Shown: piece by piece, positions 1 to 64,000 of the stretch
Position numbering within the stretch: position 1 is the stretch's first letter
Layout of the letters: every line of letters starts with the position of its first letter
Assembly (NCBI GenBank): GCA_021785695.1
Contig: JAJYEQ010000008.1
Coordinates: forward strand, 1 to 64,000
Source of the DNA: Actinomycetes bacterium
Lineage (GTDB): Bacteria; Actinomycetota; Acidimicrobiia; Acidimicrobiales; RAAP-2
Length of the DNA stretch: 64,000 bases
Direction: 5' to 3'
Made by a program: the position numbers and the translations under genes
The notes under the pieces: generated by a model
Databases searched by the model: none
What the model was told of the DNA's origin: nothing
What the model saw: the letters and a program-made list of their open reading frames with translations, nothing else

Positions 1-62
1 GCATGGGTAATGCCCTCAGCCGCCAGTCTTCGAATCAGGGCCCAGTCTTCCAAAGTGATCAC
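1..62 (-). CDS. istA: IstA-like transposase, N-terminal fragment (continues beyond left edge)
   Basis: Only about 20 residues are visible, reading MITLEDWALIRRLAAEGITH from GTG at 62. This resembles the first helix of the IstA helix-turn-helix (E-D-W-x-x-I-R-R-L). A GGAGG lies immediately before the GTG; its spacing fits a TTG start at 53 better (9 bases). IstA is the DDE transposase of IS21 elements and normally acts with the ATPase IstB, which is not visible. Recognition rests on a short stretch plus the repeat-bearing end, so the call is moderate. Confidence 0.55.
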   Translation of the reverse strand, partial: MITLEDWALIRRLAAEGITH

Positions 63-125
63 CCTCCATTTTCAGGTGTTCACTTTTCACCGTCGAAAGT
101 GCTCAGTTTTCGAGCGTTGCCGACA
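1..125 (-). mobile_element. Outer end of an IS21-family insertion sequence, cut by the left edge
   Basis: Read on the minus strand the element begins at 125 with TGTCGGCAACGC, matching the TG start typical of IS21 ends. Inside the end are two copies of a 13-base repeat, GTG(C/T)TCA(G/C)TTTTC on the plus strand at 76-88 and 99-111, differing at two positions; multiple internal end repeats are characteristic of this family. A start of an IstA-like reading frame follows directly. The rest of the element lies outside the window. Confidence 0.6.
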
Positions 126-330
126 ACTACGGGCGCTGCTCTACGCCGGCAAGCCCAATTTCAGGCTGCTCGACTCGATTGTCGTCCGGTGAAGGGGATG
201 GCCCTCCCCGCTACAACCGGAAGGCCCGTCAATCGTCGAGGTGTGCGGGGGTGTGCGGCGTGGGCGGGTGCACGGGAATTCATGGACCTAACTGACCCAC
301 AACGCCTCTGAACGAGACCCCGGACAGCAC

Positions 331-357
331 GAAAGCCCAGGATTTCCCTGGGCTTTC
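331..357 (-). terminator. Terminator hairpin behind the initiator tRNA
   Basis: An 11-bp perfect stem GAAAGCCCAGG / CCTGGGCTTTC encloses a 5-base loop (ATTTC on the plus strand). It lies 20 bases beyond the tRNA 3' end. The AAA/TTT at the stem ends supplies a short U stretch, the usual look of actinobacterial tRNA terminators. The hairpin is symmetric and could act in both directions. Confidence 0.75.
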
Positions 358-376
358 GACGTATTTATGGACTACT

Positions 377-453
<77 letters not shown>

Positions 454-464
454 ATGGGACCACC

Positions 465-470
465 ACTCTA
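465..470 (-). promoter_or_regulatory. Candidate -10 box of the tRNA-fMet gene
   Basis: TAGAGT on the minus strand ends 11 bases before the mature tRNA 5' end, which is the right distance for a short 5' leader. No convincing -35 was identified. Confidence 0.45.
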
Positions 471-496
471 TCACTGAGGCGCTGGGCCTCGTGCGC

Positions 497-3433
497 TCAG
501 CCCTTCGACGACGGTGCCGTCGTCTTCGTCGTGGTGGTCGGCACCACGACGCCGGTGGCCGCCAGGGCCTGCTCGGCCGAAGTCACAGCGCGATGCATCG
601 CGTCGATCTCCTGCTGGTAGGCGCCGAGGTTGCCTGCGCCTAGGGCATTGAGCGCCGCCGTGTAGTCCCTGTCGGCTTGTGCGAGCAGCGACGCTGCGGT
701 GGCTCCGGTCGGCGGAGTGGTGGACGAACTCGTCGGACCGGCTCCGTGCACCGACACACCCAGGGCCTTGCTGAGGGCCCCAGCCAGGGTGGGAGCAATC
801 TCCACTCTCTGGTTGAATACCGCGATCACGTAGCGCAGCTCGGGGATCGAGTTCGTCGTCGAGGACACGTAGAGCGGCCGAATGAACAGGAGACTCTGGT
901 CGAGCGGCACCATCAGGTTGTTGCCGAGCAGGACGACCGACCCGTGCTGGTCAAGCAGCGTGATCGTCTTGCTCACCTGCGAGTTCTGCTGGATCTCGGA
1001 GTCCGCCTGGACCGGACCGGTCACCACCGTTCCACGCGGCGTCTCGTACAGGTGGAGGTGCCCGTAGTCGTTGGGATTGGACGTCGCGATCAGGAACGCG
1101 GATAGCGACTGGACCGTCGAGGAGTTGCCGGCGGGGACGAAGGCCAGGGACTCCAGCAGCTGCTGCTGGCTCGTCCCGGGCAGGGCACCGACCTGCAGCA
1201 GCGGGGACATGGGCGAGAGGGACGAGGCGATCACGTTGCCGGCCGCATCGGTCACCTGGGTCTGGGCCAGCGACTGGCCCGGGGTGCCCGATCCGGTGGT
1301 GGGCGAGACCTGCCAGCCGTCCGACGCGGTGTAGAAGGCGCTGGCGTTGGTGATGTGGTACCGGCCCAGCACCGCCGCCTGCACCGCGAACAGGTCACCC
1401 GGGTAGTGCAGGTGCGCGGCGATCTCGGGCGGCATCGACGACAGCGGCTGGAACATGCCGGGGAACGCCGCGCGATACGCCTGGAGGATGGGGTCCTTCG
1501 GGTCCATCGCGTAGAAGGTCATCTTGCCGGTGTAGGCGTTGATCACGACCTTGACCGAGTTGCGCGCGTAGTTGAAGCTCCCGGGCAGGCCACCGGTGTT
1601 GACGTCGAAGGTGTTCGCGTTCTGGCTGTAGGGGTAGTGGCTCGTCGTGGTGTACCCGTCGAGGACGAACTGGACCGAGCCGTCGGCGATCACCGGGTAG
1701 GGATGCGAGTCAAAGGTCAGGAACGGAGCGGCCTTCTGCGCCATGGCCACCACGTCGCGCACGAACAGGACGCGGCTGTGGCTGGTGATCTGGTTCGAGA
1801 TCAGGAAGTTGAAGTCGTTGAGGCGCAGGGCGAAGGCCAGGCGCCGCAGCTCGTTGCCGACCGCGACACCACCGGAGGCCGAGTAGTGGGTCTCGATGGG
1901 CTGGCCGGCGTTCTTTCCCTGGTTGACCTGATAGTCCAGCTCGGGCTGGCGCGTGTTGGCCGCGACCCAGCCGGGCATGTTCAGGCCGAAGTAGATGTCC
2001 GGGTGCGTGAGGACCGGCATCCCGCCTGTCGAGACCGGCGGCACGTTGGCCAGGTCCAGCTTGGGGTTGCCCGTCGAGTAGTCCGCCGTGTTGGCCGCGA
2101 CCACGACCGCGCCGATGCCGTGGGTGTACTGCAGGTGCACGTTGACCCAGCTGGGCGAGACCAGGTTGGCCGTGTTGATCTCCCGCGCGCCGATCAGCAC
2201 CGGGGTCAGCTTGCCGTTGATGTAGTAGCGGTCCACGCCGAGGGACGCGAAGGTGTAGTAGGAGCGGATCGACTGGCGCTTGCGCAGGTTGGCCAGCGCG
2301 ATGTTGTAGGCGGGGTCCCACACCCGGATGTTGGCCAGGGTGGGTTGGTCGGCGGCCACCTGCGCCTTGGAGATCGTCGTCAGTCCGGGGAAGGACGCGT
2401 ACGAGACGTGCTGGAGCCCGTAGGCGGCCCGGGTCGCCTCGATGTTGCGCTGGATGTAGGGCGCCTCCAGCGTGGCCTGGGCCGGCGCGACCTTGAGGGC
2501 CTGCAGGATCGTCGGGTACAGGACCCCGATCACCAGGGCCACGAACATCCACAGCCCCACCGCCACGGCCGGCAGCGACCAGCCGCGCGCGCGCACGTTG
2601 ACCAGCAGGATCACCGCCGAGGCCAGCGAGAGCACGATGAGGATGGTCAGGGCGGGCATGCGGGCGTGGACGTCGGTGTAGCCGGCACCCTGGACGAAGC
2701 CGTTCGAGGACGTCACCAGCGAGTACCGCGCGATCACGTAGCCCGCCGCCTTGGCCACCGCGATCCCGGCGCCGATCACCGAGAGGTGCGCCTTGACCCG
2801 CGGGGCGACGCGCGGGGCGACGCGCACCGCGCGGATCCCGCCGTTGAGGTAGTGGAAGATCGTCGTGACCACCAGCACCACGACCAGCGACACCAGGAAC
2901 CAGGTCACGATGAAGGAGAGGAACGGCAAGGTGAAGACGTAGAAGCCGATGTCCAGGTGGTAGAGCGGGTCCTTGAGGTGGAAGGACTGACGATGGACGA
3001 ACAGCAGGTAGTTCTTCCACTCCCCCGTGGCGTTGAGGCCGGCGATCAGGCCCATCACCGCAGCGATCAGCGCGTAGATCCGTCCGGCCCGCGGGCGCAC
3101 CACGTTCTGGAAGCGGCGCACGACCTCGTCTTCGGGCTCGAAGGTGAGCTCGCGGGCGCCGAAGCGGTCGGTGAGCAGGAGGTTGCCCCAGGTCATCGCG
3201 AAGAAGATGGCGCCGAAGACCAGGGCCAGACCCACCTTGATCACGAACAGGGTCGAGAAGACCTGGCCGAAGCCGGCCGCCGAGAACCACATCTGATCGG
3301 TCCACAGCACGGCCAGGTTGCGCAGTGACAGGAACAGGACAATCAGGACGATGACGACCAGCGCCACCCAGAATCGGCGGGAGAGCCGTCCGAAGCGAGG
3401 TGGTCGCCGCGGGATGTCCGTCGGGCTGCGCAC
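497..3433 (-). CDS. UPF0182 family membrane protein
   Basis: A 978-residue protein of the UPF0182 (COG1615) family, which is typical of actinobacteria and has no established biochemical function. About seven hydrophobic segments lie in the first third, the first at roughly residues 21-41, followed by a very large region predicted outside the membrane. The tail is Thr/Ser-rich (VPTTTTKTTAPSS), like a low-complexity exported end. The GTG start at 3433 is supported by a -10 hexamer ending 6 bases upstream. The preceding gene on the strand ends 9 bases away. Family membership is confident; role is unknown. Confidence 0.9.
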   Translation of the reverse strand: MRSPTDIPRRPPRFGRLSRRFWVALVVIVLIVLFLSLRNLAVLWTDQMWFSAAGFGQVFSTLFVIKVGLALVFGAIFFAMTWGNLLLTDRFGARELTFEPEDEVVRRFQNVVRPRAGRIYALIAAVMGLIAGLNATGEWKNYLLFVHRQSFHLKDPLYHLDIGFYVFTLPFLSFIVTWFLVSLVVVLVVTTIFHYLNGGIRAVRVAPRVAPRVKAHLSVIGAGIAVAKAAGYVIARYSLVTSSNGFVQGAGYTDVHARMPALTILIVLSLASAVILLVNVRARGWSLPAVAVGLWMFVALVIGVLYPTILQALKVAPAQATLEAPYIQRNIEATRAAYGLQHVSYASFPGLTTISKAQVAADQPTLANIRVWDPAYNIALANLRKRQSIRSYYTFASLGVDRYYINGKLTPVLIGAREINTANLVSPSWVNVHLQYTHGIGAVVVAANTADYSTGNPKLDLANVPPVSTGGMPVLTHPDIYFGLNMPGWVAANTRQPELDYQVNQGKNAGQPIETHYSASGGVAVGNELRRLAFALRLNDFNFLISNQITSHSRVLFVRDVVAMAQKAAPFLTFDSHPYPVIADGSVQFVLDGYTTTSHYPYSQNANTFDVNTGGLPGSFNYARNSVKVVINAYTGKMTFYAMDPKDPILQAYRAAFPGMFQPLSSMPPEIAAHLHYPGDLFAVQAAVLGRYHITNASAFYTASDGWQVSPTTGSGTPGQSLAQTQVTDAAGNVIASSLSPMSPLLQVGALPGTSQQQLLESLAFVPAGNSSTVQSLSAFLIATSNPNDYGHLHLYETPRGTVVTGPVQADSEIQQNSQVSKTITLLDQHGSVVLLGNNLMVPLDQSLLFIRPLYVSSTTNSIPELRYVIAVFNQRVEIAPTLAGALSKALGVSVHGAGPTSSSTTPPTGATAASLLAQADRDYTAALNALGAGNLGAYQQEIDAMHRAVTSAEQALAATGVVVPTTTTKTTAPSSKG

Positions 3434-3439
3434 GCTGGC

Positions 3440-3445
3440 AGCCTA
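3440..3445 (-). promoter_or_regulatory. Leaderless -10 box of the UPF0182 gene
   Basis: TAGGCT, then 6 bases (GCCAGC), then GTG at 3433; no Shine-Dalgarno. The TAG of the hexamer is the stop codon of the upstream DivIVA-like gene. Confidence 0.6.
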
Positions 3446-5134
3446 GGGGCCCGCGACGGGCAGGACCGTGCAGGCGCACCCCGCGTGCAGCGGAGGGTAG
3501 GGAGCGCCGCTCGGGAACCGCTGGCCGGCGGGTCGCGGGCCGCCGGCCGCGTCGCGCGCACACACGTCGCAGGGCGGCTCGCCGGGGCTGGCCACGAAGT
3601 GCAGGCCACCACCATGCGCGGCGGAGGCCACGCCCAGGTGGAACGCCCGTCGGGCCGCATCGGTGCAGAGGCGCTCGACCCGGGGGCCGCGCCACTCGCG
3701 ATAGGCGGCGTTCACCCGCTCGGCGGCATCCCCGCTGCCGTCGGCCACGATGCGCTTGCGCAGGGCCAGGGCGATGGTCACGGCGAAGTCGGCGGCTACC
3801 TCGTCGAGCTCGCGCGGGTCCACCGCAGCGCCGGTCGCGCCGCGCTCGTCGAGGGCGAACTGGACCCCGGCGGCGGCAGCATCGGCCAGGGCGTCGTAGG
3901 CGGCGTCGGCGTAGCGCGTCCGCTGGGCCCGCTCGTCGTCGAGCTCGGCCGGCCCCGCGCCCGGAGCGCTGCGCAGGCGCTCGAGCATGACGTTCTGATC
4001 GTCCTGCAGGGCCCGCTTCACCTTGCGCGTCAGGACGGCCAGGGACTCGGCGAGGGCGGCGTCGCGCCGGTGGAAGAGCTCGTCGATCACGGCACCGGAC
4101 GTCTTGGGCGCGGCGGCCCGCCGCGGGGCCGGAGCACCGCGCTCGGCGCGCGTGGCCTGGCGCAGGCGCGCGAAGATCTCGTTGACGACGTCGGTCCCCG
4201 AGGCGTCCTCGGCGGCGGGGGCCGGCGGGGGGACGGGGCGAGAGGACGGCTCGGCCAGCGGCTCGGCGGCGACGGCGGCGACGGGCTCGGTCAGTACGCC
4301 AGCACCCTCGGCGCTCGCCGACCCTTCGGGCACCTCACGCAGCGGCGTGCCCGCCAGGAGCTCGTCTTCGGTGGGGTCGGGGCTCGGGGGACGCAGACGC
4401 AGCGCCTCGATGGCCGCGGCCCGCGCCGACTCGTCGCTGGCGTGCAGGGAGTCGAGCAGGCGATCGGTCTCCTCGCGCACGCTCGACACGTGGCCGGCCA
4501 GGGCGTCTCGGGCGACGCGCAGCTGCTCGATCTGGAGGTTGAGTGCCTTGCGCTTGACCAGGAGGTCGTTGAGCACGGTCCGGCGTGCCTGGGTCGCCTG
4601 GTCAACGATCGCGCGCCCCTGCTCTCGGGCCCGATCGATGATGACCGACGCATTCGTCTTGGCCGTGTCGACCAGGCGCTCGGCCGCCAGGCGCGCCTCG
4701 TGGTCGATCTGGGCCCCGGTGGCCTCGGCCTCGGCGACGATGGCCGAGGACCGCTCCTGGGCCTCGATGAGGTGCGCGGCGCCGCGCTGCTGGGACTCCG
4801 CCGAGAGCTGGGCGGCGCGCTCCTGGGCCTCGGCGGTGACCCGCCCCGCCTCCTCGTGCGCCGAGCGCAGGATGGCGGCACTCTGCGTGCCCAGGGCCGA
4901 GGCCAGCGTCGCCTCGTCGAACACCGGGTTCGCGGCCCGACGCAGGGCGTCGGCCAACTGGTCCTGCAGCTCGCGGATCTTGTGCTCCAGGTGCGACATC
5001 TCCCGCGCGACCGCCTCGAGGTGCGTGCGCACCTCGTGGGGGTCCAGTCCCCCGCGGCGCACCGTAGAGAAGTTCACCCTGGTCACCTCGACCGAAGACT
5101 GGCGGGTCGTGGACAGGATCCGACGCTCGTCCAT
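3443..5134 (-). CDS. DivIVA-like coiled-coil protein with a phage gpF-like cysteine tail
   Basis: 563 residues. Residues about 18-60 resemble a DivIVA/Wag31 N-terminus (VNFSTVRRGGLDPHEV, then a heptad-rich helix). A long Ala/Glu/Gln-rich coiled coil runs to about 240, followed by a Pro/Ala linker to about 330 and then a second helical region. The C-terminus has a cysteine cluster, PCDVCARD about 25 residues before PPLHAGCACTVLP. This CxxC plus HxGCxC arrangement resembles the putative metal-binding end of Mu gpF-type head-morphogenesis proteins. There are no phage genes nearby, so I read it as a cellular protein using that module, perhaps at the pole or septum. The ATG start is set by a -10 hexamer 6 bases upstream. 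Function is inferred only. Confidence 0.7.
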   Translation of the reverse strand: MDERRILSTTRQSSVEVTRVNFSTVRRGGLDPHEVRTHLEAVAREMSHLEHKIRELQDQLADALRRAANPVFDEATLASALGTQSAAILRSAHEEAGRVTAEAQERAAQLSAESQQRGAAHLIEAQERSSAIVAEAEATGAQIDHEARLAAERLVDTAKTNASVIIDRAREQGRAIVDQATQARRTVLNDLLVKRKALNLQIEQLRVARDALAGHVSSVREETDRLLDSLHASDESARAAAIEALRLRPPSPDPTEDELLAGTPLREVPEGSASAEGAGVLTEPVAAVAAEPLAEPSSRPVPPPAPAAEDASGTDVVNEIFARLRQATRAERGAPAPRRAAAPKTSGAVIDELFHRRDAALAESLAVLTRKVKRALQDDQNVMLERLRSAPGAGPAELDDERAQRTRYADAAYDALADAAAAGVQFALDERGATGAAVDPRELDEVAADFAVTIALALRKRIVADGSGDAAERVNAAYREWRGPRVERLCTDAARRAFHLGVASAAHGGGLHFVASPGEPPCDVCARDAAGGPRPAGQRFPSGAPYPPLHAGCACTVLPVAGP

Positions 5135-5140
5135 CCCCCC

Positions 5141-5146
5141 ACACTA
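5141..5146 (-). promoter_or_regulatory. Leaderless -10 box of the DivIVA-like gene
   Basis: TAGTGT, then GGGGGG, then ATG at 5134. The six-G spacer could also look like a weak Shine-Dalgarno but abuts the start codon too closely to work as one. Confidence 0.6.
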
Positions 5147-5173
5147 CGACGTGGGGGGCTCCACTCCTGGCTC

Positions 5174-6301
5174 TCAAGACCCCGGGGGTGCCTGGAGCGG
5201 CTGGGGCGCGGCGCCGCCCAGGCGCGCCAGGGCCGCCAGGGCCTGGGCCAGGGTCCGCACGCCGATCACCCGCAGGCCCGGGCTCGCCGCCGAGCGCGCG
5301 GTGGCCACCTCCACGGTGGGCACCAGGAACACGGTGGCACCGGCGCGCTGGACGGCAACCGTCTTCTCGGCCACGCCTCCCACGTCTCCCACCTGGCCCG
5401 ACGGGGCGATGGTGCCGGTGGCGGCCACGACGGCGTGCCCGGCAATCGGGTGGCGGCTGAGCTGGTCGATGATGGCCAGGGTCATCGCCAGACCGGCCGA
5501 GGGGCCGCCGATGCTGCGGGTGTTGACGTGGACATCTGCGGGCAGGCGGTACGCGACGCCGTCCTCGACGGCGATGCCGAGCCAGGAGCGCGCCGCGCCC
5601 GTGACGCCCGCGCAGCCGCTCACCACGTCGGGAGCGCCCCGCTGGGCGCTCGTCGCCTCGATGGTTCGCGCCGGGCGCCACGTGAGGCGCCCGATGGCGC
5701 TGATGTGCACCGGCGCGACTCGCAAGCGCACGTGCGTGCCCGCGGGGAGGTCGTGGATGGCCCGCACCAGGTCGCAGCCCGACGTCACACGATGGCCGTC
5801 GACGCCGACAATCTCGTCCCCGACGGCGAGACCGGCCCGCTGCGCCGGTGAGGAGCCCACGACCGCCGTGACCACCGCCCCGGTCCCGCGTGCGGGCACC
5901 GACCAGCCCAGCGCCCGCAGGCCGGCCACCGCCGCGGCCTGCTGGGAGTCGTACATCTCGAGATAGCCCTGCGCGCCGAGCTCGCTCGCCGGGACGCCGG
6001 GTTCCAGGAGGTCGGCCGAGCTGACGAACTGCACGTGGGACTCGAAGTGCATCACGAGCCACTGCCAGGCGGTCAGGGTCTGGAGGTACACGTCGGTGAG
6101 CAAGATGTCGTGGCGGGGTGGCGCTGCGGCCAGCCCGTGGATCGAGACCAGGGGGCCGACGGCCCGCGCGTCGCCGGGGGTCAGCGCGTACTCGGGAAGG
6201 GTCCAGGCCTGGAGGGCCACGATCGCCGCCAGGACGATCACCGGCGCCGCCAGCCAACCGGCCCAGCGCCGCCAGTGGCGTGGTGAAATGGAGTCGTGCA
6301 C
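5174..6301 (-). CDS. Membrane-anchored PDZ and Lon-type serine protease (YlbL-like)
   Basis: 375 residues. One N-terminal membrane segment (about residues 16-32) is followed by an extracytoplasmic region, a PDZ domain (about 135-200) and a Lon-type S16 proteolytic domain. The catalytic Ser lies in SIGGPSAGLAM and the catalytic Lys in GGVAEKTVAV, so the Ser-Lys dyad is intact. The family (YlbL/SdrC-like) works in envelope protein quality control or regulated proteolysis; the substrate here is unknown. The GTG start at 6301 overlaps the divergent HEAT gene start by 6 bases, so the two promoters overlap. Confidence 0.88.
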   Translation of the reverse strand: MHDSISPRHWRRWAGWLAAPVIVLAAIVALQAWTLPEYALTPGDARAVGPLVSIHGLAAAPPRHDILLTDVYLQTLTAWQWLVMHFESHVQFVSSADLLEPGVPASELGAQGYLEMYDSQQAAAVAGLRALGWSVPARGTGAVVTAVVGSSPAQRAGLAVGDEIVGVDGHRVTSGCDLVRAIHDLPAGTHVRLRVAPVHISAIGRLTWRPARTIEATSAQRGAPDVVSGCAGVTGAARSWLGIAVEDGVAYRLPADVHVNTRSIGGPSAGLAMTLAIIDQLSRHPIAGHAVVAATGTIAPSGQVGDVGGVAEKTVAVQRAGATVFLVPTVEVATARSAASPGLRVIGVRTLAQALAALARLGGAAPQPLQAPPGS

Positions 6302-6922
6302 GATGGATCAACGCTACCTACTGAGGTCGCCATCCTTCGGGCAGCCGGGAGCCAGGATGCGGTCTCCGCGGACCTGGTGCGCGCTGCGCTGCACGACGCC
6401 GCGCCGCGGCTGCGCGTCCTGGCGCTGCGGGTGGGCGCCCAACGCGCCCTGGTGAGGGGAGCCGACCTCGTAGCGGCGCTGGGCGACCCCGACGCTGATG
6501 TGCGCCGCGAGGCACTCGCCGTGCTGGCCCGGCGCGACGACGCCGGCGATCCCCTCGACGCGGTGGTGGCCCGCCTCGCCGATGCGGACCCGCTGGTCGT
6601 CGAGGCGGCCGCGTTCGCGCTGGGCGAGCGGACCGCACCCGGCGCGGTGGGGGCCCTGGCCGGCCTGGCCCGGGACCACGACGACGCGCGCTGCCGCGAG
6701 GCGGCGGTGGCGGCACTGGGGAGCCTCGGCGACCCGGCGGGACGCGACGCGGTGATCGCGGCGCTCCAGGACCGCCCGAGCGTCCGGCGCCGCGCCGTCA
6801 TCGCGCTGGCCGCCTTCGAGGGGCCCGAGGTCGAGGCCGCCCTGGCCCGCGCGCACCAAGATCGCGACTGGCAGGTCCGCGCGGCGGCGGCCGAGCTCGA
6901 CGACGACCCGCCCGCGCGCTAG
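6296..6922 (+). CDS. HEAT-repeat protein
   Basis: 208 residues built of about six 30-residue helical repeats, with typical motifs such as DPDADVRREALAVLAR and DADPLVVEAAAFALGE. HEAT/PBS-lyase-like repeats are protein-binding scaffolds; no catalytic domain is visible. The gene starts on GTG, overlapping the divergent PDZ-Lon gene, and its stop codon overlaps the stop of the convergent MreB-like gene in a shared CTAG. There is no Shine-Dalgarno; TGAAAT ends 6 bases before the start and may be a weak -10. The partner is unknown. Confidence 0.8.
   Translation: MHDGSTLPTEVAILRAAGSQDAVSADLVRAALHDAAPRLRVLALRVGAQRALVRGADLVAALGDPDADVRREALAVLARRDDAGDPLDAVVARLADADPLVVEAAAFALGERTAPGAVGALAGLARDHDDARCREAAVAALGSLGDPAGRDAVIAALQDRPSVRRRAVIALAAFEGPEVEAALARAHQDRDWQVRAAAAELDDDPPAR
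6311..6316 (-). promoter_or_regulatory. Candidate -10 box of the PDZ-Lon gene
   Basis: TAGCGT lies 9 bases before GTG at 6301, giving an almost leaderless transcript of about 3 untranslated bases. It sits inside the 5' end of the divergent HEAT-repeat gene. Confidence 0.4.
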
Positions 6923-7920
6923 CGATCCACCTCGCGCAGTAGGACGTGCAGCCGCGACATCTCGTCGAGGCACAGCTGGAGGCCGCGCACGACAACCAGC
7001 TCAGGCTCGTCGGCCACGCGCACGTCCACGCCCGTCTCGGCGGCCAGCAGCTCGGCGAAGTCCGACAGTTGCGCGTGCCCGCCTACCAGGGTGATACCCC
7101 GCGAGCTCACGTCTTGGGAGAGGTCCGGCGGCGCCTCGGCGAGAGCCTCCTGGACCATGGTCGCGGTCGCGTGCACGACGTCGGCGAGGGCCGCGTTGAC
7201 CAGCTCGGCCCCCACGTCGACCTCGACCAGCTCGCCGGCCTCCACCGTCCGGGCCACCACGCGCTCGCTGGGCTGGCCCAGCCTCCCGCGCGCCGAGCCC
7301 AGGTGGATCTTGAGCAGCTCGGCGGTGGCCGGGGCGACGACCACGCCCGCACGGTGGCGCAGCCGCGTGGCGATCGCGGCGTCCACGTCGGCTCCTCCCT
7401 GGCGGCGAGCCGAGCGCGTCACGATGCCTCCGAGGGAGAGCACCGTCGACTCGGAGGCGCCCGCCCCCAGAACGGTCACCGCCGAGCCCACGGGCTCCTG
7501 GACGGGCAGGCCCAGACCGATGGCGGCGGCGAGTGGCGCCTCGAGCAGGCTGACCTCGCGAGCACCCGCCTGGATCGCGGCCTGGCGCAGGGCGCGCCGC
7601 TCGATCGCGGTGGCCAGCGAAGGCACGCTCATGACGACGCGGGCCCGACTGAGCGCCGAGATGCCGGCGCGCTCGAAGAGTCCCGATACCAGGCGCGCCG
7701 TCACGTCGAAGTCGATGGTCGCGCCCTGGGCCATTGGCCGGAAGGCCACGACGTGGCGGCTGGTGCGCGCGACGAGGTCGCTGGCCCCCCAGCCCACCTC
7801 GACGACCTCACCGGTACGCGTGTCGATGGCCACGACCGTCGGCTCGTCGAACACGATGCCCGCGGACGTGGCCACCCGGCTGTTCGCGGTACCGATGTCC
7901 ATCGCGACGTCTGTGGCCAC
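6919..7920 (-). CDS. Divergent MreB-like actin-fold protein
   Basis: 333 residues, MreB-like along the whole length. Phosphate-1 motif DIGTANS is at 8-14, SVPSLATAIERRALRQAA about 98-115, LEAPLAAAIGLGLPV about 126-140, and an adenosine-type GITLVGGHAQL near 290. The phosphate-2 motif is degenerate: VLGAGASEST at 150-159 replaces the usual DIGGGTTE, so the acidic residue and a Gly are lost. It is probably a paralogue with altered or no nucleotide hydrolysis rather than the main cell-shape filament. Its neighbours are envelope genes. The GTG start at 7920 is backed by TAACAT 6 bases upstream. Confidence 0.8.
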   Translation of the reverse strand: MATDVAMDIGTANSRVATSAGIVFDEPTVVAIDTRTGEVVEVGWGASDLVARTSRHVVAFRPMAQGATIDFDVTARLVSGLFERAGISALSRARVVMSVPSLATAIERRALRQAAIQAGAREVSLLEAPLAAAIGLGLPVQEPVGSAVTVLGAGASESTVLSLGGIVTRSARRQGGADVDAAIATRLRHRAGVVVAPATAELLKIHLGSARGRLGQPSERVVARTVEAGELVEVDVGAELVNAALADVVHATATMVQEALAEAPPDLSQDVSSRGITLVGGHAQLSDFAELLAAETGVDVRVADEPELVVVRGLQLCLDEMSRLHVLLREVDR

Positions 7921-7926
7921 GCGACG

Positions 7927-7932
7927 ATGTTA
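7927..7932 (-). promoter_or_regulatory. Leaderless -10 box of the MreB-like gene
   Basis: TAACAT, then CGTCGC, then GTG at 7920. The same hexamer and spacing occur before hutG. Confidence 0.6.
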
Positions 7933-7963
7933 GGCCGACCGGTTTCGCGTCCCGGGCGCTCAG

Positions 7964-7969
7964 TAGCCT
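7964..7969 (+). promoter_or_regulatory. Candidate -10 box of the PDZ pseudo-protease gene
   Basis: TAGCCT ends 8 bases before GTG at 7978, slightly longer than the 6-7 base spacing seen elsewhere. No Shine-Dalgarno is present. Confidence 0.45.
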
Positions 7970-7977
7970 GGTTCGTC

Positions 7978-9057
7978 GTGGCGGAGGCGGGTTCGAGAGG
8001 GAGGCGCTGGAAGCGGCGCCGGGCGGCGCCGCCCGACCCCCAGGGCCGGACCTGGCTGCATCCCAGCGAGTTGCCCGACTTCAGCGCCCTGCCCAGCGAC
8101 CCCCGGCCCCCACCGCCACGGGGCGTCCGGTGGGCCGGCGCGATCCTGATCGTCGCGGTGACCGGCCTGGCGGCGGCCCTGGCCACGGCGCGCACCTCCG
8201 TGCCCCCCGACCAGCCCATGACCGCCAACACCGCCACCCAGCTGTCGGCGCTGCCGGGGTCGGTGCGCCTGGTGGCGGCTCGCACCGTCGACCTGTCCTT
8301 CACCCTGCCCGACCACGTCACCACGACGTCGGCCCTGGTCCTGCCAGACGGGCTGGCCGTCACGCCCACGCCGATCCCGGCCACCGCCCTGGTCACCGCG
8401 TGGACGGCGCGGCTGGGCACCTTCGCGGCCACCTGGATCGGCCACGACACCGTCATGGGCTTCACCATCGTGCGCCTGGCGCTTCACGTGCCCGCACCGC
8501 GGCTCGGGCCCCTGCCCGCCGACGCGGCGGTGACCGCACTCTCCCCGGTGGTCACGGGGCCGACCGCGCGGGCCAGCTTCACCTGGTCCGCGACGACCCT
8601 GGGCGACCCCGTGGTCCACGCCGCCGGGGTCGTCAGCTATCTGGCCACCCCGTCGGTGGCCAACCTCAACGGCGTCCCCGGCGCCCTGGCGGTCGATGCA
8701 CAAGGCAACGTCGTCGCGGTCCTCGGGTCCCAGGGCCAGTGGTTCGCCGCGCGCTTCGTGGCCCGGGTGGCCGACATCGTTGCCACGGGCCACGGCTGCC
8801 ACGCCAGCTTGAACGTGGCCACCACCAGCGCGCAGGGCGGCGGCGCCCAGGTCACCAACGTCCCGCGGGCCAGCCAGGCCCGCGGCCACGTCAACGTCGG
8901 CGACGTGATCACGGTCATCGACGGCCACGCCATCGACTCGGCGAGCGCCCTCGACACCTACCTCTACCTCACCGCAGCCGGGGGCCGCGCCCACCTGACC
9001 GTCGTGCGCGGCACCGCCACGCGCCACGTGGTCGTGCGGCTCGCCTGCGGCCTCTAG
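7978..9057 (+). CDS. Membrane-anchored PDZ protein with a degenerate trypsin-like domain
   Basis: 359 residues from GTG at 7978. There is a basic, Pro-rich cytoplasmic start with HPSELP at 28-33, one membrane segment (about 52-70), a beta-rich middle resembling an HtrA protease fold, and a C-terminal PDZ domain (about 290-355, with INVGD-like HVNVGDVITVIDGHAI). The GNSGGP-type active-site serine motif and the His/Asp signatures of HtrA are not found, so it looks like a pseudo-protease or peptide-binding adaptor. Longer in-frame extensions upstream overlap the MreB-like gene and lack coding character. The next gene starts 10 bases downstream. Confidence 0.7.
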   Translation: MAEAGSRGRRWKRRRAAPPDPQGRTWLHPSELPDFSALPSDPRPPPPRGVRWAGAILIVAVTGLAAALATARTSVPPDQPMTANTATQLSALPGSVRLVAARTVDLSFTLPDHVTTTSALVLPDGLAVTPTPIPATALVTAWTARLGTFAATWIGHDTVMGFTIVRLALHVPAPRLGPLPADAAVTALSPVVTGPTARASFTWSATTLGDPVVHAAGVVSYLATPSVANLNGVPGALAVDAQGNVVAVLGSQGQWFAARFVARVADIVATGHGCHASLNVATTSAQGGGAQVTNVPRASQARGHVNVGDVITVIDGHAIDSASALDTYLYLTAAGGRAHLTVVRGTATRHVVVRLACGL

Positions 9058-9060
9058 GTT
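9055..9060 (+). promoter_or_regulatory. Leaderless -10 box of the DUF2342-like gene
   Basis: TAGGTT, then GATGGC, then ATG at 9067. The TAG is the stop codon of the preceding PDZ gene. Confidence 0.6.
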
Positions 9061-9066
9061 GATGGC

Positions 9067-10185
9067 ATGACCAGTCCCTTCGGTCCTTTCTTCGACGACC
9101 TGGTCAAGCTGCTGGCGGGCCAGGGGCCCGACGCGTGGTTCGAGTCGGCCACCCAGCTGGCGCTCTCGATCGCCCGCGGCAGCGATGGGGACCCCAACCC
9201 CGAGCCCGCCGAGCGCCAGCGCCTCGAGGCGCTGGCGCCGCTGGTGGCACGCCGCATCGATGCGCTGCTGTCGGTCGCCGGGCCCTCGACGACCGAGGTC
9301 GTCAACCGCTCGGGGCTGACCCTGGCAGCCCTGGCCCAGTGGCGCCCGCTGCTGGCGCCGGCACTGGCCGCGGGCCAGCTGGCGCTCCCCGACGACGCCG
9401 CGACCGACCCCATGGCGCACATGATGGCGGCCCTCAGCCCGCTCCTGCTCGGCCTGCAGCTGGGCTCGGTCGCCGGGCACTTCTCGGAGCGGGCGTGGTC
9501 CCTCGCGGTCCTGCCCCTGCCGCGCATCGACGAGCGGCGCCTCATCGCGGTCAACAACGTCGCGGCCTTCGCGACCTCGTGGTCGCTGGATCGTGACGAG
9601 GTGGCCGCCTTCGCCCTGGCCCACGAGCAGGTCGCCGCGCTGGTGCTGACGCGCCCGGGCACCGGCGACGCGCTGCGCGCCCTGCTGCTGGACTCGGTGC
9701 GCGAGGCGGCCGCGCACCAGGGCGACATCATCGAGCGGCTCCAGGGCATGCTCGGCGAGGGCACCAGCGACATGGGCGAGGTCCTGGCCCATCCCGAGTC
9801 CCTGCTCGAGGGCCTCGAGGGCCTGACCGACGGGCCGGCGGCCGACGCCATCAACGCGGCGACCGCCGCGCTGCTGGCGCTGTTCGACGCGGTGGCCCTG
9901 GAGGTCACCACCGCCCTCATGGGCCCCCAGCCCGCTCTGGCCGAGGCCTACCGGCGCCACCGCCTGCTCGACGCGCGCGGCGAGGACGCCGCCGCCGCCC
10001 TCTTCGGCGTGGCCACCCACGGCCCGCACCACGAGCGCGCCGGGTCCTTCGTCGCGACGGTGTCGGCCGAGCACGGCCTGGAGGCCTTCGACGCCTTCTT
10101 GCGGGTCGATGGCCTGCCCAGCCCGGCCGAGCTGGACGACCCCGCCGCGTGGTACGCGCGGGTCTCGACGTCGCCCCTGGCCTGA
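9067..10185 (+). CDS. DUF2342-like zinc-metalloprotease homologue, probably inactive
   Basis: 372 residues, resembling the actinobacterial DUF2342/TIGR03624 family of putative zinc metalloproteases over the central and C-terminal parts: LPLPRIDERRLIAVNNVAAF, then WSLDRDEVAAFALAHE. In active members the next residues form HExxH. Here the segment is HEQVA at 186-190, so the second metal-ligand His is Ala, and catalysis is doubtful. It may have kept a binding role. The ATG start is supported by a leaderless -10 whose TAG is the upstream stop codon. Family assignment is from pattern memory, not a search. Confidence 0.68.
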   Translation: MTSPFGPFFDDLVKLLAGQGPDAWFESATQLALSIARGSDGDPNPEPAERQRLEALAPLVARRIDALLSVAGPSTTEVVNRSGLTLAALAQWRPLLAPALAAGQLALPDDAATDPMAHMMAALSPLLLGLQLGSVAGHFSERAWSLAVLPLPRIDERRLIAVNNVAAFATSWSLDRDEVAAFALAHEQVAALVLTRPGTGDALRALLLDSVREAAAHQGDIIERLQGMLGEGTSDMGEVLAHPESLLEGLEGLTDGPAADAINAATAALLALFDAVALEVTTALMGPQPALAEAYRRHRLLDARGEDAAAALFGVATHGPHHERAGSFVATVSAEHGLEAFDAFLRVDGLPSPAELDDPAAWYARVSTSPLA

Positions 10186-10199
10186 GCCCGGTGTGCGGC

Positions 10200-10484
10200 C
10201 TAGGCCGTGGGCTCCTCGTCGTAGCCGAGCAGCCACTCCACGATCAGCCCCTCGCGCTCGCCGTCACGGTTGACGCGCTCGCGATTGCGGCGGAACTGGG
10301 GGTCGTGGGGCGGCAGGAAGCGCAGCCGGGCGTCGATGCGGTCGACGAAGGCCTGGATCTGCTCCTCGTCGCCAAAGACCATCCGGCACTCCCAGTGCGG
10401 GGCCACGGGGCCCAGGTAGATCACCTGGACGTGCCCGACCGGCTCGAGGACCTCGGTGCCTTCGGTGGTGGGGACGTGACTCAC
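10200..10484 (-). CDS. Hypothetical 94-residue protein
   Basis: I do not recognise the family. It is a small soluble acidic/basic protein with no signal or membrane segment; the core looks like a short alpha/beta fold (VGHVQVIYLG, then a helix EEQIQAFVDRIDARL). Unlike many neighbours it has a clear leader: AAGGAG lies 4 bases before the GTG and a TAGACT -10 lies 18 bases before it, so it is probably translated from a short untranslated leader. It is convergent with the DUF2342-like gene, with 14 bases between stops. Confidence 0.65.
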   Translation of the reverse strand: MSHVPTTEGTEVLEPVGHVQVIYLGPVAPHWECRMVFGDEEQIQAFVDRIDARLRFLPPHDPQFRRNRERVNRDGEREGLIVEWLLGYDEEPTA

Positions 10485-10502
10485 GGTGCTCCTTTTGCGC
10501 CC

Positions 10503-10508
10503 AGTCTA
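10503..10508 (-). promoter_or_regulatory. -10 box with Shine-Dalgarno leader for the 94-residue protein
   Basis: TAGACT, then an 18-base interval containing AAAAGGAG before GTG at 10484. It shows that the same hexamer is also used for leadered genes. Confidence 0.5.
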
Positions 10509-10587
10509 CCGGTGGCCCGGCAGCCGGGTCGGGGCCCGACTCGCGAAGTTCCCGGCGAACTTTACAGAATCTTTAGAGCGCGGTGAC

Positions 10588-10593
10588 TACGCT
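10588..10593 (+). promoter_or_regulatory. Candidate -10 box of the first whiB gene
   Basis: TACGCT is followed, after a 6-base gap, by a leader of about 19 bases carrying GGGAGG, then GTG at 10619. This position argues against a start at the upstream GTG (10583). Confidence 0.45.
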
Positions 10594-10618
10594 GGCCTCG
10601 TCGGGGAAGGGAGGACCA

Positions 10619-10861
10619 GTGCCCACTGAGTGGATGGCTGATGGCAAGTGTCGCGAACACCCCGCGGAGGTCTTCTTCCCGCGCGACGGCTTGGGCGTCA
10701 TCCGCGCCCAGCGGATCTGCACGACGTGCCCGGTCGCGTCCCAGTGCCTGGAGTACGCGCTCGACAACCACATCGACCACGGCGTGTGGGGTGGTAAGAG
10801 CGAGCGTGAGCGCCGTCGGCTCCAGCGGGCCCGCCGGCGCCTGGCGGCCGACCGGCCCTGA
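10619..10861 (+). CDS. WhiB-family iron-sulfur transcriptional regulator
   Basis: About 80 residues. Four cysteines (GKC, ICTTC, SQC) form the WhiB [4Fe-4S] site, followed by the GVWGGKSERER turn and a basic RRRLQRARRR DNA-contact tail. WhiB proteins bind the housekeeping sigma factor and regulate development, redox and stress responses in actinobacteria. The GTG start at 10619 is chosen because GGAGG lies 4 bases upstream and the candidate -10 box lies between it and the alternative GTG at 10583. The formimidoyltransferase gene starts 3 bases after the stop, suggesting co-transcription. Confidence 0.9.
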   Translation: MPTEWMADGKCREHPAEVFFPRDGLGVIRAQRICTTCPVASQCLEYALDNHIDHGVWGGKSERERRRLQRARRRLAADRP

Positions 10862-10864
10862 GCC

Positions 10865-11692
10865 GTGTTCGAGTGCGTCGTCAACATCTCCGAGGGTCGC
10901 GACGCTGAGGTGCTCGACGCGCTGGCCCAGGCCAGTGGCGCGTCGCTGCGCGATCGCCACGCCGACCCGGACCACCACCGCAGCGTCTTCACGCTGATCC
11001 ACGAGCGCGCCGCGCTCCTCGACGACGTCCACCGGCTGATCGAGGAGGCCTTCGCGCGCCTCGACCTGTCGGCCCACGCGGGCGTGCATCCCCGCCTCGG
11101 CGTCGTCGACGTGGTCCCCTTCGTCGCCCTGGGGGACGAGTCGCCCGCTGACGCCTGCGCGCTGCGCGACGAGACGGCCCACTGGATCGCCACCGCGACG
11201 GGGACCCCGGTCTTCCGCTACGGCCCCCGCGCCGACGGGACCACGCTCAGCCTGCCGGCGATCCGCCGGCGCGCCTTCGCCAGCCTGGCGCCCGAGGAGG
11301 GCCCCGCGGCCGATCCGCGGCGCGGGGCCGTCGTCGTGGGGTGCCGGCCGGTCCTGGTCGCCTGGAACCTCTGGCTGCGCGGGATCAGCCTCGAGGAGGG
11401 GCGCGAGCTGGCCGACCTGGCCCGCAGCAGCGCCGTACGCGCGCTGGCCTTCCCGGTCTCCGGGGCGGTCCAGGTCAGCTGCAACCTGCTCGAGCCGCTG
11501 CGCGAGCCGCCCTCGGCCGTCTACGACCTGGTGGCCGCGGCGACCACGGGACGCATCGAGCGCGCCGAACTGGTGGGGCTGGCCCCCGCCGCCCTGCTCG
11601 CGCGCGAGGACCCCGCGCGCCTGGCCCAACTCGACCTCGACCCCGCCCGCACCATCGAGGCGCGCTGCGGCGTCGCGGCCTACCCGGCCTGA
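10865..11692 (+). CDS. Glutamate formimidoyltransferase (FTCD N-terminal type)
   Basis: 275 residues matching the formiminotransferase family: FECVVNISEGRD at the start, DRHADPDHHRSVFTL, then HAGVHPRLGVVDVVPFVAL about residues 70-88. The enzyme transfers the formimino group of N-formiminoglutamate to tetrahydrofolate (EC 2.1.2.5). It is somewhat shorter than the usual roughly 300-residue domain, and there is no cyclodeaminase domain. It belongs to the histidine-degradation locus, where hutG (formimidoylglutamate hydrolase) offers a second route for the same intermediate. It lies directly behind a whiB gene and overlaps the convergent second whiB by 13 bases. Confidence 0.82.
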   Translation: MFECVVNISEGRDAEVLDALAQASGASLRDRHADPDHHRSVFTLIHERAALLDDVHRLIEEAFARLDLSAHAGVHPRLGVVDVVPFVALGDESPADACALRDETAHWIATATGTPVFRYGPRADGTTLSLPAIRRRAFASLAPEEGPAADPRRGAVVVGCRPVLVAWNLWLRGISLEEGRELADLARSSAVRALAFPVSGAVQVSCNLLEPLREPPSAVYDLVAAATTGRIERAELVGLAPAALLAREDPARLAQLDLDPARTIEARCGVAAYPA

Positions 11693-11955
11693 CTGCGCCG
11701 CTCGAGAGCCCGCGCCCGGCGCAGGCGCCGGCGCTCGCGCTCGCTGAGGCCACCCCAGATGCCGAACTTCTCGCCGTTCTCCAGCGCGTACTCCAGGCAC
11801 TCGTCGCGGACCACGCAGCCGCGGCAGACCTCCTTGGCCTCGCGCGTCGAGGCCCCGCGCTCGGGGAAGAACAGGTCGGGGTCCACCCCCATGCAGTTCG
11901 AGCGAGCCTGCCACCCCCGGTCTTCCAGGCCACTCAGCAATGCAATGATCTCCAC
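11680..11955 (-). CDS. WhiB-family regulator, WhiB2/WhmD-like
   Basis: 91 residues from GTG at 11955, which has GGAGGGG 3 bases upstream. Four cysteines (SNC, VCRGC, DEC) and FGIWGGLSERERRRLRRAR are typical. The DPDLFFPERG start and IWGGLSE turn are closest to the WhiB2/WhmD subgroup, which acts in septation, although that subgroup call is from memory. A longer reading frame upstream to 12027 exists but has no ribosome site and crosses a palindrome that looks regulatory. The gene is convergent with the formimidoyltransferase. Confidence 0.9.
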   Translation of the reverse strand: MEIIALLSGLEDRGWQARSNCMGVDPDLFFPERGASTREAKEVCRGCVVRDECLEYALENGEKFGIWGGLSERERRRLRRARALERRSQAG

Positions 11956-11976
11956 ACGCCCCTCCGGACCGCACAC

Positions 11977-11992
11977 CGGTGTAATTACACCG
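11977..11992. promoter_or_regulatory. Perfect 16-bp palindrome upstream of whiB2-like gene
   Basis: CGGTGTAATTACACCG is perfectly self-complementary and centred about 30 bases upstream of the GTG start at 11955. It is an AT-cored site in very GC-rich surroundings, as expected of a dimeric regulator's operator, and may include the -10 (TAATTA). Confidence 0.55.
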
Positions 11993-12035
11993 CTGTCATT
12001 GTGGCCACGTGCGGGGGCAAAAAGCAAATGGAACT

Positions 12036-14026
12036 TCAGGATTCTCGCCGCACCACGTGCTGGCGCACGTAGTCGTCAAGCACGAAGCGACCCAGGTCGG
12101 GGGCGTCGACGAAGAACGTGCGCCCCCGATTGACGCGAGCGATCTGGTCCACGAAGGGGAACTGGCTGCGCTCGACGTCCAGGGCGAACGTGTTGATCAC
12201 GATGCCGGCCCGGGTGCAGCGGATCACCTCGGCCATGGTGCGCTCGAGCGTCTCGCGCACCGGCGGCCAGGCGAAGAAGGGCGTGCCCTCGTCGTCGAGG
12301 TGCGCGGTGGGCTCACCGTCGGTCACCACGACGATCTGGCGCTCCCCGCCCTGGTGCGCCAGGAGGCGGCGCGCCAGGGCCAGGGCGTGCTGGAGATTGG
12401 TGCCGTAGGCGCCGTCGATGCTCAAGGCGGGCACGTCGTCGATGCGCAGCTCGGCCGCCCGCTGCCCGAAGCCCACCAGGGCCAGGTAGTCGCGGGGGTA
12501 GCGCGTGCGGATCAGGGTGGTCAGCGCCAGGGCCATCTTCTTGGCCGGCGCCAGGTTCCCGCGCATGCCCATCGACAAGGACAGGTCGATGGCCACCACC
12601 GTCGCGCAGGTGCGCGCGCCCTCGTCGACCTCGACGGCGAAGTCCTGGACCGCCAGGCGCACCGGCACACCGGGACCCGCGCGGGCCAGCGCGTTGCGCA
12701 GCGTGGCCGACAGGTGCAGGTCCAGGGGCCGCCCCGGCTCCCAGGGCTCGGCCAGTCCCTCGTGCTCACCCCCGCGCGGTCCGGGGCGCACGTGCTGGCC
12801 CAGCTCCACCGAGGCCCGTACCCGATCGAACAGCTGGCGCAGGGCGCGCTCGCCGATGCGCCGCGTCCCGCGCGCGGTGAGGCGGAGCCGGCCGCCCGAG
12901 CGCTCCATCAGTCCCTGGTCGCGCAGCGCGCGCTCGGCGCGCGCCAGCCGTTCGACGTCGGCGGCGAGGTCGGGGCCGAGGTTGCGCGCCACCGCCTCGA
13001 CGTCCACCTCGCCCAGCGCCTCGCTGGCGCGGGGACCGCCGAGCAGGGACTCGAGGTCGGCCAGCTCGCCGATGCGCGCCCCGGCCTCCACCGCGTCGCT
13101 CCAGGACGCGGCCGGTCCGCGCAGGCGGATCGCGCGCGACCAGTCCAGGTCGGGGGTGGCGCGGCGCAGGTTGGCCGTGAGCCGCTGGAGCGACCAGGCC
13201 AGGTCGACGTCGGCCAGGGCTGTCTCGACCAGGCTGGCCATCTCGGCGCGCTGCTCGGCCGTCATGGAGCGCATGACCGCCTCGGCGGCCGCGGCGCGCT
13301 CGGCCAGCTGGCGCACCACGTCGTCGAGCGACGTGGCCTCGGCGAACAGGTCTGCGTAGCGCTCCAGGAAGGCCGACTCCTCGGCGGCGGTATCCTCGCC
13401 GCGCGCCCGCCGCTCGAGCAGCGAGGACAGGTCGTCCATCATCGTGCGCAGGTGGGCCAGAGCGGCCGGATCGGGCGTGGCCAGCGCGGCCCGGGCCGCG
13501 GCCACGTAGGCGCCCGCGGCGTCGGACCGGATCTCGCCGAGCAGATGCTCGAAGGCCTCGGCCGCCGCGCTGGAGGCGAAGTCGTACTCGCGCATCCCCG
13601 CCACGCGCTCGGGAACGCTCGGGCCCACCAGCGAGCGCGCCAGGCGCTGGTCGCGCACGTAGCCCTCGGTGACCTCGGCGCGGCGGGCGTCGCCACTGTC
13701 GCGAGCGGCGCGCGCCAGCTCGTCGAGCTCGGCCTCCTCCATCTGGTCGATCTCGTCGAGGCGCGCGCGGTAGCGCTCCAGAGACCCCGAGGGGTCCGCC
13801 TGGCGCTCGAGCGCGCGCCGCCGGGCGCGCACCCGCTCGAGGAGCTCGCGCAGCCCGACCACGTGCTCACCTTCCGCGGTGGTGAACCCCTCGCGCACCG
13901 CGCGGTCCAGGGCGCGCTCGACGTCGCCGGACTCGAGCAGGTCGTCGGCCAGCTGGTCCAGCAGGTCGCGCGGGTCCAGGTCGTCGATCTCGCCCTCGGC
14001 GCGTCGCCGGTAGAGGTAGCGGGCGC

Positions 14027-14030
<4 letters not shown>
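12036..14030 (-). CDS. VWA-domain protein, chelatase-associated type
   Basis: 664 residues from GTG at 14030. The N-terminal two thirds are mostly charged helices. The C-terminal third is a von Willebrand A domain with an intact MIDAS: DLSLS after VVAI, a Thr in YGTNLQ, and an Asp in VVVTDGEPT. Such proteins pair with MoxR/magnesium-chelatase-type AAA ATPases to remodel or metallate other proteins. The start overlaps the stop of the AAA gene by 4 bases, so the two are translationally coupled. The target is unknown; no magnesium-chelatase H subunit or bacteriochlorophyll genes are present. Confidence 0.85.
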
Positions 14031-15450
<1,420 letters not shown>

Positions 15451-15454
<4 letters not shown>

Positions 15455-16634
15455 GCAGGCACCCTAGAGGCCCCCGGGGCCGCGCGCGCCGTCATCACCT
15501 CCTCGATCACGTCGCCGAAGCGGTAGGCCAGGTGCGCCGCGCGCGGCGCGTCCAGGATGACCAGGTCGGCCCGGGCCCCCACGCCCAGGACCCCGACGTC
15601 GCTGCGGCACAGGGCGCGCGCGCCGCCCGCGGTCGCCGCCCACAGGGCCTCGTCGGGGGTCATCTGCATCTCGCGCACCGCCAGCCAGATGGCGGTCGTC
15701 ATGCTCGTCAGATACGCGGTGCCGGGGTTGCAGTCGGTGGCCAGGGCCACCGTCACGCCGGCCTCGAGGAGCCGGCGCCCCGAGGGGGGCGGGCCGCCCG
15801 AGAAGAACTCGGCGCCCGGCAGCAGCGTGGCGACCGTGGTCGACCCGGCGAGCGCGGCGACGTCGTCGTCGCTCAGGTACGTGCAGTGGTCCACGCTGGC
15901 CGCCTGGAGCTCGACCGCCAAGGCGACCCCGGAGCCCGGCCCGAGCTGGTTGCCGTGGAGGCGCAGCCCGAGCCCGTGCTGGCGGGCCGCGGTCAAGATG
16001 GTGCGGGCCTCCTCGACGCTGAAGGCCCCCGTGTCGCAGAACACGTCGGCCCAGCGCGCCCGGGGCGCGCAGGCGGTGAGCATCTCGCCGGCCACCAGGG
16101 CCACGTAGGCCTCGCGGTCGCCCGCGTACTCGGCGGGCACCACGTGCGCACCGAGGAACGTGACCTCGTCGGTGAGCGCGGCCGCCACCTCCAGGGAGCG
16201 CCGCTCCCCCTCCAGGGTCAGCTCGTAGCCCGACTTCACCTCCAGGGTGGTCACGCCACCGCGCGCCAGGAGGCGCTGGCGCGCGCGCGCGGCGGCCACC
16301 AGCTCCTCGCTCGACGCCGCGCGCGTCGCCGCGACCGTGCGCCCGATCCCCCCGCCGTCGTAGGTACGGCCCTGGAGGCGCGCCTCGAACTCGTCGCTGC
16401 GCTCCCCGGCGAAGACCAGGTGGGTGTGGCTGTCGACGAACCCGGGGATCACCGCGCGCCCTCCGAGGTCGCGCGCGGTGTCGGCGGCGGGCGCGCCGGA
16501 CGCGGGTCCGACCCACACCACGGCGTCCTCGTCGAGGATCAGCGCCGCGTCGGTGAGCCGGCCCATGGCGGTCCCGTCGCCCACCGTGGGGTCGTTGGTC
16601 GTCAGCTCGCTGATCCCGTGCAGCAGCCGCGTGC

Positions 16635-16638
<4 letters not shown>
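15451..16638 (-). CDS. hutI: Imidazolonepropionase
   Basis: 395 residues. It hydrolyses 4-imidazolone-5-propionate to N-formimino-L-glutamate (EC 3.5.2.7), third step of histidine degradation, cytoplasmic. Amidohydrolase metal ligands are visible: the HxH of [10 protein letters not shown], a His in LRLHGNQLG, a His in [11 protein letters not shown] and the Asp of ATDCNPG; the substrate-site motif [10 protein letters not shown] is present. The ATG at 16638 overlaps the hutU stop (ATGA) and its own stop overlaps the AAA gene start, so hutU-hutI-AAA-VWA form one coupled unit. Confidence 0.95.
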
Positions 16639-18293
<1,655 letters not shown>

Positions 18294-18373
18294 GTGTCCT
18301 CACTCTCCGATCCCCGCGGGCCGCGCCGCGGCGCGCGGGACCTCCTCTGACGTCGTGCGCCGCGCCCAGGCTC

Positions 18374-18403
18374 ACCGTAGCCTCGAGGTCACTTCGAGGT
18401 CAC
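18374..18403 (-). promoter_or_regulatory. Candidate hutU promoter with 11-base-spaced direct repeats
   Basis: TACGGT (18374-18379, minus strand) could be a -10, giving a leader of roughly 70 bases before hutU. Immediately upstream are two exact copies of a 10-base repeat (TCGAGGTCAC on the plus strand) at 18383-18392 and 18394-18403, one helical turn apart and overlapping the permease stop codon. This looks like an activator or repressor site. Confidence 0.4.
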
Positions 18404-19813
18404 GCCGAGGGACTCGAGCTCCTCGCGCACCCGGATCCGCTGGCGTCCCCGGGTCGCCACCACGTAGTAGGCGATGGCCGCAAAGACGAACCCGATGATC
18501 CAGGCCAGGTCGGCCCCCTGCATCTTCTTGGCGATGAAGCCGACGTAGATGGTCGAGTCCATGAAAGGCAACTCCAGCACCACGGTGAGCGCGAAGATGA
18601 TCAGGGCCGGCCAGTTGGCGCGCCCCCAGCGCCCGTCGACCTTGAAGAACTCACGCACGTCGTAGTGGCCGTGGTGCACCAGGTAGAAGTCGGTCAGGTT
18701 GATGGCCGTCCACGGGATGAGCAGGTAGAGCAGGAAGATGATGAAGTTGGTCAGGTTCGTCGAGAAGTTCGAGCTCATCGAGATCGCCACGACCGTGGCG
18801 GCGGCCGCGAGGATCGTCGTGGTGATGATGCGGCTGCGCGCTCCCTGCGAGCTCGTCCCCGATGCTGACACCCCGGTGAAGAAGGTCAGGAACGCGCCGT
18901 AGAGGTTCTCCAGGTTGATCGAGACGACGCCGCCCGCGATGATCAGCAAGAAGAGCCAGCGCACCGAGGGGAACAGTCCGGCCAGGTAGGCCGGCGCATC
19001 GCTGGTCATGGGACCGTAGGCCGTGACGGCGGCCAGCGCCCCAGCGATCATCACCAGGGATGCGCCGAGCGCCGACCCGATGTACGTGTACCAGAACGTC
19101 ACCGAGGACGGCGTGTCCACGGGCAGGTAGCGCGAGTAGTCCGACACGTAGGGTGCCCAGGTCAGCTGCCAGGACACCACGATCGAGATCACCAGTAGGA
19201 CGCTGCCGTAGTTGACCGAGGCGGCCGGCAGGTGCGCGGGCAGGTGGCTGGCCAGGTAGATCAGGGCCGCCCCGAAGACGATCAGGGAGAGCACCGACAT
19301 CACCCGGTTGTAGGCGTGGATGAGGTCGTGGCCGAACCACGTCCCCACCAGCACCAGGGCGCTGGAGATGATGATGCCCTCCGAGACCGTCACGTGCAGC
19401 AGGCTGGCCAGGGCCTGCCCGCCCAGCACGGCGCTCAGCACGAAGAATCCCAGGTACATGATCACCACGATCACCAGGGGCAGGATCGCCCCGTACATGC
19501 CGAACTGCGCGCGGCTCTGGATCATCTGGGGCACGCCGAGGCGCGGCCCCTGGATCGAGTGGGTCGCCATGTAGAGGCCCCCGACCAGGTTGCCGATCAC
19601 GATGGCCGCGATGGCCCACCCGATGTTCAGGCCCAGCACCACCGCCAGGGCGCCGGTGGCCAGCGTCGTGATCTGCACGTTGCCGGCGAACCACAGCGTG
19701 AGCAGCCGGAGCGGCCGACCGTGGCGATCCTCGGGCGGGATGTAGTCGATCCCGTGCTGCTCGACCGTGAAGGCGCCCGATCGCGCCCCCCGGTCCGTTC
19801 CTGCTTCACTCAT
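18389..19813 (-). CDS. NCS1-family nucleobase/hydantoin-type permease
   Basis: 474 residues with about twelve membrane segments. The N-terminal IDYIPPEDRHGRPLRLLTLWF, GPRLGVPQMIQSRAQFG and LTDFYLVHHG segments are typical of NCS1 cation symporters (cytosine, purine, hydantoin, allantoin). Its position between hutU and the IclR regulator suggests uptake of histidine, urocanate or a related imidazole, but NCS1 members are not known to me as histidine carriers, so the substrate is inference. GAGGAGG lies about 8 bases before the ATG. A 227-base upstream gap holds two inverted repeats. Confidence 0.85.
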   Translation of the reverse strand: MSEAGTDRGARSGAFTVEQHGIDYIPPEDRHGRPLRLLTLWFAGNVQITTLATGALAVVLGLNIGWAIAAIVIGNLVGGLYMATHSIQGPRLGVPQMIQSRAQFGMYGAILPLVIVVIMYLGFFVLSAVLGGQALASLLHVTVSEGIIISSALVLVGTWFGHDLIHAYNRVMSVLSLIVFGAALIYLASHLPAHLPAASVNYGSVLLVISIVVSWQLTWAPYVSDYSRYLPVDTPSSVTFWYTYIGSALGASLVMIAGALAAVTAYGPMTSDAPAYLAGLFPSVRWLFLLIIAGGVVSINLENLYGAFLTFFTGVSASGTSSQGARSRIITTTILAAAATVVAISMSSNFSTNLTNFIIFLLYLLIPWTAINLTDFYLVHHGHYDVREFFKVDGRWGRANWPALIIFALTVVLELPFMDSTIYVGFIAKKMQGADLAWIIGFVFAAIAYYVVATRGRQRIRVREELESLGVTSK

Positions 19814-19869
19814 GGTCGCACCCTCCTCGATGCCCTGATGACTCGCGAGGGGCGATCGCCCCCCGCGCG

Positions 19870-19888
19870 CGCAGCTCGATCAGCTGCG
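19870..19888. promoter_or_regulatory. Inverted repeat upstream of the permease gene
   Basis: CGCAGCT-CGATC-AGCTGCG, 7-bp arms and a 5-base centre, about 60 bases before the permease start. It is a candidate operator for the adjacent IclR-type regulator. Confidence 0.4.
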
Positions 19889-19907
19889 ACTCCTAGAGAC
19901 CACTCAG

Positions 19908-19923
19908 CGAGGCCGGGGCCTCG
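19908..19923. promoter_or_regulatory. Second inverted repeat upstream of the permease gene
   Basis: CGAGGCC-GG-GGCCTCG, 7-bp arms with a 2-base centre, about 95 bases before the permease start. GC-rich palindromes arise readily at this base composition, so confidence is limited. Confidence 0.35.
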
Positions 19924-20040
19924 ACGGTGCTCCCCGAGGCCGGCCCCCGCGGGGCGCGCCACCCCCGGCGCCGCCCGGCACGGGTCGTCGGTCGCGTCCA
20001 TCTCTCCCCCCCGGGTCTCGAGCACCGCTCGGCTCGCAAC

Positions 20041-20865
20041 CTAGGGCGACCGGTGGGGGAGGTCAATGCCGTTCTCACCGGGTGAGAAACGGCCCGCGGC
20101 CGAGGACCCGAGGCTCTCGGCGAGCTGGGCGGCGGCGCGGCGCACCTGGGGCGCGACCGCGCGCACCCAGTCGCCCCCGCAGCTGGCGCGCGGGCCGGCG
20201 ACACCCACCGAGCACACGGCCCGGCCCGCGACGATCACGGGCGCCCCCACGGCCACGGCGTCGATGATGTACTCGCCCCGCGAGACCGCGAGCCCGCGCT
20301 GGCGGATCTGGGCGAGCGACGTGACCAGCTGGTCCGGGGTCAAGGTGGCCGAGGTGAGGCGCGGGGGGTGACCGACCAGCACCTCGTCGATCACCTCGGC
20401 CGGCGCGAAGGCCAGCAGCACCCGGTGCTCGGCCCCGGCGTGCAGCGGCATCGGGTCGCCCACCGGCAGGCGTGTCGGCTCGTGGGTGGTCGCGGGCACC
20501 TCCTGGACGCACACGGCGTGGCGGCCCGAGCGCACCAGGACGTCGGCGGTGGCACCGGTCACGCTGGCCAGGGAGCGCAGGATCAGCCGGCTGCGCTGGG
20601 CGACGCGCTCGACGAGCTGCTCGTCGCCGGCCCGGTCCCAGAAGAGTGCCTCGACCGCGTACTCGCCGCCGCGCTCCACGACGAGCCCGAAGGAGCGCAG
20701 CGCGCGCACGATCCGGTAGACCGAGCTCTGCGGGATGGCCAGCTCCCCCGAGATCTGGGCCACATTCAGGGGTCCGTGACGGGCGATCGTGGTCAGCACC
20801 TGAAGTCCGCGACCCAGCGCGCCGCTGGCCCCACTCGGGCGCTCGAGTCCCCCGGGTGGGCTCAC
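20041..20865 (-). CDS. IclR-family transcriptional regulator
   Basis: 274 residues. The N-terminal winged helix-turn-helix is at about 15-75 (LQVLTTIARHGPLNVAQISGE, IPQSSVYRIVRALRSFGLV), followed by the IclR effector-binding domain with VQEVPATTHEPTRLPVG, PLHAGAEHRVLLAFA and SRGEYIIDAVAVGAPV. It lies between hutH and the permease on the same strand and is probably the local regulator of histidine catabolism. It has its own leaderless promoter, so it can be expressed independently of hutGH. Confidence 0.92.
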   Translation of the reverse strand: MSPPGGLERPSGASGALGRGLQVLTTIARHGPLNVAQISGELAIPQSSVYRIVRALRSFGLVVERGGEYAVEALFWDRAGDEQLVERVAQRSRLILRSLASVTGATADVLVRSGRHAVCVQEVPATTHEPTRLPVGDPMPLHAGAEHRVLLAFAPAEVIDEVLVGHPPRLTSATLTPDQLVTSLAQIRQRGLAVSRGEYIIDAVAVGAPVIVAGRAVCSVGVAGPRASCGGDWVRAVAPQVRRAAAQLAESLGSSAAGRFSPGENGIDLPHRSP

Positions 20866-20871
20866 GGGACG

Positions 20872-20877
20872 ACGCTA
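20872..20877 (-). promoter_or_regulatory. Leaderless -10 box of the IclR gene
   Basis: TAGCGT, then CGTCCC, then GTG at 20865. It lies in the 31-base gap behind hutH. Confidence 0.6.
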
Positions 20878-20896
20878 CCCGACACCGGGCGCGGCT

Positions 20897-22426
20897 TCAC
20901 GCGGCCCGTGGTTCTCCGAGGCCCGCCAGCGCGAGGAGCTCGCCGCCGCGCACGGCGGCGCTGACGGCGTCGATGGCGGGCGTGAGCCAGCGATCCGGCC
21001 CCGGGCCGCCGCTCAGCTCGTTGACGCGATCGCGCACCGCGGCGGTGGGCGCCGAGGGCTCAACAGCACGCAGCGCCAGGGCGCGCGCGGCCGCCATGAT
21101 CTCAATGGCCAGCACGTCGCCCAATGCGGCCACCGAGCGGCGCAGCTTGCGCGCGGCGTGCCAGCCCATCGAGACGTGGTCCTCCTGCATGCCCGACGAG
21201 GGGATCGAGTCCACGCTCGCGGGCACCGCCAGCCGCTTCATCTCGCTCACCAGCGCGGCCTGGGAGTACTGGGCGATCATCAGGCCCGAGTCGACGCCCA
21301 CCTGGTGGGCCAGGAACGGCGGCAGCCCGAAGCTGCGGTCCGGGTCCAGCAGGCGGTCGGTGCGACGCTCGGCGATCGAGGCCACGTCGGCTAAGGCGAT
21401 GGCCAGGAAGTCCAGCACGTAGGCCACCGGCGCGCCGTGGAAGTTCCCGTTGGACACCAGCGAGCCGTCGGCCAGCACCGACGGGTTGTCGATCTGGGAG
21501 GCCAGCTCCACCTCGGCCACGCGCGTCGCGTGGGCGACGGTGTCGCGAGCGGCCCCGTGCACCTGGGGCGTGCAGCGCAGCGAGTAGGCGTCTTGCACCT
21601 GGCTCTCGTCGTCACGGTGCGAAGCGACCATGGGCGAGTCGGCCAGCAGCCCGAGCAGCGCGGCCGCACTGGCCTGCTGGCCCGGGTGCGGTCGCAGGGC
21701 GTGGATCTCGGCCAGGAAGACCCGGTCGGTGCCGCGCAGGGCCTGGATCGACAGGGCGGCCGCCAGGTCGGCGTGGGCCAGGAGGGACTCGATGTCGGCC
21801 AGGGCCAGCACCAGCTGGCCGAGCATGCCGTCGGTCCCGTTGATCAGGGCCAGGCCCTCCTTCTCGGCCAGCGCCACCGGGGCCAGGCCCGCGGCCGCCA
21901 GGGCCTCGGCGGCCGGGCGCAGCGTGCCGTCCGCGTCGCGGACCTCGCCTTCGCCGGCCAGGGCCAGCGCCACGGCGGCCAGCGGCGCCAGGTCGCCCGA
22001 GCAGCCCAGCGACCCGTACTCGCGCACCACCGGCGTGATGTGCGCGTTGAGCATGGCCGCGTAGGCCTCGGCGGTCGTGGGGCGCACGCCCGAGACCCCG
22101 CTGCACAGGTTGGTCAGGCGCGAGGCCATCATCGCGCGCACGACCTCGGTCTCGACCTCGTCGCCCACGCCGGCCGCGTGCGAGCGGATCAGCGAGCGCT
22201 GCAGGTCGCGGCGACGCTCCGGGGAGATGAAGGTCGTGGCCAGCGCCCCGAAGCCCGTCGACAGGCCGTAGACCGGGCGCCCCGACTCGACCAGGGCGTC
22301 GATGGCGCGACGCTGGTGGGCCAGGCGCTCCAGGACCGGCTCGTCGATCGTGACCACCGCGCCGGCGCGCGCCACGGCCACCAGCTCGTCGCGCCGCATC
22401 GGCTCGAGTCCCACGACGACGCTCAC
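20897..22426 (-). CDS. hutH: Histidine ammonia-lyase
   Basis: 509 residues, normal length. It deaminates L-histidine to trans-urocanate (EC 4.3.1.3), first step of the pathway. The active-site segment is GSLGCSGDLAPLA: the tripeptide forming the MIO electrophile is Cys-Ser-Gly rather than the common Ala-Ser-Gly, a variant I recall in actinobacterial enzymes. YGLSTGFG near residue 50 and NGTDGMLGQL are the other signatures. GTG at 22426 overlaps the hutG stop by 4 bases, so hutG-hutH are coupled. Upstream in-frame extension overlaps hutG and is not coding. Confidence 0.95.
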   Translation of the reverse strand: MSVVVGLEPMRRDELVAVARAGAVVTIDEPVLERLAHQRRAIDALVESGRPVYGLSTGFGALATTFISPERRRDLQRSLIRSHAAGVGDEVETEVVRAMMASRLTNLCSGVSGVRPTTAEAYAAMLNAHITPVVREYGSLGCSGDLAPLAAVALALAGEGEVRDADGTLRPAAEALAAAGLAPVALAEKEGLALINGTDGMLGQLVLALADIESLLAHADLAAALSIQALRGTDRVFLAEIHALRPHPGQQASAAALLGLLADSPMVASHRDDESQVQDAYSLRCTPQVHGAARDTVAHATRVAEVELASQIDNPSVLADGSLVSNGNFHGAPVAYVLDFLAIALADVASIAERRTDRLLDPDRSFGLPPFLAHQVGVDSGLMIAQYSQAALVSEMKRLAVPASVDSIPSSGMQEDHVSMGWHAARKLRRSVAALGDVLAIEIMAAARALALRAVEPSAPTAAVRDRVNELSGGPGPDRWLTPAIDAVSAAVRGGELLALAGLGEPRAA

Positions 22427-23322
22427 GACCGACCTCCCACGCCCGCCAGGGCCTCCAGGACCAGCAGCGCCACCAGGCGCACGGTCCGCTCGTCGGCACT
22501 GTCGCGCCCGACGTCCACCTCGGTGAAGTCGATGGCCCGCACCCGGCGATCGCGCGCGCCCGCGCGCACCATCTGGCGCAGGTCGTCGGCCGAGAGCCCC
22601 CCGGGGGCGGCGGCCGGGCAGCCAGGGACGACCGCGCGGTCGGCCACGTCCAGGTCGACGTCGATGTACACCGCGCGCCCGTCGGCGCCCGCGTGGGCCA
22701 GCGCGGCCTCCATGGCGGCCACCACCCCGCGCGCGCGCACCTCGTCGCGCGACCAGGTGGTGATGCCCGCCTCCGCGGCTCGAGCCGCGTAGGCCGGGGA
22801 GTTCGAGAAGTCGGCCAAGCCCATCTGGACCACGTGGTGCCCATCGAGGCCCGCCTCCAGCAGCTGGCGCACCGGCGACCCGTTGGAGACGCCGTCGCGC
22901 AGGTCGAGGTGGGCGTCCAGGGTCACCAGGCCCCACTGGTCGAGCCCCCCGCCCGCCAGAGCGCTCAGCGCGTGCCAGGTCGCCGCATTGTCGCCGCCGA
23001 GCACCAGGTGGCACTCGACGTCCGGGGCGCGCCCGAGCAGGGCGGCGGCGCGCTCGGTCCCGCCCTCGGCGTCGGGGTCGAAGACGTCGCCGCGGTCGTC
23101 CACGGCCACCCGCTCGGCGATGTCGACCTGGTCGCTGTAGGACCAGGTGGAGAAGCGCTCGAGCGCCTCACGCACCGCGGTGGGCGTGGCGTGCCACGAG
23201 CGCGTCGTCACCGAGGTGTGGTACGTCGAGATCCCGGTCAGCCCGACCAGGCGGCGTCCGGCGGCCGGCGCGCCGAGCAGGGAGCGCGCCGAGGGCCATC
23301 GGGGGTCGGACGACGCTGTCAC
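22423..23322 (-). CDS. hutG: Formimidoylglutamase (ureohydrolase family)
   Basis: 299 residues, arginase/agmatinase fold. It hydrolyses N-formimino-L-glutamate to glutamate and formamide (EC 3.5.3.8). Mn-binding motifs DAHLD and DVDLD are present. The first motif is GGDNAAT, with Asn in place of the His of GGDH/GGGH, so one Mn ligand is altered as in some ureohydrolase relatives. It is the first gene of the hutGH unit, with GTG start and TAACAT 6 bases upstream. The specificity call rests mainly on position next to hutH. Confidence 0.82.
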   Translation of the reverse strand: MTASSDPRWPSARSLLGAPAAGRRLVGLTGISTYHTSVTTRSWHATPTAVREALERFSTWSYSDQVDIAERVAVDDRGDVFDPDAEGGTERAAALLGRAPDVECHLVLGGDNAATWHALSALAGGGLDQWGLVTLDAHLDLRDGVSNGSPVRQLLEAGLDGHHVVQMGLADFSNSPAYAARAAEAGITTWSRDEVRARGVVAAMEAALAHAGADGRAVYIDVDLDVADRAVVPGCPAAAPGGLSADDLRQMVRAGARDRRVRAIDFTEVDVGRDSADERTVRLVALLVLEALAGVGGRS

Positions 23323-23328
23323 GCCGCC

Positions 23329-23334
23329 ATGTTA
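23329..23334 (-). promoter_or_regulatory. Leaderless -10 box of hutGH
   Basis: TAACAT, then GGCGGC, then GTG at 23322; no Shine-Dalgarno. Confidence 0.62.
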
Positions 23335-23357
23335 CGCAGCACCACCGGCCCGGGTGC

Positions 23358-24893
23358 CTAGCGGTCGGTGGTGCGGGTGCCCCGCGGCGGGGGCGCGGGC
23401 TGCTCCTCGGCGATGAAGTCGGGCACCGGCGTGGGGGCGAGCGGCACCTCGGCATCGTCGGCGAAGGCCGGCGCCGGCTCGGCGCGGTACTCGCCCTCGC
23501 CCGTGCGCGTCACGACGTTGGGGGTCTTGCGCCGGCCGGCCCCGTGCAGCGCGTGCATCTCCTTGGCGATCCGGTAGGCGATCGGGTAGGCGACGAAGGG
23601 CGAGACCAGCACGAGCACCCGCATGGTCCACAGCACCGTGTTGAGCGACACGTGGAAGAAGTTCGCGATGACGTCGGTCGACGAGGCGACGAAGAGCGTG
23701 GCCAGCAGGGCCAGCACCGCCGCACCGGCCGCGGTGCGCCGGGGTCGGTCGCTGGGCCGGTCGAGCAGGTGGTGCATGGCGTTGTCCTTGGTCACCCGGC
23801 GCTCCAGGGCGGGCCAGGCGTAGGCCAGGCCGAACAGCAGCCCCGGCAGGACGACCGCCGGGATCGTGACCTCGAGGGGGATGGTGTGGCCGAAGCTGTG
23901 GAACGACCACGACGGGAAGATGCGCAGGGCGCCGTCGAGGAAGCCCATGTACCAGTCGGGCTGGACCGCGTACGAGATGCGCGAGGCCTCGTAGGGCCCG
24001 AACTGCCAGATCGGGTTGATCTGGGCGAGGCCGCCCAGCAGCGCGATCACCCCGGCGACGATGAGCAAGAAGCCCGTCGTCTTGGCCATGAAGACGGGGA
24101 ACATCGGCGAGCCCACGACGTTGTCCTCGCGGCGGCCCTCCCCGGGGAACTGGGTGTGCTTCTGGCGCACCAGCAGGGCGAGGTGCGCGCCGACCAGGCC
24201 GAGCATCAAAAGCGGCACGATCAGCACGTGCAGGATGAAGAAGCGCTCCAGGATCACCGTGCCCGGGAAGTTGCCCCCGAAGATCCAGAAGGCCAGGTAC
24301 GTGCCGATGACCGGGATCGACAGGAGGATGGAGTAGGCGATGCGGATGCCGGTCCCCGAGACCAGGTCGTCGGGCAGCGAGTAGCCGAGGAAGCCGTTGA
24401 CGATGGCCAGCGTCAGGAGCGTCACGCCGATCGTCCAGTTGAGCTCGCGCGGCTTGCGAAACGCCCCGGTGAAGAAGACCCGGGCCATGTGCACCACCAT
24501 CGAGCCGATGAAGATGTCCGCGGCCCAGTGGTGCATCTGGCGCATCAGCAGGCCGGCGCGAACCGCGAAGGACAGGTTCACGGTCGACGCGTAGGCCTGC
24601 GACATCGGCATGCCGTCTAGGGGCAGGTAGCTGCCGTGGTAGGTCACCACCGTCGCGCTGGGCACGTAGTACAGCGAGAGGAACACGCCCGTGACCAGCA
24701 GGACCACGAAGGAGTACAGGACGATCTCGCCCAGCATGAAGGACCAGTGGTCCGGAAAGATCTTGTCCAGGAACGTCCGCCCGCCGCGCGCGACGCCCAG
24801 GCGCTCGTCGATCTCGGTGACGACCTGCGAGACCCGCCCGTAGCGGCCGCGGGCCTGGCGGCGCGAGCGCGGCGTGGTCGTCGCGTCGCTCAC
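23358..24893 (-). CDS. qcrB: Cytochrome bc1 complex, cytochrome b subunit
   Basis: 511 residues from GTG at 24893. This is the menaquinol-oxidising membrane subunit with two b haems. Visible signatures: the paired-His helix QMHHWAADIFIGSMVVHMARVF split over two ligands, RFFILHVLIVPLLM with HL further on, and PDWYMGF. The C-terminus carries an actinobacterial extension ending in a Pro-rich tail after the last membrane helices. GTG overlaps the qcrA stop by 4 bases. It is last gene of ctaE-qcrC-qcrA-qcrB, encoding parts of a bc-aa3 supercomplex. Confidence 0.95.
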   Translation of the reverse strand: MSDATTTPRSRRQARGRYGRVSQVVTEIDERLGVARGGRTFLDKIFPDHWSFMLGEIVLYSFVVLLVTGVFLSLYYVPSATVVTYHGSYLPLDGMPMSQAYASTVNLSFAVRAGLLMRQMHHWAADIFIGSMVVHMARVFFTGAFRKPRELNWTIGVTLLTLAIVNGFLGYSLPDDLVSGTGIRIAYSILLSIPVIGTYLAFWIFGGNFPGTVILERFFILHVLIVPLLMLGLVGAHLALLVRQKHTQFPGEGRREDNVVGSPMFPVFMAKTTGFLLIVAGVIALLGGLAQINPIWQFGPYEASRISYAVQPDWYMGFLDGALRIFPSWSFHSFGHTIPLEVTIPAVVLPGLLFGLAYAWPALERRVTKDNAMHHLLDRPSDRPRRTAAGAAVLALLATLFVASSTDVIANFFHVSLNTVLWTMRVLVLVSPFVAYPIAYRIAKEMHALHGAGRRKTPNVVTRTGEGEYRAEPAPAFADDAEVPLAPTPVPDFIAEEQPAPPPRGTRTTDR

Positions 24894-25819
24894 GAGCGCT
24901 CCCAGAATCCGGGACCGACGGGCTCGTGGTAGTCGCTCTGGCTGCGCACAAAGCCCTGCGCGTCGATGTAGAGGGGGAGCTGGGGCAGCGGGCGCGGGGC
25001 CGGACCGAACTCGGGGATCGCGCCGTTGGTCGCGTTGAACATCGACTGGTGGCAGGGGCACACCAGCAGCTCGAGCTGCTGCTCGTAGAGGCCGACCGGG
25101 CACCCCAGGTGGGTGCACAGCTTGGAGTACGCGATGTAGCCCTGGGGACCCCAGGTGGCGCGGCCGGGCTGGGTGACGAAGTTCTCGTTGGAGATGCGGA
25201 TGAGGATCGTCTGGTCCACCGCCTGGCCCCGGTTGGTGTTCTGGGTCCCCTCGGGGAAGACCGTCACCACCGAGCCCACCCCCAGGTCGTCGACGTGGAT
25301 GCGCCGTCCGGTCTGGTCGACCGCGAAGGAGCCCGCACGCCAGTCGGTGTGGAACAAGGTGCCCTTGGGCAGCGGGCCCAGGCTGCGCAGCAGCGGGAAC
25401 AGCGCGACGATGCCGAACGCGCCCAGCCCCCCGCCGACCAGGCCCCCGAGCACCCGGCGGCGCTTGACCAGGGCGCCGCCCCGCTCGACCAGGGCCGCGG
25501 CCAGGGCGTCGCGCTCCTCGGGCGCCGAGGCCAGCGGGTGGCGCTCCTCGACGAAGGGTCCTCGGGCCATCAGGTACTTGCCCCAGCCCACGAGGCCCAC
25601 GCCGAGGAAGAACAGCCCCCCGCCCATGGTCGCCCCCAGCGTCCAGGGCGCCGCATTGGTCCAGTAGCACGCGCCGAAGGCCACGACCAGCGCCAGGCCC
25701 ACCAGCAGGCTCAGCGCCAGCACCCGCTCGACCAGCTGGGGCCGGCGCGCCGCACCCTGGAGGTGCGGGTCGTCGGCCGCCAGGCCTCGCAGCGACACCG
25801 GGGTGCGGTGCTCGCTCAC
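24890..25819 (-). CDS. qcrA: Rieske iron-sulfur subunit of the bc1 complex
   Basis: 309 residues. About three N-terminal membrane helices (near 33-53, 60-80 and 122-144) precede the Rieske domain, the layout of actinobacterial QcrA. [2Fe-2S] ligands are in CTHLGC (235-240) and CPCHQS (254-259), with the disulfide cysteines also in these motifs. It accepts an electron from menaquinol and passes it to the dihaem cytochrome c subunit. Start and stop both overlap the neighbouring qcr genes by 4 bases. Confidence 0.96.
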   Translation of the reverse strand: MSEHRTPVSLRGLAADDPHLQGAARRPQLVERVLALSLLVGLALVVAFGACYWTNAAPWTLGATMGGGLFFLGVGLVGWGKYLMARGPFVEERHPLASAPEERDALAAALVERGGALVKRRRVLGGLVGGGLGAFGIVALFPLLRSLGPLPKGTLFHTDWRAGSFAVDQTGRRIHVDDLGVGSVVTVFPEGTQNTNRGQAVDQTILIRISNENFVTQPGRATWGPQGYIAYSKLCTHLGCPVGLYEQQLELLVCPCHQSMFNATNGAIPEFGPAPRPLPQLPLYIDAQGFVRSQSDYHEPVGPGFWERS

Positions 25820-26688
25820 TGCCTCTCCCCCACCCAGAAGGCGATCAGCGCCAAGAAGGCCACGCCGAGCAGCAGGGCCACGAAGCCCTCGGCCACCGGG
25901 CCCAGGCCCCCCAGCCCGAAGCCGCCCGGGTTGCGCGGGTGCTGGATCTCGGTCGTGACGAACTTGACGATGTCGCGCACCTGGTAGTCACTGAGGTTGC
26001 CGGTGAAGCGGGGCATGTTGCCCGGCCCGGTGCGGATCGCCTCGGCCACCTGGGTCGCCGGGATGTTGCGCAGCGAGGGCGCGAAGGTGCTGCGCGCCAG
26101 CGCGTCGCCGTCACCCTCGATGGTGTGGCAGGCGGCGCAGTTGAGGGCGAACAGGGCCATCCCGGTGGCCACGTTGCCCCCCCGCAGGTGCACGGTGGGG
26201 ATGTAGGGATAGCTCGGGTCCAGCGAGTTGATCCAGGCCGCGATGGCCAGGGCCTGGCGGTGGTTGAGGCGGGGCGGGCGCCGCGGCGCTTGCACGCTGC
26301 GTGGGTCGGCCGAGGGCATGCGCCCCGACTCGATCCAGAAGTCGATGGTCGCCGGGCCCAGGCCGACCAGGTTGGGGTAGGCGCCCGAGGTCCCGGCCAC
26401 CGGCACGCCATTGGCCTGGGTGCCGTGGCAGGTCGCGCAGTTCTCCAGGTACAGGGCGTAGCCCAGGGCCTTGAGGGCCGACGGCGGCGCGCTGTAGGTG
26501 ATGGCCGAGTCGCCGTAGGAGGTGATGTGCCCGTGGCTCCGGGTGACGACGTCGGAGTTCGGCGTGCCCGCGTCGTGGCGCCCGGTCTGGTAGATCGGGT
26601 GCGTCGCGGCGCCGGCGACCGATAGCGCGCGCAGCGGCGACAGCGCCGCGAGGCCCACCGCCCCCACCAGCACCCACGTCGCGCGCAC
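25816..26688 (-). CDS. qcrC: Dihaem cytochrome c subunit of the bc1 complex
   Basis: 290 residues: signal or anchor at the N-terminus (about 5-28), two haem c sites CATCH (84-88) and CAACH (184-188), and a C-terminal membrane helix (about 265-285). Two-haem QcrC is the actinobacterial arrangement in which the second haem replaces a soluble cytochrome c and hands electrons directly to cytochrome oxidase. Possible axial Met residues lie in GRMPSAD and NMPRF. It lies 13 bases behind ctaE. Confidence 0.95.
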   Translation of the reverse strand: MRATWVLVGAVGLAALSPLRALSVAGAATHPIYQTGRHDAGTPNSDVVTRSHGHITSYGDSAITYSAPPSALKALGYALYLENCATCHGTQANGVPVAGTSGAYPNLVGLGPATIDFWIESGRMPSADPRSVQAPRRPPRLNHRQALAIAAWINSLDPSYPYIPTVHLRGGNVATGMALFALNCAACHTIEGDGDALARSTFAPSLRNIPATQVAEAIRTGPGNMPRFTGNLSDYQVRDIVKFVTTEIQHPRNPGGFGLGGLGPVAEGFVALLLGVAFLALIAFWVGERQ

Positions 26689-26701
26689 CCGTTCCCCCGC
26701 C

Positions 26702-27298
26702 CTACTTGAGCAGGAACAGGGAGGAGAACAGCCCGACCCAGACCACGTCGACGAAGTGCCAGTAGTAGCTCACACCCTGGAAGGCGGCCAGCTCACCGGC
26801 GTCGCCCTCGCGCCCGCGCATGCGGAACAGCAGCAGGGCCATGGCCACCAGGCCGAGCAGCACGTGGAGCCCGTGCAGGCCGGTGGTGATGTAGAAGACC
26901 GAGCCGTAGGAGTTCGTGTACCAGCGCGTGGCCAGGTGGACCCACTCGTAGGCCTGGTTGCCCACGAACAGCGCCCCCATGATCATCGTGACGATCACCC
27001 ACCGGCGCGCCTCCTCGCGGCGGCGGTGCTCGACCAGCCAGACCGCCCACTGCATGGTGAACGACGAGCCGACCAGGACGACGGTGAAGACGCCGGCCTG
27101 GATGGTGTCCAGGTGCGTGCCCCGTGGTGGCCACGCCACCAGGTGGGCACGGATCGTGAACAGGGCGGCGAAGAGCCCCGAGAAGAACATCAGCTCGCTA
27201 CCCAGCCAGATCATGACCCCGATCGCGAGCATGGGAGGCCGCTCGTGCACGATCCTCTCTGGCTGTGCCAGGTTCGGGAGGGGAACCGCCTGACTCAC
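26702..27298 (-). CDS. ctaE: Cytochrome c oxidase subunit III
   Basis: 198 residues, five or so membrane helices, with the family segments MIWLGSELMFFSGLFAAL, GLHGLHVLLGLVAM and YYWHFVDVVWVGLF at the end. It is a structural subunit of the aa3-type oxidase; subunits I and II are not in this window. It leads the ctaE-qcrCAB unit, a gene order common to actinobacteria. The GTG start is placed by TAGAAC 6 bases upstream. Confidence 0.95.
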   Translation of the reverse strand: MSQAVPLPNLAQPERIVHERPPMLAIGVMIWLGSELMFFSGLFAALFTIRAHLVAWPPRGTHLDTIQAGVFTVVLVGSSFTMQWAVWLVEHRRREEARRWVIVTMIMGALFVGNQAYEWVHLATRWYTNSYGSVFYITTGLHGLHVLLGLVAMALLLFRMRGREGDAGELAAFQGVSYYWHFVDVVWVGLFSSLFLLK

Positions 27299-27304
27299 GC
27301 GACC

Positions 27305-27310
27305 GTTCTA
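27305..27310 (-). promoter_or_regulatory. Leaderless -10 box of ctaE-qcrCAB
   Basis: TAGAAC, then GGTCGC, then GTG at 27298. The last base departs from the TANNNT consensus; the same TAGAAC occurs before nuoA. Confidence 0.5.
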
Positions 27311-27352
27311 CCCGACCCGACCGCTACGGCCGGGTCGAGCGACTGAGATGGC

Positions 27353-29644
27353 TCACAGCAACGTGGCGGGCAGCGGCCGGCTGGCCACCACGGCCAGGCG
27401 CCGCGTGGGCCGGGTCAGGGCCACGTAGAGGGTGCGCAGCCCCCGCAGGGCGACGGGGCTCTCCCCCGACTCGCCGGCCACGATCGTGGCCGGCTCGACC
27501 ACGATGACCGCATCGAACTCCAGACCGTTGGCGGCGCTGGTGGGCACGACGACCAGCTCGGCATCAAGCCCGGGGCCCTCGGGGTCGCTCGGGTCGGCCG
27601 CGTCCAGACCGGCCGCGGCCAGGGCCGCGCGGACCCAGGCCAGGTCGCTGGGGGCCGCGATCACCGCGGTGCGCCCGGGGCGCACCGCCTCGCGCTCGCG
27701 GCGCGCCGCGGCGGCCACCGCGGCGCCGCGCTCGGCGGGCGCGACGACCTCGACGGTGGGGGGCACGCCGACCCGGCGCACCGGGCGCGGGGGAACCAGA
27801 GTCGGCGCCGCGGCCGCCAGGGTGGGTGCGGCGAAGTCCAGCACCTCCTCGGGGGTCCGGTAGCTCACGGTGAGCTCGATGCGCGTGGGGGGCCGGCGCG
27901 GGGACAGCGCGGCGATCACCGTGTCCCACGACGCCGCGGCTCCCGCCGACGTCGCCTGGCCCATGTCCCCGACCAGCGTCAGCGAGCCCGACAGGTCACG
28001 GCGCGCCAGGACCCGCAGCTCCATGGCCGAGAGGTCCTGGGCCTCGTCGACCACGATGTGCCCGTAGGTGACGAACTCGGCCTCGTCGAGCTCGTGGGGG
28101 GCCGCGGCGGCCAGGCGAGCCGCCTCGCGCACGGCGGCGGCCCGCACGTCGCCGCTGTAGGCGTCCAGGTCGACGCCGGCCAGGGAGGCCTCGGCGCGAT
28201 GGGCCGGCCGCGGCCGGCGCCGCGGACCCAGGTGCACCCGCGCCTCGTCGATCAGCGCGGCGTCGGCGGCCGTCCAGCGCACCTCGTCGGGCGACGCCGC
28301 CCGCGAGCGCACCAGCAGGTCGCACTCGGCGTCGCTGAGGATCGACGCGCCCGCCGCCCGCACCAGGGCGGCTGCCCCGAAGAGGTCGTGGAGCAGCTCC
28401 TGGCCGCTCAGGCGCGGCCAGATGCGCTGCAGCGCCGCCTGGAACTCCGGCGTCGCACGGATCTGGTCGGCCAGCTCGGCCTGTGTCGTGGCCCCCTCGT
28501 CGGCACCGGGTGCGAAGCGCGCGACGGCGCGCGCCGCGACGCGCGAGGCCAGCTCCCGGCCCAGCGCCGAGCGCCGCTGGTTGTGGTTGCCCGGTCGCCG
28601 GCGGGCGCGCTCGACGACCTCGCGGGTGTCGCGCGCGCTCAGCGTCAGCTGGGCCCGTCCCAGGGGGATCATCACGTCGTGGCGCAAAGAGCGCTGGCGG
28701 GTGCGCACGGCGCGCTCGATGACCCGGGCCATGCGGGCGTCGCCCTTGAGCCGGGCGACGTCGTCGGGCTCCTCGGCGCGAACCTCGACGTTGACCACCA
28801 GCCCGGCGACCGTCGCCATCGTGACACCCGACTCGCCCAGGGACGGCAGCACGTTGGCGATGTAGGTGAGGAACAGCGGGTTGGGCCCCACCACCAGCAC
28901 GCCCTGGCGCTCGAGGGTCGCGCGGTGGGTGTAGAGCAGGTACGCGGCCCGGTGCAGGGCGACGGCCGTCTTGCCGGTCCCGGGCCCGCCCTGGACGATC
29001 ATGATCCCGGGCAGCGGGGCCCGGATGATCCGGTCCTGCTCGGCCTGGATGGTGGCGATGATGTCGCCCATGTGCCCGGTGCGGGCGCGACCCAGGGCCG
29101 CCAGCAGGGCGCCGGGGCCGCCGAGGGCCAGCCCGCCCTCGACCAGCCCGTCGGGCGTCAATGCGGCGTCGGCCGCCCCGGGGGCGCCGAAGCGACCGTC
29201 ATCGATGAAGTGCTCGTCCTCGACGCCCACCACCTCGTGGCCACGCAGGGCCACGTGGCGCCGGCGCGCCAGCCCGAGCGGCTCGACGGCGGTGGCCCGG
29301 TAGAAGGCCTCGGCCACCGGAGCGCGCCAGTCCACCACCAGCGCGTTGAGGTCCTCGTCGCTGATGGCCAGGCGGCCCACCCGGTAGACCTCGCCCAAGC
29401 GGCCGTCGTGGTCGTAGTCGAGGCGGCCAAAGAAGAGGGGCTGGTCACCGATGGCCAGCTGGTCCAGCCGGTGCAGCGCCGTTCCCATCACGACGTCGCG
29501 CTCGACCAGGTCGCCAGCACCACGCATGCGGGCGACCGCCGCGCTGTCGCGCATGGAGCGCGCGTCGGCTCGCATGCGGTCCAACGCGTCGAGAGCGACG
29601 TCGAGGAAGGCCTGTTCCTCAGCGATCTCGCGCTCGTGGGCCAT
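27353..29644 (-). CDS. HelD/HelR-type UvrD-like helicase ATPase
   Basis: 763 residues. An N-terminal coiled coil (about 1-45) starting with EREIAEEQAFLDVALDALD, then LFFGRLDY and VVDWRAPVAEAFYRA, is the HelD signature. Walker A GGPGTGKT is at 219-226 and VDEAQDLSAMELRVL is the Walker B/DEAQ motif; SYRTPEEVLDF and LYVALTRPTRRL are later SF1 motifs. HelD proteins release stalled RNA polymerase, and in some actinobacteria (HelR) they protect against rifampicin. It has a leadered start with GAGGAG before ATG. Confidence 0.88.
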   Translation of the reverse strand: MAHEREIAEEQAFLDVALDALDRMRADARSMRDSAAVARMRGAGDLVERDVVMGTALHRLDQLAIGDQPLFFGRLDYDHDGRLGEVYRVGRLAISDEDLNALVVDWRAPVAEAFYRATAVEPLGLARRRHVALRGHEVVGVEDEHFIDDGRFGAPGAADAALTPDGLVEGGLALGGPGALLAALGRARTGHMGDIIATIQAEQDRIIRAPLPGIMIVQGGPGTGKTAVALHRAAYLLYTHRATLERQGVLVVGPNPLFLTYIANVLPSLGESGVTMATVAGLVVNVEVRAEEPDDVARLKGDARMARVIERAVRTRQRSLRHDVMIPLGRAQLTLSARDTREVVERARRRPGNHNQRRSALGRELASRVAARAVARFAPGADEGATTQAELADQIRATPEFQAALQRIWPRLSGQELLHDLFGAAALVRAAGASILSDAECDLLVRSRAASPDEVRWTAADAALIDEARVHLGPRRRPRPAHRAEASLAGVDLDAYSGDVRAAAVREAARLAAAAPHELDEAEFVTYGHIVVDEAQDLSAMELRVLARRDLSGSLTLVGDMGQATSAGAAASWDTVIAALSPRRPPTRIELTVSYRTPEEVLDFAAPTLAAAAPTLVPPRPVRRVGVPPTVEVVAPAERGAAVAAAARREREAVRPGRTAVIAAPSDLAWVRAALAAAGLDAADPSDPEGPGLDAELVVVPTSAANGLEFDAVIVVEPATIVAGESGESPVALRGLRTLYVALTRPTRRLAVVASRPLPATLL

Positions 29645-29674
29645 GGACTCCTCAACTCACAATCGGGTCTGTCG

Positions 29675-29680
29675 ATTCTA
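29675..29680 (-). promoter_or_regulatory. -10 box of the HelD-type gene
   Basis: TAGAAT lies about 30 bases before the ATG at 29644; the leader contains GAGGAG. It is divergent from the hemE promoter about 60 bases away. Confidence 0.5.
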
Positions 29681-29735
29681 GTGGCTGGCCGACCCGGGGG
29701 CCCACGTTCGCGGGACGCCGAGATCCCCGGGTGTC

Positions 29736-29741
29736 TAGGCT
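29736..29741 (+). promoter_or_regulatory. Leaderless -10 box of hemE
   Basis: TAGGCT, then GAGCCC, then ATT at 29748. The spacing equals that of the other leaderless genes and points to ATT as the start codon. Confidence 0.55.
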
Positions 29742-29747
29742 GAGCCC

Positions 29748-30794
29748 ATTCCGACGACGCGAGACGACCCAGTCCTGGTGCGCGCCTGCCGAGGCGAGCC
29801 CGTCGACCACGTCCCGGTGTGGTTCATGCGCCAGGCCGGGCGCTCGCTGCCCGAGTACCGGGCCCTGCGGGGCACCGGCTCGATCCTCGAGGCCATCGAG
29901 GACCCCGTCTTGACCAGCGAGATCACGCTGCAGCCGGTGCGGCGCTACGGCGTGGACGGGGCGGTTCTCTTCTCGGACATCGTCGTTCCCTACTACCTGG
30001 CGGGCTTCGGCATCGACGTGGTCCCCGGTCGCGGCCCGGTCGTCGCCGAGCCGGTGCGCACCCGAGCCGACGTCGAGCGCCTGCGCGCGCCCACCGCCGA
30101 GGAGCTGGCGCCGGTCAGCGAAGCCGCCACGCTCGCCCTGCGGGAGCTCGCGACCACCGCGACGCCCCTCATCGGGTTCGCCGGCGCGCCCTTCACCGTG
30201 GCCAGCTACCTGATCGAGGGCGGTCCCAGCCGGGAGTTCGGGCAGGTCAAGTCCCTCATGCACGGCGACCCGGACCTCTGGGACCGCCTGAGCGAGCGCA
30301 TCGTCGCGGCCACCATCGCGTTCCTCGACGCCCAGATCGACGCCGGCGCCGCGGTCATCCAGCTGTTCGACTCGTGGGCCGGAGCCCTCTCGCGCGGCGA
30401 GTACGCCCGCTTCGCCCGCGGGCCCAGCGCGCGCATCCTGGCCCACGTCCGCGCCCGCCAGGTGCCCACGATCCTGTTCGGCGTGGGGACCGGCGAGCTG
30501 CTCGACCTGATGGCCGGGGCCGGCAGCGACGTCGTGGGCGTCGACTGGCGCGTCGACTTGGACGACGCCCGGCGCCGCGTCGGTGGCCGCCCGGTGCAGG
30601 GCAACTTGGACCCGGCCCGCTGCCTGGCCGGGGCCGATCTGGCCATCGAGGCCACGCGCGAGGTGCTCGCCTCCGCCGGCGACGAGGCCGGCCATATCTT
30701 CAATCTGGGCCACGGGGTCCTGCCCTCGACGGATCCCGAGGTGCTGGCGGCCGTCGTGCGGGTGGTCCACGAGGAGGGGCGGGCCGGCCGATGA
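29748..30794 (+). CDS. hemE: Uroporphyrinogen decarboxylase, probable ATT start
   Basis: About 348 residues. It decarboxylates uroporphyrinogen III to coproporphyrinogen III (EC 4.1.1.37). VPVWFMRQAGRSLPEYR is the substrate-binding signature; IGFAGAPFTVASYLIEGG and FNLGHGVLPSTDPE are conserved. A conventional start at GTG 29778 would begin MRACRGEPVDHV and clip the usual N-terminus. Starting at ATT 29748 adds PTTRDDPVLV, gives the normal family length and fits the -10 spacing. No ATG/GTG/TTG lies between. Its stop overlaps the hemH ATG (ATGA). Confidence 0.93.
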   Translation: MPTTRDDPVLVRACRGEPVDHVPVWFMRQAGRSLPEYRALRGTGSILEAIEDPVLTSEITLQPVRRYGVDGAVLFSDIVVPYYLAGFGIDVVPGRGPVVAEPVRTRADVERLRAPTAEELAPVSEAATLALRELATTATPLIGFAGAPFTVASYLIEGGPSREFGQVKSLMHGDPDLWDRLSERIVAATIAFLDAQIDAGAAVIQLFDSWAGALSRGEYARFARGPSARILAHVRARQVPTILFGVGTGELLDLMAGAGSDVVGVDWRVDLDDARRRVGGRPVQGNLDPARCLAGADLAIEATREVLASAGDEAGHIFNLGHGVLPSTDPEVLAAVVRVVHEEGRAGR

Positions 30795-31696
30795 GGGCGA
30801 CCGGCGTGCTGGTGATGGCGTACGGGACCCCGGCCACGCGCGGAGACGTCGCGGCCTACTACCTGCGGATCCGTCACGGACGCGCTCCGCGGCCCGAGCA
30901 GCTGGCCGACCTGGTGCGGCGCTACGACGCCATCGGCGGGACCTCTCCGCTGGCCGCCCGCACCGCCGACCAGGTGCGCGCGCTCTCCGAGGCCCTGGAG
31001 CGCTACGCACCGGGAGACTACGACGTGCGCTTCGGGGCCAAGTACGCCGCACCGCTGATCGAGGAGAGCGCCGCCGCCCTGGTCGCCGCCGGGGTGACGC
31101 GCGTGGTCGGCCTGCCCCTGGCCCCGCACAGCTCGTCGATGTCCACCGACGAGTACCACGAGCGGGCCGTCGCGGCCCTGGGCCCCGACGTCGCCTACCA
31201 GGCAGTCGGCGCCTGGTGGGACGCCCCCGGCTTCGCCGAGCTGATGGCCCAGCGCGTCACCACCGCGCTCGAGGTGGTGCCCCCCGACCGGCGCGCCACC
31301 AGCGAGGTGATCTTCTCGGCCCACTCCTTGCCCCAGCGCATCCTCGAGCGGGGAGACACCTATCCCGACCAGCTGCGCACCAGTGCCGAGCAGGCGGCGC
31401 GCCACGCGGGGCTGCGCCACTTCGACGTGGCCTGGCAGTCCGCGGGGCGCACCGAGGAGGCGTGGCTCGGCCCCGACATCCTCCAGGTGCTGCGCGACAA
31501 GCGGGCCGCGGGCTTCACCGACGTGGTGATCTGCCCGATCGGCTTCGTCGCCGACCACCTCGAGGTGCTCTACGACATCGACGTCGAGGCCCAGGCCGTG
31601 GCCCAGTCCCTGGGGCTGAACCTGGTGCGCACGGCCTCGCTCAACGACGACCCGGCCCTGATCGAGATCTTGGTCGCGCTGGTGGTCGGCGCGTGA
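30791..31696 (+). CDS. hemH: Coproporphyrin III ferrochelatase (HemH/CpfC)
   Basis: 301 residues. It inserts Fe2+ into a porphyrin; in actinobacteria the substrate is coproporphyrin III (coproporphyrin-dependent route). Visible: VLVMAYGTP start, catalytic His in FSAHSLPQR, and VICPIGFVADHLEVLYDID, the conserved C-terminal metal-site segment. Cytoplasmic and monomeric type, lacking a eukaryotic extension. It is translationally coupled to hemE and followed 4 bases later by hemY. Confidence 0.94.
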   Translation: MRATGVLVMAYGTPATRGDVAAYYLRIRHGRAPRPEQLADLVRRYDAIGGTSPLAARTADQVRALSEALERYAPGDYDVRFGAKYAAPLIEESAAALVAAGVTRVVGLPLAPHSSSMSTDEYHERAVAALGPDVAYQAVGAWWDAPGFAELMAQRVTTALEVVPPDRRATSEVIFSAHSLPQRILERGDTYPDQLRTSAEQAARHAGLRHFDVAWQSAGRTEEAWLGPDILQVLRDKRAAGFTDVVICPIGFVADHLEVLYDIDVEAQAVAQSLGLNLVRTASLNDDPALIEILVALVVGA

Positions 31697-31700
31697 GCGC

Positions 31701-33131
31701 GTGAGCGCGCGGCCGTCGGTGGTCGTGGTCGGCGCTGGCCTGAGCGGGCTGGCGGCCGCCTGGGAGCTGAGCGGCGGTGCCCCGGGGGACCCCGACGCCC
31801 CCCGCATCGAGGTCCTCGAGGCCGCCCCCCGCGTCGGCGGGCCCCTGGTGCTGGGCGATCTCGACGGCCAAGCGGTGGACCTGGGACCCGACGGCTTCCT
31901 GGCGCGGCGCCCCGAGGCTCGCACGCTGATCGAGGAGCTGGGCCTCGGCGACGACCTGATCGACATCGGCGCCAGCGGGGCCTCGCTGTGGCTGCGCGGC
32001 GAGCTGCGCGCCATCCCGCGCAGCCTGGCTCTCGGCGTGCCGGCCTCGAGGGCGGCGCTGCGCGAGCTCGGCGGCCTGTCCTGGCACGCGCGGGTGGCCG
32101 CCTGGCGGGACTGGCTCGCGCCGCGGGCGCTGCACGTCGGTGAGGACGCGTCGATCGGCCAGATCGTGCGCACCAAGCTCGGCGACGAGATCGCCCGCAG
32201 CGTCGTCGAGCCGCTCGTGGGCGGGATCCAGGCCGGACGGATCGACGACCTGTCGGCGGCCGCCCTGCTCCCGGGACTGCTGGCGGCCGCCCAGCGTGGC
32301 GGCTCCCTCATGCGCGCCCTGGCCGCTGCGGCCCCTCCGCCGGCCCCCGCGGGGGCGTCGGGCCCGGCCTTCCACTCGCTGCGCGGGGGCCTGGGCGCCC
32401 TGCCCCAGACGCTCGCCGACCGGCTGGTCGCCCGGGGCGTCGTCGTGCGCACCGCCACGCCCGTCCAGGCCCTGCGGCGCGTGACCGGCGAGCACCCCCT
32501 GGTCGTCGAGACGGCCACCACGGCCACGCCCGCCGATGCGGTCGTCGTGGCCACGCCCGCCGCGGTGACCGCGGCGCTGCTGGGGTCCTGGGACCCGGAC
32601 CTGGCCGCCCTCGGCTCGATCCGCTACGCCGCGGCCGCCATGGTGAGCGCCTCGTACCCGGAGGCGACCGCGCCGCTGCCGGCCGGCACGGGGGTCCTGG
32701 TGCCCCTCGGCACCCCCTGGGCGGGCGGGGGAACCCTGATCGTCACGGCGCTGACGTTCCTCGACCGCAAGTGGGAGCCCCTACGCCAGCCCGGCCGCGT
32801 GCTGGTGCGCGCCCACGTGGGCCGCAGCGACGACCAACGCTACGCGGCCTTCGACGACGAGCACCTGGGCGCCCGGGTGGCCGACGAGATCGCGCTGGTG
32901 CTGGGCTGGTCGTCCCGGCCCACCGCGTCGCGCGTGCAGCGGTTCCTGCCCGGGCTGCCCCAGTACACCGTCGGGTACGCGGACCTGGTCGCGCGGGCGC
33001 GCGACGCCGCGGCGCGCGGCGGCGTCGACCTGGCCGGGAGCACCTACGACGGCGTGGGCATCCCGGCCTCCATCGGGTCGGGGCGCCGCGCCGCGCGGGC
33101 GGCCCTGATGCGCCTGGCCGCGCGGCCCTGA
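31701..33131 (+). CDS. hemY: Coproporphyrinogen III oxidase, HemY/CgoX type
   Basis: 476 residues. It is an FAD-dependent oxidase with dinucleotide-binding VVVVGAGLSGLAAAWEL at the N-terminus and a C-terminal FAD segment (GVDLAGSTYDGVGIPASIGSGRRAA). In actinobacteria this protein oxidises coproporphyrinogen III to coproporphyrin III, feeding CpfC. With hemE and hemH it forms a three-gene run; the final decarboxylase hemQ/chdC is not in the window. The GTG start lies within a repeated GCGTGAGC and follows hemH by 4 bases. Confidence 0.92.
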   Translation: MSARPSVVVVGAGLSGLAAAWELSGGAPGDPDAPRIEVLEAAPRVGGPLVLGDLDGQAVDLGPDGFLARRPEARTLIEELGLGDDLIDIGASGASLWLRGELRAIPRSLALGVPASRAALRELGGLSWHARVAAWRDWLAPRALHVGEDASIGQIVRTKLGDEIARSVVEPLVGGIQAGRIDDLSAAALLPGLLAAAQRGGSLMRALAAAAPPPAPAGASGPAFHSLRGGLGALPQTLADRLVARGVVVRTATPVQALRRVTGEHPLVVETATTATPADAVVVATPAAVTAALLGSWDPDLAALGSIRYAAAAMVSASYPEATAPLPAGTGVLVPLGTPWAGGGTLIVTALTFLDRKWEPLRQPGRVLVRAHVGRSDDQRYAAFDDEHLGARVADEIALVLGWSSRPTASRVQRFLPGLPQYTVGYADLVARARDAAARGGVDLAGSTYDGVGIPASIGSGRRAARAALMRLAARP

Positions 33132-33159
33132 GCCGACGAGCCACCCGCCGGGACTCTGG

Positions 33160-33165
33160 AAGACT
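33160..33165 (+). promoter_or_regulatory. Candidate leaderless -10 box of the lysyltransferase-like gene
   Basis: AAGACT, then GGACCG, then GTG at 33172. The first base differs from TANNNT but the 6-base spacing is kept and no Shine-Dalgarno is present. Confidence 0.4.
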
Positions 33166-33171
33166 GGACCG

Positions 33172-36153
33172 GTGGTCACCCCCGATCGCAGCACGATCCC
33201 CGTCCCCGTCGGCCGGCGGGTCTACGTCCTCAGCGACCTCTCCCTCTCGGCGACCTCCAACCCGGCGCGCCGCCCGGTGCGTGAGCTGATCGCGCTCCTC
33301 GGTGACCTCGACGAGCCGGCGCTCGTGGTGGTGGCCGGCAATCTCTTCGCGGCCAGCCCCGACGACCCGGCCGCGGCGGTGCGCGCGACGCTGCGCGCGC
33401 TGCCGACGCTGGTGAGCGCCCTGCGCTCGTACCTGGCCCAGCCCGAGCACCGCCTCGTCGTCCTGCCGGGCCACGACGACGCGTGGCTGGCCGACGACGC
33501 GGCAGCCGCCCCGCTCACCGAGCTGGGCATCGAGATCGTCCCCGAGCTGATGCTCCAGGTCGCCACGCACGACACCGTGCGCGACGTGGCCGTCGTGGCC
33601 GGGTGTCCGCCACCGATGATCGCCGACCTGGCCGAGCGCGAGCGGGTCGACGCCGGACACCTCGAGGACCCCGACGCCGTGGCCCGCCTGGCCGCCAGCC
33701 GCATGCTCTACCGGCGCCTGGGCGGGTGGCTGTGGCTCCCGGTCATCGCCGTGGTGCTGGCCGACCTGTCGAGTCTGATCGTGGCCCTGGCCAACCGGCT
33801 CACGCGCCACCACCTGCGCCTCGACCTGGAGGTCCACCTCCACCACCACAGCGGAAGCCTGCTGTTCACGCTGGTGACCACCGTGGTGGTGGTGGGCCTC
33901 GTCGAGGCGGGCATCGCCGCCCTGGCCGGACTGGTCGTGCGCCGGCGCTTCGAGCGCGGGGCCGCCGGGGCCCCGCCCCGGCCCCTCGACCCGCTGGCCA
34001 CGGTGAGCGTGGACGGCGTGGACGCCCTGGAGTTCGCCCGCCGCATCGTGGGGCGCGGCGGGGCCGGCGCCATCGTGGGGGGCGCCTCGGCGCCCGCCCT
34101 GGCCTTCTTGGACCGCGGCTTCTGCGCCGTGCCGGGACCGGCCCGGGCCACCGTCGTGGAGCGCCACGGCCGCTTCGGCCTGCCCCCGGTGTTCGTGCCC
34201 ACGGACCGCTGGAGCGTGGTCCAGCTCGAGGCCGGCGGCGCCGTCCACGTGCGCATGGTCGTGGGCCAGTCCCGGGCCCGCTACGGCACCTGGCTCGAGC
34301 GCCTGGTCGCGGCGGACCCGGCCCAGGTCGACGCCCCGAGCGCCACCACCGAGGTCGGGGCGTGGCCCGTGGGCGACCCCTATCCCATCGCCCCCGACGG
34401 GCTGGCCGCCCAACGCCGCCAGCGCACCGTGCGGCGCGTGATCAGCGGGTTGGTGCTCCTCGACGGCCTGATCGATGTGACCGTGACCACCCTGCCCCCG
34501 CTGCGCAGCCGCCTGCACGCCGTCGAGGCCTTCCTGTCGCTCGGGGCGGCGCAGTCGGCGGCCGCGCTCACCGCCCTGGCCGGCGTGGTCCTCATCATGG
34601 TGGCCCGCGGCCTGCGGCGGGGTCAGCGGCGCTCGTGGACGGTCGCGGTGGTCCTGACCGGCGCGACCACCCTGGCGCACCTGGCGCGCGCGGGCAGCCT
34701 GGTGAGCCCGGTGCTGGCCGTCAGCCTGCTGAGCGCGCTGCTGATCGAGCGGCGCCACTTCCGCGCGACGACCGACCGCGAGAGCCTGCGCCTGGCACTG
34801 CCCCGCCTGGCGCTCGTCGCGGTCCTCACCGTCGTGGGGGCGACCATCGGCATCGAGCTGTCGGCGCGCCGCAGCGTGCCCGGACTGCTCACCGTCCTGG
34901 TCGCGGTCCTCGAGAGGCTGATCGGCATCACCTCGGTCACTCTGCCCGACCGCGTCGGGGACTTCGCGACGCCCACCTTGGGTGCGGTCGGCCTGGGACT
35001 GATCGTCGTGGCGCTGTACCTGGTGACCCGCCCGGTCGTCGACCGCCGCCTCTCGCGCGCCTCGGGGCGCGAGCGGCGCCTGGCCGAGCTGCGGGCCCGC
35101 GAGATCGTGCGCCGCCACGGGCGGGGCACCCTCGACTACTTCTCCCTGCGCGACGACAAGCAGCTCTTCTTCTTCCGCGACTCGCTGGTCGCCTACGCCG
35201 TCTACGGCGGCGTCGCCCTGATCTCCCCAGACCCCATCGGGCCCACGGCCGAGCGCACCGAGGTGTTCCGGGCCTTTCGCGCCTACGCCGACGCCCGCGC
35301 CTGGACCGTGGCGGTCATGGGGGCGGGTTCGGACTGGCTGCCCGTCTACCACGCGGCGGGTCTCCACTCGATCTACCTGGGCGATGAGGCCATCGTCGAC
35401 TGCCAGCGCTTCAGCCTGGAGGGCCACAAGATGAAGGGGCTGCGCCAGGCCTGCACCCGGCTGGCCCGCAACGGCTACACCGTCGAGTTCCTGGACCCGG
35501 CCACAATCGATCCCCTGCGGGTGCCCGCCCTGGTCGACCTGATCGCCCTGCTGCGCCGCGGCGAGGGCGAACGCGGCTTCTCGATGATGCTGGGCCGGCT
35601 CTTCGACCCGCGCGACCAGGGCCTCTTGCTCACGGTGGTCTCCGACCCGACCGGGCGCCCGGCCGCGGTCTGCCAGTTCGTGCCCTCGCCGGCCATCGCC
35701 GGCTACTCGCTCGACCTGATGCGCCGGGACACGGGCGCGCACCCCAACGGGCTCCTCGACTTCGCCCTGTGCTCGACCATCGCCCACCTGCGCGAGCGCG
35801 GCGGGCGCGGCCTCAGCCTCAACTTCGCGGCCTTCCGCTCGGTGCTCGACGGGGAGCGCGGCGAGGGCACCTTCACGCGCATCGAGCGCTGGGGTCTGCG
35901 GCGGCTGTCGGGCATCTTGCCCATCGAATCCCTGTGGTCCTTCAACGCCAAGTACCAGCCCACCTGGCTGCCGCGCTACCTCGTCTACCCGGCGGCCGAG
36001 AGCTTCGTCCCGGTGGTGTCGGCCATCTTGCGGGCCGAGTCCATCACCGAGCTGCCCCTCATCGGGCGCTTCTTTGCCAATGACCCGGTGAACCGGCCCG
36101 GGACCATCGTGCCCGAGTCCGTCCTGGCCGCGGCGCGCGAGCGCTCCCGCTAG
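33172..36153 (+). CDS. Lysyl-phosphatidylglycerol synthase-like membrane protein with phosphoesterase-like N-terminus
   Basis: 993 residues. Residues about 10-150 resemble a calcineurin-type phosphoesterase, but the metal motifs are altered (LSDLSL, VAGNLF for GDLFD, PGHDDA for GNHDD). A membrane pair (about 183-260), a middle region and a cluster of about six helices (roughly 425-625) follow. The C-terminal third is the DUF2156 aminoacyl-transfer domain of MprF/LysX proteins (FRDSLVAYAVYGGVALISPDPIGP, LGDEAIVDCQRFSLEG, LNFAAFRSV, FNAKYQPTW). Those enzymes attach an amino acid from tRNA to phosphatidylglycerol, altering surface charge. No lysyl-tRNA synthetase domain is fused. Its stop shares CTAG with the convergent PAS gene. 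Confidence 0.83.
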   Translation: MVTPDRSTIPVPVGRRVYVLSDLSLSATSNPARRPVRELIALLGDLDEPALVVVAGNLFAASPDDPAAAVRATLRALPTLVSALRSYLAQPEHRLVVLPGHDDAWLADDAAAAPLTELGIEIVPELMLQVATHDTVRDVAVVAGCPPPMIADLAERERVDAGHLEDPDAVARLAASRMLYRRLGGWLWLPVIAVVLADLSSLIVALANRLTRHHLRLDLEVHLHHHSGSLLFTLVTTVVVVGLVEAGIAALAGLVVRRRFERGAAGAPPRPLDPLATVSVDGVDALEFARRIVGRGGAGAIVGGASAPALAFLDRGFCAVPGPARATVVERHGRFGLPPVFVPTDRWSVVQLEAGGAVHVRMVVGQSRARYGTWLERLVAADPAQVDAPSATTEVGAWPVGDPYPIAPDGLAAQRRQRTVRRVISGLVLLDGLIDVTVTTLPPLRSRLHAVEAFLSLGAAQSAAALTALAGVVLIMVARGLRRGQRRSWTVAVVLTGATTLAHLARAGSLVSPVLAVSLLSALLIERRHFRATTDRESLRLALPRLALVAVLTVVGATIGIELSARRSVPGLLTVLVAVLERLIGITSVTLPDRVGDFATPTLGAVGLGLIVVALYLVTRPVVDRRLSRASGRERRLAELRAREIVRRHGRGTLDYFSLRDDKQLFFFRDSLVAYAVYGGVALISPDPIGPTAERTEVFRAFRAYADARAWTVAVMGAGSDWLPVYHAAGLHSIYLGDEAIVDCQRFSLEGHKMKGLRQACTRLARNGYTVEFLDPATIDPLRVPALVDLIALLRRGEGERGFSMMLGRLFDPRDQGLLLTVVSDPTGRPAAVCQFVPSPAIAGYSLDLMRRDTGAHPNGLLDFALCSTIAHLRERGGRGLSLNFAAFRSVLDGERGEGTFTRIERWGLRRLSGILPIESLWSFNAKYQPTWLPRYLVYPAAESFVPVVSAILRAESITELPLIGRFFANDPVNRPGTIVPESVLAAARERSR

Positions 36154-37424
36154 AGCGCCGGGTCGGCCTCGGCGAGAACCGCGACGACCTCCCGGCGCCC
36201 ACCAGCGTCGACGGGGGTGGCGACGTAGCGCAGCGCTCGGGGCACCCCGTCGTCGGAGATCGTGCCGCGCCGCACCTCCCGGGCGTCGCCGGTCTCGGCG
36301 AGCCACGACCCGTCAACGGGGTCCGCCGCCACCAGGTCGGCGACACTGGCGTAGCCCAGCAGGGACGCCGCCCGGTCGTTGGCCTCGACGACGCGGCCGT
36401 CGGCGAAGACCACCATGGCGACCGCCTGCTGGTCGACCAGAGCCCGCCAGCGTGACACAGCGAGCTGGCGCTGCTGCTCGACGAGCTCGTGGGCCCGCAA
36501 CGCGGCGAAGCGGTCCAGGGCGAAGCTGACGTCACTGGCCATCTCGGCCAGCAGCGCGCCGACCGACTCGCCGAAGAAGTCGCTCTCGGCCGCGTAGAGG
36601 GTGAGGGCCGCCACCACTTCGCCGCCGCGCGCCAGCGGGAGAGAGACGGCCGAGCGCCAGCCCTGGCGCAGGCACGCCGCAGCCAGCGGGTCGAGCCCGG
36701 TGACCCCGATCTGGCGCACGGCGACGCGCCCGGTCACCGCGGCCTCGGCGGGCAGGTCAACGCCCGCGCTGGTTCCGTGGGCGAGCAGGTCGGCTCGCTC
36801 GGTGAGGAACGCGCGCAGGCCCTTGCCGGCGCGCGCCACAACCCGCAGGCCACCGGGCTCCACGCTCGCGACCCAGGCGGCCTGGGAGCCCACGCGCACC
36901 GCCGCGGTGCAGATCCGTCCGAACAGCTCCTCCTCGTTGGTGCTGCGGATGACCGCCTGGTTGCACTCGCTCAGCGTCGCGTAGAGGCGGTTCACGTGGG
37001 CCAGGTGGCTCTCGAGACGGTGCCGTTCGGTCACGTCGATGAGCGTCCCGCGCACCCGCTGGCCCTGGCCGCTAGCGTCGCGCTCGACCACGCGGCCGCG
37101 CACCCACAGGCAGCGGACCTGATCGGTCGGGTCAACGACCCGGAAGTCGAACTCGTACTCGTCGGGCCCGCCGGGGGCGACGGCGGCCTCGATGGTGGCG
37201 GCAATGCCGGCACGGTCCTCGGGGTGAGTGGCCGCGAGGAAGGTCTCGATGCGCCACGGCTCCTGCCAGTCGAGTCCGTAGAGGGTGTCGTGGTTCGCAC
37301 TGCGGTCCATGGTGTTGGTGCGGTAGTCGTACTCCCACACCGCCACGCCGGAGAACTGCGTAGCCAGGCTGAGCAGCTCGGGCGTCGCGCGCAGCTGACC
37401 GGGCTCGGGAGGGTGCGGGATCAC
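36150..37424 (-). CDS. PAS-GAF-PAS sensor protein without an output domain
   Basis: About 424 residues. There is a PAS domain with PAC tail (about 25-140: VAVWEYDYRTNTMDRS, then RGTLIDVTERHRLE), a GAF domain (about 150-305: LYATLSECNQAVIRSTNEEELF, then SAVSLPLARGGEVVAALTLYA), a short coiled coil, and a second PAS domain (about 325-424). No kinase, GGDEF, EAL or DNA-binding domain follows; the protein simply ends. It may act by partner binding. I prefer GTG 37424 over GTG 37433 because the -10 hexamer overlaps the latter. Confidence 0.78.
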   Translation of the reverse strand: MIPHPPEPGQLRATPELLSLATQFSGVAVWEYDYRTNTMDRSANHDTLYGLDWQEPWRIETFLAATHPEDRAGIAATIEAAVAPGGPDEYEFDFRVVDPTDQVRCLWVRGRVVERDASGQGQRVRGTLIDVTERHRLESHLAHVNRLYATLSECNQAVIRSTNEEELFGRICTAAVRVGSQAAWVASVEPGGLRVVARAGKGLRAFLTERADLLAHGTSAGVDLPAEAAVTGRVAVRQIGVTGLDPLAAACLRQGWRSAVSLPLARGGEVVAALTLYAAESDFFGESVGALLAEMASDVSFALDRFAALRAHELVEQQRQLAVSRWRALVDQQAVAMVVFADGRVVEANDRAASLLGYASVADLVAADPVDGSWLAETGDAREVRRGTISDDGVPRALRYVATPVDAGGRREVVAVLAEADPAL

Positions 37425-37431
37425 GGTCGGC

Positions 37432-37437
37432 ACTCTA
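37432..37437 (-). promoter_or_regulatory. Leaderless -10 box of the PAS-GAF-PAS gene
   Basis: TAGAGT, then 7 bases (GCCGACC), then GTG at 37424. The TAG is the stop codon of the upstream ATP-grasp gene. Confidence 0.5.
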
Positions 37438-38277
37438 TGCGGTCGTGCGCTCGGCGATCGCGGCGGCCAGCGCGTCGGCCGCGCCGGGGGCGTAGCCGAG
37501 GTACAGCATCGGCTCGACCAGCTCGAGCTCGAGCACCTGCCACGCCGCGTCGTGGGCCAGCAGGTCGACGCGGGCGTAGGCCAGGTCGTCGAACCCGAGC
37601 GTCTCGAGCACCGCGTCGCCGACCTCCCGCGCCGCCCCGTCGGCCCGGACCGCCCGGATGCCGGCGCGGCGCCGGGCCGGCGTGCGCTCGTGCTCGGCGT
37701 GGCCGAGCAGGGCGTCCTTGCGCACCGCGTGGGAGAACCGCCCCCCCAGGTAGATCAGGGCCAGCTCGCCGCGGGTGTCGACGCTGCCCCGGTAGGGCTG
37801 GACGATGGCGGCGGCCCCGCGGGCGTGGAGTGCCGCGGCGTGAGCTCGCGCCCCCGCCGCGTCCCGGGCGGCGAAGCGGGCCGCCCCCCGGGACCCGGCA
37901 CCGATCGCCGGCTTGACGACGACGTCGCCCGCAGGCCACGCCAGGGCCGCTCCCACCTCGAGGACGGTCGTCGGCACCGCGGGCAGGCCCCGGGCCGCCA
38001 GGTCCACCAGGTAGCGCTTGTCGGCCGAGTAGGCCAGCGCCCCGGGCGGGTTGAGGATGGCGCGCCGGGCTCGCGTCCAGGCCAGGAACGCGTCGGGCTG
38101 ACGCGTGTAGTCCCACGTCGAGCGCACGACCACCTGGGCGTAGTCGTCCCAGGGCACCGCCGCGTCACTCCACACCCGGGCCTGGCCCGCCAGCCCGTGG
38201 CGGGCCAGGGCGGCCACCAGGGCGGCCTCGTCGGGATCGTCAGCCCCGGGCGCCGTCGCGATCGCGACGGGCCTCAC
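37435..38277 (-). CDS. ATP-grasp enzyme of the STWDY type, coupled to nuoN
   Basis: 280 residues from GTG at 38277. VVVRSTWDY and FLAWTRARRAILNPPGALAYSADK near the start and VVKPAIGAGSRGAARF in the middle are the marks of an ATP-grasp subgroup with DcsG-like and glutathione-synthetase-like members; the C-terminal VLELELVEPMLYLGY would carry the Mg2+ ligands. Such enzymes join a carboxylate to an amine through an acyl phosphate. The substrate is unknown. The start overlaps the nuoN stop (GTGA), so it is read as the fifteenth gene of the nuo operon. Confidence 0.75.
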   Translation of the reverse strand: MRPVAIATAPGADDPDEAALVAALARHGLAGQARVWSDAAVPWDDYAQVVVRSTWDYTRQPDAFLAWTRARRAILNPPGALAYSADKRYLVDLAARGLPAVPTTVLEVGAALAWPAGDVVVKPAIGAGSRGAARFAARDAAGARAHAAALHARGAAAIVQPYRGSVDTRGELALIYLGGRFSHAVRKDALLGHAEHERTPARRRAGIRAVRADGAAREVGDAVLETLGFDDLAYARVDLLAHDAAWQVLELELVEPMLYLGYAPGAADALAAAIAERTTA

Positions 38278-39746
38278 GAGGTGAACAGGACCGTCGCGTG
38301 CTGGGCCAGGGCGGCCAGGGGACCGGGCCAGACGCCGAAGACCAGCGTCACGGCGACACCCACGCCGATGGCCACGGCCGTGGCCCGAGGCACCGGGATG
38401 CTGGCGGCACCCTCGGGGGACTCGGCGTACAGGACGATCGTCCAGCGCAGGTAGAAGAACGCCGCGATCGCCGCGCCGAGCAGGGCCAGCAGGGCCAGGG
38501 GGCCACCACCGCCATCGACCGCCGCCGCGAGCACCGCGAACTTGGCGTAGAAGCCCGTCGTCAGGGGTGCGCCCAGCTGGCTCAGCAGCAGGATGCCGAG
38601 GGCCGCGCCGAGCCACGGCTGGCGCCGGGCCAGGCCCCGGTAGGAGTCGACGGTGTGGCGCTCGTCGCCCGGGCCGCCCACCAAGGTGACCACCGCGAAA
38701 GTGGCCACCACCACCGGCGCGTAGGTCGCCAGGTAGAAGAGGGAGGCCGCCGAGCCGCGCGCGCTGGCCGCCCACACGCCCAGGAGGATGAAGCCCGCGT
38801 GGTTGATCGACGAGTAGGCCAGCATCCGCTTGGCGTTGCGCTGGACGATGGCGAGTGAGGCGCCCACGATCGTGGTCAGGACCACCAGGGCCCACAGGAT
38901 GGGTCGCCAGGTCGTCATCTGCGTGCCCAGGGCCGAGATCAGGACACGGATCAGGGCGGCGAACGCCCCGACCTTCACGACCGCGGCCATGTAGCCGGTC
39001 ACCGGCGTGGGCGCGCCCTCGTAGACGTCGGGCGACCACTGGTGGAACGGCACGGCGGCGACCTTGAAGGCGAATCCGACCAGCAGCAGCGCCCCGCCCG
39101 CGTAGAGCAGGCCGGGGCGCAAGATGACGTTGGTGCCCAGGAAGTAGGACACCGTCGACAGGTTGGTCGAGCCGGTCGCGCCGTAGACGAGGGCCGCGCC
39201 GTAGATGAACAGCGCCGAGGCGAACCCGCCCAGCAAGAAGTACTTCAGGGCCGCCTCGGAGGACGCCCCGCGGTGGCGGTCGAAGGCCACCAGCACGTAC
39301 AGGCCGATCGAGAGGGTCTCGAGCCCGAGGAAGATCACGATGAGGTCGTTGGCCTGCGTCATCAGGACCGCGCCGGCCGCGGTGGCCATCGCCAGGATGT
39401 GGTACTCGGCGCCCCGCACGCCCTCGCGGTGGAACCAGTCGTGGGCGACGAGCGTGGCCAGCCCCAAGGAGACGGCGATCACCGCCGAGGCCACCACCGA
39501 GAAGCCGTCGAGCACGACGGCGTGGGCGATCGTGGTGGAGGGGCCGTAGCGGTCGATGTTGGCCCACTGGAAGAAGCCGGCCGCGAAGGCGCCGGCCGCG
39601 GCCAGCAGGGTGATGCCCGTGGCCACGGTGGTGCGCAGGGCCCCGCGCACCAGCGCGGTCAGTGCGAGCAGCACGACCGCGCCGCCGAACAGGATCAGGA
39701 CCGGCAGGATCGCCAGGTAGTGGATCGAGGGGATGGTCAGGCTCAC
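38274..39746 (-). CDS. nuoN: NADH-quinone oxidoreductase subunit N
   Basis: 490 residues, about fourteen membrane helices; antiporter-like proton-pumping subunit of complex I. KYFLLGGFASALFIYGAAL and LAYSSINHAGFILLGVW are family signatures with the key Lys and the broken-helix region. The ATP-grasp gene follows with a 4-base overlap, and nuoM precedes with the same overlap. Confidence 0.96.
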   Translation of the reverse strand: MSLTIPSIHYLAILPVLILFGGAVVLLALTALVRGALRTTVATGITLLAAAGAFAAGFFQWANIDRYGPSTTIAHAVVLDGFSVVASAVIAVSLGLATLVAHDWFHREGVRGAEYHILAMATAAGAVLMTQANDLIVIFLGLETLSIGLYVLVAFDRHRGASSEAALKYFLLGGFASALFIYGAALVYGATGSTNLSTVSYFLGTNVILRPGLLYAGGALLLVGFAFKVAAVPFHQWSPDVYEGAPTPVTGYMAAVVKVGAFAALIRVLISALGTQMTTWRPILWALVVLTTIVGASLAIVQRNAKRMLAYSSINHAGFILLGVWAASARGSAASLFYLATYAPVVVATFAVVTLVGGPGDERHTVDSYRGLARRQPWLGAALGILLLSQLGAPLTTGFYAKFAVLAAAVDGGGGPLALLALLGAAIAAFFYLRWTIVLYAESPEGAASIPVPRATAVAIGVGVAVTLVFGVWPGPLAALAQHATVLFTS

Positions 39747-41239
39747 TTGGTCACCCCCGCGGGCGTCACGCTCTCGACGAACTGGTGGGCGGTGGGCGTC
39801 ACGCGGTCCAGGACCGGCTTGGGAAAGATACCCAGGACGACGACGATCGCCACGATCGGGGCGATCACCCAGCGCTCACGGTGCGTCACGTCGGGCACCT
39901 GGTCGATGTCTCGGGCCTGGCCGTGGAAGACCCGCTGGTAGGCCCACAGCAGGTAGACGGCGGCTAGCACCACGCCGATCGTGGCCGCGACCGCCCACCA
40001 GACGTGCGTCGAGAACGCGCCCACCAGCACGAGGAACTCGCTGATGAAGCCCGACAGCCCGGGCAGCCCGATCGAGGCCATCATCACCACGGTGAACAGG
40101 CCCGCGAGCACCGGGGCCGGACCCTGCATCCCGCGCAGGTCGGCGATGGTCGCGCTGCCGCGGCGGCGCTCGATGTACCCGATCAGCAAGAAGAGGCCGG
40201 CCGTGATCACCCCGTGGTTGAACATCAGCAAGACGGCACCGGTGGTCGCGATGGTCGAGCCGGTCATGATGCCCAGGGTCACGAAGCCCATCTGGGCCAG
40301 GGACGAGTAGGCCACCAGCCGCTTCAGGTCCGGCGTGGTGGCCGCCAGGGCCGAGCCGTAGATGATGCCGATCACCGCCAGGGTCAGCATGTAGGGGCGC
40401 ACCGTCGACAGCGCCAGGGGCAGCAGCCCGACCGCGAAGCGCAGCAGGCCGTACGAGCCGAGCTTGGCCAGCAGGGCCGACAGCTCCATCGAGCCGGCGG
40501 TGGGGGCCTCGGCGTACACCAGGGGTGACCAGGTGTGCAGGGGCCAGATCGGCGACTTGACCCCGAAGGCGATCGCGAAGGCCACGAACAGCCAGACGGC
40601 GGTCGCGTGGCTCATCGACGTCGAGGCCAGCGCGGCGTCCGCGAAGGTCAGCGGGCCGCCTACCTGGTGCTGGTGGAGGAAGCCCAGGTACAGCAGCCCG
40701 GTGAACAGGAACGCCGAGCCGGCGAAGGTGTACACGAAGAACTTGAGCGCCGCCCGCGAGCGCTGGGCGCCGCCCCAGTGGGCCACCAGGAAGTAGCTGG
40801 GCACCAGGGTCAGCTCGAAGAAGATGAAGAACTCGAGCAGGTCGCGGGCCACGAAGCTGCCCATCGTGAACGTGGTCAGCATCAGCAGCCAGCTCACGAA
40901 CGCGGCCTCGCTGCGCTTCTCGCGCGCGCCGAGCAGCGCCAGGAGCACGACGAGTGCGGTCAGCACCACCAGCAGCAGGGAGATCCCGTCGATGCCCACG
41001 TCGTAGGCCAGGCCGAAGGGCGCGGCCAGCACCCAGCGGCCCACGAAGTCGAAGGTGTGCGCCCCGGCCAGGTGGTCGTTGTAGAGCACCGCCACGACGA
41101 GCGACACCGCGAGCTCGACGCTGGCCGTGGCCACGGCCACCGCGAAGGGCGCGCCGGGCCGACGACGGGCCAGCAGGGCCGCCGCAGCGCCGAGGAGCGG
41201 CAGCCACACCAGCACGGTCAACCAGAGTGAAGAGTGCAT
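39743..41239 (-). CDS. nuoM: NADH-quinone oxidoreductase subunit M
   Basis: 498 residues, about fourteen membrane helices. The conserved Glu of FFELTLVPSYFLVAHWG and the Lys in RAALKFFVYTFAGSAF are visible, as is LVAYSSLAQMGFVTLG. It is an antiporter-like pump module of complex I. ATG at 41239 follows the nuoL stop by 2 bases. Confidence 0.96.
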   Translation of the reverse strand: MHSSLWLTVLVWLPLLGAAAALLARRRPGAPFAVAVATASVELAVSLVVAVLYNDHLAGAHTFDFVGRWVLAAPFGLAYDVGIDGISLLLVVLTALVVLLALLGAREKRSEAAFVSWLLMLTTFTMGSFVARDLLEFFIFFELTLVPSYFLVAHWGGAQRSRAALKFFVYTFAGSAFLFTGLLYLGFLHQHQVGGPLTFADAALASTSMSHATAVWLFVAFAIAFGVKSPIWPLHTWSPLVYAEAPTAGSMELSALLAKLGSYGLLRFAVGLLPLALSTVRPYMLTLAVIGIIYGSALAATTPDLKRLVAYSSLAQMGFVTLGIMTGSTIATTGAVLLMFNHGVITAGLFLLIGYIERRRGSATIADLRGMQGPAPVLAGLFTVVMMASIGLPGLSGFISEFLVLVGAFSTHVWWAVAATIGVVLAAVYLLWAYQRVFHGQARDIDQVPDVTHRERWVIAPIVAIVVVLGIFPKPVLDRVTPTAHQFVESVTPAGVTK

Positions 41240-41241
41240 AG

Positions 41242-43113
41242 CTATCCGACCCTCGCCACGAGATACACGACCACGACGCTGACGCCCAGGACCATGGCCA
41301 GCGCGTAGTGGCGCGCGAAGCCCGACTGCGCCTTGCGCAGCCCCTCGGCACTGCGACGCACGCCCCCGGCCACCGCGCCGACGGCGCCGTCGATGATGCG
41401 GGGCTCGACGACGGTGTCACCGATCTGCGCGGCCCGCGTCAGGGGGCGCCCGATGGCGGCGTCGTAGGCATCATCCCAGCGCCACACGCGTTCCAGGAAG
41501 GTGCGCTCGTAGATCGGGGAGCTGACGCGGTTGCGCCAGATGGAGAAGGCCGCGGCCAGGCCCAGCAGAGCCGCCACCACGTCCACGCACGCCAGGGTCA
41601 CCTGGGCGACGGTCGACGCGTGGGCGGTCAGGGGCAGGTAGCCGAAGGTCGGGTTGAGGAAGCCGGCCAGCGAGTTGTGGTGGATCCAGGGCAGGTCGAT
41701 CACGCCGCCCACGGTGGTGAGCACGGCCAGGATCACCAGCGGCACGGTCATGACCCAGGGCGACTCGTGGGGGTCGTGCCCGTGGGTCACCTCGCGGAAG
41801 CGCTCGGTTCCCCGGAAGGTCAGCACGAACAGCCGGCTCATGTAGTACGCGGTCAGGATCGCCGTCAGCACCCCGAGCAGCCACAGGGGCTTGGAGTACG
41901 CGTAGGCGTTGGTCAGCACGTCGCCCTTGGCCCAGAAGCCGGCGAAGGGCGGGATGCCCGAGATGGCCAGCCAGGCGATCAGGAAGGTCGGGAAGGTGAG
42001 GGGCAAGAAGCGGGCCAGTCCCCCCATCTTGCGCATGTCCTGCTCGCCGTCGAGGGCGTGGATCACCGACCCCGATCCCAAGAACAGCAGGGCCTTGAAG
42101 AAGGCGTGGGCGATCATCAGGAAGATCGCCGCCGAGTAGGCGCCCGCCCCGACGGCCAGGATCATGTAGCCGATCTGGGACACCGTCGAGAAGGCCAGCA
42201 CCTTCTTGATGTCGCGCTGGGAGGTGGCGATCGTCGCGGCCACGAAGGCGGTCACGCCGCCGATGATCGCGACGGTGGCGCGACCCGAGCTCGACAGCGC
42301 CAGCACCGGCGCCATGCGGGCCAGCAGGTACACGCCCGCGGTCACCATGGTGGCCGCGTGGATGAGGGCGGACACCGGGGTGGGGCCCTCCATCGCGTCG
42401 GGCAGCCAGTTGAACAGCGGGATCTGCGCGCTCTTGCCGGTCGCGGCCAGCAGCAGGGACAGCACGACCACGGTGGCGGCCACCGAGGTGAGCGTCCCGG
42501 CACGGTTGAAGATCGTCAGGTAGTTCAGCGTGTGCAGCCGGCTGAAGAGCAAGAACATCGCCACCAGGAGCCCGACGTCGCCGATGCGGTTGTAGATGAA
42601 CGCCTTCTTGCCGGCCGTGGCCGCGCTGTCGCGGTCGAAGTAGTAGGCGACCAGCCAGTACGAGCACGCGCCCACGCCCTCCCAGCCCACGAAGGTGAGG
42701 ACCAGGTTGTTGGCCAGCACCAAGGTGAGCATCGAGAAGACGAAGAGGTTCAGGTACACGAAGAACTTGCGGAAGTCGCGCTCGCCGTGCATGTAGCCGA
42801 TGGAGTACAGGTGGATCAGGGCGGAGATCCCCGTCACGAACAGGGCCATCGTGACCGACAGGGGGTCTACGAGCAGCGCGGCCGACACGTGCAGTCCGCC
42901 CACGTCGAACCAGGTGAACATGGTCACGGTCACCTCGCGCGCGTTGCGCGAGAGCAGGTCGAGGTAGCTGACCACGGCGAAGACGAAGCTGAGGGCCACC
43001 GCCCCGGTCCCGATGGAGCCGATGGCGCGCTCGGAGAGCCCCCGGCCGAACAGCAGGATCACCAGGAAGCCCGCCAGGGGCAGCAGCAGGATCAGGGTGG
43101 ACACGTGCGCCAT
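41242..43113 (-). CDS. nuoL: NADH-quinone oxidoreductase subunit L
   Basis: 623 residues, the largest membrane subunit with a distal antiporter-like channel and C-terminal lateral helix. VGWEGVGACSYWLVAYYF carries the functional Glu; KKAFIYNRIGDVGLL and LLAATGKSAQIPLFNWLPDAMEGPTP (given here in part) are family hallmarks. The last 80 residues are less conserved. It is read directly behind nuoK. Confidence 0.95.
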   Translation of the reverse strand: MAHVSTLILLLPLAGFLVILLFGRGLSERAIGSIGTGAVALSFVFAVVSYLDLLSRNAREVTVTMFTWFDVGGLHVSAALLVDPLSVTMALFVTGISALIHLYSIGYMHGERDFRKFFVYLNLFVFSMLTLVLANNLVLTFVGWEGVGACSYWLVAYYFDRDSAATAGKKAFIYNRIGDVGLLVAMFLLFSRLHTLNYLTIFNRAGTLTSVAATVVVLSLLLAATGKSAQIPLFNWLPDAMEGPTPVSALIHAATMVTAGVYLLARMAPVLALSSSGRATVAIIGGVTAFVAATIATSQRDIKKVLAFSTVSQIGYMILAVGAGAYSAAIFLMIAHAFFKALLFLGSGSVIHALDGEQDMRKMGGLARFLPLTFPTFLIAWLAISGIPPFAGFWAKGDVLTNAYAYSKPLWLLGVLTAILTAYYMSRLFVLTFRGTERFREVTHGHDPHESPWVMTVPLVILAVLTTVGGVIDLPWIHHNSLAGFLNPTFGYLPLTAHASTVAQVTLACVDVVAALLGLAAAFSIWRNRVSSPIYERTFLERVWRWDDAYDAAIGRPLTRAAQIGDTVVEPRIIDGAVGAVAGGVRRSAEGLRKAQSGFARHYALAMVLGVSVVVVYLVARVG

Positions 43114-43114
43114 C

Positions 43115-43420
43115 TCAGCCCTTCATCTCGGAGAGTTCGTCCACCGAGGTGGAGGACCGGCGGCGAAAGACCGTGACCACGATGCCGAGCCCGACGGTGA
43201 CCTCGGCGGCCGCGACGACCATCACGAAGAAGACGGCGGCCTGGCCGCCGATGTCGCGCAGGGTGCGCGCGAAGGTCACGAAGGTCAGGTTCACCGCGTT
43301 CAGCAGCAGCTCCAGGCACATGAAGATGATCAGTGCGCTGCGCCGGGTCAGGAGCCCGAAGGAGCCGATGCCGAAGAGCACCGCCGCCAGGACCAGGTAC
43401 CAGGCTGCCGGGACGTTCAC
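43115..43420 (-). CDS. nuoK: NADH-quinone oxidoreductase subunit K
   Basis: 101 residues, three membrane helices, Mrp/MnhC-like. The conserved Glu of [15 protein letters not shown] and the second Glu in [13 protein letters not shown], both in the proton path, are present. GTG at 43420 overlaps nuoJ by 4 bases. Confidence 0.95.
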
Positions 43421-43986
43421 GCCTCCCCCTCTCGATCCATGCGCCGCTCGCGCCGCGCCAGCAGCACCGCGCCCACGACCGCGATGATGAGGAGCGCGGC
43501 CGTGGCCTCGAAGGCGAACAGGTAGGTGGTGAAGACCGCGGTGCCCACGGCGCGCACGTTGCCCGCGCCGCCGGGCGTCGGGTGGCCCGAGGTCGACACG
43601 GCGATGGCGCCGGTGACCCAGTGCGAGGACGCCAGCAGCGCCACCAGGCCCCCGATGGTCACGACCACGCCGACGCCGGCCAGGGCCCGCTGGCCGACCA
43701 ACGGCTCGACGCGCACGGGGTCGGTGCGGTCCACGCCGAGGAACATGATCACGAACAAGAACAGCACGACGATGGCGCCGGCGTACACGATGATCTGGAC
43801 CACGGCCAGGAAGTCGGCGGACTGGGCGACGAACGCCACCGCCACGCCGAAGAGCGTCAGGATCAGGCTGAGGGCCGCGTGCACGGGATTGCGCACGGCC
43901 AGCACGCCGATGGCCCCGGCCAGGATCATCAGCGCCGCGACCACGAACGCGAGGATGTCGGGAATGGCGTAGGCAGCGCCGATCAC
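43417..43986 (-). CDS. nuoJ: NADH-quinone oxidoreductase subunit J
   Basis: 189 residues, five membrane helices. [20 protein letters not shown] and [19 protein letters not shown] are signature helices. The soluble loop and tail are short. Both ends overlap neighbours by 4 bases. Confidence 0.95.
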
Positions 43987-44726
43987 AGCTGGCCTCCCTT
44001 GATCGCGCGCCAGGCCGCGATGCGACCGCGCAGCCCGCGCACCCCGTCGGGCAGGTCCTGGGGCACGATGTGGCGGAAGAAGGCGGTGCGCAGTGGCTTG
44101 GAGCCCGTCGCGGCGTCATCGCGCTGCTCGGACTGGCCGCCCTCGGGTGCCCGCACGCCGACGCCGAGGTCGCCGGTCCACTGGACCACGCCCTCGTAGT
44201 CGGCGGCCCCCGAGGGCGAGGTGGCGCGCATCCAGCCACCGGTCATGGCGTCCTCGCCCTCGCGCCAGTCCTCCCACGGCAGGCGTTGGGGCCGGCCCTC
44301 GTCGTCGACTAGGAGCTCGGCCTTGGTGTAGATGGCGTCGGCGCGGTTGGAGAACGAGAACTCGAAGAGCTTGGACTCGGTGATCGCCTGGGTGGGGCAC
44401 GCCTCCACGCACATGTCGCAGTGGATGCAGCGCAGGAAGTTGATCTCGTAGACGTAGCCGTAGCGCTCGCCCGGCGACACCGGGTGGTCCGGCGGGTTGT
44501 CCAGCCCGCGCACGTAGATGCAGTCGACGGGGCAGACCCCGGCGCACAGCTCGCACCCGATGCACTTCTCGGAGCCGTCCTCGTAGCGGTTCAGGACGTG
44601 CCGGCCGTGCTGGCGCGGCTGCTTGGGCCGCTTGGCGTCCGGGTAGGCGGTGGTCACCCGGACGCGCCCCATGTGGCGCAAGGTGATCTTGAAGCCACCG
44701 AAGAAGTCGAGTGGTCCGGCCATCAC
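43983..44726 (-). CDS. nuoI: NADH-quinone oxidoreductase subunit I with long C-terminal extension
   Basis: 247 residues. The two [4Fe-4S] sites are [16 protein letters not shown] and [16 protein letters not shown]; they hold clusters N6a and N6b on the way to quinone. The ferredoxin fold ends by about residue 150 and roughly 90 further residues follow, acidic then basic, longer than in typical bacterial NuoI. Start is GTG 44726 or ATG 44723, both overlapping the nuoH stop. Confidence 0.94.
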
Positions 44727-45955
44727 TCCCCCTCCCGGTCCGTGAACGCGCGCAGCACCCGACCGGGCAGGGGGCGCTCACCGACCGCCGGCAGGAGGGA
44801 GTCGGCGCCCTCCAGGCGCCGCTCGCCGATGGTCACCGTACGCGAGAGCAGGGTCCAGGCCAGGATCACCAGTGCGGCCATGAGGAAGCCCCACGACATC
44901 TTGATGAGGAAGCCCGCGACGATCAGCATCCACCCCAGGCTGAGCGGGATGAGGCGCTTCCAGCCCAGGTCCATGAGCTGGTCGTAGCGGAAGCGCGGGA
45001 GGGCGGCGCGGAACCAGATGTAGGAGAAGGCGAAGAACACCGTCTTGATCAGGAACCACAGGATCGGGAAGACCCAGCGCAGGTGCGGGACGTTGGGCAC
45101 CCAGCCCGCCGGCCCGCCCAGGAACAGCGTCACGATGACCGCCGACATCGTGATGGTGTTCATGAACTCGGCCAGGTAGAAGACGCCGAAGCGGAACGAG
45201 GAGTACTCGGTGTGGAACCCGCCGACCAGCTCGGTCTCGGCCTCGACCACGTCGAAGGGCGGGCGGTTCAGCTCGGCGGTGATCGCGATCAGGAAGACGA
45301 CGAAGGGCACCACGCCCAGGCGAATCAGGTTCCAGTGCCAGATGCCGTGCGCCTGGGCGGCCACGATGCTCTGGGTCGACAGCGAGCCCGTAGCCAGCAC
45401 CACGGTGACGATGGTCATGCCGAGCGCCGCCTCGTAGCTGATCATCTGGGCGCTCGCGCGCACCGCGGACATCAGCGGGTACTTGGAGCCCGAAGCCCAC
45501 CCGGCCAGGACCACGCCGTAGACCGAGATGCCCGACATGGCCAGCATCAGCAGCACGCCGACGGGCGGGTTGGCGATCTGGAGCGTCACGGGGTGCCCGG
45601 CGATGTGCACCGTGCCGCCCACGGGCACGATCGCGAAGGTGACCAGGGCCGGGATCAGCGAGAGGTACGGCGCCAGCTTGTAGGTGAACCGGTCCGCCTC
45701 GGCGGGCACCAGGTCCTCCTTGACGATCAGCTTGAGGCCGTCGGCCAGCGTCTGGAAGAGCCCGAAGGGACCCCAGCGGGTCGGGCCGAGGCGACTCTGC
45801 ATGTCCGAGATCGCCTTGCGCTCGAACCAGATCATGATCGTCACCGCGCCCATCAGCACGGCGAAGCCCACCAGCATGCGCACCAGCACGATCACGACGA
45901 CGGCCAGGGTCAGGCCGTGGGCGTAGATCGGGTCCACGACCGAGGCCAACATCAT
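44723..45955 (-). CDS. nuoH: NADH-quinone oxidoreductase subunit H
   Basis: 410 residues, eight or so membrane helices forming the quinone-chamber entry. WFERKAISDMQSRLGPTRWGPFG near the start (shown here in part), LNRPPFDVVEAETELVGGFHTEYS (in part) with its conserved acids, and WFRAALPRFRYDQLM are all family signatures. A C-terminal soluble tail of about 40 residues follows. Overlaps nuoG and nuoI by 4 bases each. Confidence 0.95.
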   Translation of the reverse strand: MMLASVVDPIYAHGLTLAVVVIVLVRMLVGFAVLMGAVTIMIWFERKAISDMQSRLGPTRWGPFGLFQTLADGLKLIVKEDLVPAEADRFTYKLAPYLSLIPALVTFAIVPVGGTVHIAGHPVTLQIANPPVGVLLMLAMSGISVYGVVLAGWASGSKYPLMSAVRASAQMISYEAALGMTIVTVVLATGSLSTQSIVAAQAHGIWHWNLIRLGVVPFVVFLIAITAELNRPPFDVVEAETELVGGFHTEYSSFRFGVFYLAEFMNTITMSAVIVTLFLGGPAGWVPNVPHLRWVFPILWFLIKTVFFAFSYIWFRAALPRFRYDQLMDLGWKRLIPLSLGWMLIVAGFLIKMSWGFLMAALVILAWTLLSRTVTIGERRLEGADSLLPAVGERPLPGRVLRAFTDREGE

Positions 45956-48516
45956 CGCGTCTCCAGTCGGACCTGGGCCACGGTCGCGCCCTCCTCGATC
46001 ACGTCGGCGAGGATGTCGTCGCCGTCGAAGGTCCCGGTGGCGCCGTCCAGGCTCACGACGCCACGCGGCAGCCCCTCGTCAATGCGCACCCGCAGGGCCG
46101 TCCGGCGGGCGACGCCGCGCACCGCGACCTCGTCGCCCGACGCCAGGCCGAGCCGGTCGGCGTCGGTGGGGTGCAGGCCGAGCGTCAGTGGCACGCGCAG
46201 CTCGGCCAGGGCCGGCGACGCGGCCAGGGCGGCCCCGTGGTCGTAGAGGCGTCGGGCGACCAGGACGCGCCAGGCGTAGGCGTCGAGCGGCGGCACGGTG
46301 ACCTCGGCGATCGCCACCTGGGCGAGCGCCGGCACCACGTTGCCTCGCGCGTCGGCCTCGACGTCGAGGGACAGCGTGTCGCCGGCGAACGACGCCAGCC
46401 CCACGGCGTCGGCCGAGCGGATGCCCGGGAAGGCGATCGGGTCGAGCACCCGGCGCGACGAGGTGGCACCGGTCCCGGCCACGACGCCGTCGATGCTCGC
46501 GCTGGTCAGCACGGTGTGTGCGGGATAGCCCGTCGTCCGCTCGATGACGGCGGCGGCGGCCTCAGCCGTGTCGTAGTCGAGCGCCTGACCCAGCTCGGTG
46601 GCCAGCTCGGCGGCGATGGTGACATCGGACCAGGCGGCGCCCGGCGCGCTGATCTTGGCCACCACGGCGCTGACCCGACCCTCGAGGTTGGTCACGGTCC
46701 CGCTGCGCTCGTGCTGGACGTGCGCGGGCAGCACGACGTCGGCGTAGGCCAGCGTCGGCGACCCGTGTCCGGTCACGGCGACGACCGCCGCGGCCTCCAG
46801 GGCCGCCGCGGCACCCTGGCGATCCAGGACGTTGCCCACCAGGTCGGCGCCCAGGAGCAGCACGGCGCTCTGCTCGCCGCGCCGCAGCGCGTCGAGCTGC
46901 GCGAGCGTGTCGCGCCCCCGGGCCGAGGCGTCATACACCCGTCCGGGACGCCACTGGGCCGCCAGACCCATGTCGAGCGCTCCGCGCACGTTGCCGCGAC
47001 GCAGCGCCACCAGGAACCGGGCCTTCGGCAGTCCCGTCGCCAGCCGGAGGGCAGCTCGCTCGGCGATGCCGGGATGCTCGGCGAGGTTCGGCCGTCCCAC
47101 CACGACCACGACGCCCTCCCCGTCGCCCAGGAGCTCGCGCGCGGCGCTCACGGCGTCGGCGCCGGCGGGACGTGCCGCGTCGACCAGGGCGCTGGCGATG
47201 TCGGCGGCCTCCCCGGGCACCACGGGAATCACGACCCGGGCCAGCGACCGCAGGGCACTGGGTCCCGAGGCCAGCTCGATCAGAGCGGTGCGGCCCGCGG
47301 CGACACCCTCGCGCAGGCGCAAGAACATCACGGGGAGCTCCTCGCGCAAGTCGCCCGTCAGGGTCACCACGACACGAGCGGCGGCCGCGTCGTCGATGGT
47401 GGCCGCCGGCAGGGACTGGACCAGCGTGGGATCCAGGCCGTCGCCGTACTGGGCATCCAGGTGCGGGCTGCCCAAGACGTCACGCACCACCTGCTGCCAG
47501 GCGAAGGCGCCCTCGTTGGTCAGCGCGGCGCCCCCAATGGCGCCCACGCCATCGGGACCGGGTGCGCGCAGCAGCGCGGCCGCCCGGGCCAGGGCGTCGC
47601 CCCAGGTCGTGGGGACGAGCCCGCCGTCGCGGCGCACCAGGGGGGTGGTGATGCGGGCTCGGGGGTCCAGGGGGTCGGCGCGGTCGGCGTGGCCGTCGAT
47701 CGCGTCGAGGGTGAAGCGACCCTTGTCGCACAGCCAGCCGTGGTTGACGGCGTCGCTGTCCACCCCGAGCACGCGCGTGAGGCGGTTGCCGCTGGACTGG
47801 ACGGCCACGCGGCAGCCCACCGCACAGGTCGTGCAGGTGCTCTCGACCTGGGCCAGGTCCCAGGGTCGCGCGGTGAACCGGTACGGCCGCGCCGTCAGCG
47901 CGCCCACCGGGCAGATCTGGACGGTGTTGCCCGAGAAGACCGAGTCGAAGGGCTGCGTCGGGCTGGTCGCCACCTCGATGAGGTCACCGCGCCCGGCGAA
48001 GTCGATCTGCGCGTCGCCGGCGACCTGCGCGGCAAAGCGCGTGCAGCGCGAGCACTGGATGCACCGCTCGCGGTCCAGCAGCACCAGCGGGCCGATCTCG
48101 ACGGGCTTGACGAAGTGGCGCTTCTCCTCGATGAAGCGGGTCTCCCCCGACCCGTGGGCCAGGGTCTGGTCCTGCAACGGGCACTCGCCGCCCTTGTCGC
48201 ACACCGGGCAGTCCAGGGGGTGATTGGCCAGCAGGAACTCCAGGACGCCGTCTTGGGCCTTCTTGGTCTTGTCCGAGTCGGTCCTCACCACCATGCCGTC
48301 GTTGACTCGCACGAAGCAGGAGGGCTGCAGCGTGGACCCGCGCGGGCTCTCCACCTCGACCAGGCACATGCGGCACACCCCCACGGGCTCCATGCGCGGG
48401 TGGTAGCAGAAGCGCGGGATGAAGACGCCGGCGTGCTCGGCGGCCTCGATCAGCAGCTCGCCGGGCCGGGCCGCGACGACGCGCCCGTTCAGGGTGATCG
48501 AGATGGGCTCACTCAT
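45952..48516 (-). CDS. nuoG: NADH-quinone oxidoreductase subunit G
   Basis: 854 residues. The N-terminal [2Fe-2S] ferredoxin domain has CRMCLVEVE with an upstream Cys; the His/Cys site follows, with CPVCDKGGECPLQD and RCIQCSRCTRF, then a 4Fe-4S site in CTTCAVGCRV of the molybdopterin-oxidoreductase-like part (about 215 onward). That C-terminal region is a non-catalytic remnant fold in complex I. It overlaps nuoF by 8 bases. Confidence 0.94.
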   Translation of the reverse strand: MSEPISITLNGRVVAARPGELLIEAAEHAGVFIPRFCYHPRMEPVGVCRMCLVEVESPRGSTLQPSCFVRVNDGMVVRTDSDKTKKAQDGVLEFLLANHPLDCPVCDKGGECPLQDQTLAHGSGETRFIEEKRHFVKPVEIGPLVLLDRERCIQCSRCTRFAAQVAGDAQIDFAGRGDLIEVATSPTQPFDSVFSGNTVQICPVGALTARPYRFTARPWDLAQVESTCTTCAVGCRVAVQSSGNRLTRVLGVDSDAVNHGWLCDKGRFTLDAIDGHADRADPLDPRARITTPLVRRDGGLVPTTWGDALARAAALLRAPGPDGVGAIGGAALTNEGAFAWQQVVRDVLGSPHLDAQYGDGLDPTLVQSLPAATIDDAAAARVVVTLTGDLREELPVMFLRLREGVAAGRTALIELASGPSALRSLARVVIPVVPGEAADIASALVDAARPAGADAVSAARELLGDGEGVVVVVGRPNLAEHPGIAERAALRLATGLPKARFLVALRRGNVRGALDMGLAAQWRPGRVYDASARGRDTLAQLDALRRGEQSAVLLLGADLVGNVLDRQGAAAALEAAAVVAVTGHGSPTLAYADVVLPAHVQHERSGTVTNLEGRVSAVVAKISAPGAAWSDVTIAAELATELGQALDYDTAEAAAAVIERTTGYPAHTVLTSASIDGVVAGTGATSSRRVLDPIAFPGIRSADAVGLASFAGDTLSLDVEADARGNVVPALAQVAIAEVTVPPLDAYAWRVLVARRLYDHGAALAASPALAELRVPLTLGLHPTDADRLGLASGDEVAVRGVARRTALRVRIDEGLPRGVVSLDGATGTFDGDDILADVIEEGATVAQVRLETR

Positions 48517-49813
48517 GCGGGCAGCTCCCGTGCTGGACGTGCGCGTAGAAGTCGTCGCGGAATCTGGAGATCGCCGAGGTGATCGACGAGGGGATCGACG
48601 GGCCCAGCACGCAGATGGTGGTCTGCTGGGGCGGCCAGTTCAGCCCGGGCGAGATGTTGTCGCACAGGTCGAGCAGCACGTCGACGTCCTCGGTGCGCCC
48701 GCCGCCGTGCTCCAGGCGGTAGAGGATCCGCTCGACCCACCCGGATCCCTCCCGGCAGGGCGTGCACTGCCCGCACGACTCGCGCGAGAAGAACTTGGTG
48801 ATCCGCCAGGCCGCGCGCACCACGCAGGTGGTGTCGTCCATGACGACGATGGAGCCCGAACCCAGCATCGAGCCGGCCGCGCCGACCTCGTCTTGGCCCA
48901 GCACCATGTCCAGGTGCTCGGGGCCGAACCAGGGCGCCGACACGCCGCCGGGGATGAAGGCTCGCAGCTCGTGCCCGCCCGGGATGCCCCCGCCCAGCCG
49001 GTCGTCGAAGATCAGGTCGCGGAAGGTGTTCTTGACCATCTCGATCTCGTAGACGCCGGGCCGGTTCACGCGACCCGAGAGCGCGAACATGCGCGTGCCC
49101 GTGGAGCGCCCGCCGCCCAGGGCGGCGAAGGCCGCCCCGCCGTTGAGGACGATCCAGGGGAGGTTCGACATCGTCTCGACGTTGTTGACGACGGTGGGCT
49201 CGCCGTACAGACCGGTCACGGCCGGGAAGAACGGCGGCTTGATGCGCGGGAAGCCCCGCTTGCCCTCGAGGGCCTCGAGCAGGGCGGTCTCCTCGCCGCA
49301 GATGTAGGCGCCGGCCCCCGGGTGCACGACGAGGTCCACCGAGAAGCCCGAGCCGAAGATGTTGCGGCCCAGCGCTCCGTGCTCGTAGGCCTCGTTGATG
49401 GCCTGCTGGACCCGCTCGAGACCGAGAGCGAACTCCCCGCGCAAGAAGATGAAGGCCTGGGTGACCTGCAGCGCGTAGGCCGCGATCACCACGCCCTCGA
49501 CCAGCTGGTGCGGGTCGCGCTCGACCAGGTAGTGGTCCTTGAAGGTGGCCGGCTCGGACTCGTCCCCGTTGACCACCAGGTACGAGATCGGCGCCTTGCG
49601 CAACATCGACCACTTGCGCCCGGCGGGGAATCCCGCGCCGCCGCGACCCAGCAGCGAGGCGGCGTCGACCTCGGCGGCGACCGCCTCGGGGTGCATCGTG
49701 AGCGCCTGGCGCAGCCCCCGGTATCCCCCGGTGTCCAGGTAGCGCGCCAGCGTGTGCGAGTCGGCCAGGTCGCGGCGCGCCGTGACGATGGGTGGAGTGT
49801 CGACGGCCGCCAC
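48509..49813 (-). CDS. nuoF: NADH-quinone oxidoreductase subunit F
   Basis: 434 residues; binds NADH, FMN and cluster N3. FMN/NADH-site GRGGAGFPAGRKW about residues 57-69, GAYICGEETALLEALEG and the cluster motif ESCGQCTPCREGS with a later Cys are visible. GTG at 49813 shares one base with the nuoE stop (TAGTG). Longer upstream extension is nuoE read out of frame and not coding. Confidence 0.95.
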   Translation of the reverse strand: MAAVDTPPIVTARRDLADSHTLARYLDTGGYRGLRQALTMHPEAVAAEVDAASLLGRGGAGFPAGRKWSMLRKAPISYLVVNGDESEPATFKDHYLVERDPHQLVEGVVIAAYALQVTQAFIFLRGEFALGLERVQQAINEAYEHGALGRNIFGSGFSVDLVVHPGAGAYICGEETALLEALEGKRGFPRIKPPFFPAVTGLYGEPTVVNNVETMSNLPWIVLNGGAAFAALGGGRSTGTRMFALSGRVNRPGVYEIEMVKNTFRDLIFDDRLGGGIPGGHELRAFIPGGVSAPWFGPEHLDMVLGQDEVGAAGSMLGSGSIVVMDDTTCVVRAAWRITKFFSRESCGQCTPCREGSGWVERILYRLEHGGGRTEDVDVLLDLCDNISPGLNWPPQQTTICVLGPSIPSSITSAISRFRDDFYAHVQHGSCPHE

Positions 49814-50439
49814 TACGAGGCCTCCGACGCCGCGGCCTCGCGGGCCTCGCGCTCGGCGCGCGCCTGGGCGCGCTCCTCGGCCAGCTCGGCGGCGCCGACC
49901 CGCAGCCCGCCCGAGCGGCGCACGCGGATCAGCGTGCCGTGCGGCGGGATGTCGTGGTCGCGGCGCCCGGCGCGCAGGTCCTCGACCAACCGGTCGAGCT
50001 CCTCGGGCGTGGTGGCGTGCACGTAGCGGTGGTTGACCTGCACGGCGGGCGCGATGTTGCAGTCGGCCAGGCACTCGGTCTCCTCGAGGGTGAAGAGGCC
50101 GTCGGCGCTGGTGTGGCCGACCTCGCAGCCCAGCGTGCGGCGCGCGTGCTCCAGCAGATCCTCGCCTCCGGCGAGCAGGCACGCGATGTTCGTGCAGACG
50201 CCCACCACGTAGCGGCCCACCGGCTCGAGGTGGAACATGTCGTAGAAGGCCGCCGTGCCCCGGACCTCGGCCGGCGTGGTCCCGGTCAGCTCGGCGACCT
50301 CGGCCATGCCGGCGTCGCTCAGGTACCCGTCTTGCTCCTGGGCCAGGTGCAGCAGCGGCAGCATCGCCGAGCGACGGCGCGGGTACAGCGACACCAGCTC
50401 CTCGGCCCGCTGGCGGATGTCACTGCGGAAATAGGTCAT
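49813..50439 (-). CDS. nuoE: NADH-quinone oxidoreductase subunit E
   Basis: 208 residues. A thioredoxin-like [2Fe-2S] protein: ligands lie in VCTNIACLL and ECLADCNIAPAV (cluster N1a). The tail of about 45 residues is Ala/Glu/Arg-rich and probably extends as a helix. ATG at 50439 overlaps the nuoD stop (ATGA). Confidence 0.95.
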   Translation of the reverse strand: MTYFRSDIRQRAEELVSLYPRRRSAMLPLLHLAQEQDGYLSDAGMAEVAELTGTTPAEVRGTAAFYDMFHLEPVGRYVVGVCTNIACLLAGGEDLLEHARRTLGCEVGHTSADGLFTLEETECLADCNIAPAVQVNHRYVHATTPEELDRLVEDLRAGRRDHDIPPHGTLIRVRRSGGLRVGAAELAEERAQARAEREAREAAASEAS

Positions 50440-51788
50440 CGATCCACTTCTCCCATGATGGGGTCGACCGTCGAGATGACGGTGATGGCGTCGGACATCG
50501 AGCCCCCGCGCATCAGCAGCGGGATGGCCTGCAGGTTGACGAAGCTCGGACCCCGCACGTGCAGGCGGTAGGGCTTGGCGCCGCCGTCGGAGACCAGGTA
50601 GCAGCCCAGCTCGCCGCGCGGCGACTCGACGGCCGAGTACACCTCGCCGGCGGGCACGTGGAACCCCTCGGTGAAGAGCTTGAAGTGGTGGATGAGGGCC
50701 TCCATGGACTCGCCGATCCGCGCGCGCGGCGGCGGCGTGACCTTGGGGTCCTGGCTGCGGTAGTCGCCGGCGGGCATGCGCTCGACGCACTGGCGCACGA
50801 TCCGCACAGACTCGCGGATCTCGTTGAGGCGCACGGCGTACCGGTCGAAGTTGTCACCGTAGGTCCCCACGATCACGTCGAAGTCGACCTCGTCGTAGGC
50901 CAGGTACGGCATGGTCCGGCGCAGGTCCCAGGCCACACCCGTCGAGCGCAGGAGCGGGCCCGTCACCGAGAGGGCCAGCGCCTCCTCGGCCGTGATGGGG
51001 GCGACGCCGACCATGCGCTCGCGGAAGATCGGCTGTCCCGTCAGGAGCTGGTCGTACTCGTAGGAGCGCTCCTCGATGGTGTCGCAGATGACGGTCACGT
51101 CATCCTGCCAGCCGTCGGGCAGGTCCGCCGCCACACCCCCGGGGCGCACGTAGTTCAGGTTCATGCGCAGGCCGGCCGTCTTCTCGAAGAACGCCAGGAT
51201 CAGCTCGCGCTCGCGGAAGCCGAAGATCATCATGGTCGTAGAGCCCACGTCCATGCCGTTGGTCGCCATCCACACCAGATGGGACGCGATGCGGTTCAGC
51301 TCGGACATCATCATCCGGATCCACACGGCGCGCTCGGGCACCTCGAGGTCCAGCAGCTTCTCGATGGCCATCGCGTAGCTCAGCTCGTTGATGACCGGGC
51401 TCAGGTAGTCCATGCGCGTCACGTTGACGCCGCCCTGGACGAAGCTGAGTTGCTCGCCCGTCTTCTCCATCCCGGTGTGGAGGTAGCCGATCACCGGCTT
51501 GGCGCGCAAGATGAACTCACCGTCGAGCTCGATCATGATCCGCAGCACCCCGTGGGTCGAGGGGTGCGACGGACCCATGTTCAAGATCATCGTCTCGTCG
51601 TCGTGGCGCTCGATGTCGACGTCGCTGGGGTCGAACCCGTGGCCCTCGAGGTGCACGACCGAGCCGACCTCGCGGCCCAGCTCGGCCGGCGAGGTGGCCG
51701 TGCGCGCGAGCAACTCCTGGGCGCCTTCGGACGTCTCGGCGGTCAGCAGGTCGGGGCGCTCGGCGACGCGGACGGTGGGATCGCTCAT
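50436..51788 (-). CDS. nuoD: NADH-quinone oxidoreductase subunit D
   Basis: 450 residues, the 49-kDa-type subunit lining the quinone pocket. LNMGPSHPSTHGVLRI, IGYLHTGMEKTGE, YLSPVINELSYAMAIEKLL and the C-terminal DPIMGEVDR are family hallmarks. About 60 unconserved residues precede the family core. Overlaps nuoC by 4 bases. Confidence 0.96.
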   Translation of the reverse strand: MSDPTVRVAERPDLLTAETSEGAQELLARTATSPAELGREVGSVVHLEGHGFDPSDVDIERHDDETMILNMGPSHPSTHGVLRIMIELDGEFILRAKPVIGYLHTGMEKTGEQLSFVQGGVNVTRMDYLSPVINELSYAMAIEKLLDLEVPERAVWIRMMMSELNRIASHLVWMATNGMDVGSTTMMIFGFRERELILAFFEKTAGLRMNLNYVRPGGVAADLPDGWQDDVTVICDTIEERSYEYDQLLTGQPIFRERMVGVAPITAEEALALSVTGPLLRSTGVAWDLRRTMPYLAYDEVDFDVIVGTYGDNFDRYAVRLNEIRESVRIVRQCVERMPAGDYRSQDPKVTPPPRARIGESMEALIHHFKLFTEGFHVPAGEVYSAVESPRGELGCYLVSDGGAKPYRLHVRGPSFVNLQAIPLLMRGGSMSDAITVISTVDPIMGEVDR

Positions 51789-52279
51789 CGGGGTCCTGGC
51801 GCCTCCTTGAACTGCACCGGCACGCGTCCGACGCTGTAGTCCTTCCGCAGGGGGTGACCCTCCCAGTCCTCGGGCATGAGGATCCGGGTCAGGTCCGGGT
51901 GGCCGGAGAACACGACGCCGAAGAGGTCGAAGGCCTCCCGCTCCATGGCCTCGCTGCCCGGGTAGATCGAGAACAGGCTGGCGACCTCGGGCTGCTCGTC
52001 GCCGGCCTGCACGCGGATCCGCACACGCTGGCGGCGCGACATGCTCAGCAGGTTGGTCACGACCTCGAAGCGCGTCGGCGTGACGCCGTCAGGAACCTCG
52101 CGGTCCGGGTGCTCGAGGTAGTCGACCGCGCACACGTCCACGCACAGCTCGAAGCCGTCGTCGTGCCAGGCCCGCACCAGGTCGAGGTACTGGTCGGGGC
52201 GCGGGAAGCAGCCGACGTCGGCGGCCCGGGCCTCGGCCACGATCACGTCGGCGGGCGCTGCGGCGGGGAGCTCGATCAC
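51785..52279 (-). CDS. nuoC: NADH-quinone oxidoreductase subunit C
   Basis: 164 residues from GTG at 52279; the 30-kDa-type subunit of the peripheral arm. [38 protein letters not shown] and the GHPLRKDY end are diagnostic. Overlaps nuoB and nuoD by 4 bases each. Confidence 0.95.
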
Positions 52280-52839
52280 CGGGGCGTCCCCACCCGCACC
52301 GCCACGGGCACCTCGGGCGTCCAGGGACTGCCCTCGTGCTCCAGGTGCGTGGGCTGGCCGGTCTCGCGGCGGCGCAGGATCTCGCCGGTGCGGATCTGCT
52401 CGTGCAGCGTGAGGATCGCGTGCATCAGCGTCTCGGGACTGGGCGGGCAGCCCGGGGCGTAGACGTCGACCGGGATCACCTGGTCGACGCCCTGGACGAT
52501 CGCGTAGTTGTTGAACAGGCCGCCCGTCGAGGCGCACACGCCCATCGAGATGACCCACTTGGGCTCGGTCATCTGGTCGTACACCTGGCGCAGGACCGGT
52601 GCCATCTTCTGGGAGACGCGGCCGGCGACGATCATGAGGTCGGCCTGGCGCGGCGAGTTGCGGAACACCTCCATGCCGTAGCGGGCCAGGTCGTAGTCGG
52701 CCGCGCCCGACGCCATCATCTCGATGGCGCAGCACGCCAGTCCGAAGGTGGCCGGCCACACCGAGGCGCGCCGGGCCCAGCGGACCAGGTCCTCGACCCG
52801 CGAGGTGAGGAAGTTGTGCTGCAGGTCCTCGAAGCCCAT
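52276..52839 (-). CDS. nuoB: NADH-quinone oxidoreductase subunit B
   Basis: 187 residues; holds cluster N2, the last iron-sulfur centre before quinone. The tandem Cys of LACCAIEMM, a Cys in [10 protein letters not shown] and the Cys of APGCPPSPE are the ligands. ATG at 52839 shares one base with the nuoA stop (TGATG). Confidence 0.96.
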
Positions 52840-53282
52840 CAGGCCGCCCTTCCCGGGTCCCCACCGATGCGCACGATCGTCGAGTCGCTGGTGCGCCCCG
52901 GGACGCCGCGCGTCAGGTGCTTGACCGGGCCCCACGTCAGCGCGCCCTCACTGAGCAAGAACAGCAGGGCCGCGAAGACGGCGGCCGAGAAGGCGAGGAC
53001 CTCGACGAGCCCGAAGAGCCCCAGCTGGCGGAACACCACCGCGAAGGGGTACATGAAGACGACCTCGATGTCGAAGATCACGAAGATCATCGCCACGAGG
53101 TAGAACCGGACCGGGAAGCGCTGGGGCGGCGCCACCAGGGGGACGATGCCGCACTCGTAGGGCGCGACCTTGGCGTCGGTGGGTCGCTTGTGCGGGGCGA
53201 GCCACGCCGAGGCGACGAAGGAGCCGGACGCGAACAGAACTCCCAGAATGAGGAGTCCCAGTAAGGGGAGGTACTGGTCCAC
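52839..53282 (-). CDS. nuoA: NADH-quinone oxidoreductase subunit A
   Basis: 147 residues, three membrane helices. [30 protein letters not shown] (in part) are diagnostic for the quinone-site loop. It opens the nuoA-N operon. The GTG start lacks a Shine-Dalgarno and follows a TAGAACAT stretch. It is divergent from the MenJ-like gene across 75 bases. Confidence 0.95.
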
Positions 53283-53288
53283 GTCCGT

Positions 53289-53296
53289 ATGTTCTA
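53289..53296 (-). promoter_or_regulatory. Candidate leaderless -10 region of the nuo operon
   Basis: TAGAACAT: either TAGAAC with 8 bases, or GAACAT with 6 bases, before GTG at 53282. Both readings imply an mRNA with essentially no leader. Confidence 0.45.
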
Positions 53297-53345
53297 CCAG
53301 ACCGCACCGGGACCTCTCCCTCGCTGGCTGGCGGGACGAAGGTCC

Positions 53346-53351
53346 TAGGAT
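53346..53351 (+). promoter_or_regulatory. Leaderless -10 box of the MenJ-like gene
   Basis: TAGGAT, then TCCCCC, then GTG at 53358. Confidence 0.62.
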
Positions 53352-53357
53352 TCCCCC

Positions 53358-54686
53358 GTGCCTGAACTGCGTGACCTGGATGCGGACCAGATCTTCGACG
53401 TCGTCATCGTCGGAGCCGGCCCCAGCGGCAGCGCCTGCGCGTACTGGCTGGCTCGGGCCGGCTGGTCCGTCGCCCTGGTCGAGAAGAAGCAGCTCCCCCG
53501 GGCCAAGACGTGCGGCGACGGGCTCACGCCACGCTCGGTGCTCCAGCTGCGCGACATGGGCCTGGAAGACGCGGTGGCGGCCCGCGGGCACCGCTACGAC
53601 GGGCTGCGGGCCCACGGGTTCGGGGCCGCGATCGAGATGCGCTGGCCCGACCACGAGACCTTTCCCAACTACGGCTACACGATCACGCGGCTCGACCTGG
53701 ACGCCCTGGTGGCCGAGCACGCCGCCGCGGCGGGGGCGACGCTCCTGACGGGCGTGGAGGCGACGGGCCTCCTCGAGGCGGTCGAGGCGGCCGACGGGGG
53801 CCTGCGCTCGGCCAGCGGCGTCGCGGTCGTCGACCACGACGCGGCCGTGCACGCCGACGTGCGCGCGCACTTCGTGGTGGCCGCCGACGGGCAGAACTCC
53901 CGCCTGGGCCGCGAGCTGGGCGTCACGCGCATCCGCCAGTGGCCCCAGGGCATGGCCCTGCGCGGCTACTACCGCAGCTCGCGTGACCAGGAGCCTTGGA
54001 TCGAGTCGCACCTCGACATCCGCGACCCCGCCGGCAAGGTGGTGCCCGGCTACGGGTGGGTCTTCCCCCTCGGCGACGGGCGTGTCAACGTCGGCGTCGG
54101 GCTCCTGTCGACCGACGGCGCCTGGAAAGGCGTCAACACCACGCGCCTGCTGGAGTACTTCGTGGCTCAGGTCGGCGCCGCCTGGGGCCTCAACGAGGAG
54201 TCGCGCCTGAGCACGCCCACCGGCGGGCGCCTCCCCATGGGACTGGCGCGAGGTCCCCGCGTGGGGGCAAACACCCTGGTCGTGGGCGATGCCGGCGCCA
54301 CCGTCAACCCCTTCAACGGCGAGGGCATCGCCTACGCCTACGAGACCGGCCGCCTGGCCGCGGGAGTCCTGGGCGAGGCGCTCGCCGCCCAGGACCCGAC
54401 GCGGCTGCGCGCCTACGAGGACCGGCTGCGCGCCTACTACGGCGACTACTACCGCGTGGCGCGCGCCTTCGTGCGCCTGATCTCGGACCCCACGATCCTG
54501 ACCACCCTGGTGGCGGTGGGCATGCGGATCGAGCCGGTCATGCGCGAGGTCCTGACCGTCATGTCCAACCTGATGAGCAACGACCGCCAGGGCCCCGGCG
54601 AGATCGCCTATCGCGGCCTGGCCCGCCTCACCGCGATGCTGCCCGACCGGGCCCTCGAGACACTGGTCGGCGAGAGCCGGGACTGA
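53358..54686 (+). CDS. Geranylgeranyl-reductase-family flavoprotein, MenJ-like
   Basis: 442 residues. FAD-binding DVVIVGAGPSGSACAYWLARAG at about 16-36 (given in part), PRAKTCGDGLTPRSV about 48-62, and the second FAD segment LVVGDAGATVNPFNGEGI near 310 are typical. The family saturates isoprenoid double bonds; in mycobacteria MenJ reduces one double bond of the menaquinone side chain. Standing divergent from the nuo operon, a menaquinone-reductase role is a reasonable inference. A ZIP transporter follows 4 bases later. Confidence 0.83.
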   Translation: MPELRDLDADQIFDVVIVGAGPSGSACAYWLARAGWSVALVEKKQLPRAKTCGDGLTPRSVLQLRDMGLEDAVAARGHRYDGLRAHGFGAAIEMRWPDHETFPNYGYTITRLDLDALVAEHAAAAGATLLTGVEATGLLEAVEAADGGLRSASGVAVVDHDAAVHADVRAHFVVAADGQNSRLGRELGVTRIRQWPQGMALRGYYRSSRDQEPWIESHLDIRDPAGKVVPGYGWVFPLGDGRVNVGVGLLSTDGAWKGVNTTRLLEYFVAQVGAAWGLNEESRLSTPTGGRLPMGLARGPRVGANTLVVGDAGATVNPFNGEGIAYAYETGRLAAGVLGEALAAQDPTRLRAYEDRLRAYYGDYYRVARAFVRLISDPTILTTLVAVGMRIEPVMREVLTVMSNLMSNDRQGPGEIAYRGLARLTAMLPDRALETLVGESRD

Positions 54687-54690
54687 CTGC

Positions 54691-55473
54691 GTGACCTTCA
54701 CGCGCACGGTCCTGCTGGGCTTCATCGCGGGCGCCACGATCATCCTGGGCCTGCCCATCGCGCGCTGGCAGCGCCCCAGTGACCGCGTGCGCACCCTCCT
54801 GACTGCGCTGGCCACCGGCGTCTTGATGTTCCTGGTCATCGACGTGTTCTCGGCCGCCTACCAACCCGTCCAGGAGGCCGTGCGCGCGCTGCGCCACCAC
54901 GGCTCGCTGTCGCGGGCTGGGCTCGACGTCGCCGTGCTGCTGGGGGGAGCGGCCGTGGGCCTGCTCGGCCTGGCCCTCTACCCGCGGCGCTCGCCCGGCG
55001 CGGGCGCCTCCCCAGCCCGCGACCCGCGACGCCTGAGCCTGATGATCGCCACCGGCATCGGCCTGCACAACATGGGTGAGGGGCTGGCCATCGGCTCGAG
55101 CGCGCGCGCGGGGCTGCTCGGCCTGTCGACGGTGCTGGTCATCGGGTTCGCCCTGCACAACGCCACCGAGGGCTTCGGCATCGTGAGCCCCCTGGTGGGC
55201 GCGGCCCAACCTTCCTGGCGATACCTCGGCCTCACCGCGCTCATCGGGGGCGGCCCCACGACGCTCGGCACGCTGGTTGGCTGGGCGTGGTCCTCGCCGA
55301 CGCTGTCCATCGCGTTTCTCAGCCTGGCCGGCGGGTCGATCATCTTCGTGATCGCCCAGCTGCTCGGGGTGACCGCGCGCAGCGAGCATCAGACCACCGT
55401 GATGGTCGGGATCGCCCTGGGTCTGGTGGCCGGCTTCGTCACCGACCTGGTCGTCGGGTTCGCCGGCGGCTGA
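54691..55473 (+). CDS. ZIP-family divalent metal transporter
   Basis: 260 residues, about eight membrane helices. The metal-site helices carry LHNMGEG (125-131) and LHNATEG (155-161), the HNxxEG pair of ZIP proteins that move Zn2+, Fe2+ or Mn2+ into the cytoplasm. A His-poor loop near 100-115 differs from strongly zinc-regulated members. GTG start, co-directional with the MenJ-like gene. Its TGA stop is back to back with the stop of the next, convergent gene. Confidence 0.85.
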   Translation: MTFTRTVLLGFIAGATIILGLPIARWQRPSDRVRTLLTALATGVLMFLVIDVFSAAYQPVQEAVRALRHHGSLSRAGLDVAVLLGGAAVGLLGLALYPRRSPGAGASPARDPRRLSLMIATGIGLHNMGEGLAIGSSARAGLLGLSTVLVIGFALHNATEGFGIVSPLVGAAQPSWRYLGLTALIGGGPTTLGTLVGWAWSSPTLSIAFLSLAGGSIIFVIAQLLGVTARSEHQTTVMVGIALGLVAGFVTDLVVGFAGG

Positions 55474-56565
55474 TCAGGCGGCCGCGTCGCGGCCGTTGAT
55501 GCGCGCCTTGAGCGTGCCCACCAGCCCGGCCACCAGGGAGCGATCTGCCGGCCACGTCGGGGTCACGAAACTCAGCGTGGTCTCGTCGCGGCCCCCCGCC
55601 ACTACCTCGACCACGAGCTCGTAGGGCCGGGTCACGCCCGGCAGGTGCAGCGGCACCACGCCACCTCGCGCCCACCCGCGCGCGAACGTGCGGGGCGTCC
55701 ACGAGGTCGCGCCGTGCGCCAGGGTCAGCTGGCCGGTGAAGGTCGACTCCAGGAGGGACGCGCTGGCGTCCGCGAAGCACGCCCCGAAGTGGGGCCGGGA
55801 CATCTCGGCCACGTCACGGCGCACCATCGTGGTGGTCGCGTAGACCTGGGCCACCGTGACCAGCTCGGTCTCGGCGGGCCGGACGCGGTGATAGAGGGGC
55901 GAGGTGACCTGGACGTCGGGCAGCTGGGCGGCGCGTCCGAAGACGCGGTCGGCCGACGCCGACACCCCCAGGCACGACTGGAAGCGCGCCACGACCCGCG
56001 GCGTGACCAGGTCCACGGAGAGCGGCGTGGTCGTCGTCACCGGGTCGACCGTTCCGGCGGGAGGATCCAGGAACGAGAGCAGCCCGGTCGGGGTGGCCGA
56101 CCAGCCCGACGGCAGGTCGCGAGCCGTCAGTCCCGCCCCCGCGGCCAGAGACGGCTCGTTGGCCGGGCCCGGCCCGTGGTGCAGCAGGGCGCCGATGACG
56201 CCCCCGAGCGAGGCGGCCACCACCGCGCCGGCGACGCCGAGGACGACCCAGCGACGCCGGGTGACCCGGCCCACGGTCCCCCCGCGCTCCTCGACCAGCG
56301 CGCGGACGGCCTCGAAGTCCTCCAGGCCCCGGTGGCGCCACTCGACCCGCCGGCCACTGACCGTGGCCACCAGCACCATCCTGGGCCCCCGGCGCACGAG
56401 GGCGAGGTCGGTGATCTCGCTCCAGGGCGTGCGCCACGCGACCGGGTAGACGCCGGCCAGCTGCGTCAGGCCCTCGTCATCGGCCAGCAGGGTGACCGGC
56501 GCGACGGGCCCGTGGGGGACGAAGCTCGGGTGGACCCGCCAGCCGACGCTGTGCAGGGTCGTCAC
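55474..56565 (-). CDS. Hypothetical single-pass membrane protein at the end of the hem operon
   Basis: 363 residues, not recognised. The first 100 residues look like a small PH-like domain (WRTPWSEITDLALVRRGPRM). One membrane helix lies at about 106-127, then an extracytoplasmic domain with two Cys (FQSCLGV and FGACFAD) that could form a disulfide. Its GTG overlaps the hemL stop by 4 bases, so it is co-translated with the haem genes, but nothing in it suggests a role in haem synthesis. Confidence 0.7.
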   Translation of the reverse strand: MTTLHSVGWRVHPSFVPHGPVAPVTLLADDEGLTQLAGVYPVAWRTPWSEITDLALVRRGPRMVLVATVSGRRVEWRHRGLEDFEAVRALVEERGGTVGRVTRRRWVVLGVAGAVVAASLGGVIGALLHHGPGPANEPSLAAGAGLTARDLPSGWSATPTGLLSFLDPPAGTVDPVTTTTPLSVDLVTPRVVARFQSCLGVSASADRVFGRAAQLPDVQVTSPLYHRVRPAETELVTVAQVYATTTMVRRDVAEMSRPHFGACFADASASLLESTFTGQLTLAHGATSWTPRTFARGWARGGVVPLHLPGVTRPYELVVEVVAGGRDETTLSFVTPTWPADRSLVAGLVGTLKARINGRDAAA

Positions 56566-57842
56566 GACGCCGTGGCGGCCACCCGGGCCGCCTCGGCGAC
56601 GGCGGACAGCGCGCTGTCGAGCAGTGCCTCCTCATGGGCCAGGGACACGAACAGGATCTCGTAGGCCCCCGGGGCCAGGGCGACACCCCGATCGAGCAGG
56701 GCGTGGAAGAACCGGCGGTACAGGCCGTTGTCGGCCAGCGCGCGCACCCCGGCGAAGCTCGTGGGCAGGTCGAAGGGCTCGCGCGAGAGAAACAGCCCGA
56801 GGAGAGGTCCCACCGCCGGTGCGCGCGCGACCAGCCCGGCGGACGCCACGGCCTCCTCGAGTCCGGTGGCGAAGCGCGCGACGCGCCCGCCGAGGTCCGC
56901 GTAGTCGGCGGGCTGGACGACCTCGAGGACCGTGGACCCGGCCGCCGTGGCCACCGGGTTGCCCGACAGCGTCCCGGCCTGGTACACGGGTCCCTCGGGT
57001 GCCAGAGCGGCGAGCACGTCGGCCCGGCCGCCGAAGGCCCCGATCGGCAGCCCGCCCCCGATGACCTTGCCGTAGCACCACAGGTCCGGCGTCACGCCGT
57101 AGTGCGCCGAGGCCCCCGCCCAGCCGAGGCGGAAGCCCGTGATCACCTCGTCGAAGATCAGCAGGGCGCCGACGCGATCGCAGGCCGCGCGCAGCCCGGG
57201 CAGGAACCCCGGGGCCGGAGCCACCAGGTTCATGTTGGCCGCGACGGGCTCGACGAGGACCGCCGCCACCGACTCGTCGAGCTCGGGCACCTGGTTGTAG
57301 GTGGCGACGACCGTGTCGGCGACGGCTCCGGCGGTCACGCCCGCCGAGCCCGGCAGGCCCAGCTGGGCGACACCGCTGCCCCCCGCGACCAGGAGCGCGT
57401 CGGAGTGCCCGTGGTAACAGCCGTCGAACTTGACCACGCGTCGCCGACCCGTCACCCCGCGCGCCAGACGCACGGCGCTCATGACGGCCTCGGTGCCCGA
57501 GGACACGAAGCGCACCTGCTCGAGGCCGGGCACCCGCGTGGTCATCAGCTCGGCCAGGCGCACCTCGCCCGGCGTCGGGGCCCCGAACGTCGTGCCGCGA
57601 GCCACGGCCTCCCTCAGGGCAGCGACCACGGCCGGATGGGCGTGGCCGAGCAGCGAGGCGCCGTAGGACTGCACGAAGTCGAGGTAGCGACGCCCCTCGA
57701 CGTCCTCGACGAAGGCTCCCTGGCCGCTCACCACGGTGTAGGGCGTGCCGCCCACCGCGGCGAAGCTGCGCACGGGCGAGTCCACGCCGCCCGGGATCAC
57801 CCGCTGGGCGCGCGCGAACCACTCCTCGTTCGTCGGGCTCAC
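56562..57842 (-). CDS. hemL: Glutamate-1-semialdehyde 2,1-aminomutase
   Basis: 426 residues. PLP enzyme converting glutamate-1-semialdehyde to 5-aminolevulinate (EC 5.4.3.8), second step of the C5 pathway. The PLP lysine lies in CYGKVIGGGLPIGAFGG; VPGGVDSPVRSF-like IPGGVDSPVRSF near the start and FDEVITGFRLGWAGA are signatures. GTG at 57842 overlaps hemB by 4 bases. Confidence 0.96.
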   Translation of the reverse strand: MSPTNEEWFARAQRVIPGGVDSPVRSFAAVGGTPYTVVSGQGAFVEDVEGRRYLDFVQSYGASLLGHAHPAVVAALREAVARGTTFGAPTPGEVRLAELMTTRVPGLEQVRFVSSGTEAVMSAVRLARGVTGRRRVVKFDGCYHGHSDALLVAGGSGVAQLGLPGSAGVTAGAVADTVVATYNQVPELDESVAAVLVEPVAANMNLVAPAPGFLPGLRAACDRVGALLIFDEVITGFRLGWAGASAHYGVTPDLWCYGKVIGGGLPIGAFGGRADVLAALAPEGPVYQAGTLSGNPVATAAGSTVLEVVQPADYADLGGRVARFATGLEEAVASAGLVARAPAVGPLLGLFLSREPFDLPTSFAGVRALADNGLYRRFFHALLDRGVALAPGAYEILFVSLAHEEALLDSALSAVAEAARVAATAS

Positions 57843-58819
57843 GCCTGGAGCTCCTGGGCCACCTGGCCGGCGAAGTAGGTGAGGATGAAGTCGGCCCCGG
57901 CCCGCTTGATCGCCGTCAGCTGCTCGAGGGCCACCGCACCCTCGTCGATCCAGCCCCGCTCGCCCGCGGCCTTGACCATGGCGTACTCCCCGCTCACCTG
58001 GTACGCGGCCACCGGGACCGACACCGCCTGGCGCACGGCAGCCAGGATGTCGAGGTAGGTCAAGGCGGGCTTGACCATGACGATGTCGGCGCCCTCGTCC
58101 ACGTCGGCGCGCACCTCGCGCAGCGCCTCGTGCCGGTTGCGCCAGTCCTGCTGGTAGGCGCGGCGATCGCCTCCACCGGCGATGGTCACGTCAACGGCCT
58201 CGCGGAAGGGGCCGTAGAGGGCACTGGCGTACTTGACGCTGTAGGCCATCACGACGGTGTCGGCGTGCCCGGTCTCGTCGAGGGCCGCCCGGATCGCCCC
58301 GACCTGGCCGTCCATCATGCCGCTCGGCCCGACGACGGCCGCGCCGGCCTCGGCCTGGGCCACCGCCGTGGCCGCGTAGAGAGGCAGCGTGGCGTCGTTG
58401 TCGACGGTGCCGTCGGGTGCCAGCACGCCGCAGTGCCCGTGCGTCACGTACTCGTCGAGGCAGAGGTCTGCCATGACCACCAGGTCGTCACCGACGTCGT
58501 CGCGCAGCGCGCGCAGGGCCACCTGGACGACGCCGTCTCGATCGTAGGCACCCGAGCCGCGCTCATCCTTGCGCGCGGGAATGCCGAAGACGATGACGCC
58601 GCCCACGCCCAGACGGTGCAGGCGACCGACCTCGGCGCGTAGGGAGTCGAGCGTGTGCTGGACCTGGCCGGGCAGCGACGCGATCGGCTGCGGCTCGGCG
58701 CGACCTTCGGCGACGAACAGCGGCGCGACCAGGTCAGCCGGCGAGATCGACGTCTCGGCGACCAGCCGGCGCAGGGCCGGTGTCCGCCGGAGTCGGCGGG
58801 GCCGCTCCAGGGGGAACAC
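57839..58819 (-). CDS. hemB: Delta-aminolevulinic acid dehydratase (porphobilinogen synthase)
   Basis: 326 residues. Condenses two 5-aminolevulinates to porphobilinogen (EC 4.2.1.24). RRLRRTPALRRLV start, metal-site DLCLDEYVTHGHCG with its cysteines, catalytic Lys in YSVKYASALYGPFR and Schiff-base Lys in VMVKPALTYLDI are visible. It has its own leaderless promoter overlapping the hemD stop, so hemB-hemL may be expressed apart from hemACD. Confidence 0.96.
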   Translation of the reverse strand: MFPLERPRRLRRTPALRRLVAETSISPADLVAPLFVAEGRAEPQPIASLPGQVQHTLDSLRAEVGRLHRLGVGGVIVFGIPARKDERGSGAYDRDGVVQVALRALRDDVGDDLVVMADLCLDEYVTHGHCGVLAPDGTVDNDATLPLYAATAVAQAEAGAAVVGPSGMMDGQVGAIRAALDETGHADTVVMAYSVKYASALYGPFREAVDVTIAGGGDRRAYQQDWRNRHEALREVRADVDEGADIVMVKPALTYLDILAAVRQAVSVPVAAYQVSGEYAMVKAAGERGWIDEGAVALEQLTAIKRAGADFILTYFAGQVAQELQA

Positions 58820-58825
58820 GAGCCC

Positions 58826-58831
58826 ACACTA
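58826..58831 (-). promoter_or_regulatory. Leaderless -10 box of hemB
   Basis: TAGTGT, then GGGCTC, then GTG at 58819. TAG is the hemD stop codon. Confidence 0.6.
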
Positions 58832-59521
58832 CGCGGGGTCAGCGCCGGGAGGGCCGGTGAGCTCGGCCAGCCGGGCACCCGTGGTGCGGTCCCATCCCAC
58901 GAGCACCCGCTCGTGCTCGCGTCGCACCGCATCGGCGGTGGTGAGGCCAGGCACGACCACCCAGGCGCTCGGGGGGACGTGGGGACCGGCCACCCGCCAC
59001 GCCGAGGGTGCGCCGATGACGACCGCGTCGGCCGACGCCAGGGCCCGCCGAGCGTCGGCGTCGAGTGGCTGCTCCACCGTCTCGTAGCACCACAGCGCGC
59101 GCCACGCGATGCCGCGGCGGGTCAGCACCTCGCCCAGCTCGTCGCGAGCCTCCCGGGCCACCAGTGCCAGGACCGGACCCTCGACGATCTGCTCGGCGAT
59201 CGCGCCGGCCCGCGGCGCCGTCGCCGAGGGCGGCCAGCCCACGCGGGCGAGGGCTTCCTGGGTCGCTGCGCCGATCGACCACACGGCGGCTCCCGGGGCC
59301 AGCGCACCGGCCACCAGCTCGACGTAGCCCACGGCCCGCGTGCTCGTGACCACCAGGGCGCGGGCGAATGCGGCCCCCAGGGCCTGCGCCTCCTCGGCCA
59401 CCGCGCCGGCGTCGCGGAAGCGCGTCGCCGTCACGGGTACCTCGACCAGGTCGGCCGACGCCGGCAGCCAGTCGCGCAGGGCGTCGTTGCGCCCGCGCTC
59501 GCGGGTCGCCACGACGCGCAC
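58829..59521 (-). CDS. hemD: Uroporphyrinogen-III synthase
   Basis: About 230 residues, stand-alone; in many actinobacteria hemD is fused to a uroporphyrinogen methyltransferase, not here. It closes hydroxymethylbilane to uroporphyrinogen III (EC 4.2.1.75). The family diverges strongly, but the VVATRERGRNDALRDWL start, VTSTRAVGYVELVAG and WSIGAATQEALA are recognisable. The GTG start shares one base with the hemC stop (TAGTG); it lies directly after hemC as expected. Confidence 0.88.
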   Translation of the reverse strand: MRVVATRERGRNDALRDWLPASADLVEVPVTATRFRDAGAVAEEAQALGAAFARALVVTSTRAVGYVELVAGALAPGAAVWSIGAATQEALARVGWPPSATAPRAGAIAEQIVEGPVLALVAREARDELGEVLTRRGIAWRALWCYETVEQPLDADARRALASADAVVIGAPSAWRVAGPHVPPSAWVVVPGLTTADAVRREHERVLVGWDRTTGARLAELTGPPGADPA

Positions 59522-60417
59522 TAGGCCTTCCAGCCCGGCAGCTCGGACCCGAGCAGGTCGTCGCGCAGGCGGCGGGCCAGGGCGGCGCCGAGCGCCTCGG
59601 GGTCGGATCCGCGCAGGGTGGCGCGCACGCTGCGCCCCCCGTCGACTCCCACCATCGCACCGGCGATCTCGACGTCCCCGCCCCCCCCGACCTGGGCGTG
59701 GGCGCCGGCCGGAATCGTGCAGCCCGCGCCGAGCTCGACCAGGAACGCACGCTCCGCGCGCACGGCGGCGTGAGCAGCGAGGTCGTCGATCGTGGCCAGA
59801 GCCGCGGTGGTGGTGGCGTCGTCCTCGCGGCACTCGAGGGCCAGCGCCCCCTGGCCGACCTGGGGGATGAACCAGGTGACGTCGAGTCGTTCGCTCACCT
59901 GGTCGTCCAGGCCCAAACGCTCCAGGGCGGCCACGGCCGCGACGATCGCGTCGACGCCGCGCGTCAGGGCGGACAGCCGCGTCGCCATGTTGCCGCGCAG
60001 GCCGACGACGGTCAGGTCCGGACGGCGCTCCAGGAGCAGGGCTCGGCGCCGCGGCGATCCCGTCGCCACGGTCGCGCCCGGTCCCAGCGCCGCCAGGGTC
60101 CGGCCCACGAGGGCGTCGGCCGCGTCGCGGCGCTCGGGCACGGCGCTCAGGACCAAGCCCGCCGGCGTGCGGCCGGGCAGGTCCTTGGCACTATGGACGG
60201 CCACGTCAGCGCGACCCGCCAGCACCGCCTCTTGGATCTCGACGGCGAAGGCGCCCTGCCCGGCGAACTCGACCAGGGGCCGCTCGGCGTGACGGTCGCC
60301 GCGCGTCTCGACCCTCACGAGCTCGGCCGGCACCCCGCGGCCGGCCAGGCGGGCGCGCACCGACTCGGCCTGGAGGAGCGCCAGCGGTGAGCGGCGCGTC
60401 GCCAGTCGCAGCGTCAT
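59521..60417 (-). CDS. hemC: Hydroxymethylbilane synthase
   Basis: 298 residues. Polymerises porphobilinogen (EC 2.5.1.61). RLATRRSPLALLQAESV start, ETRGDR, VHSAKDLP, SPRRRALLLERRPDL and the dipyrromethane-cofactor Cys in GAGCTIPAGAHAQ are visible. ATG at 60417 overlaps the hemA stop (ATGA), so hemA-hemC-hemD are translationally coupled. Confidence 0.96.
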   Translation of the reverse strand: MTLRLATRRSPLALLQAESVRARLAGRGVPAELVRVETRGDRHAERPLVEFAGQGAFAVEIQEAVLAGRADVAVHSAKDLPGRTPAGLVLSAVPERRDAADALVGRTLAALGPGATVATGSPRRRALLLERRPDLTVVGLRGNMATRLSALTRGVDAIVAAVAALERLGLDDQVSERLDVTWFIPQVGQGALALECREDDATTTAALATIDDLAAHAAVRAERAFLVELGAGCTIPAGAHAQVGGGGDVEIAGAMVGVDGGRSVRATLRGSDPEALGAALARRLRDDLLGSELPGWKA

Positions 60418-61670
60418 AGGTCGAACAGGGTGCGCAGGGAGTCGCTGAGGCGGACGCCGTGCTCGCTCCCGGCCGCCTCCTTGAGCACGGCGGTGGGGCG
60501 GTGGGCGATCTTGGCCACGACCGAGCGCACGACCGAGGACAGCTGGTCGCGCTGGTCGGGCGACCACTCGGCGAGCTCACTGGCGCGTCGGGCCAGCTCG
60601 GTCGCGACGATCTCGTCGAAGCGCTCGCGCAGCGCGCGCACCACCGGGCTCGCGCCACGGCTGCGCCGGTCCTCGAGGTAGCGGTCCACGTCAGCCTCGA
60701 CCATCGACCGCGCGTGGCCGACGGCCTCGCGGCGCCCGACCAGCGCGGCGTCGACCCGCTCGCGCAGGTCGTCGAGGTCGAGCCGGCGCACCCCGGCGGC
60801 ATCGGTGGGGACGACCGCGCGCGGCAGGCCCAGATCGACCAGCAGCAGCGGCCCGCTCACGGCGTGCTGGTGCTCCGCGGTCACCAGCGGACCCGCGGTC
60901 TCGGCGGCCACCACGGCCAATCGCGCCCGCGTGAGCAACTCGGGCAGCGCGTCGAGTCCCGCGACGCGCACCCGCGGGTCCTCCAGGCTCTGCGCGAGGG
61001 CCTCGGCGCGCGCCGACGTCCGGTTGACGATCACCAGCTCGCCGATCGGCGGGTGCAGCCCCACCAGGGAGCGCGCGACGCCGCTGGCCAGCTGACCAGC
61101 CCCCACGACCACGACGGGCGCACCGGCGATCTCGTCGCCCACACCCTCCAGGGCCAGGGCCACGGCCGCCGAGGCAAAGCTCGTGGTGCCCCGAGCGATC
61201 GCCGTCTCGGCCCGGACGCGCCGGCCCGACGCCAGGGCGCGGTGGAACAGCTCCACCAGCTCGGGACCGGCGGTGTGCTCCTCTTCGGCCACCTCCAGGG
61301 CGCGGCGCAGCTGGCCCAGCACCTCGTACTCGCCGGGGACGACGGACCGCAGGCCGGCGGCCACCTCGAAGAGGTGGCGGGCCACGCCGCGATCGAAGCT
61401 CACCGTGACCAGCTCGGCCAGCTCGTCCTCCTCGACCCCCGACGCCGCGGCCAGCGTGCGGGTGACGTCCTCGATCGCCGAGTGGAAGAAGTCGATCGTG
61501 GCGATGACCTCGGTGCGCAGGCACGTCGACACGAACACCGCCTCGTGGATGTTGCGGTGGGTGACCAGCTCGCGCAGCACCTTGCCCCACCGGTGCTCGG
61601 GGATGCTGACGCGCTCGAGCAGGTCGAGCGAGGCGTGCTCGTGGTCCACGCCCACGGCGATTACGGCCAC
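60414..61670 (-). CDS. hemA: Glutamyl-tRNA reductase
   Basis: 418 residues from GTG at 61670. It reduces glutamyl-tRNA(Glu) to glutamate-1-semialdehyde with NADPH (EC 1.2.1.70), committing step of the C5 pathway. With this start the catalytic Cys of VSTCLRTE is residue 50, as in characterised enzymes, which supports the start. NADPH-binding VVVVGAGQLASGVARSL and a C-terminal dimerisation helix follow. The gene begins 10 bases behind rex, with GGGGG as a weak ribosome site. Confidence 0.95.
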   Translation of the reverse strand: MAVIAVGVDHEHASLDLLERVSIPEHRWGKVLRELVTHRNIHEAVFVSTCLRTEVIATIDFFHSAIEDVTRTLAAASGVEEDELAELVTVSFDRGVARHLFEVAAGLRSVVPGEYEVLGQLRRALEVAEEEHTAGPELVELFHRALASGRRVRAETAIARGTTSFASAAVALALEGVGDEIAGAPVVVVGAGQLASGVARSLVGLHPPIGELVIVNRTSARAEALAQSLEDPRVRVAGLDALPELLTRARLAVVAAETAGPLVTAEHQHAVSGPLLLVDLGLPRAVVPTDAAGVRRLDLDDLRERVDAALVGRREAVGHARSMVEADVDRYLEDRRSRGASPVVRALRERFDEIVATELARRASELAEWSPDQRDQLSSVVRSVVAKIAHRPTAVLKEAAGSEHGVRLSDSLRTLFDL

Positions 61671-61680
61671 GGGGCCCCCA

Positions 61681-62403
61681 TCACGGCGCCATCCTACCGA
61701 TGGCACCGGCAGTCGCTTCGAGCCCGGGATCTTGCGCCCCGGTCGTGTCGAGGCTCGAGCGCCACAGGTCGCCCCAGAAGCCCCCGCCGTGATTGAGCCG
61801 GTAGAGCAGAACCTGCAGCGCGATGGAGAGATCCACGTCGTGGACGACGGTGCCCGGCGGCACGTTCAAGACGCACGGGGCGAAGTTGAGCAGCGCCCGG
61901 ATGCCCGCATCGACGCAGCGGTCCGCGACGGACTGAGCCACCGGCGCGGGAACGCACAGCACCGCGACATCGGCGGAGGGGAACCCGCGCACTGCCGACA
62001 GGACGCGTTGTCCGGCCACCTCCGTGCCCACCAGCTCCTCGTCGGCGTCGTAGAGACCCGTGAGTCGCGCACCCACGGGCAGGAAGCTCGCTGAGTTCAC
62101 GAGCGCCCGGCCCAGGTTGCCCGCGCCCACGAGGATCACCTCGCAGGAGCGGTCCTGCCCGAGGGCCTCGGCCAGCGCCTCGCGCAGGGACGCGACCGCG
62201 TAGCCGGAGCCGCGCGTGCCCAGCGACCCCAGACCCGCGAGGTCCCGGCGCACCGTCGTGGCCGTGACGCCCGCCCGCTCGGCCAGCGAGACCGAATCGA
62301 GCCGCACGCGGCCCTCACGCAACCACTCGTCGACGATTCGCTGGTAGACGGGCAGTCGCGCGATCGTTCGCTCGGACAGCCGGCGTCTTGGGGCTGACGT
62401 CAT
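61681..62403 (-). CDS. rex: Redox-sensing repressor Rex
   Basis: About 240 residues from ATG at 62403. N-terminal winged helix (IARLPVYQRIVDEWL, AGVTATTVRRDLAGLGSLG) and Rossmann domain with VILVGAGNLGRAL, FDADEEL-like YDADEELVG and VAVLCVPA. Rex binds NADH/NAD+ and derepresses respiratory and fermentative genes when NADH rises. rex followed by hemACD is the order known from Streptomyces, linking haem supply to redox state. The nuo and qcr operons here are plausible targets, although no clear Rex operator was seen. Confidence 0.95.
   Translation of the reverse strand: MTSAPRRRLSERTIARLPVYQRIVDEWLREGRVRLDSVSLAERAGVTATTVRRDLAGLGSLGTRGSGYAVASLREALAEALGQDRSCEVILVGAGNLGRALVNSASFLPVGARLTGLYDADEELVGTEVAGQRVLSAVRGFPSADVAVLCVPAPVAQSVADRCVDAGIRALLNFAPCVLNVPPGTVVHDVDLSIALQVLLYRLNHGGGFWGDLWRSSLDTTGAQDPGLEATAGAIGRMAP
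61691..61696 (-). promoter_or_regulatory. Candidate internal -10 box before hemA
   Basis: TAGGAT inside the last codons of rex would start transcription about 14 bases before the hemA GTG at 61670. Six bases after it lies a GTG (61684) opening a seven-codon frame that ends inside hemA. Confidence 0.35.
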
Positions 62404-62410
62404 CTCCCCC

Positions 62411-62416
62411 ACGTTA
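62411..62416 (-). promoter_or_regulatory. -10 box of rex-hemACD
   Basis: TAACGT, then 7 bases (GGGGGAG), then ATG at 62403. The spacer resembles a Shine-Dalgarno, but it touches the start codon. Confidence 0.5.
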
Positions 62417-62446
62417 CCGAGCCCTCGCCGGCCCCTCGCTCGCGGC

Positions 62447-63253
62447 TCAGCGCCCGAGCTGGCGGCTGCGCTCGGCCGCCACGGCAACGGCCTCCATGAA
62501 GGCCGAGCGCACGGCGTGGCGCTCCAGCATGTAGAGGCCGGCCGCGGTCGTGCCACCCGGCGAGGTGACCTGCGCCCGCAGCTCCTCGGGTGAACCCGAC
62601 GACGCGGCCAGGAGCGCGGCCGAGCCCACGAAGGAGTCCACGACCAAGGTTCGCGCGACGTCGCGGGGCAGTCCTTGGTGCACGCCCGCCTCGATCAGCG
62701 CCTCGACGACCAGGTACAAGTAGGCCGGCATCGATCCCGACAGCCCGGTCACCGCATCGATGTTGCGCTCGGTGACGCGCACGACCGAGCCGACGGCACC
62801 GAGGATCGACTCGGCCCAGGCCAGGTCCTCCGCGGTGACGTGGCTGCCCCCGGCAATAGCGGTGGCCCCCTGGCCCACAAGGACCGGCGTATTGGGCATC
62901 GAGCGCACGACCGGGATCGGGCGGCCGATGGCGGCCTCCAGACGGGCCGTCGTCAGTCCCGCCACCACCGACAGCATGCGGGCCACGCCGGTCGCCGCAA
63001 TGGTGCGGGCCACCGACTCGGCGTAGTCGGGCTTCACGCACAGGATCGCTCCGGTCGACTCGCCCACGTCGGTCGCCGACAGCGTCTCGAGCACCGCCAC
63101 GCCCTCCAGGCGGGCCGCCAGGGCCTCGCGCTTGGCGAGGCTGGGCTGGACGACCGCCAGGCGCTCGCGCGGCGCCCAGGCCGCGCGCACCAGCCCCTCG
63201 GCCAGGGCCGCACCCATGCGCCCCCCACCCACGATGACCAGGTCGTAGTTCAC
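62447..63253 (-). CDS. proC: Pyrroline-5-carboxylate reductase
   Basis: 268 residues. Reduces 1-pyrroline-5-carboxylate to proline with NAD(P)H (EC 1.5.1.2), cytoplasmic. VIVGGGRMGAALAEGL is the dinucleotide site; VVRSMPNTPVLVGQGATAI and GLSGSMPAYLYLVVEALIEAGV (given in part) are the ProC signature regions. It stands between a glycosyltransferase and rex with its own leaderless promoter. Confidence 0.95.
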   Translation of the reverse strand: MNYDLVIVGGGRMGAALAEGLVRAAWAPRERLAVVQPSLAKREALAARLEGVAVLETLSATDVGESTGAILCVKPDYAESVARTIAATGVARMLSVVAGLTTARLEAAIGRPIPVVRSMPNTPVLVGQGATAIAGGSHVTAEDLAWAESILGAVGSVVRVTERNIDAVTGLSGSMPAYLYLVVEALIEAGVHQGLPRDVARTLVVDSFVGSAALLAASSGSPEELRAQVTSPGGTTAAGLYMLERHAVRSAFMEAVAVAAERSRQLGR

Positions 63254-63259
63254 GGAATC

Positions 63260-63265
63260 ACGCTA
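63260..63265 (-). promoter_or_regulatory. Leaderless -10 box of proC
   Basis: TAGCGT, then GATTCC, then GTG at 63253. Confidence 0.6.
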
Positions 63266-63291
63266 GTGCGCCACATCGCCAGCGAGCCGGC

Positions 63292-64000
63292 TCAGCAGCG
63301 AACCAGCCCGGCGGCCGCGAAGCCCGAGACGAGGTCGACCAGCTCCTCGCCAGCCGCGCGCCAGGTGTAGCGAGCCGCCAGCGCGGCGGCCCGGGCGCCC
63401 CAGGCGTCACGCTCGCCGTCCATCATCTCGAGGGCGGCGTCGGCCCACCCCGCGGGGTCTCGATGCTCGAGGAGCCGCCCGTTGACCCCGGGCTCGACCA
63501 GGTTGCGCAAGCCACCGACGCTGCTGGCGAGCACCGGCGTACCGCAGGCCGACGACTCCAGAGCCACCAGCCCGAAGCTCTCCGAGCGCGAGGGCACCAG
63601 CGTGACGTCCGCCGCCCGCAGCCACGACGACAGCATCTGGTGACTCTGCGGGGCGACGAACATGACGTCGTCGATGACCCCGGCGTCGCCCACCCGACGG
63701 TGCAGCTCGGCCAGCGTGGACGGCCCCTCGGGTCCCGAGGGGCCGCCGATGATCGCCAGGCGCGCCGCGTGGCCGCGCGAGCGCAGGGCGACCAGGGTCT
63801 CGAGGGCCAGGTCCACCCCCTTGAGCGGTTGGAGACGTCCCACGTAGGCGAGCAGCGCTCGCGACGGCTCGAGCCCCAGGGCGCGGCGCGCCTGGGACCG
63901 GTTGCCCGGGCTGAAGAAGGCGTGCTGCACGCCCAGGGGCACGATGCGCACGCGCGCGGGGGTCGCCCCGTAGAGCTCGACGACCTGGTCGGCCTCGACC
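63292..64000 (-). CDS. GT4-family glycosyltransferase, MshA-like, C-terminal part (cut by right edge)
   Basis: About 236 residues visible; the reading frame is open to the window end. ADQVVELYGATPARVRIVPL just inside the edge, then YVGRLQPLKGVDLALETL and PSRSESFGLVALESSACGTP are the GT-B donor-site motifs of family 4, with the E-x7-E pattern (ESFGLVALE). The pattern is closest to MshA, which makes N-acetylglucosaminyl-inositol phosphate for mycothiol, but other GT4 enzymes share it. An apparent start at 63951 is internal. Confidence 0.85.
   Translation of the reverse strand, partial: VEADQVVELYGATPARVRIVPLGVQHAFFSPGNRSQARRALGLEPSRALLAYVGRLQPLKGVDLALETLVALRSRGHAARLAIIGGPSGPEGPSTLAELHRRVGDAGVIDDVMFVAPQSHQMLSSWLRAADVTLVPSRSESFGLVALESSACGTPVLASSVGGLRNLVEPGVNGRLLEHRDPAGWADAALEMMDGERDAWGARAAALAARYTWRAAGEELVDLVSGFAAAGLVRC

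Follow-up and report, generated by a model that had tools for sequence, protein, structure and literature searches.

The operon for respiratory complex I has, in its canonical form, 14 genes, nuoA to nuoN. Among described ATP-grasp enzymes, the closest to the protein considered here is DcsG, the D-cycloserine synthetase (PDB 6jil), followed by a wider group that includes RimK, LysX/ArgX and glutathione synthetase. No description of a ligase gene paired with nuoN was found in the passages retrieved from the open-licence literature: PMC3578206 mentions nuoN and ATP-grasp in unrelated places, PMC12243394 has them on separate lines of an expression table, PMC9765450 names DcsG as a fold relative together with its 2020 reference, and PMC6814805 contains a gene list naming Rv1455, and in none of the four does the passage concern the pairing. 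The new element reported here is a nuo operon that, in several genera of one family, carries a DcsG-like gene as its fifteenth cistron.

The window, by which we mean the whole stretch of 64,000 nucleotides analysed (contig JAJYEQ010000008.1 of assembly GCA_021785695.1, from a member of the Acidimicrobiales), resembles the canonical operon in having the full set of nuoA to nuoN in order. All 14 genes lie on the minus strand: nuoA (52839..53219; PF00507, with a match that begins near 53219 within a longer open frame and a start codon left unassigned), nuoB (52276..52839), nuoC (51785..52279), nuoD (50436..51788), nuoE (49813..50439), nuoF (48509..49813) and nuoG (45952..48516), all by Pfam; nuoH (44723..45955; PF00146); nuoI (43983..44726), assigned by its Fer4 domains and position; nuoJ (43417..43986; PF00499); nuoK (43115..43420; PF00420); nuoL (41242..43113; Pfam and NCBIfam); nuoM (39743..41239; Pfam and NCBIfam TIGR01972, with an ambiguous start codon for which the script prefers 41221); and nuoN (38274..39746; TIGR01770, E = 1.8e-115, and Pfam). 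Overlapping genes are the rule throughout this operon. The window differs from the 14-gene arrangement in adding a further overlapping cistron that encodes a soluble ligase. Because nuoA to nuoN are all present, ordered and on one strand, the description of this cistron as the fifteenth gene of the nuo operon, given in the first-pass annotation, is correct.

The ligase gene (37435..38277, minus strand) encodes 280 amino acids from a GTG start to a TAG stop with no internal stop codon; the first-pass annotation had placed it at these coordinates but had given no strand. Its start codon and the nuoN stop codon (TGA) share the four bases GTGA (38274..38277, minus strand), as had also been noted earlier. 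We sampled 60 relatives, 36 of the same genus and 24 from other families of the order. All 36 same-genus genomes have the ligase directly behind nuoN with the 4-base overlap, which reads GTGA or, in four of them, ATGA; this count includes two loci (L066 and L069) where the script chose a later ligase start but an in-frame GTGA is nevertheless present. Such conservation of the overlap is more than chance. A promoter and terminator scan of positions 36000-38600 gave no promoter-like site, and no terminator-like site at the joint between nuoN and the ligase gene. Judged from the arrangement of the sequence, the ligase gene would belong to the same transcription and translation unit as nuo, and the conserved overlap supports the earlier proposal that it is translated with complex I. 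We also observed that NuoN ends in proline in 34 of the 36 NuoN proteins called in the genus loci (L031-L074), whose codon shares its last base with the opening base of the ligase start codon, whereas NuoN of the window itself terminates in serine.

Downstream, a gene for a PAS-GAF-PAS protein (36150..37433, minus strand; Pfam) starts two bases past the ligase stop and may be a sixteenth nuo cistron. It is present in a minority of relatives: the same cluster recurs at 5 of the 37 genus loci and also at L135, and tblastn matches were found in L048 and L074. The Pfam scan shows no output domain in this protein. Beyond it, an mprF-like gene (33172..36153, plus strand; PF09924) is convergent with the ligase gene and is a frequent neighbour outside the unit, occurring in 29 of the 37 genus loci; in several loci it is followed by a gene for a HAD-type phosphatase. 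In two genomes (G881 and G885) the nuoN-ligase pair is present and the downstream stretch read has no mprF-like gene. An antisense frame (32743..36306, minus strand), considered as a downstream gene, was rejected, having no Pfam match and being the reverse of the mprF-like gene; the D1 matches at relatives' loci are therefore read as mprF. A PADLOC search gave no match at E <= 0.01.

The ligase protein matches no Pfam family at E <= 1e-3, the RimK-type and glutathione-synthetase-type models included. In NCBIfam it matches DcsG (NF058666; E = 8.3e-59), with a score of 199.1 bits that lies well below the curated equivalog cut-off of 360, and in a sequence search of the PDB the only match at E <= 1 was DcsG 6jil (E = 2.7e-32). 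An AlphaFold2 model built from 55 aligned proteins (mean pLDDT 95.9) shows a predicted ATP-grasp fold across the whole chain; a Foldseek search with this model placed DcsG 6jil first (E = 1.8e-26, TM 0.87), and VIA-align gave DcsG a Z of 35.6 over 277 residues at 35% identity, the next chain being ArgX (Z 22.8). Below ArgX the structural list has RimK (Z ~22), LysX, glutathione synthetase, D-Ala-D-Ala ligases and synapsins at Z of about 20-23; RimK, LysX/ArgX and glutathione synthetase thus share the ATP-grasp fold with the window ligase but are only 15-19% identical to it. The label "ATP-grasp" in the first-pass annotation was therefore right despite the silence of Pfam.

Residues K87, Y89, K122, E171, K187, R236, D238, E250 and E252 are present in all 52 nuo-linked rows and in 108-111 of the 111 others. 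We take K87, K122, K187, D238, E250 and E252 to be the expected ATP and Mg residues of the ATP-grasp fold. DcsG shares the fold over its full length and the conserved lysines and acidic residues. At six other positions DcsG departs from the residue that the family conserves: it has T, W, F, T, Y and C in place of D56, Y57, W67, N76, G128 and Y234, respectively, which 50-52 of the 52 nuo-linked rows and 102-111 of the 111 remaining homologues retain. On the predicted structure, we conclude that the window protein is an ATP-grasp member of a DcsG-like family, a claim distinct from its being DcsG itself.

We then asked how widely the arrangement is kept. Among 170 genomes of the window's family, 118 (representing 10 of 21 genera) carry the ligase, and 106 of these, from seven genera, have it directly behind nuoN; ten have it on a different contig from nuoN and two were unreadable. 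In the window's genus, 91 of 92 carriers have it directly behind nuoN, the exception (G982) having a contig break inside the gene. These 91 comprise 37 loci that were read, the window included, 9 + 42 placed by match coordinates and three contig-broken cases (G962, G985 and G990) read individually. In the other six genera the gene is behind nuoN in 15 of 16 carriers (g26, 5/5; g27, 2/2; g368, 5/6, with G917 unreadable; g371, g375 and g376, one each), and in the copies read from the family outside the genus, the script puts the gap between nuoN and the ligase gene at -4 to +8 bases, with the mis-called L218 omitted. The ten carriers with the ligase on a different contig belong to three further genera (g28, seven; g367, two; g363, one), and the five of these loci that were read contain no nuo gene. 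The first-pass annotation had proposed a survey of the genomes that keep this gene behind nuoN, and had held that an association limited to one or two genomes would speak against it; with 106 genomes in seven genera, the pairing is real and old.

The ligase was not found in 52 of the 170 family genomes, 47 of them outside the genus. In two of these 47 (G280 and G326) nuoN was looked for; it is present in each, with other genes after it. The remaining five belong to the genus (G218, G940, G979, G984 and G986) and also lack a nuoN match at E <= 1e-60, so that among 97 genus genomes none with a nuoN match lacks the ligase. Gene loss was rejected for G218: as nuoL lies only 1.6 kb from the contig start, nuoN falls off the contig end. 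G940, which is 97% complete, has neither a nuoN nor a ligase match, by assembly break or by joint loss.

The reading we prefer, to which we assign a probability of roughly 0.62, is that the gene encodes a carboxylate-amine ligase for a small substrate, which was captured as the last nuo cistron and has since been translated with complex I. ATP would phosphorylate a carboxylate of the substrate and an amine would attack the acyl phosphate to give an amide; the substrate would most likely be a small amino-acid-like molecule, common to the whole ligase family. The gene would have landed directly after nuoN, its start codon placed at the nuoN stop or within it, in an ancestor shared by part of this family of Acidimicrobiales. 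It would have become captive there, because its own promoter or ribosome site could then be accommodated only within nuoN: nuo transcripts would carry it, re-initiation would provide its translation, and its dose would therefore follow that of complex I without its being a complex I factor.

The sequences of the pair bear on this history. In a quick tree, a single reconstruction with many weak forks, 19 of 21 nuo-linked rows group together (SH-aLRT 85), two (L144 and L217) are placed apart with weak support, and DcsG lies in another part, near Lysobacteraceae proteins, also with weak support; a single origin of the nuo-linked copies is compatible with this tree. One homologue (L155), from a record titled as a Bifidobacterium breve metagenome-assembled genome (MAG), groups with unclassified actinobacterial MAGs, and its label may be wrong. 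Across 35 of the 37 genus loci (L050 and L058 were left out), ligase and NuoN distances are correlated (r = 0.66; none of 2000 permutations was as high), as would be expected under joint vertical inheritance. One close pair was compared, the window and L135; there the ligase has a dN/dS of 0.225, against 0.138 and 0.139 for NuoN and mprF, respectively. In this pair the values indicate purifying selection on a ligase which is nevertheless evolving faster than its two neighbours. Only a single position (W246 versus P) passed the criterion for a nuo-specific change. Beside a conserved lysine, however, the consensus of group A1 (34 of 42 rows nuo-linked) is EYS.DKHYL and that of group A2 (10 of 55) is RWNTDKRYL, and because of this difference some change in specificity is possible.

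Capture is further suggested by the independence of the ligase family from nuo elsewhere. In the first sample, a homologue is present in 8 of the 24 genomes from the order's other families, with no nuoN match within the 10.6-12 kb read. Of 46 same-class carriers from outside the family, 43 proved to have nuoN, and none has it on the ligase contig at a distance of 80 kb or less; in 14 same-class loci outside the family with a called nuoN, genes other than the ligase come after it. Of 148 candidate loci outside the genus, 12 were excluded because they are nuo-linked or, in two cases (L142 and L166), presumed to be. The remaining 136 include 108 with a called ligase gene and 28 without one, whose neighbours were unread. 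At the 107 non-nuo loci with a readable upstream neighbour, this neighbour falls into 76 different clusters and is never nuoN. It is on the same strand in 57 of the 107 and, in 35, ends within 30 bases of the ligase gene. These other copies are thus not always solitary, which counts against capture, as do the position of L144 and L217 outside the main nuo-linked group and the A1/A2 difference. In one genome of another class of the phylum (G366, locus L292), the homologue lies downstream of nuoN with three genes between, one of them antiparallel; we judge this proximity, by estimate, to be within chance for about a hundred genomes.

The rival we take most seriously, which we regard as possible but clearly less probable than capture, is a functional coupling to nuo through metabolism: the ligase would make a small molecule for which demand scales with aerobic respiration, such as a redox buffer, a protectant or a quinone- or heme-related metabolite, and the enzyme would never touch complex I. 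We scored complex I by a NuoH match at E <= 1e-80. In a phylum sample of 396 genomes (92 carriers of the ligase and 304 non-carriers), NuoH is present in 89 of the carriers and 196 of the non-carriers; in an order sample of 178 genomes around Demequina sediminis (88 and 90), the corresponding figures are 66 and 27, all of these being raw counts that ignore phylogeny and lifestyle. This enrichment is in keeping with metabolic coupling and weighs somewhat against capture; however, it may merely reflect aerobic lineages. The ligase family at large is not confined to genomes with complex I, as 22 of the 88 carriers in the order sample and 3 of the 92 in the phylum sample lack NuoH at this threshold, assembly gaps being possible; one of the three (G584) has a weak NuoH match only. 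In a set of 18 named carriers, the NuoH match is strong in 17 and only weak in one, a Curtobacterium (L172). The idea that complex I is absent from Demequina and Cellulomonas was rejected, as those tested have NuoH.

Metabolic coupling also finds some support in respiratory neighbours at other loci. In Mycobacteriaceae and Pseudonocardiaceae the homologue lies between a quinone-oxidoreductase-like (qor-like) gene and ctaA, with ctaB near; in Blastococcus and Modestobacter mqo is two genes beyond the homologue; and in Arenimonas a gene for an ETF-quinone oxidoreductase is near it. These contexts were, however, picked by eye, with no chance level, from neighbours that are highly varied. At the mycobacterial loci drawn (L185, L196, L283, L287, L294, L295 and L309), ctaA (heme A synthase) is antiparallel to the homologue, and so, in most, is the qor-like gene on the other side; there is no shared operon in these loci, because the ligase gene runs against both neighbours. 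Rv1455 is presumably the M. tuberculosis member of the family. A more specific proposal, that in this lineage the ligase is a respiratory partner whose amide-linked small molecule tunes or protects the quinone/NADH end, the neighbours in mycobacteria, Geodermatophilaceae and Arenimonas being echoes of this role, seems to us unlikely.

Less likely again is a dedicated complex I factor that in this lineage attaches an amino acid or a peptide to one of the Nuo subunits or to a cofactor. The overlap with nuoN is conserved and the pair is kept across seven genera, and the structural list contains RimK in a structure that includes RpsF, the protein it modifies, and ArgX together with LysW. Nevertheless, the predicted structure is much closer to DcsG than to RimK, the conserved residues are not nuo-specific, and the family occurs without detected NuoH, just as complex I occurs without the ligase in the window's own family (G280 and G326). 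The C-termini of the 14 Nuo subunits of the window share no tail, NuoF and NuoH ending in Glu. The suggestion in the first-pass annotation that the enzyme could modify a respiratory subunit is thus unsupported: nuoN is upstream at none of the 107 loci elsewhere, a quarter of the order-sample carriers lack NuoH, and the closest structure is that of a small-molecule ligase.

It is improbable, too, that the gene is a purely neutral passenger, kept merely because its deletion would disturb nuo. Gene overlaps are common in this operon and this is a small gene at its end, which would suit such a passenger; but a last cistron should be easily lost, and yet it accompanies every nuoN match in the genus, its residues are conserved and the one dN/dS estimate points to constraint. 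Retention of the pair in seven genera, including the two genomes without the mprF-like gene downstream, likewise exceeds what a neutral passenger would need, and this also sits uneasily with capture in its simplest form. Of the earlier suggestion of an accidental passenger, the chance capture is probably right, whereas the long retention speaks against a mere passenger. Finally, a true D-cycloserine synthetase serving antibiotic biosynthesis would account for DcsG being the best match in both NCBIfam and the PDB, but the score far below the equivalog cut-off, the six residues that differ and the weakly supported separate position in the tree, together with an operon partner that is nuo, make this highly implausible.

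We therefore return to the captured small-molecule ligase. What favours it in the sequences is that the family appears to be independent of nuo, with many different upstream neighbours and with carriers that lack NuoH, and that nuo-linked and other copies conserve the same residues. Homologues of this ligase occur in 92 of 396 genomes sampled across the phylum, and in one lineage of this actinobacterial enzyme family expression has apparently been welded to that of complex I. The linkage to nuo offers a handle on when the product of the ligase is needed. Should that product turn out to have a respiratory link, it would count as a new metabolite or factor of respiration; otherwise the locus would be a clear example of how a start codon overlapping a stop codon lets an operon capture a metabolic gene.
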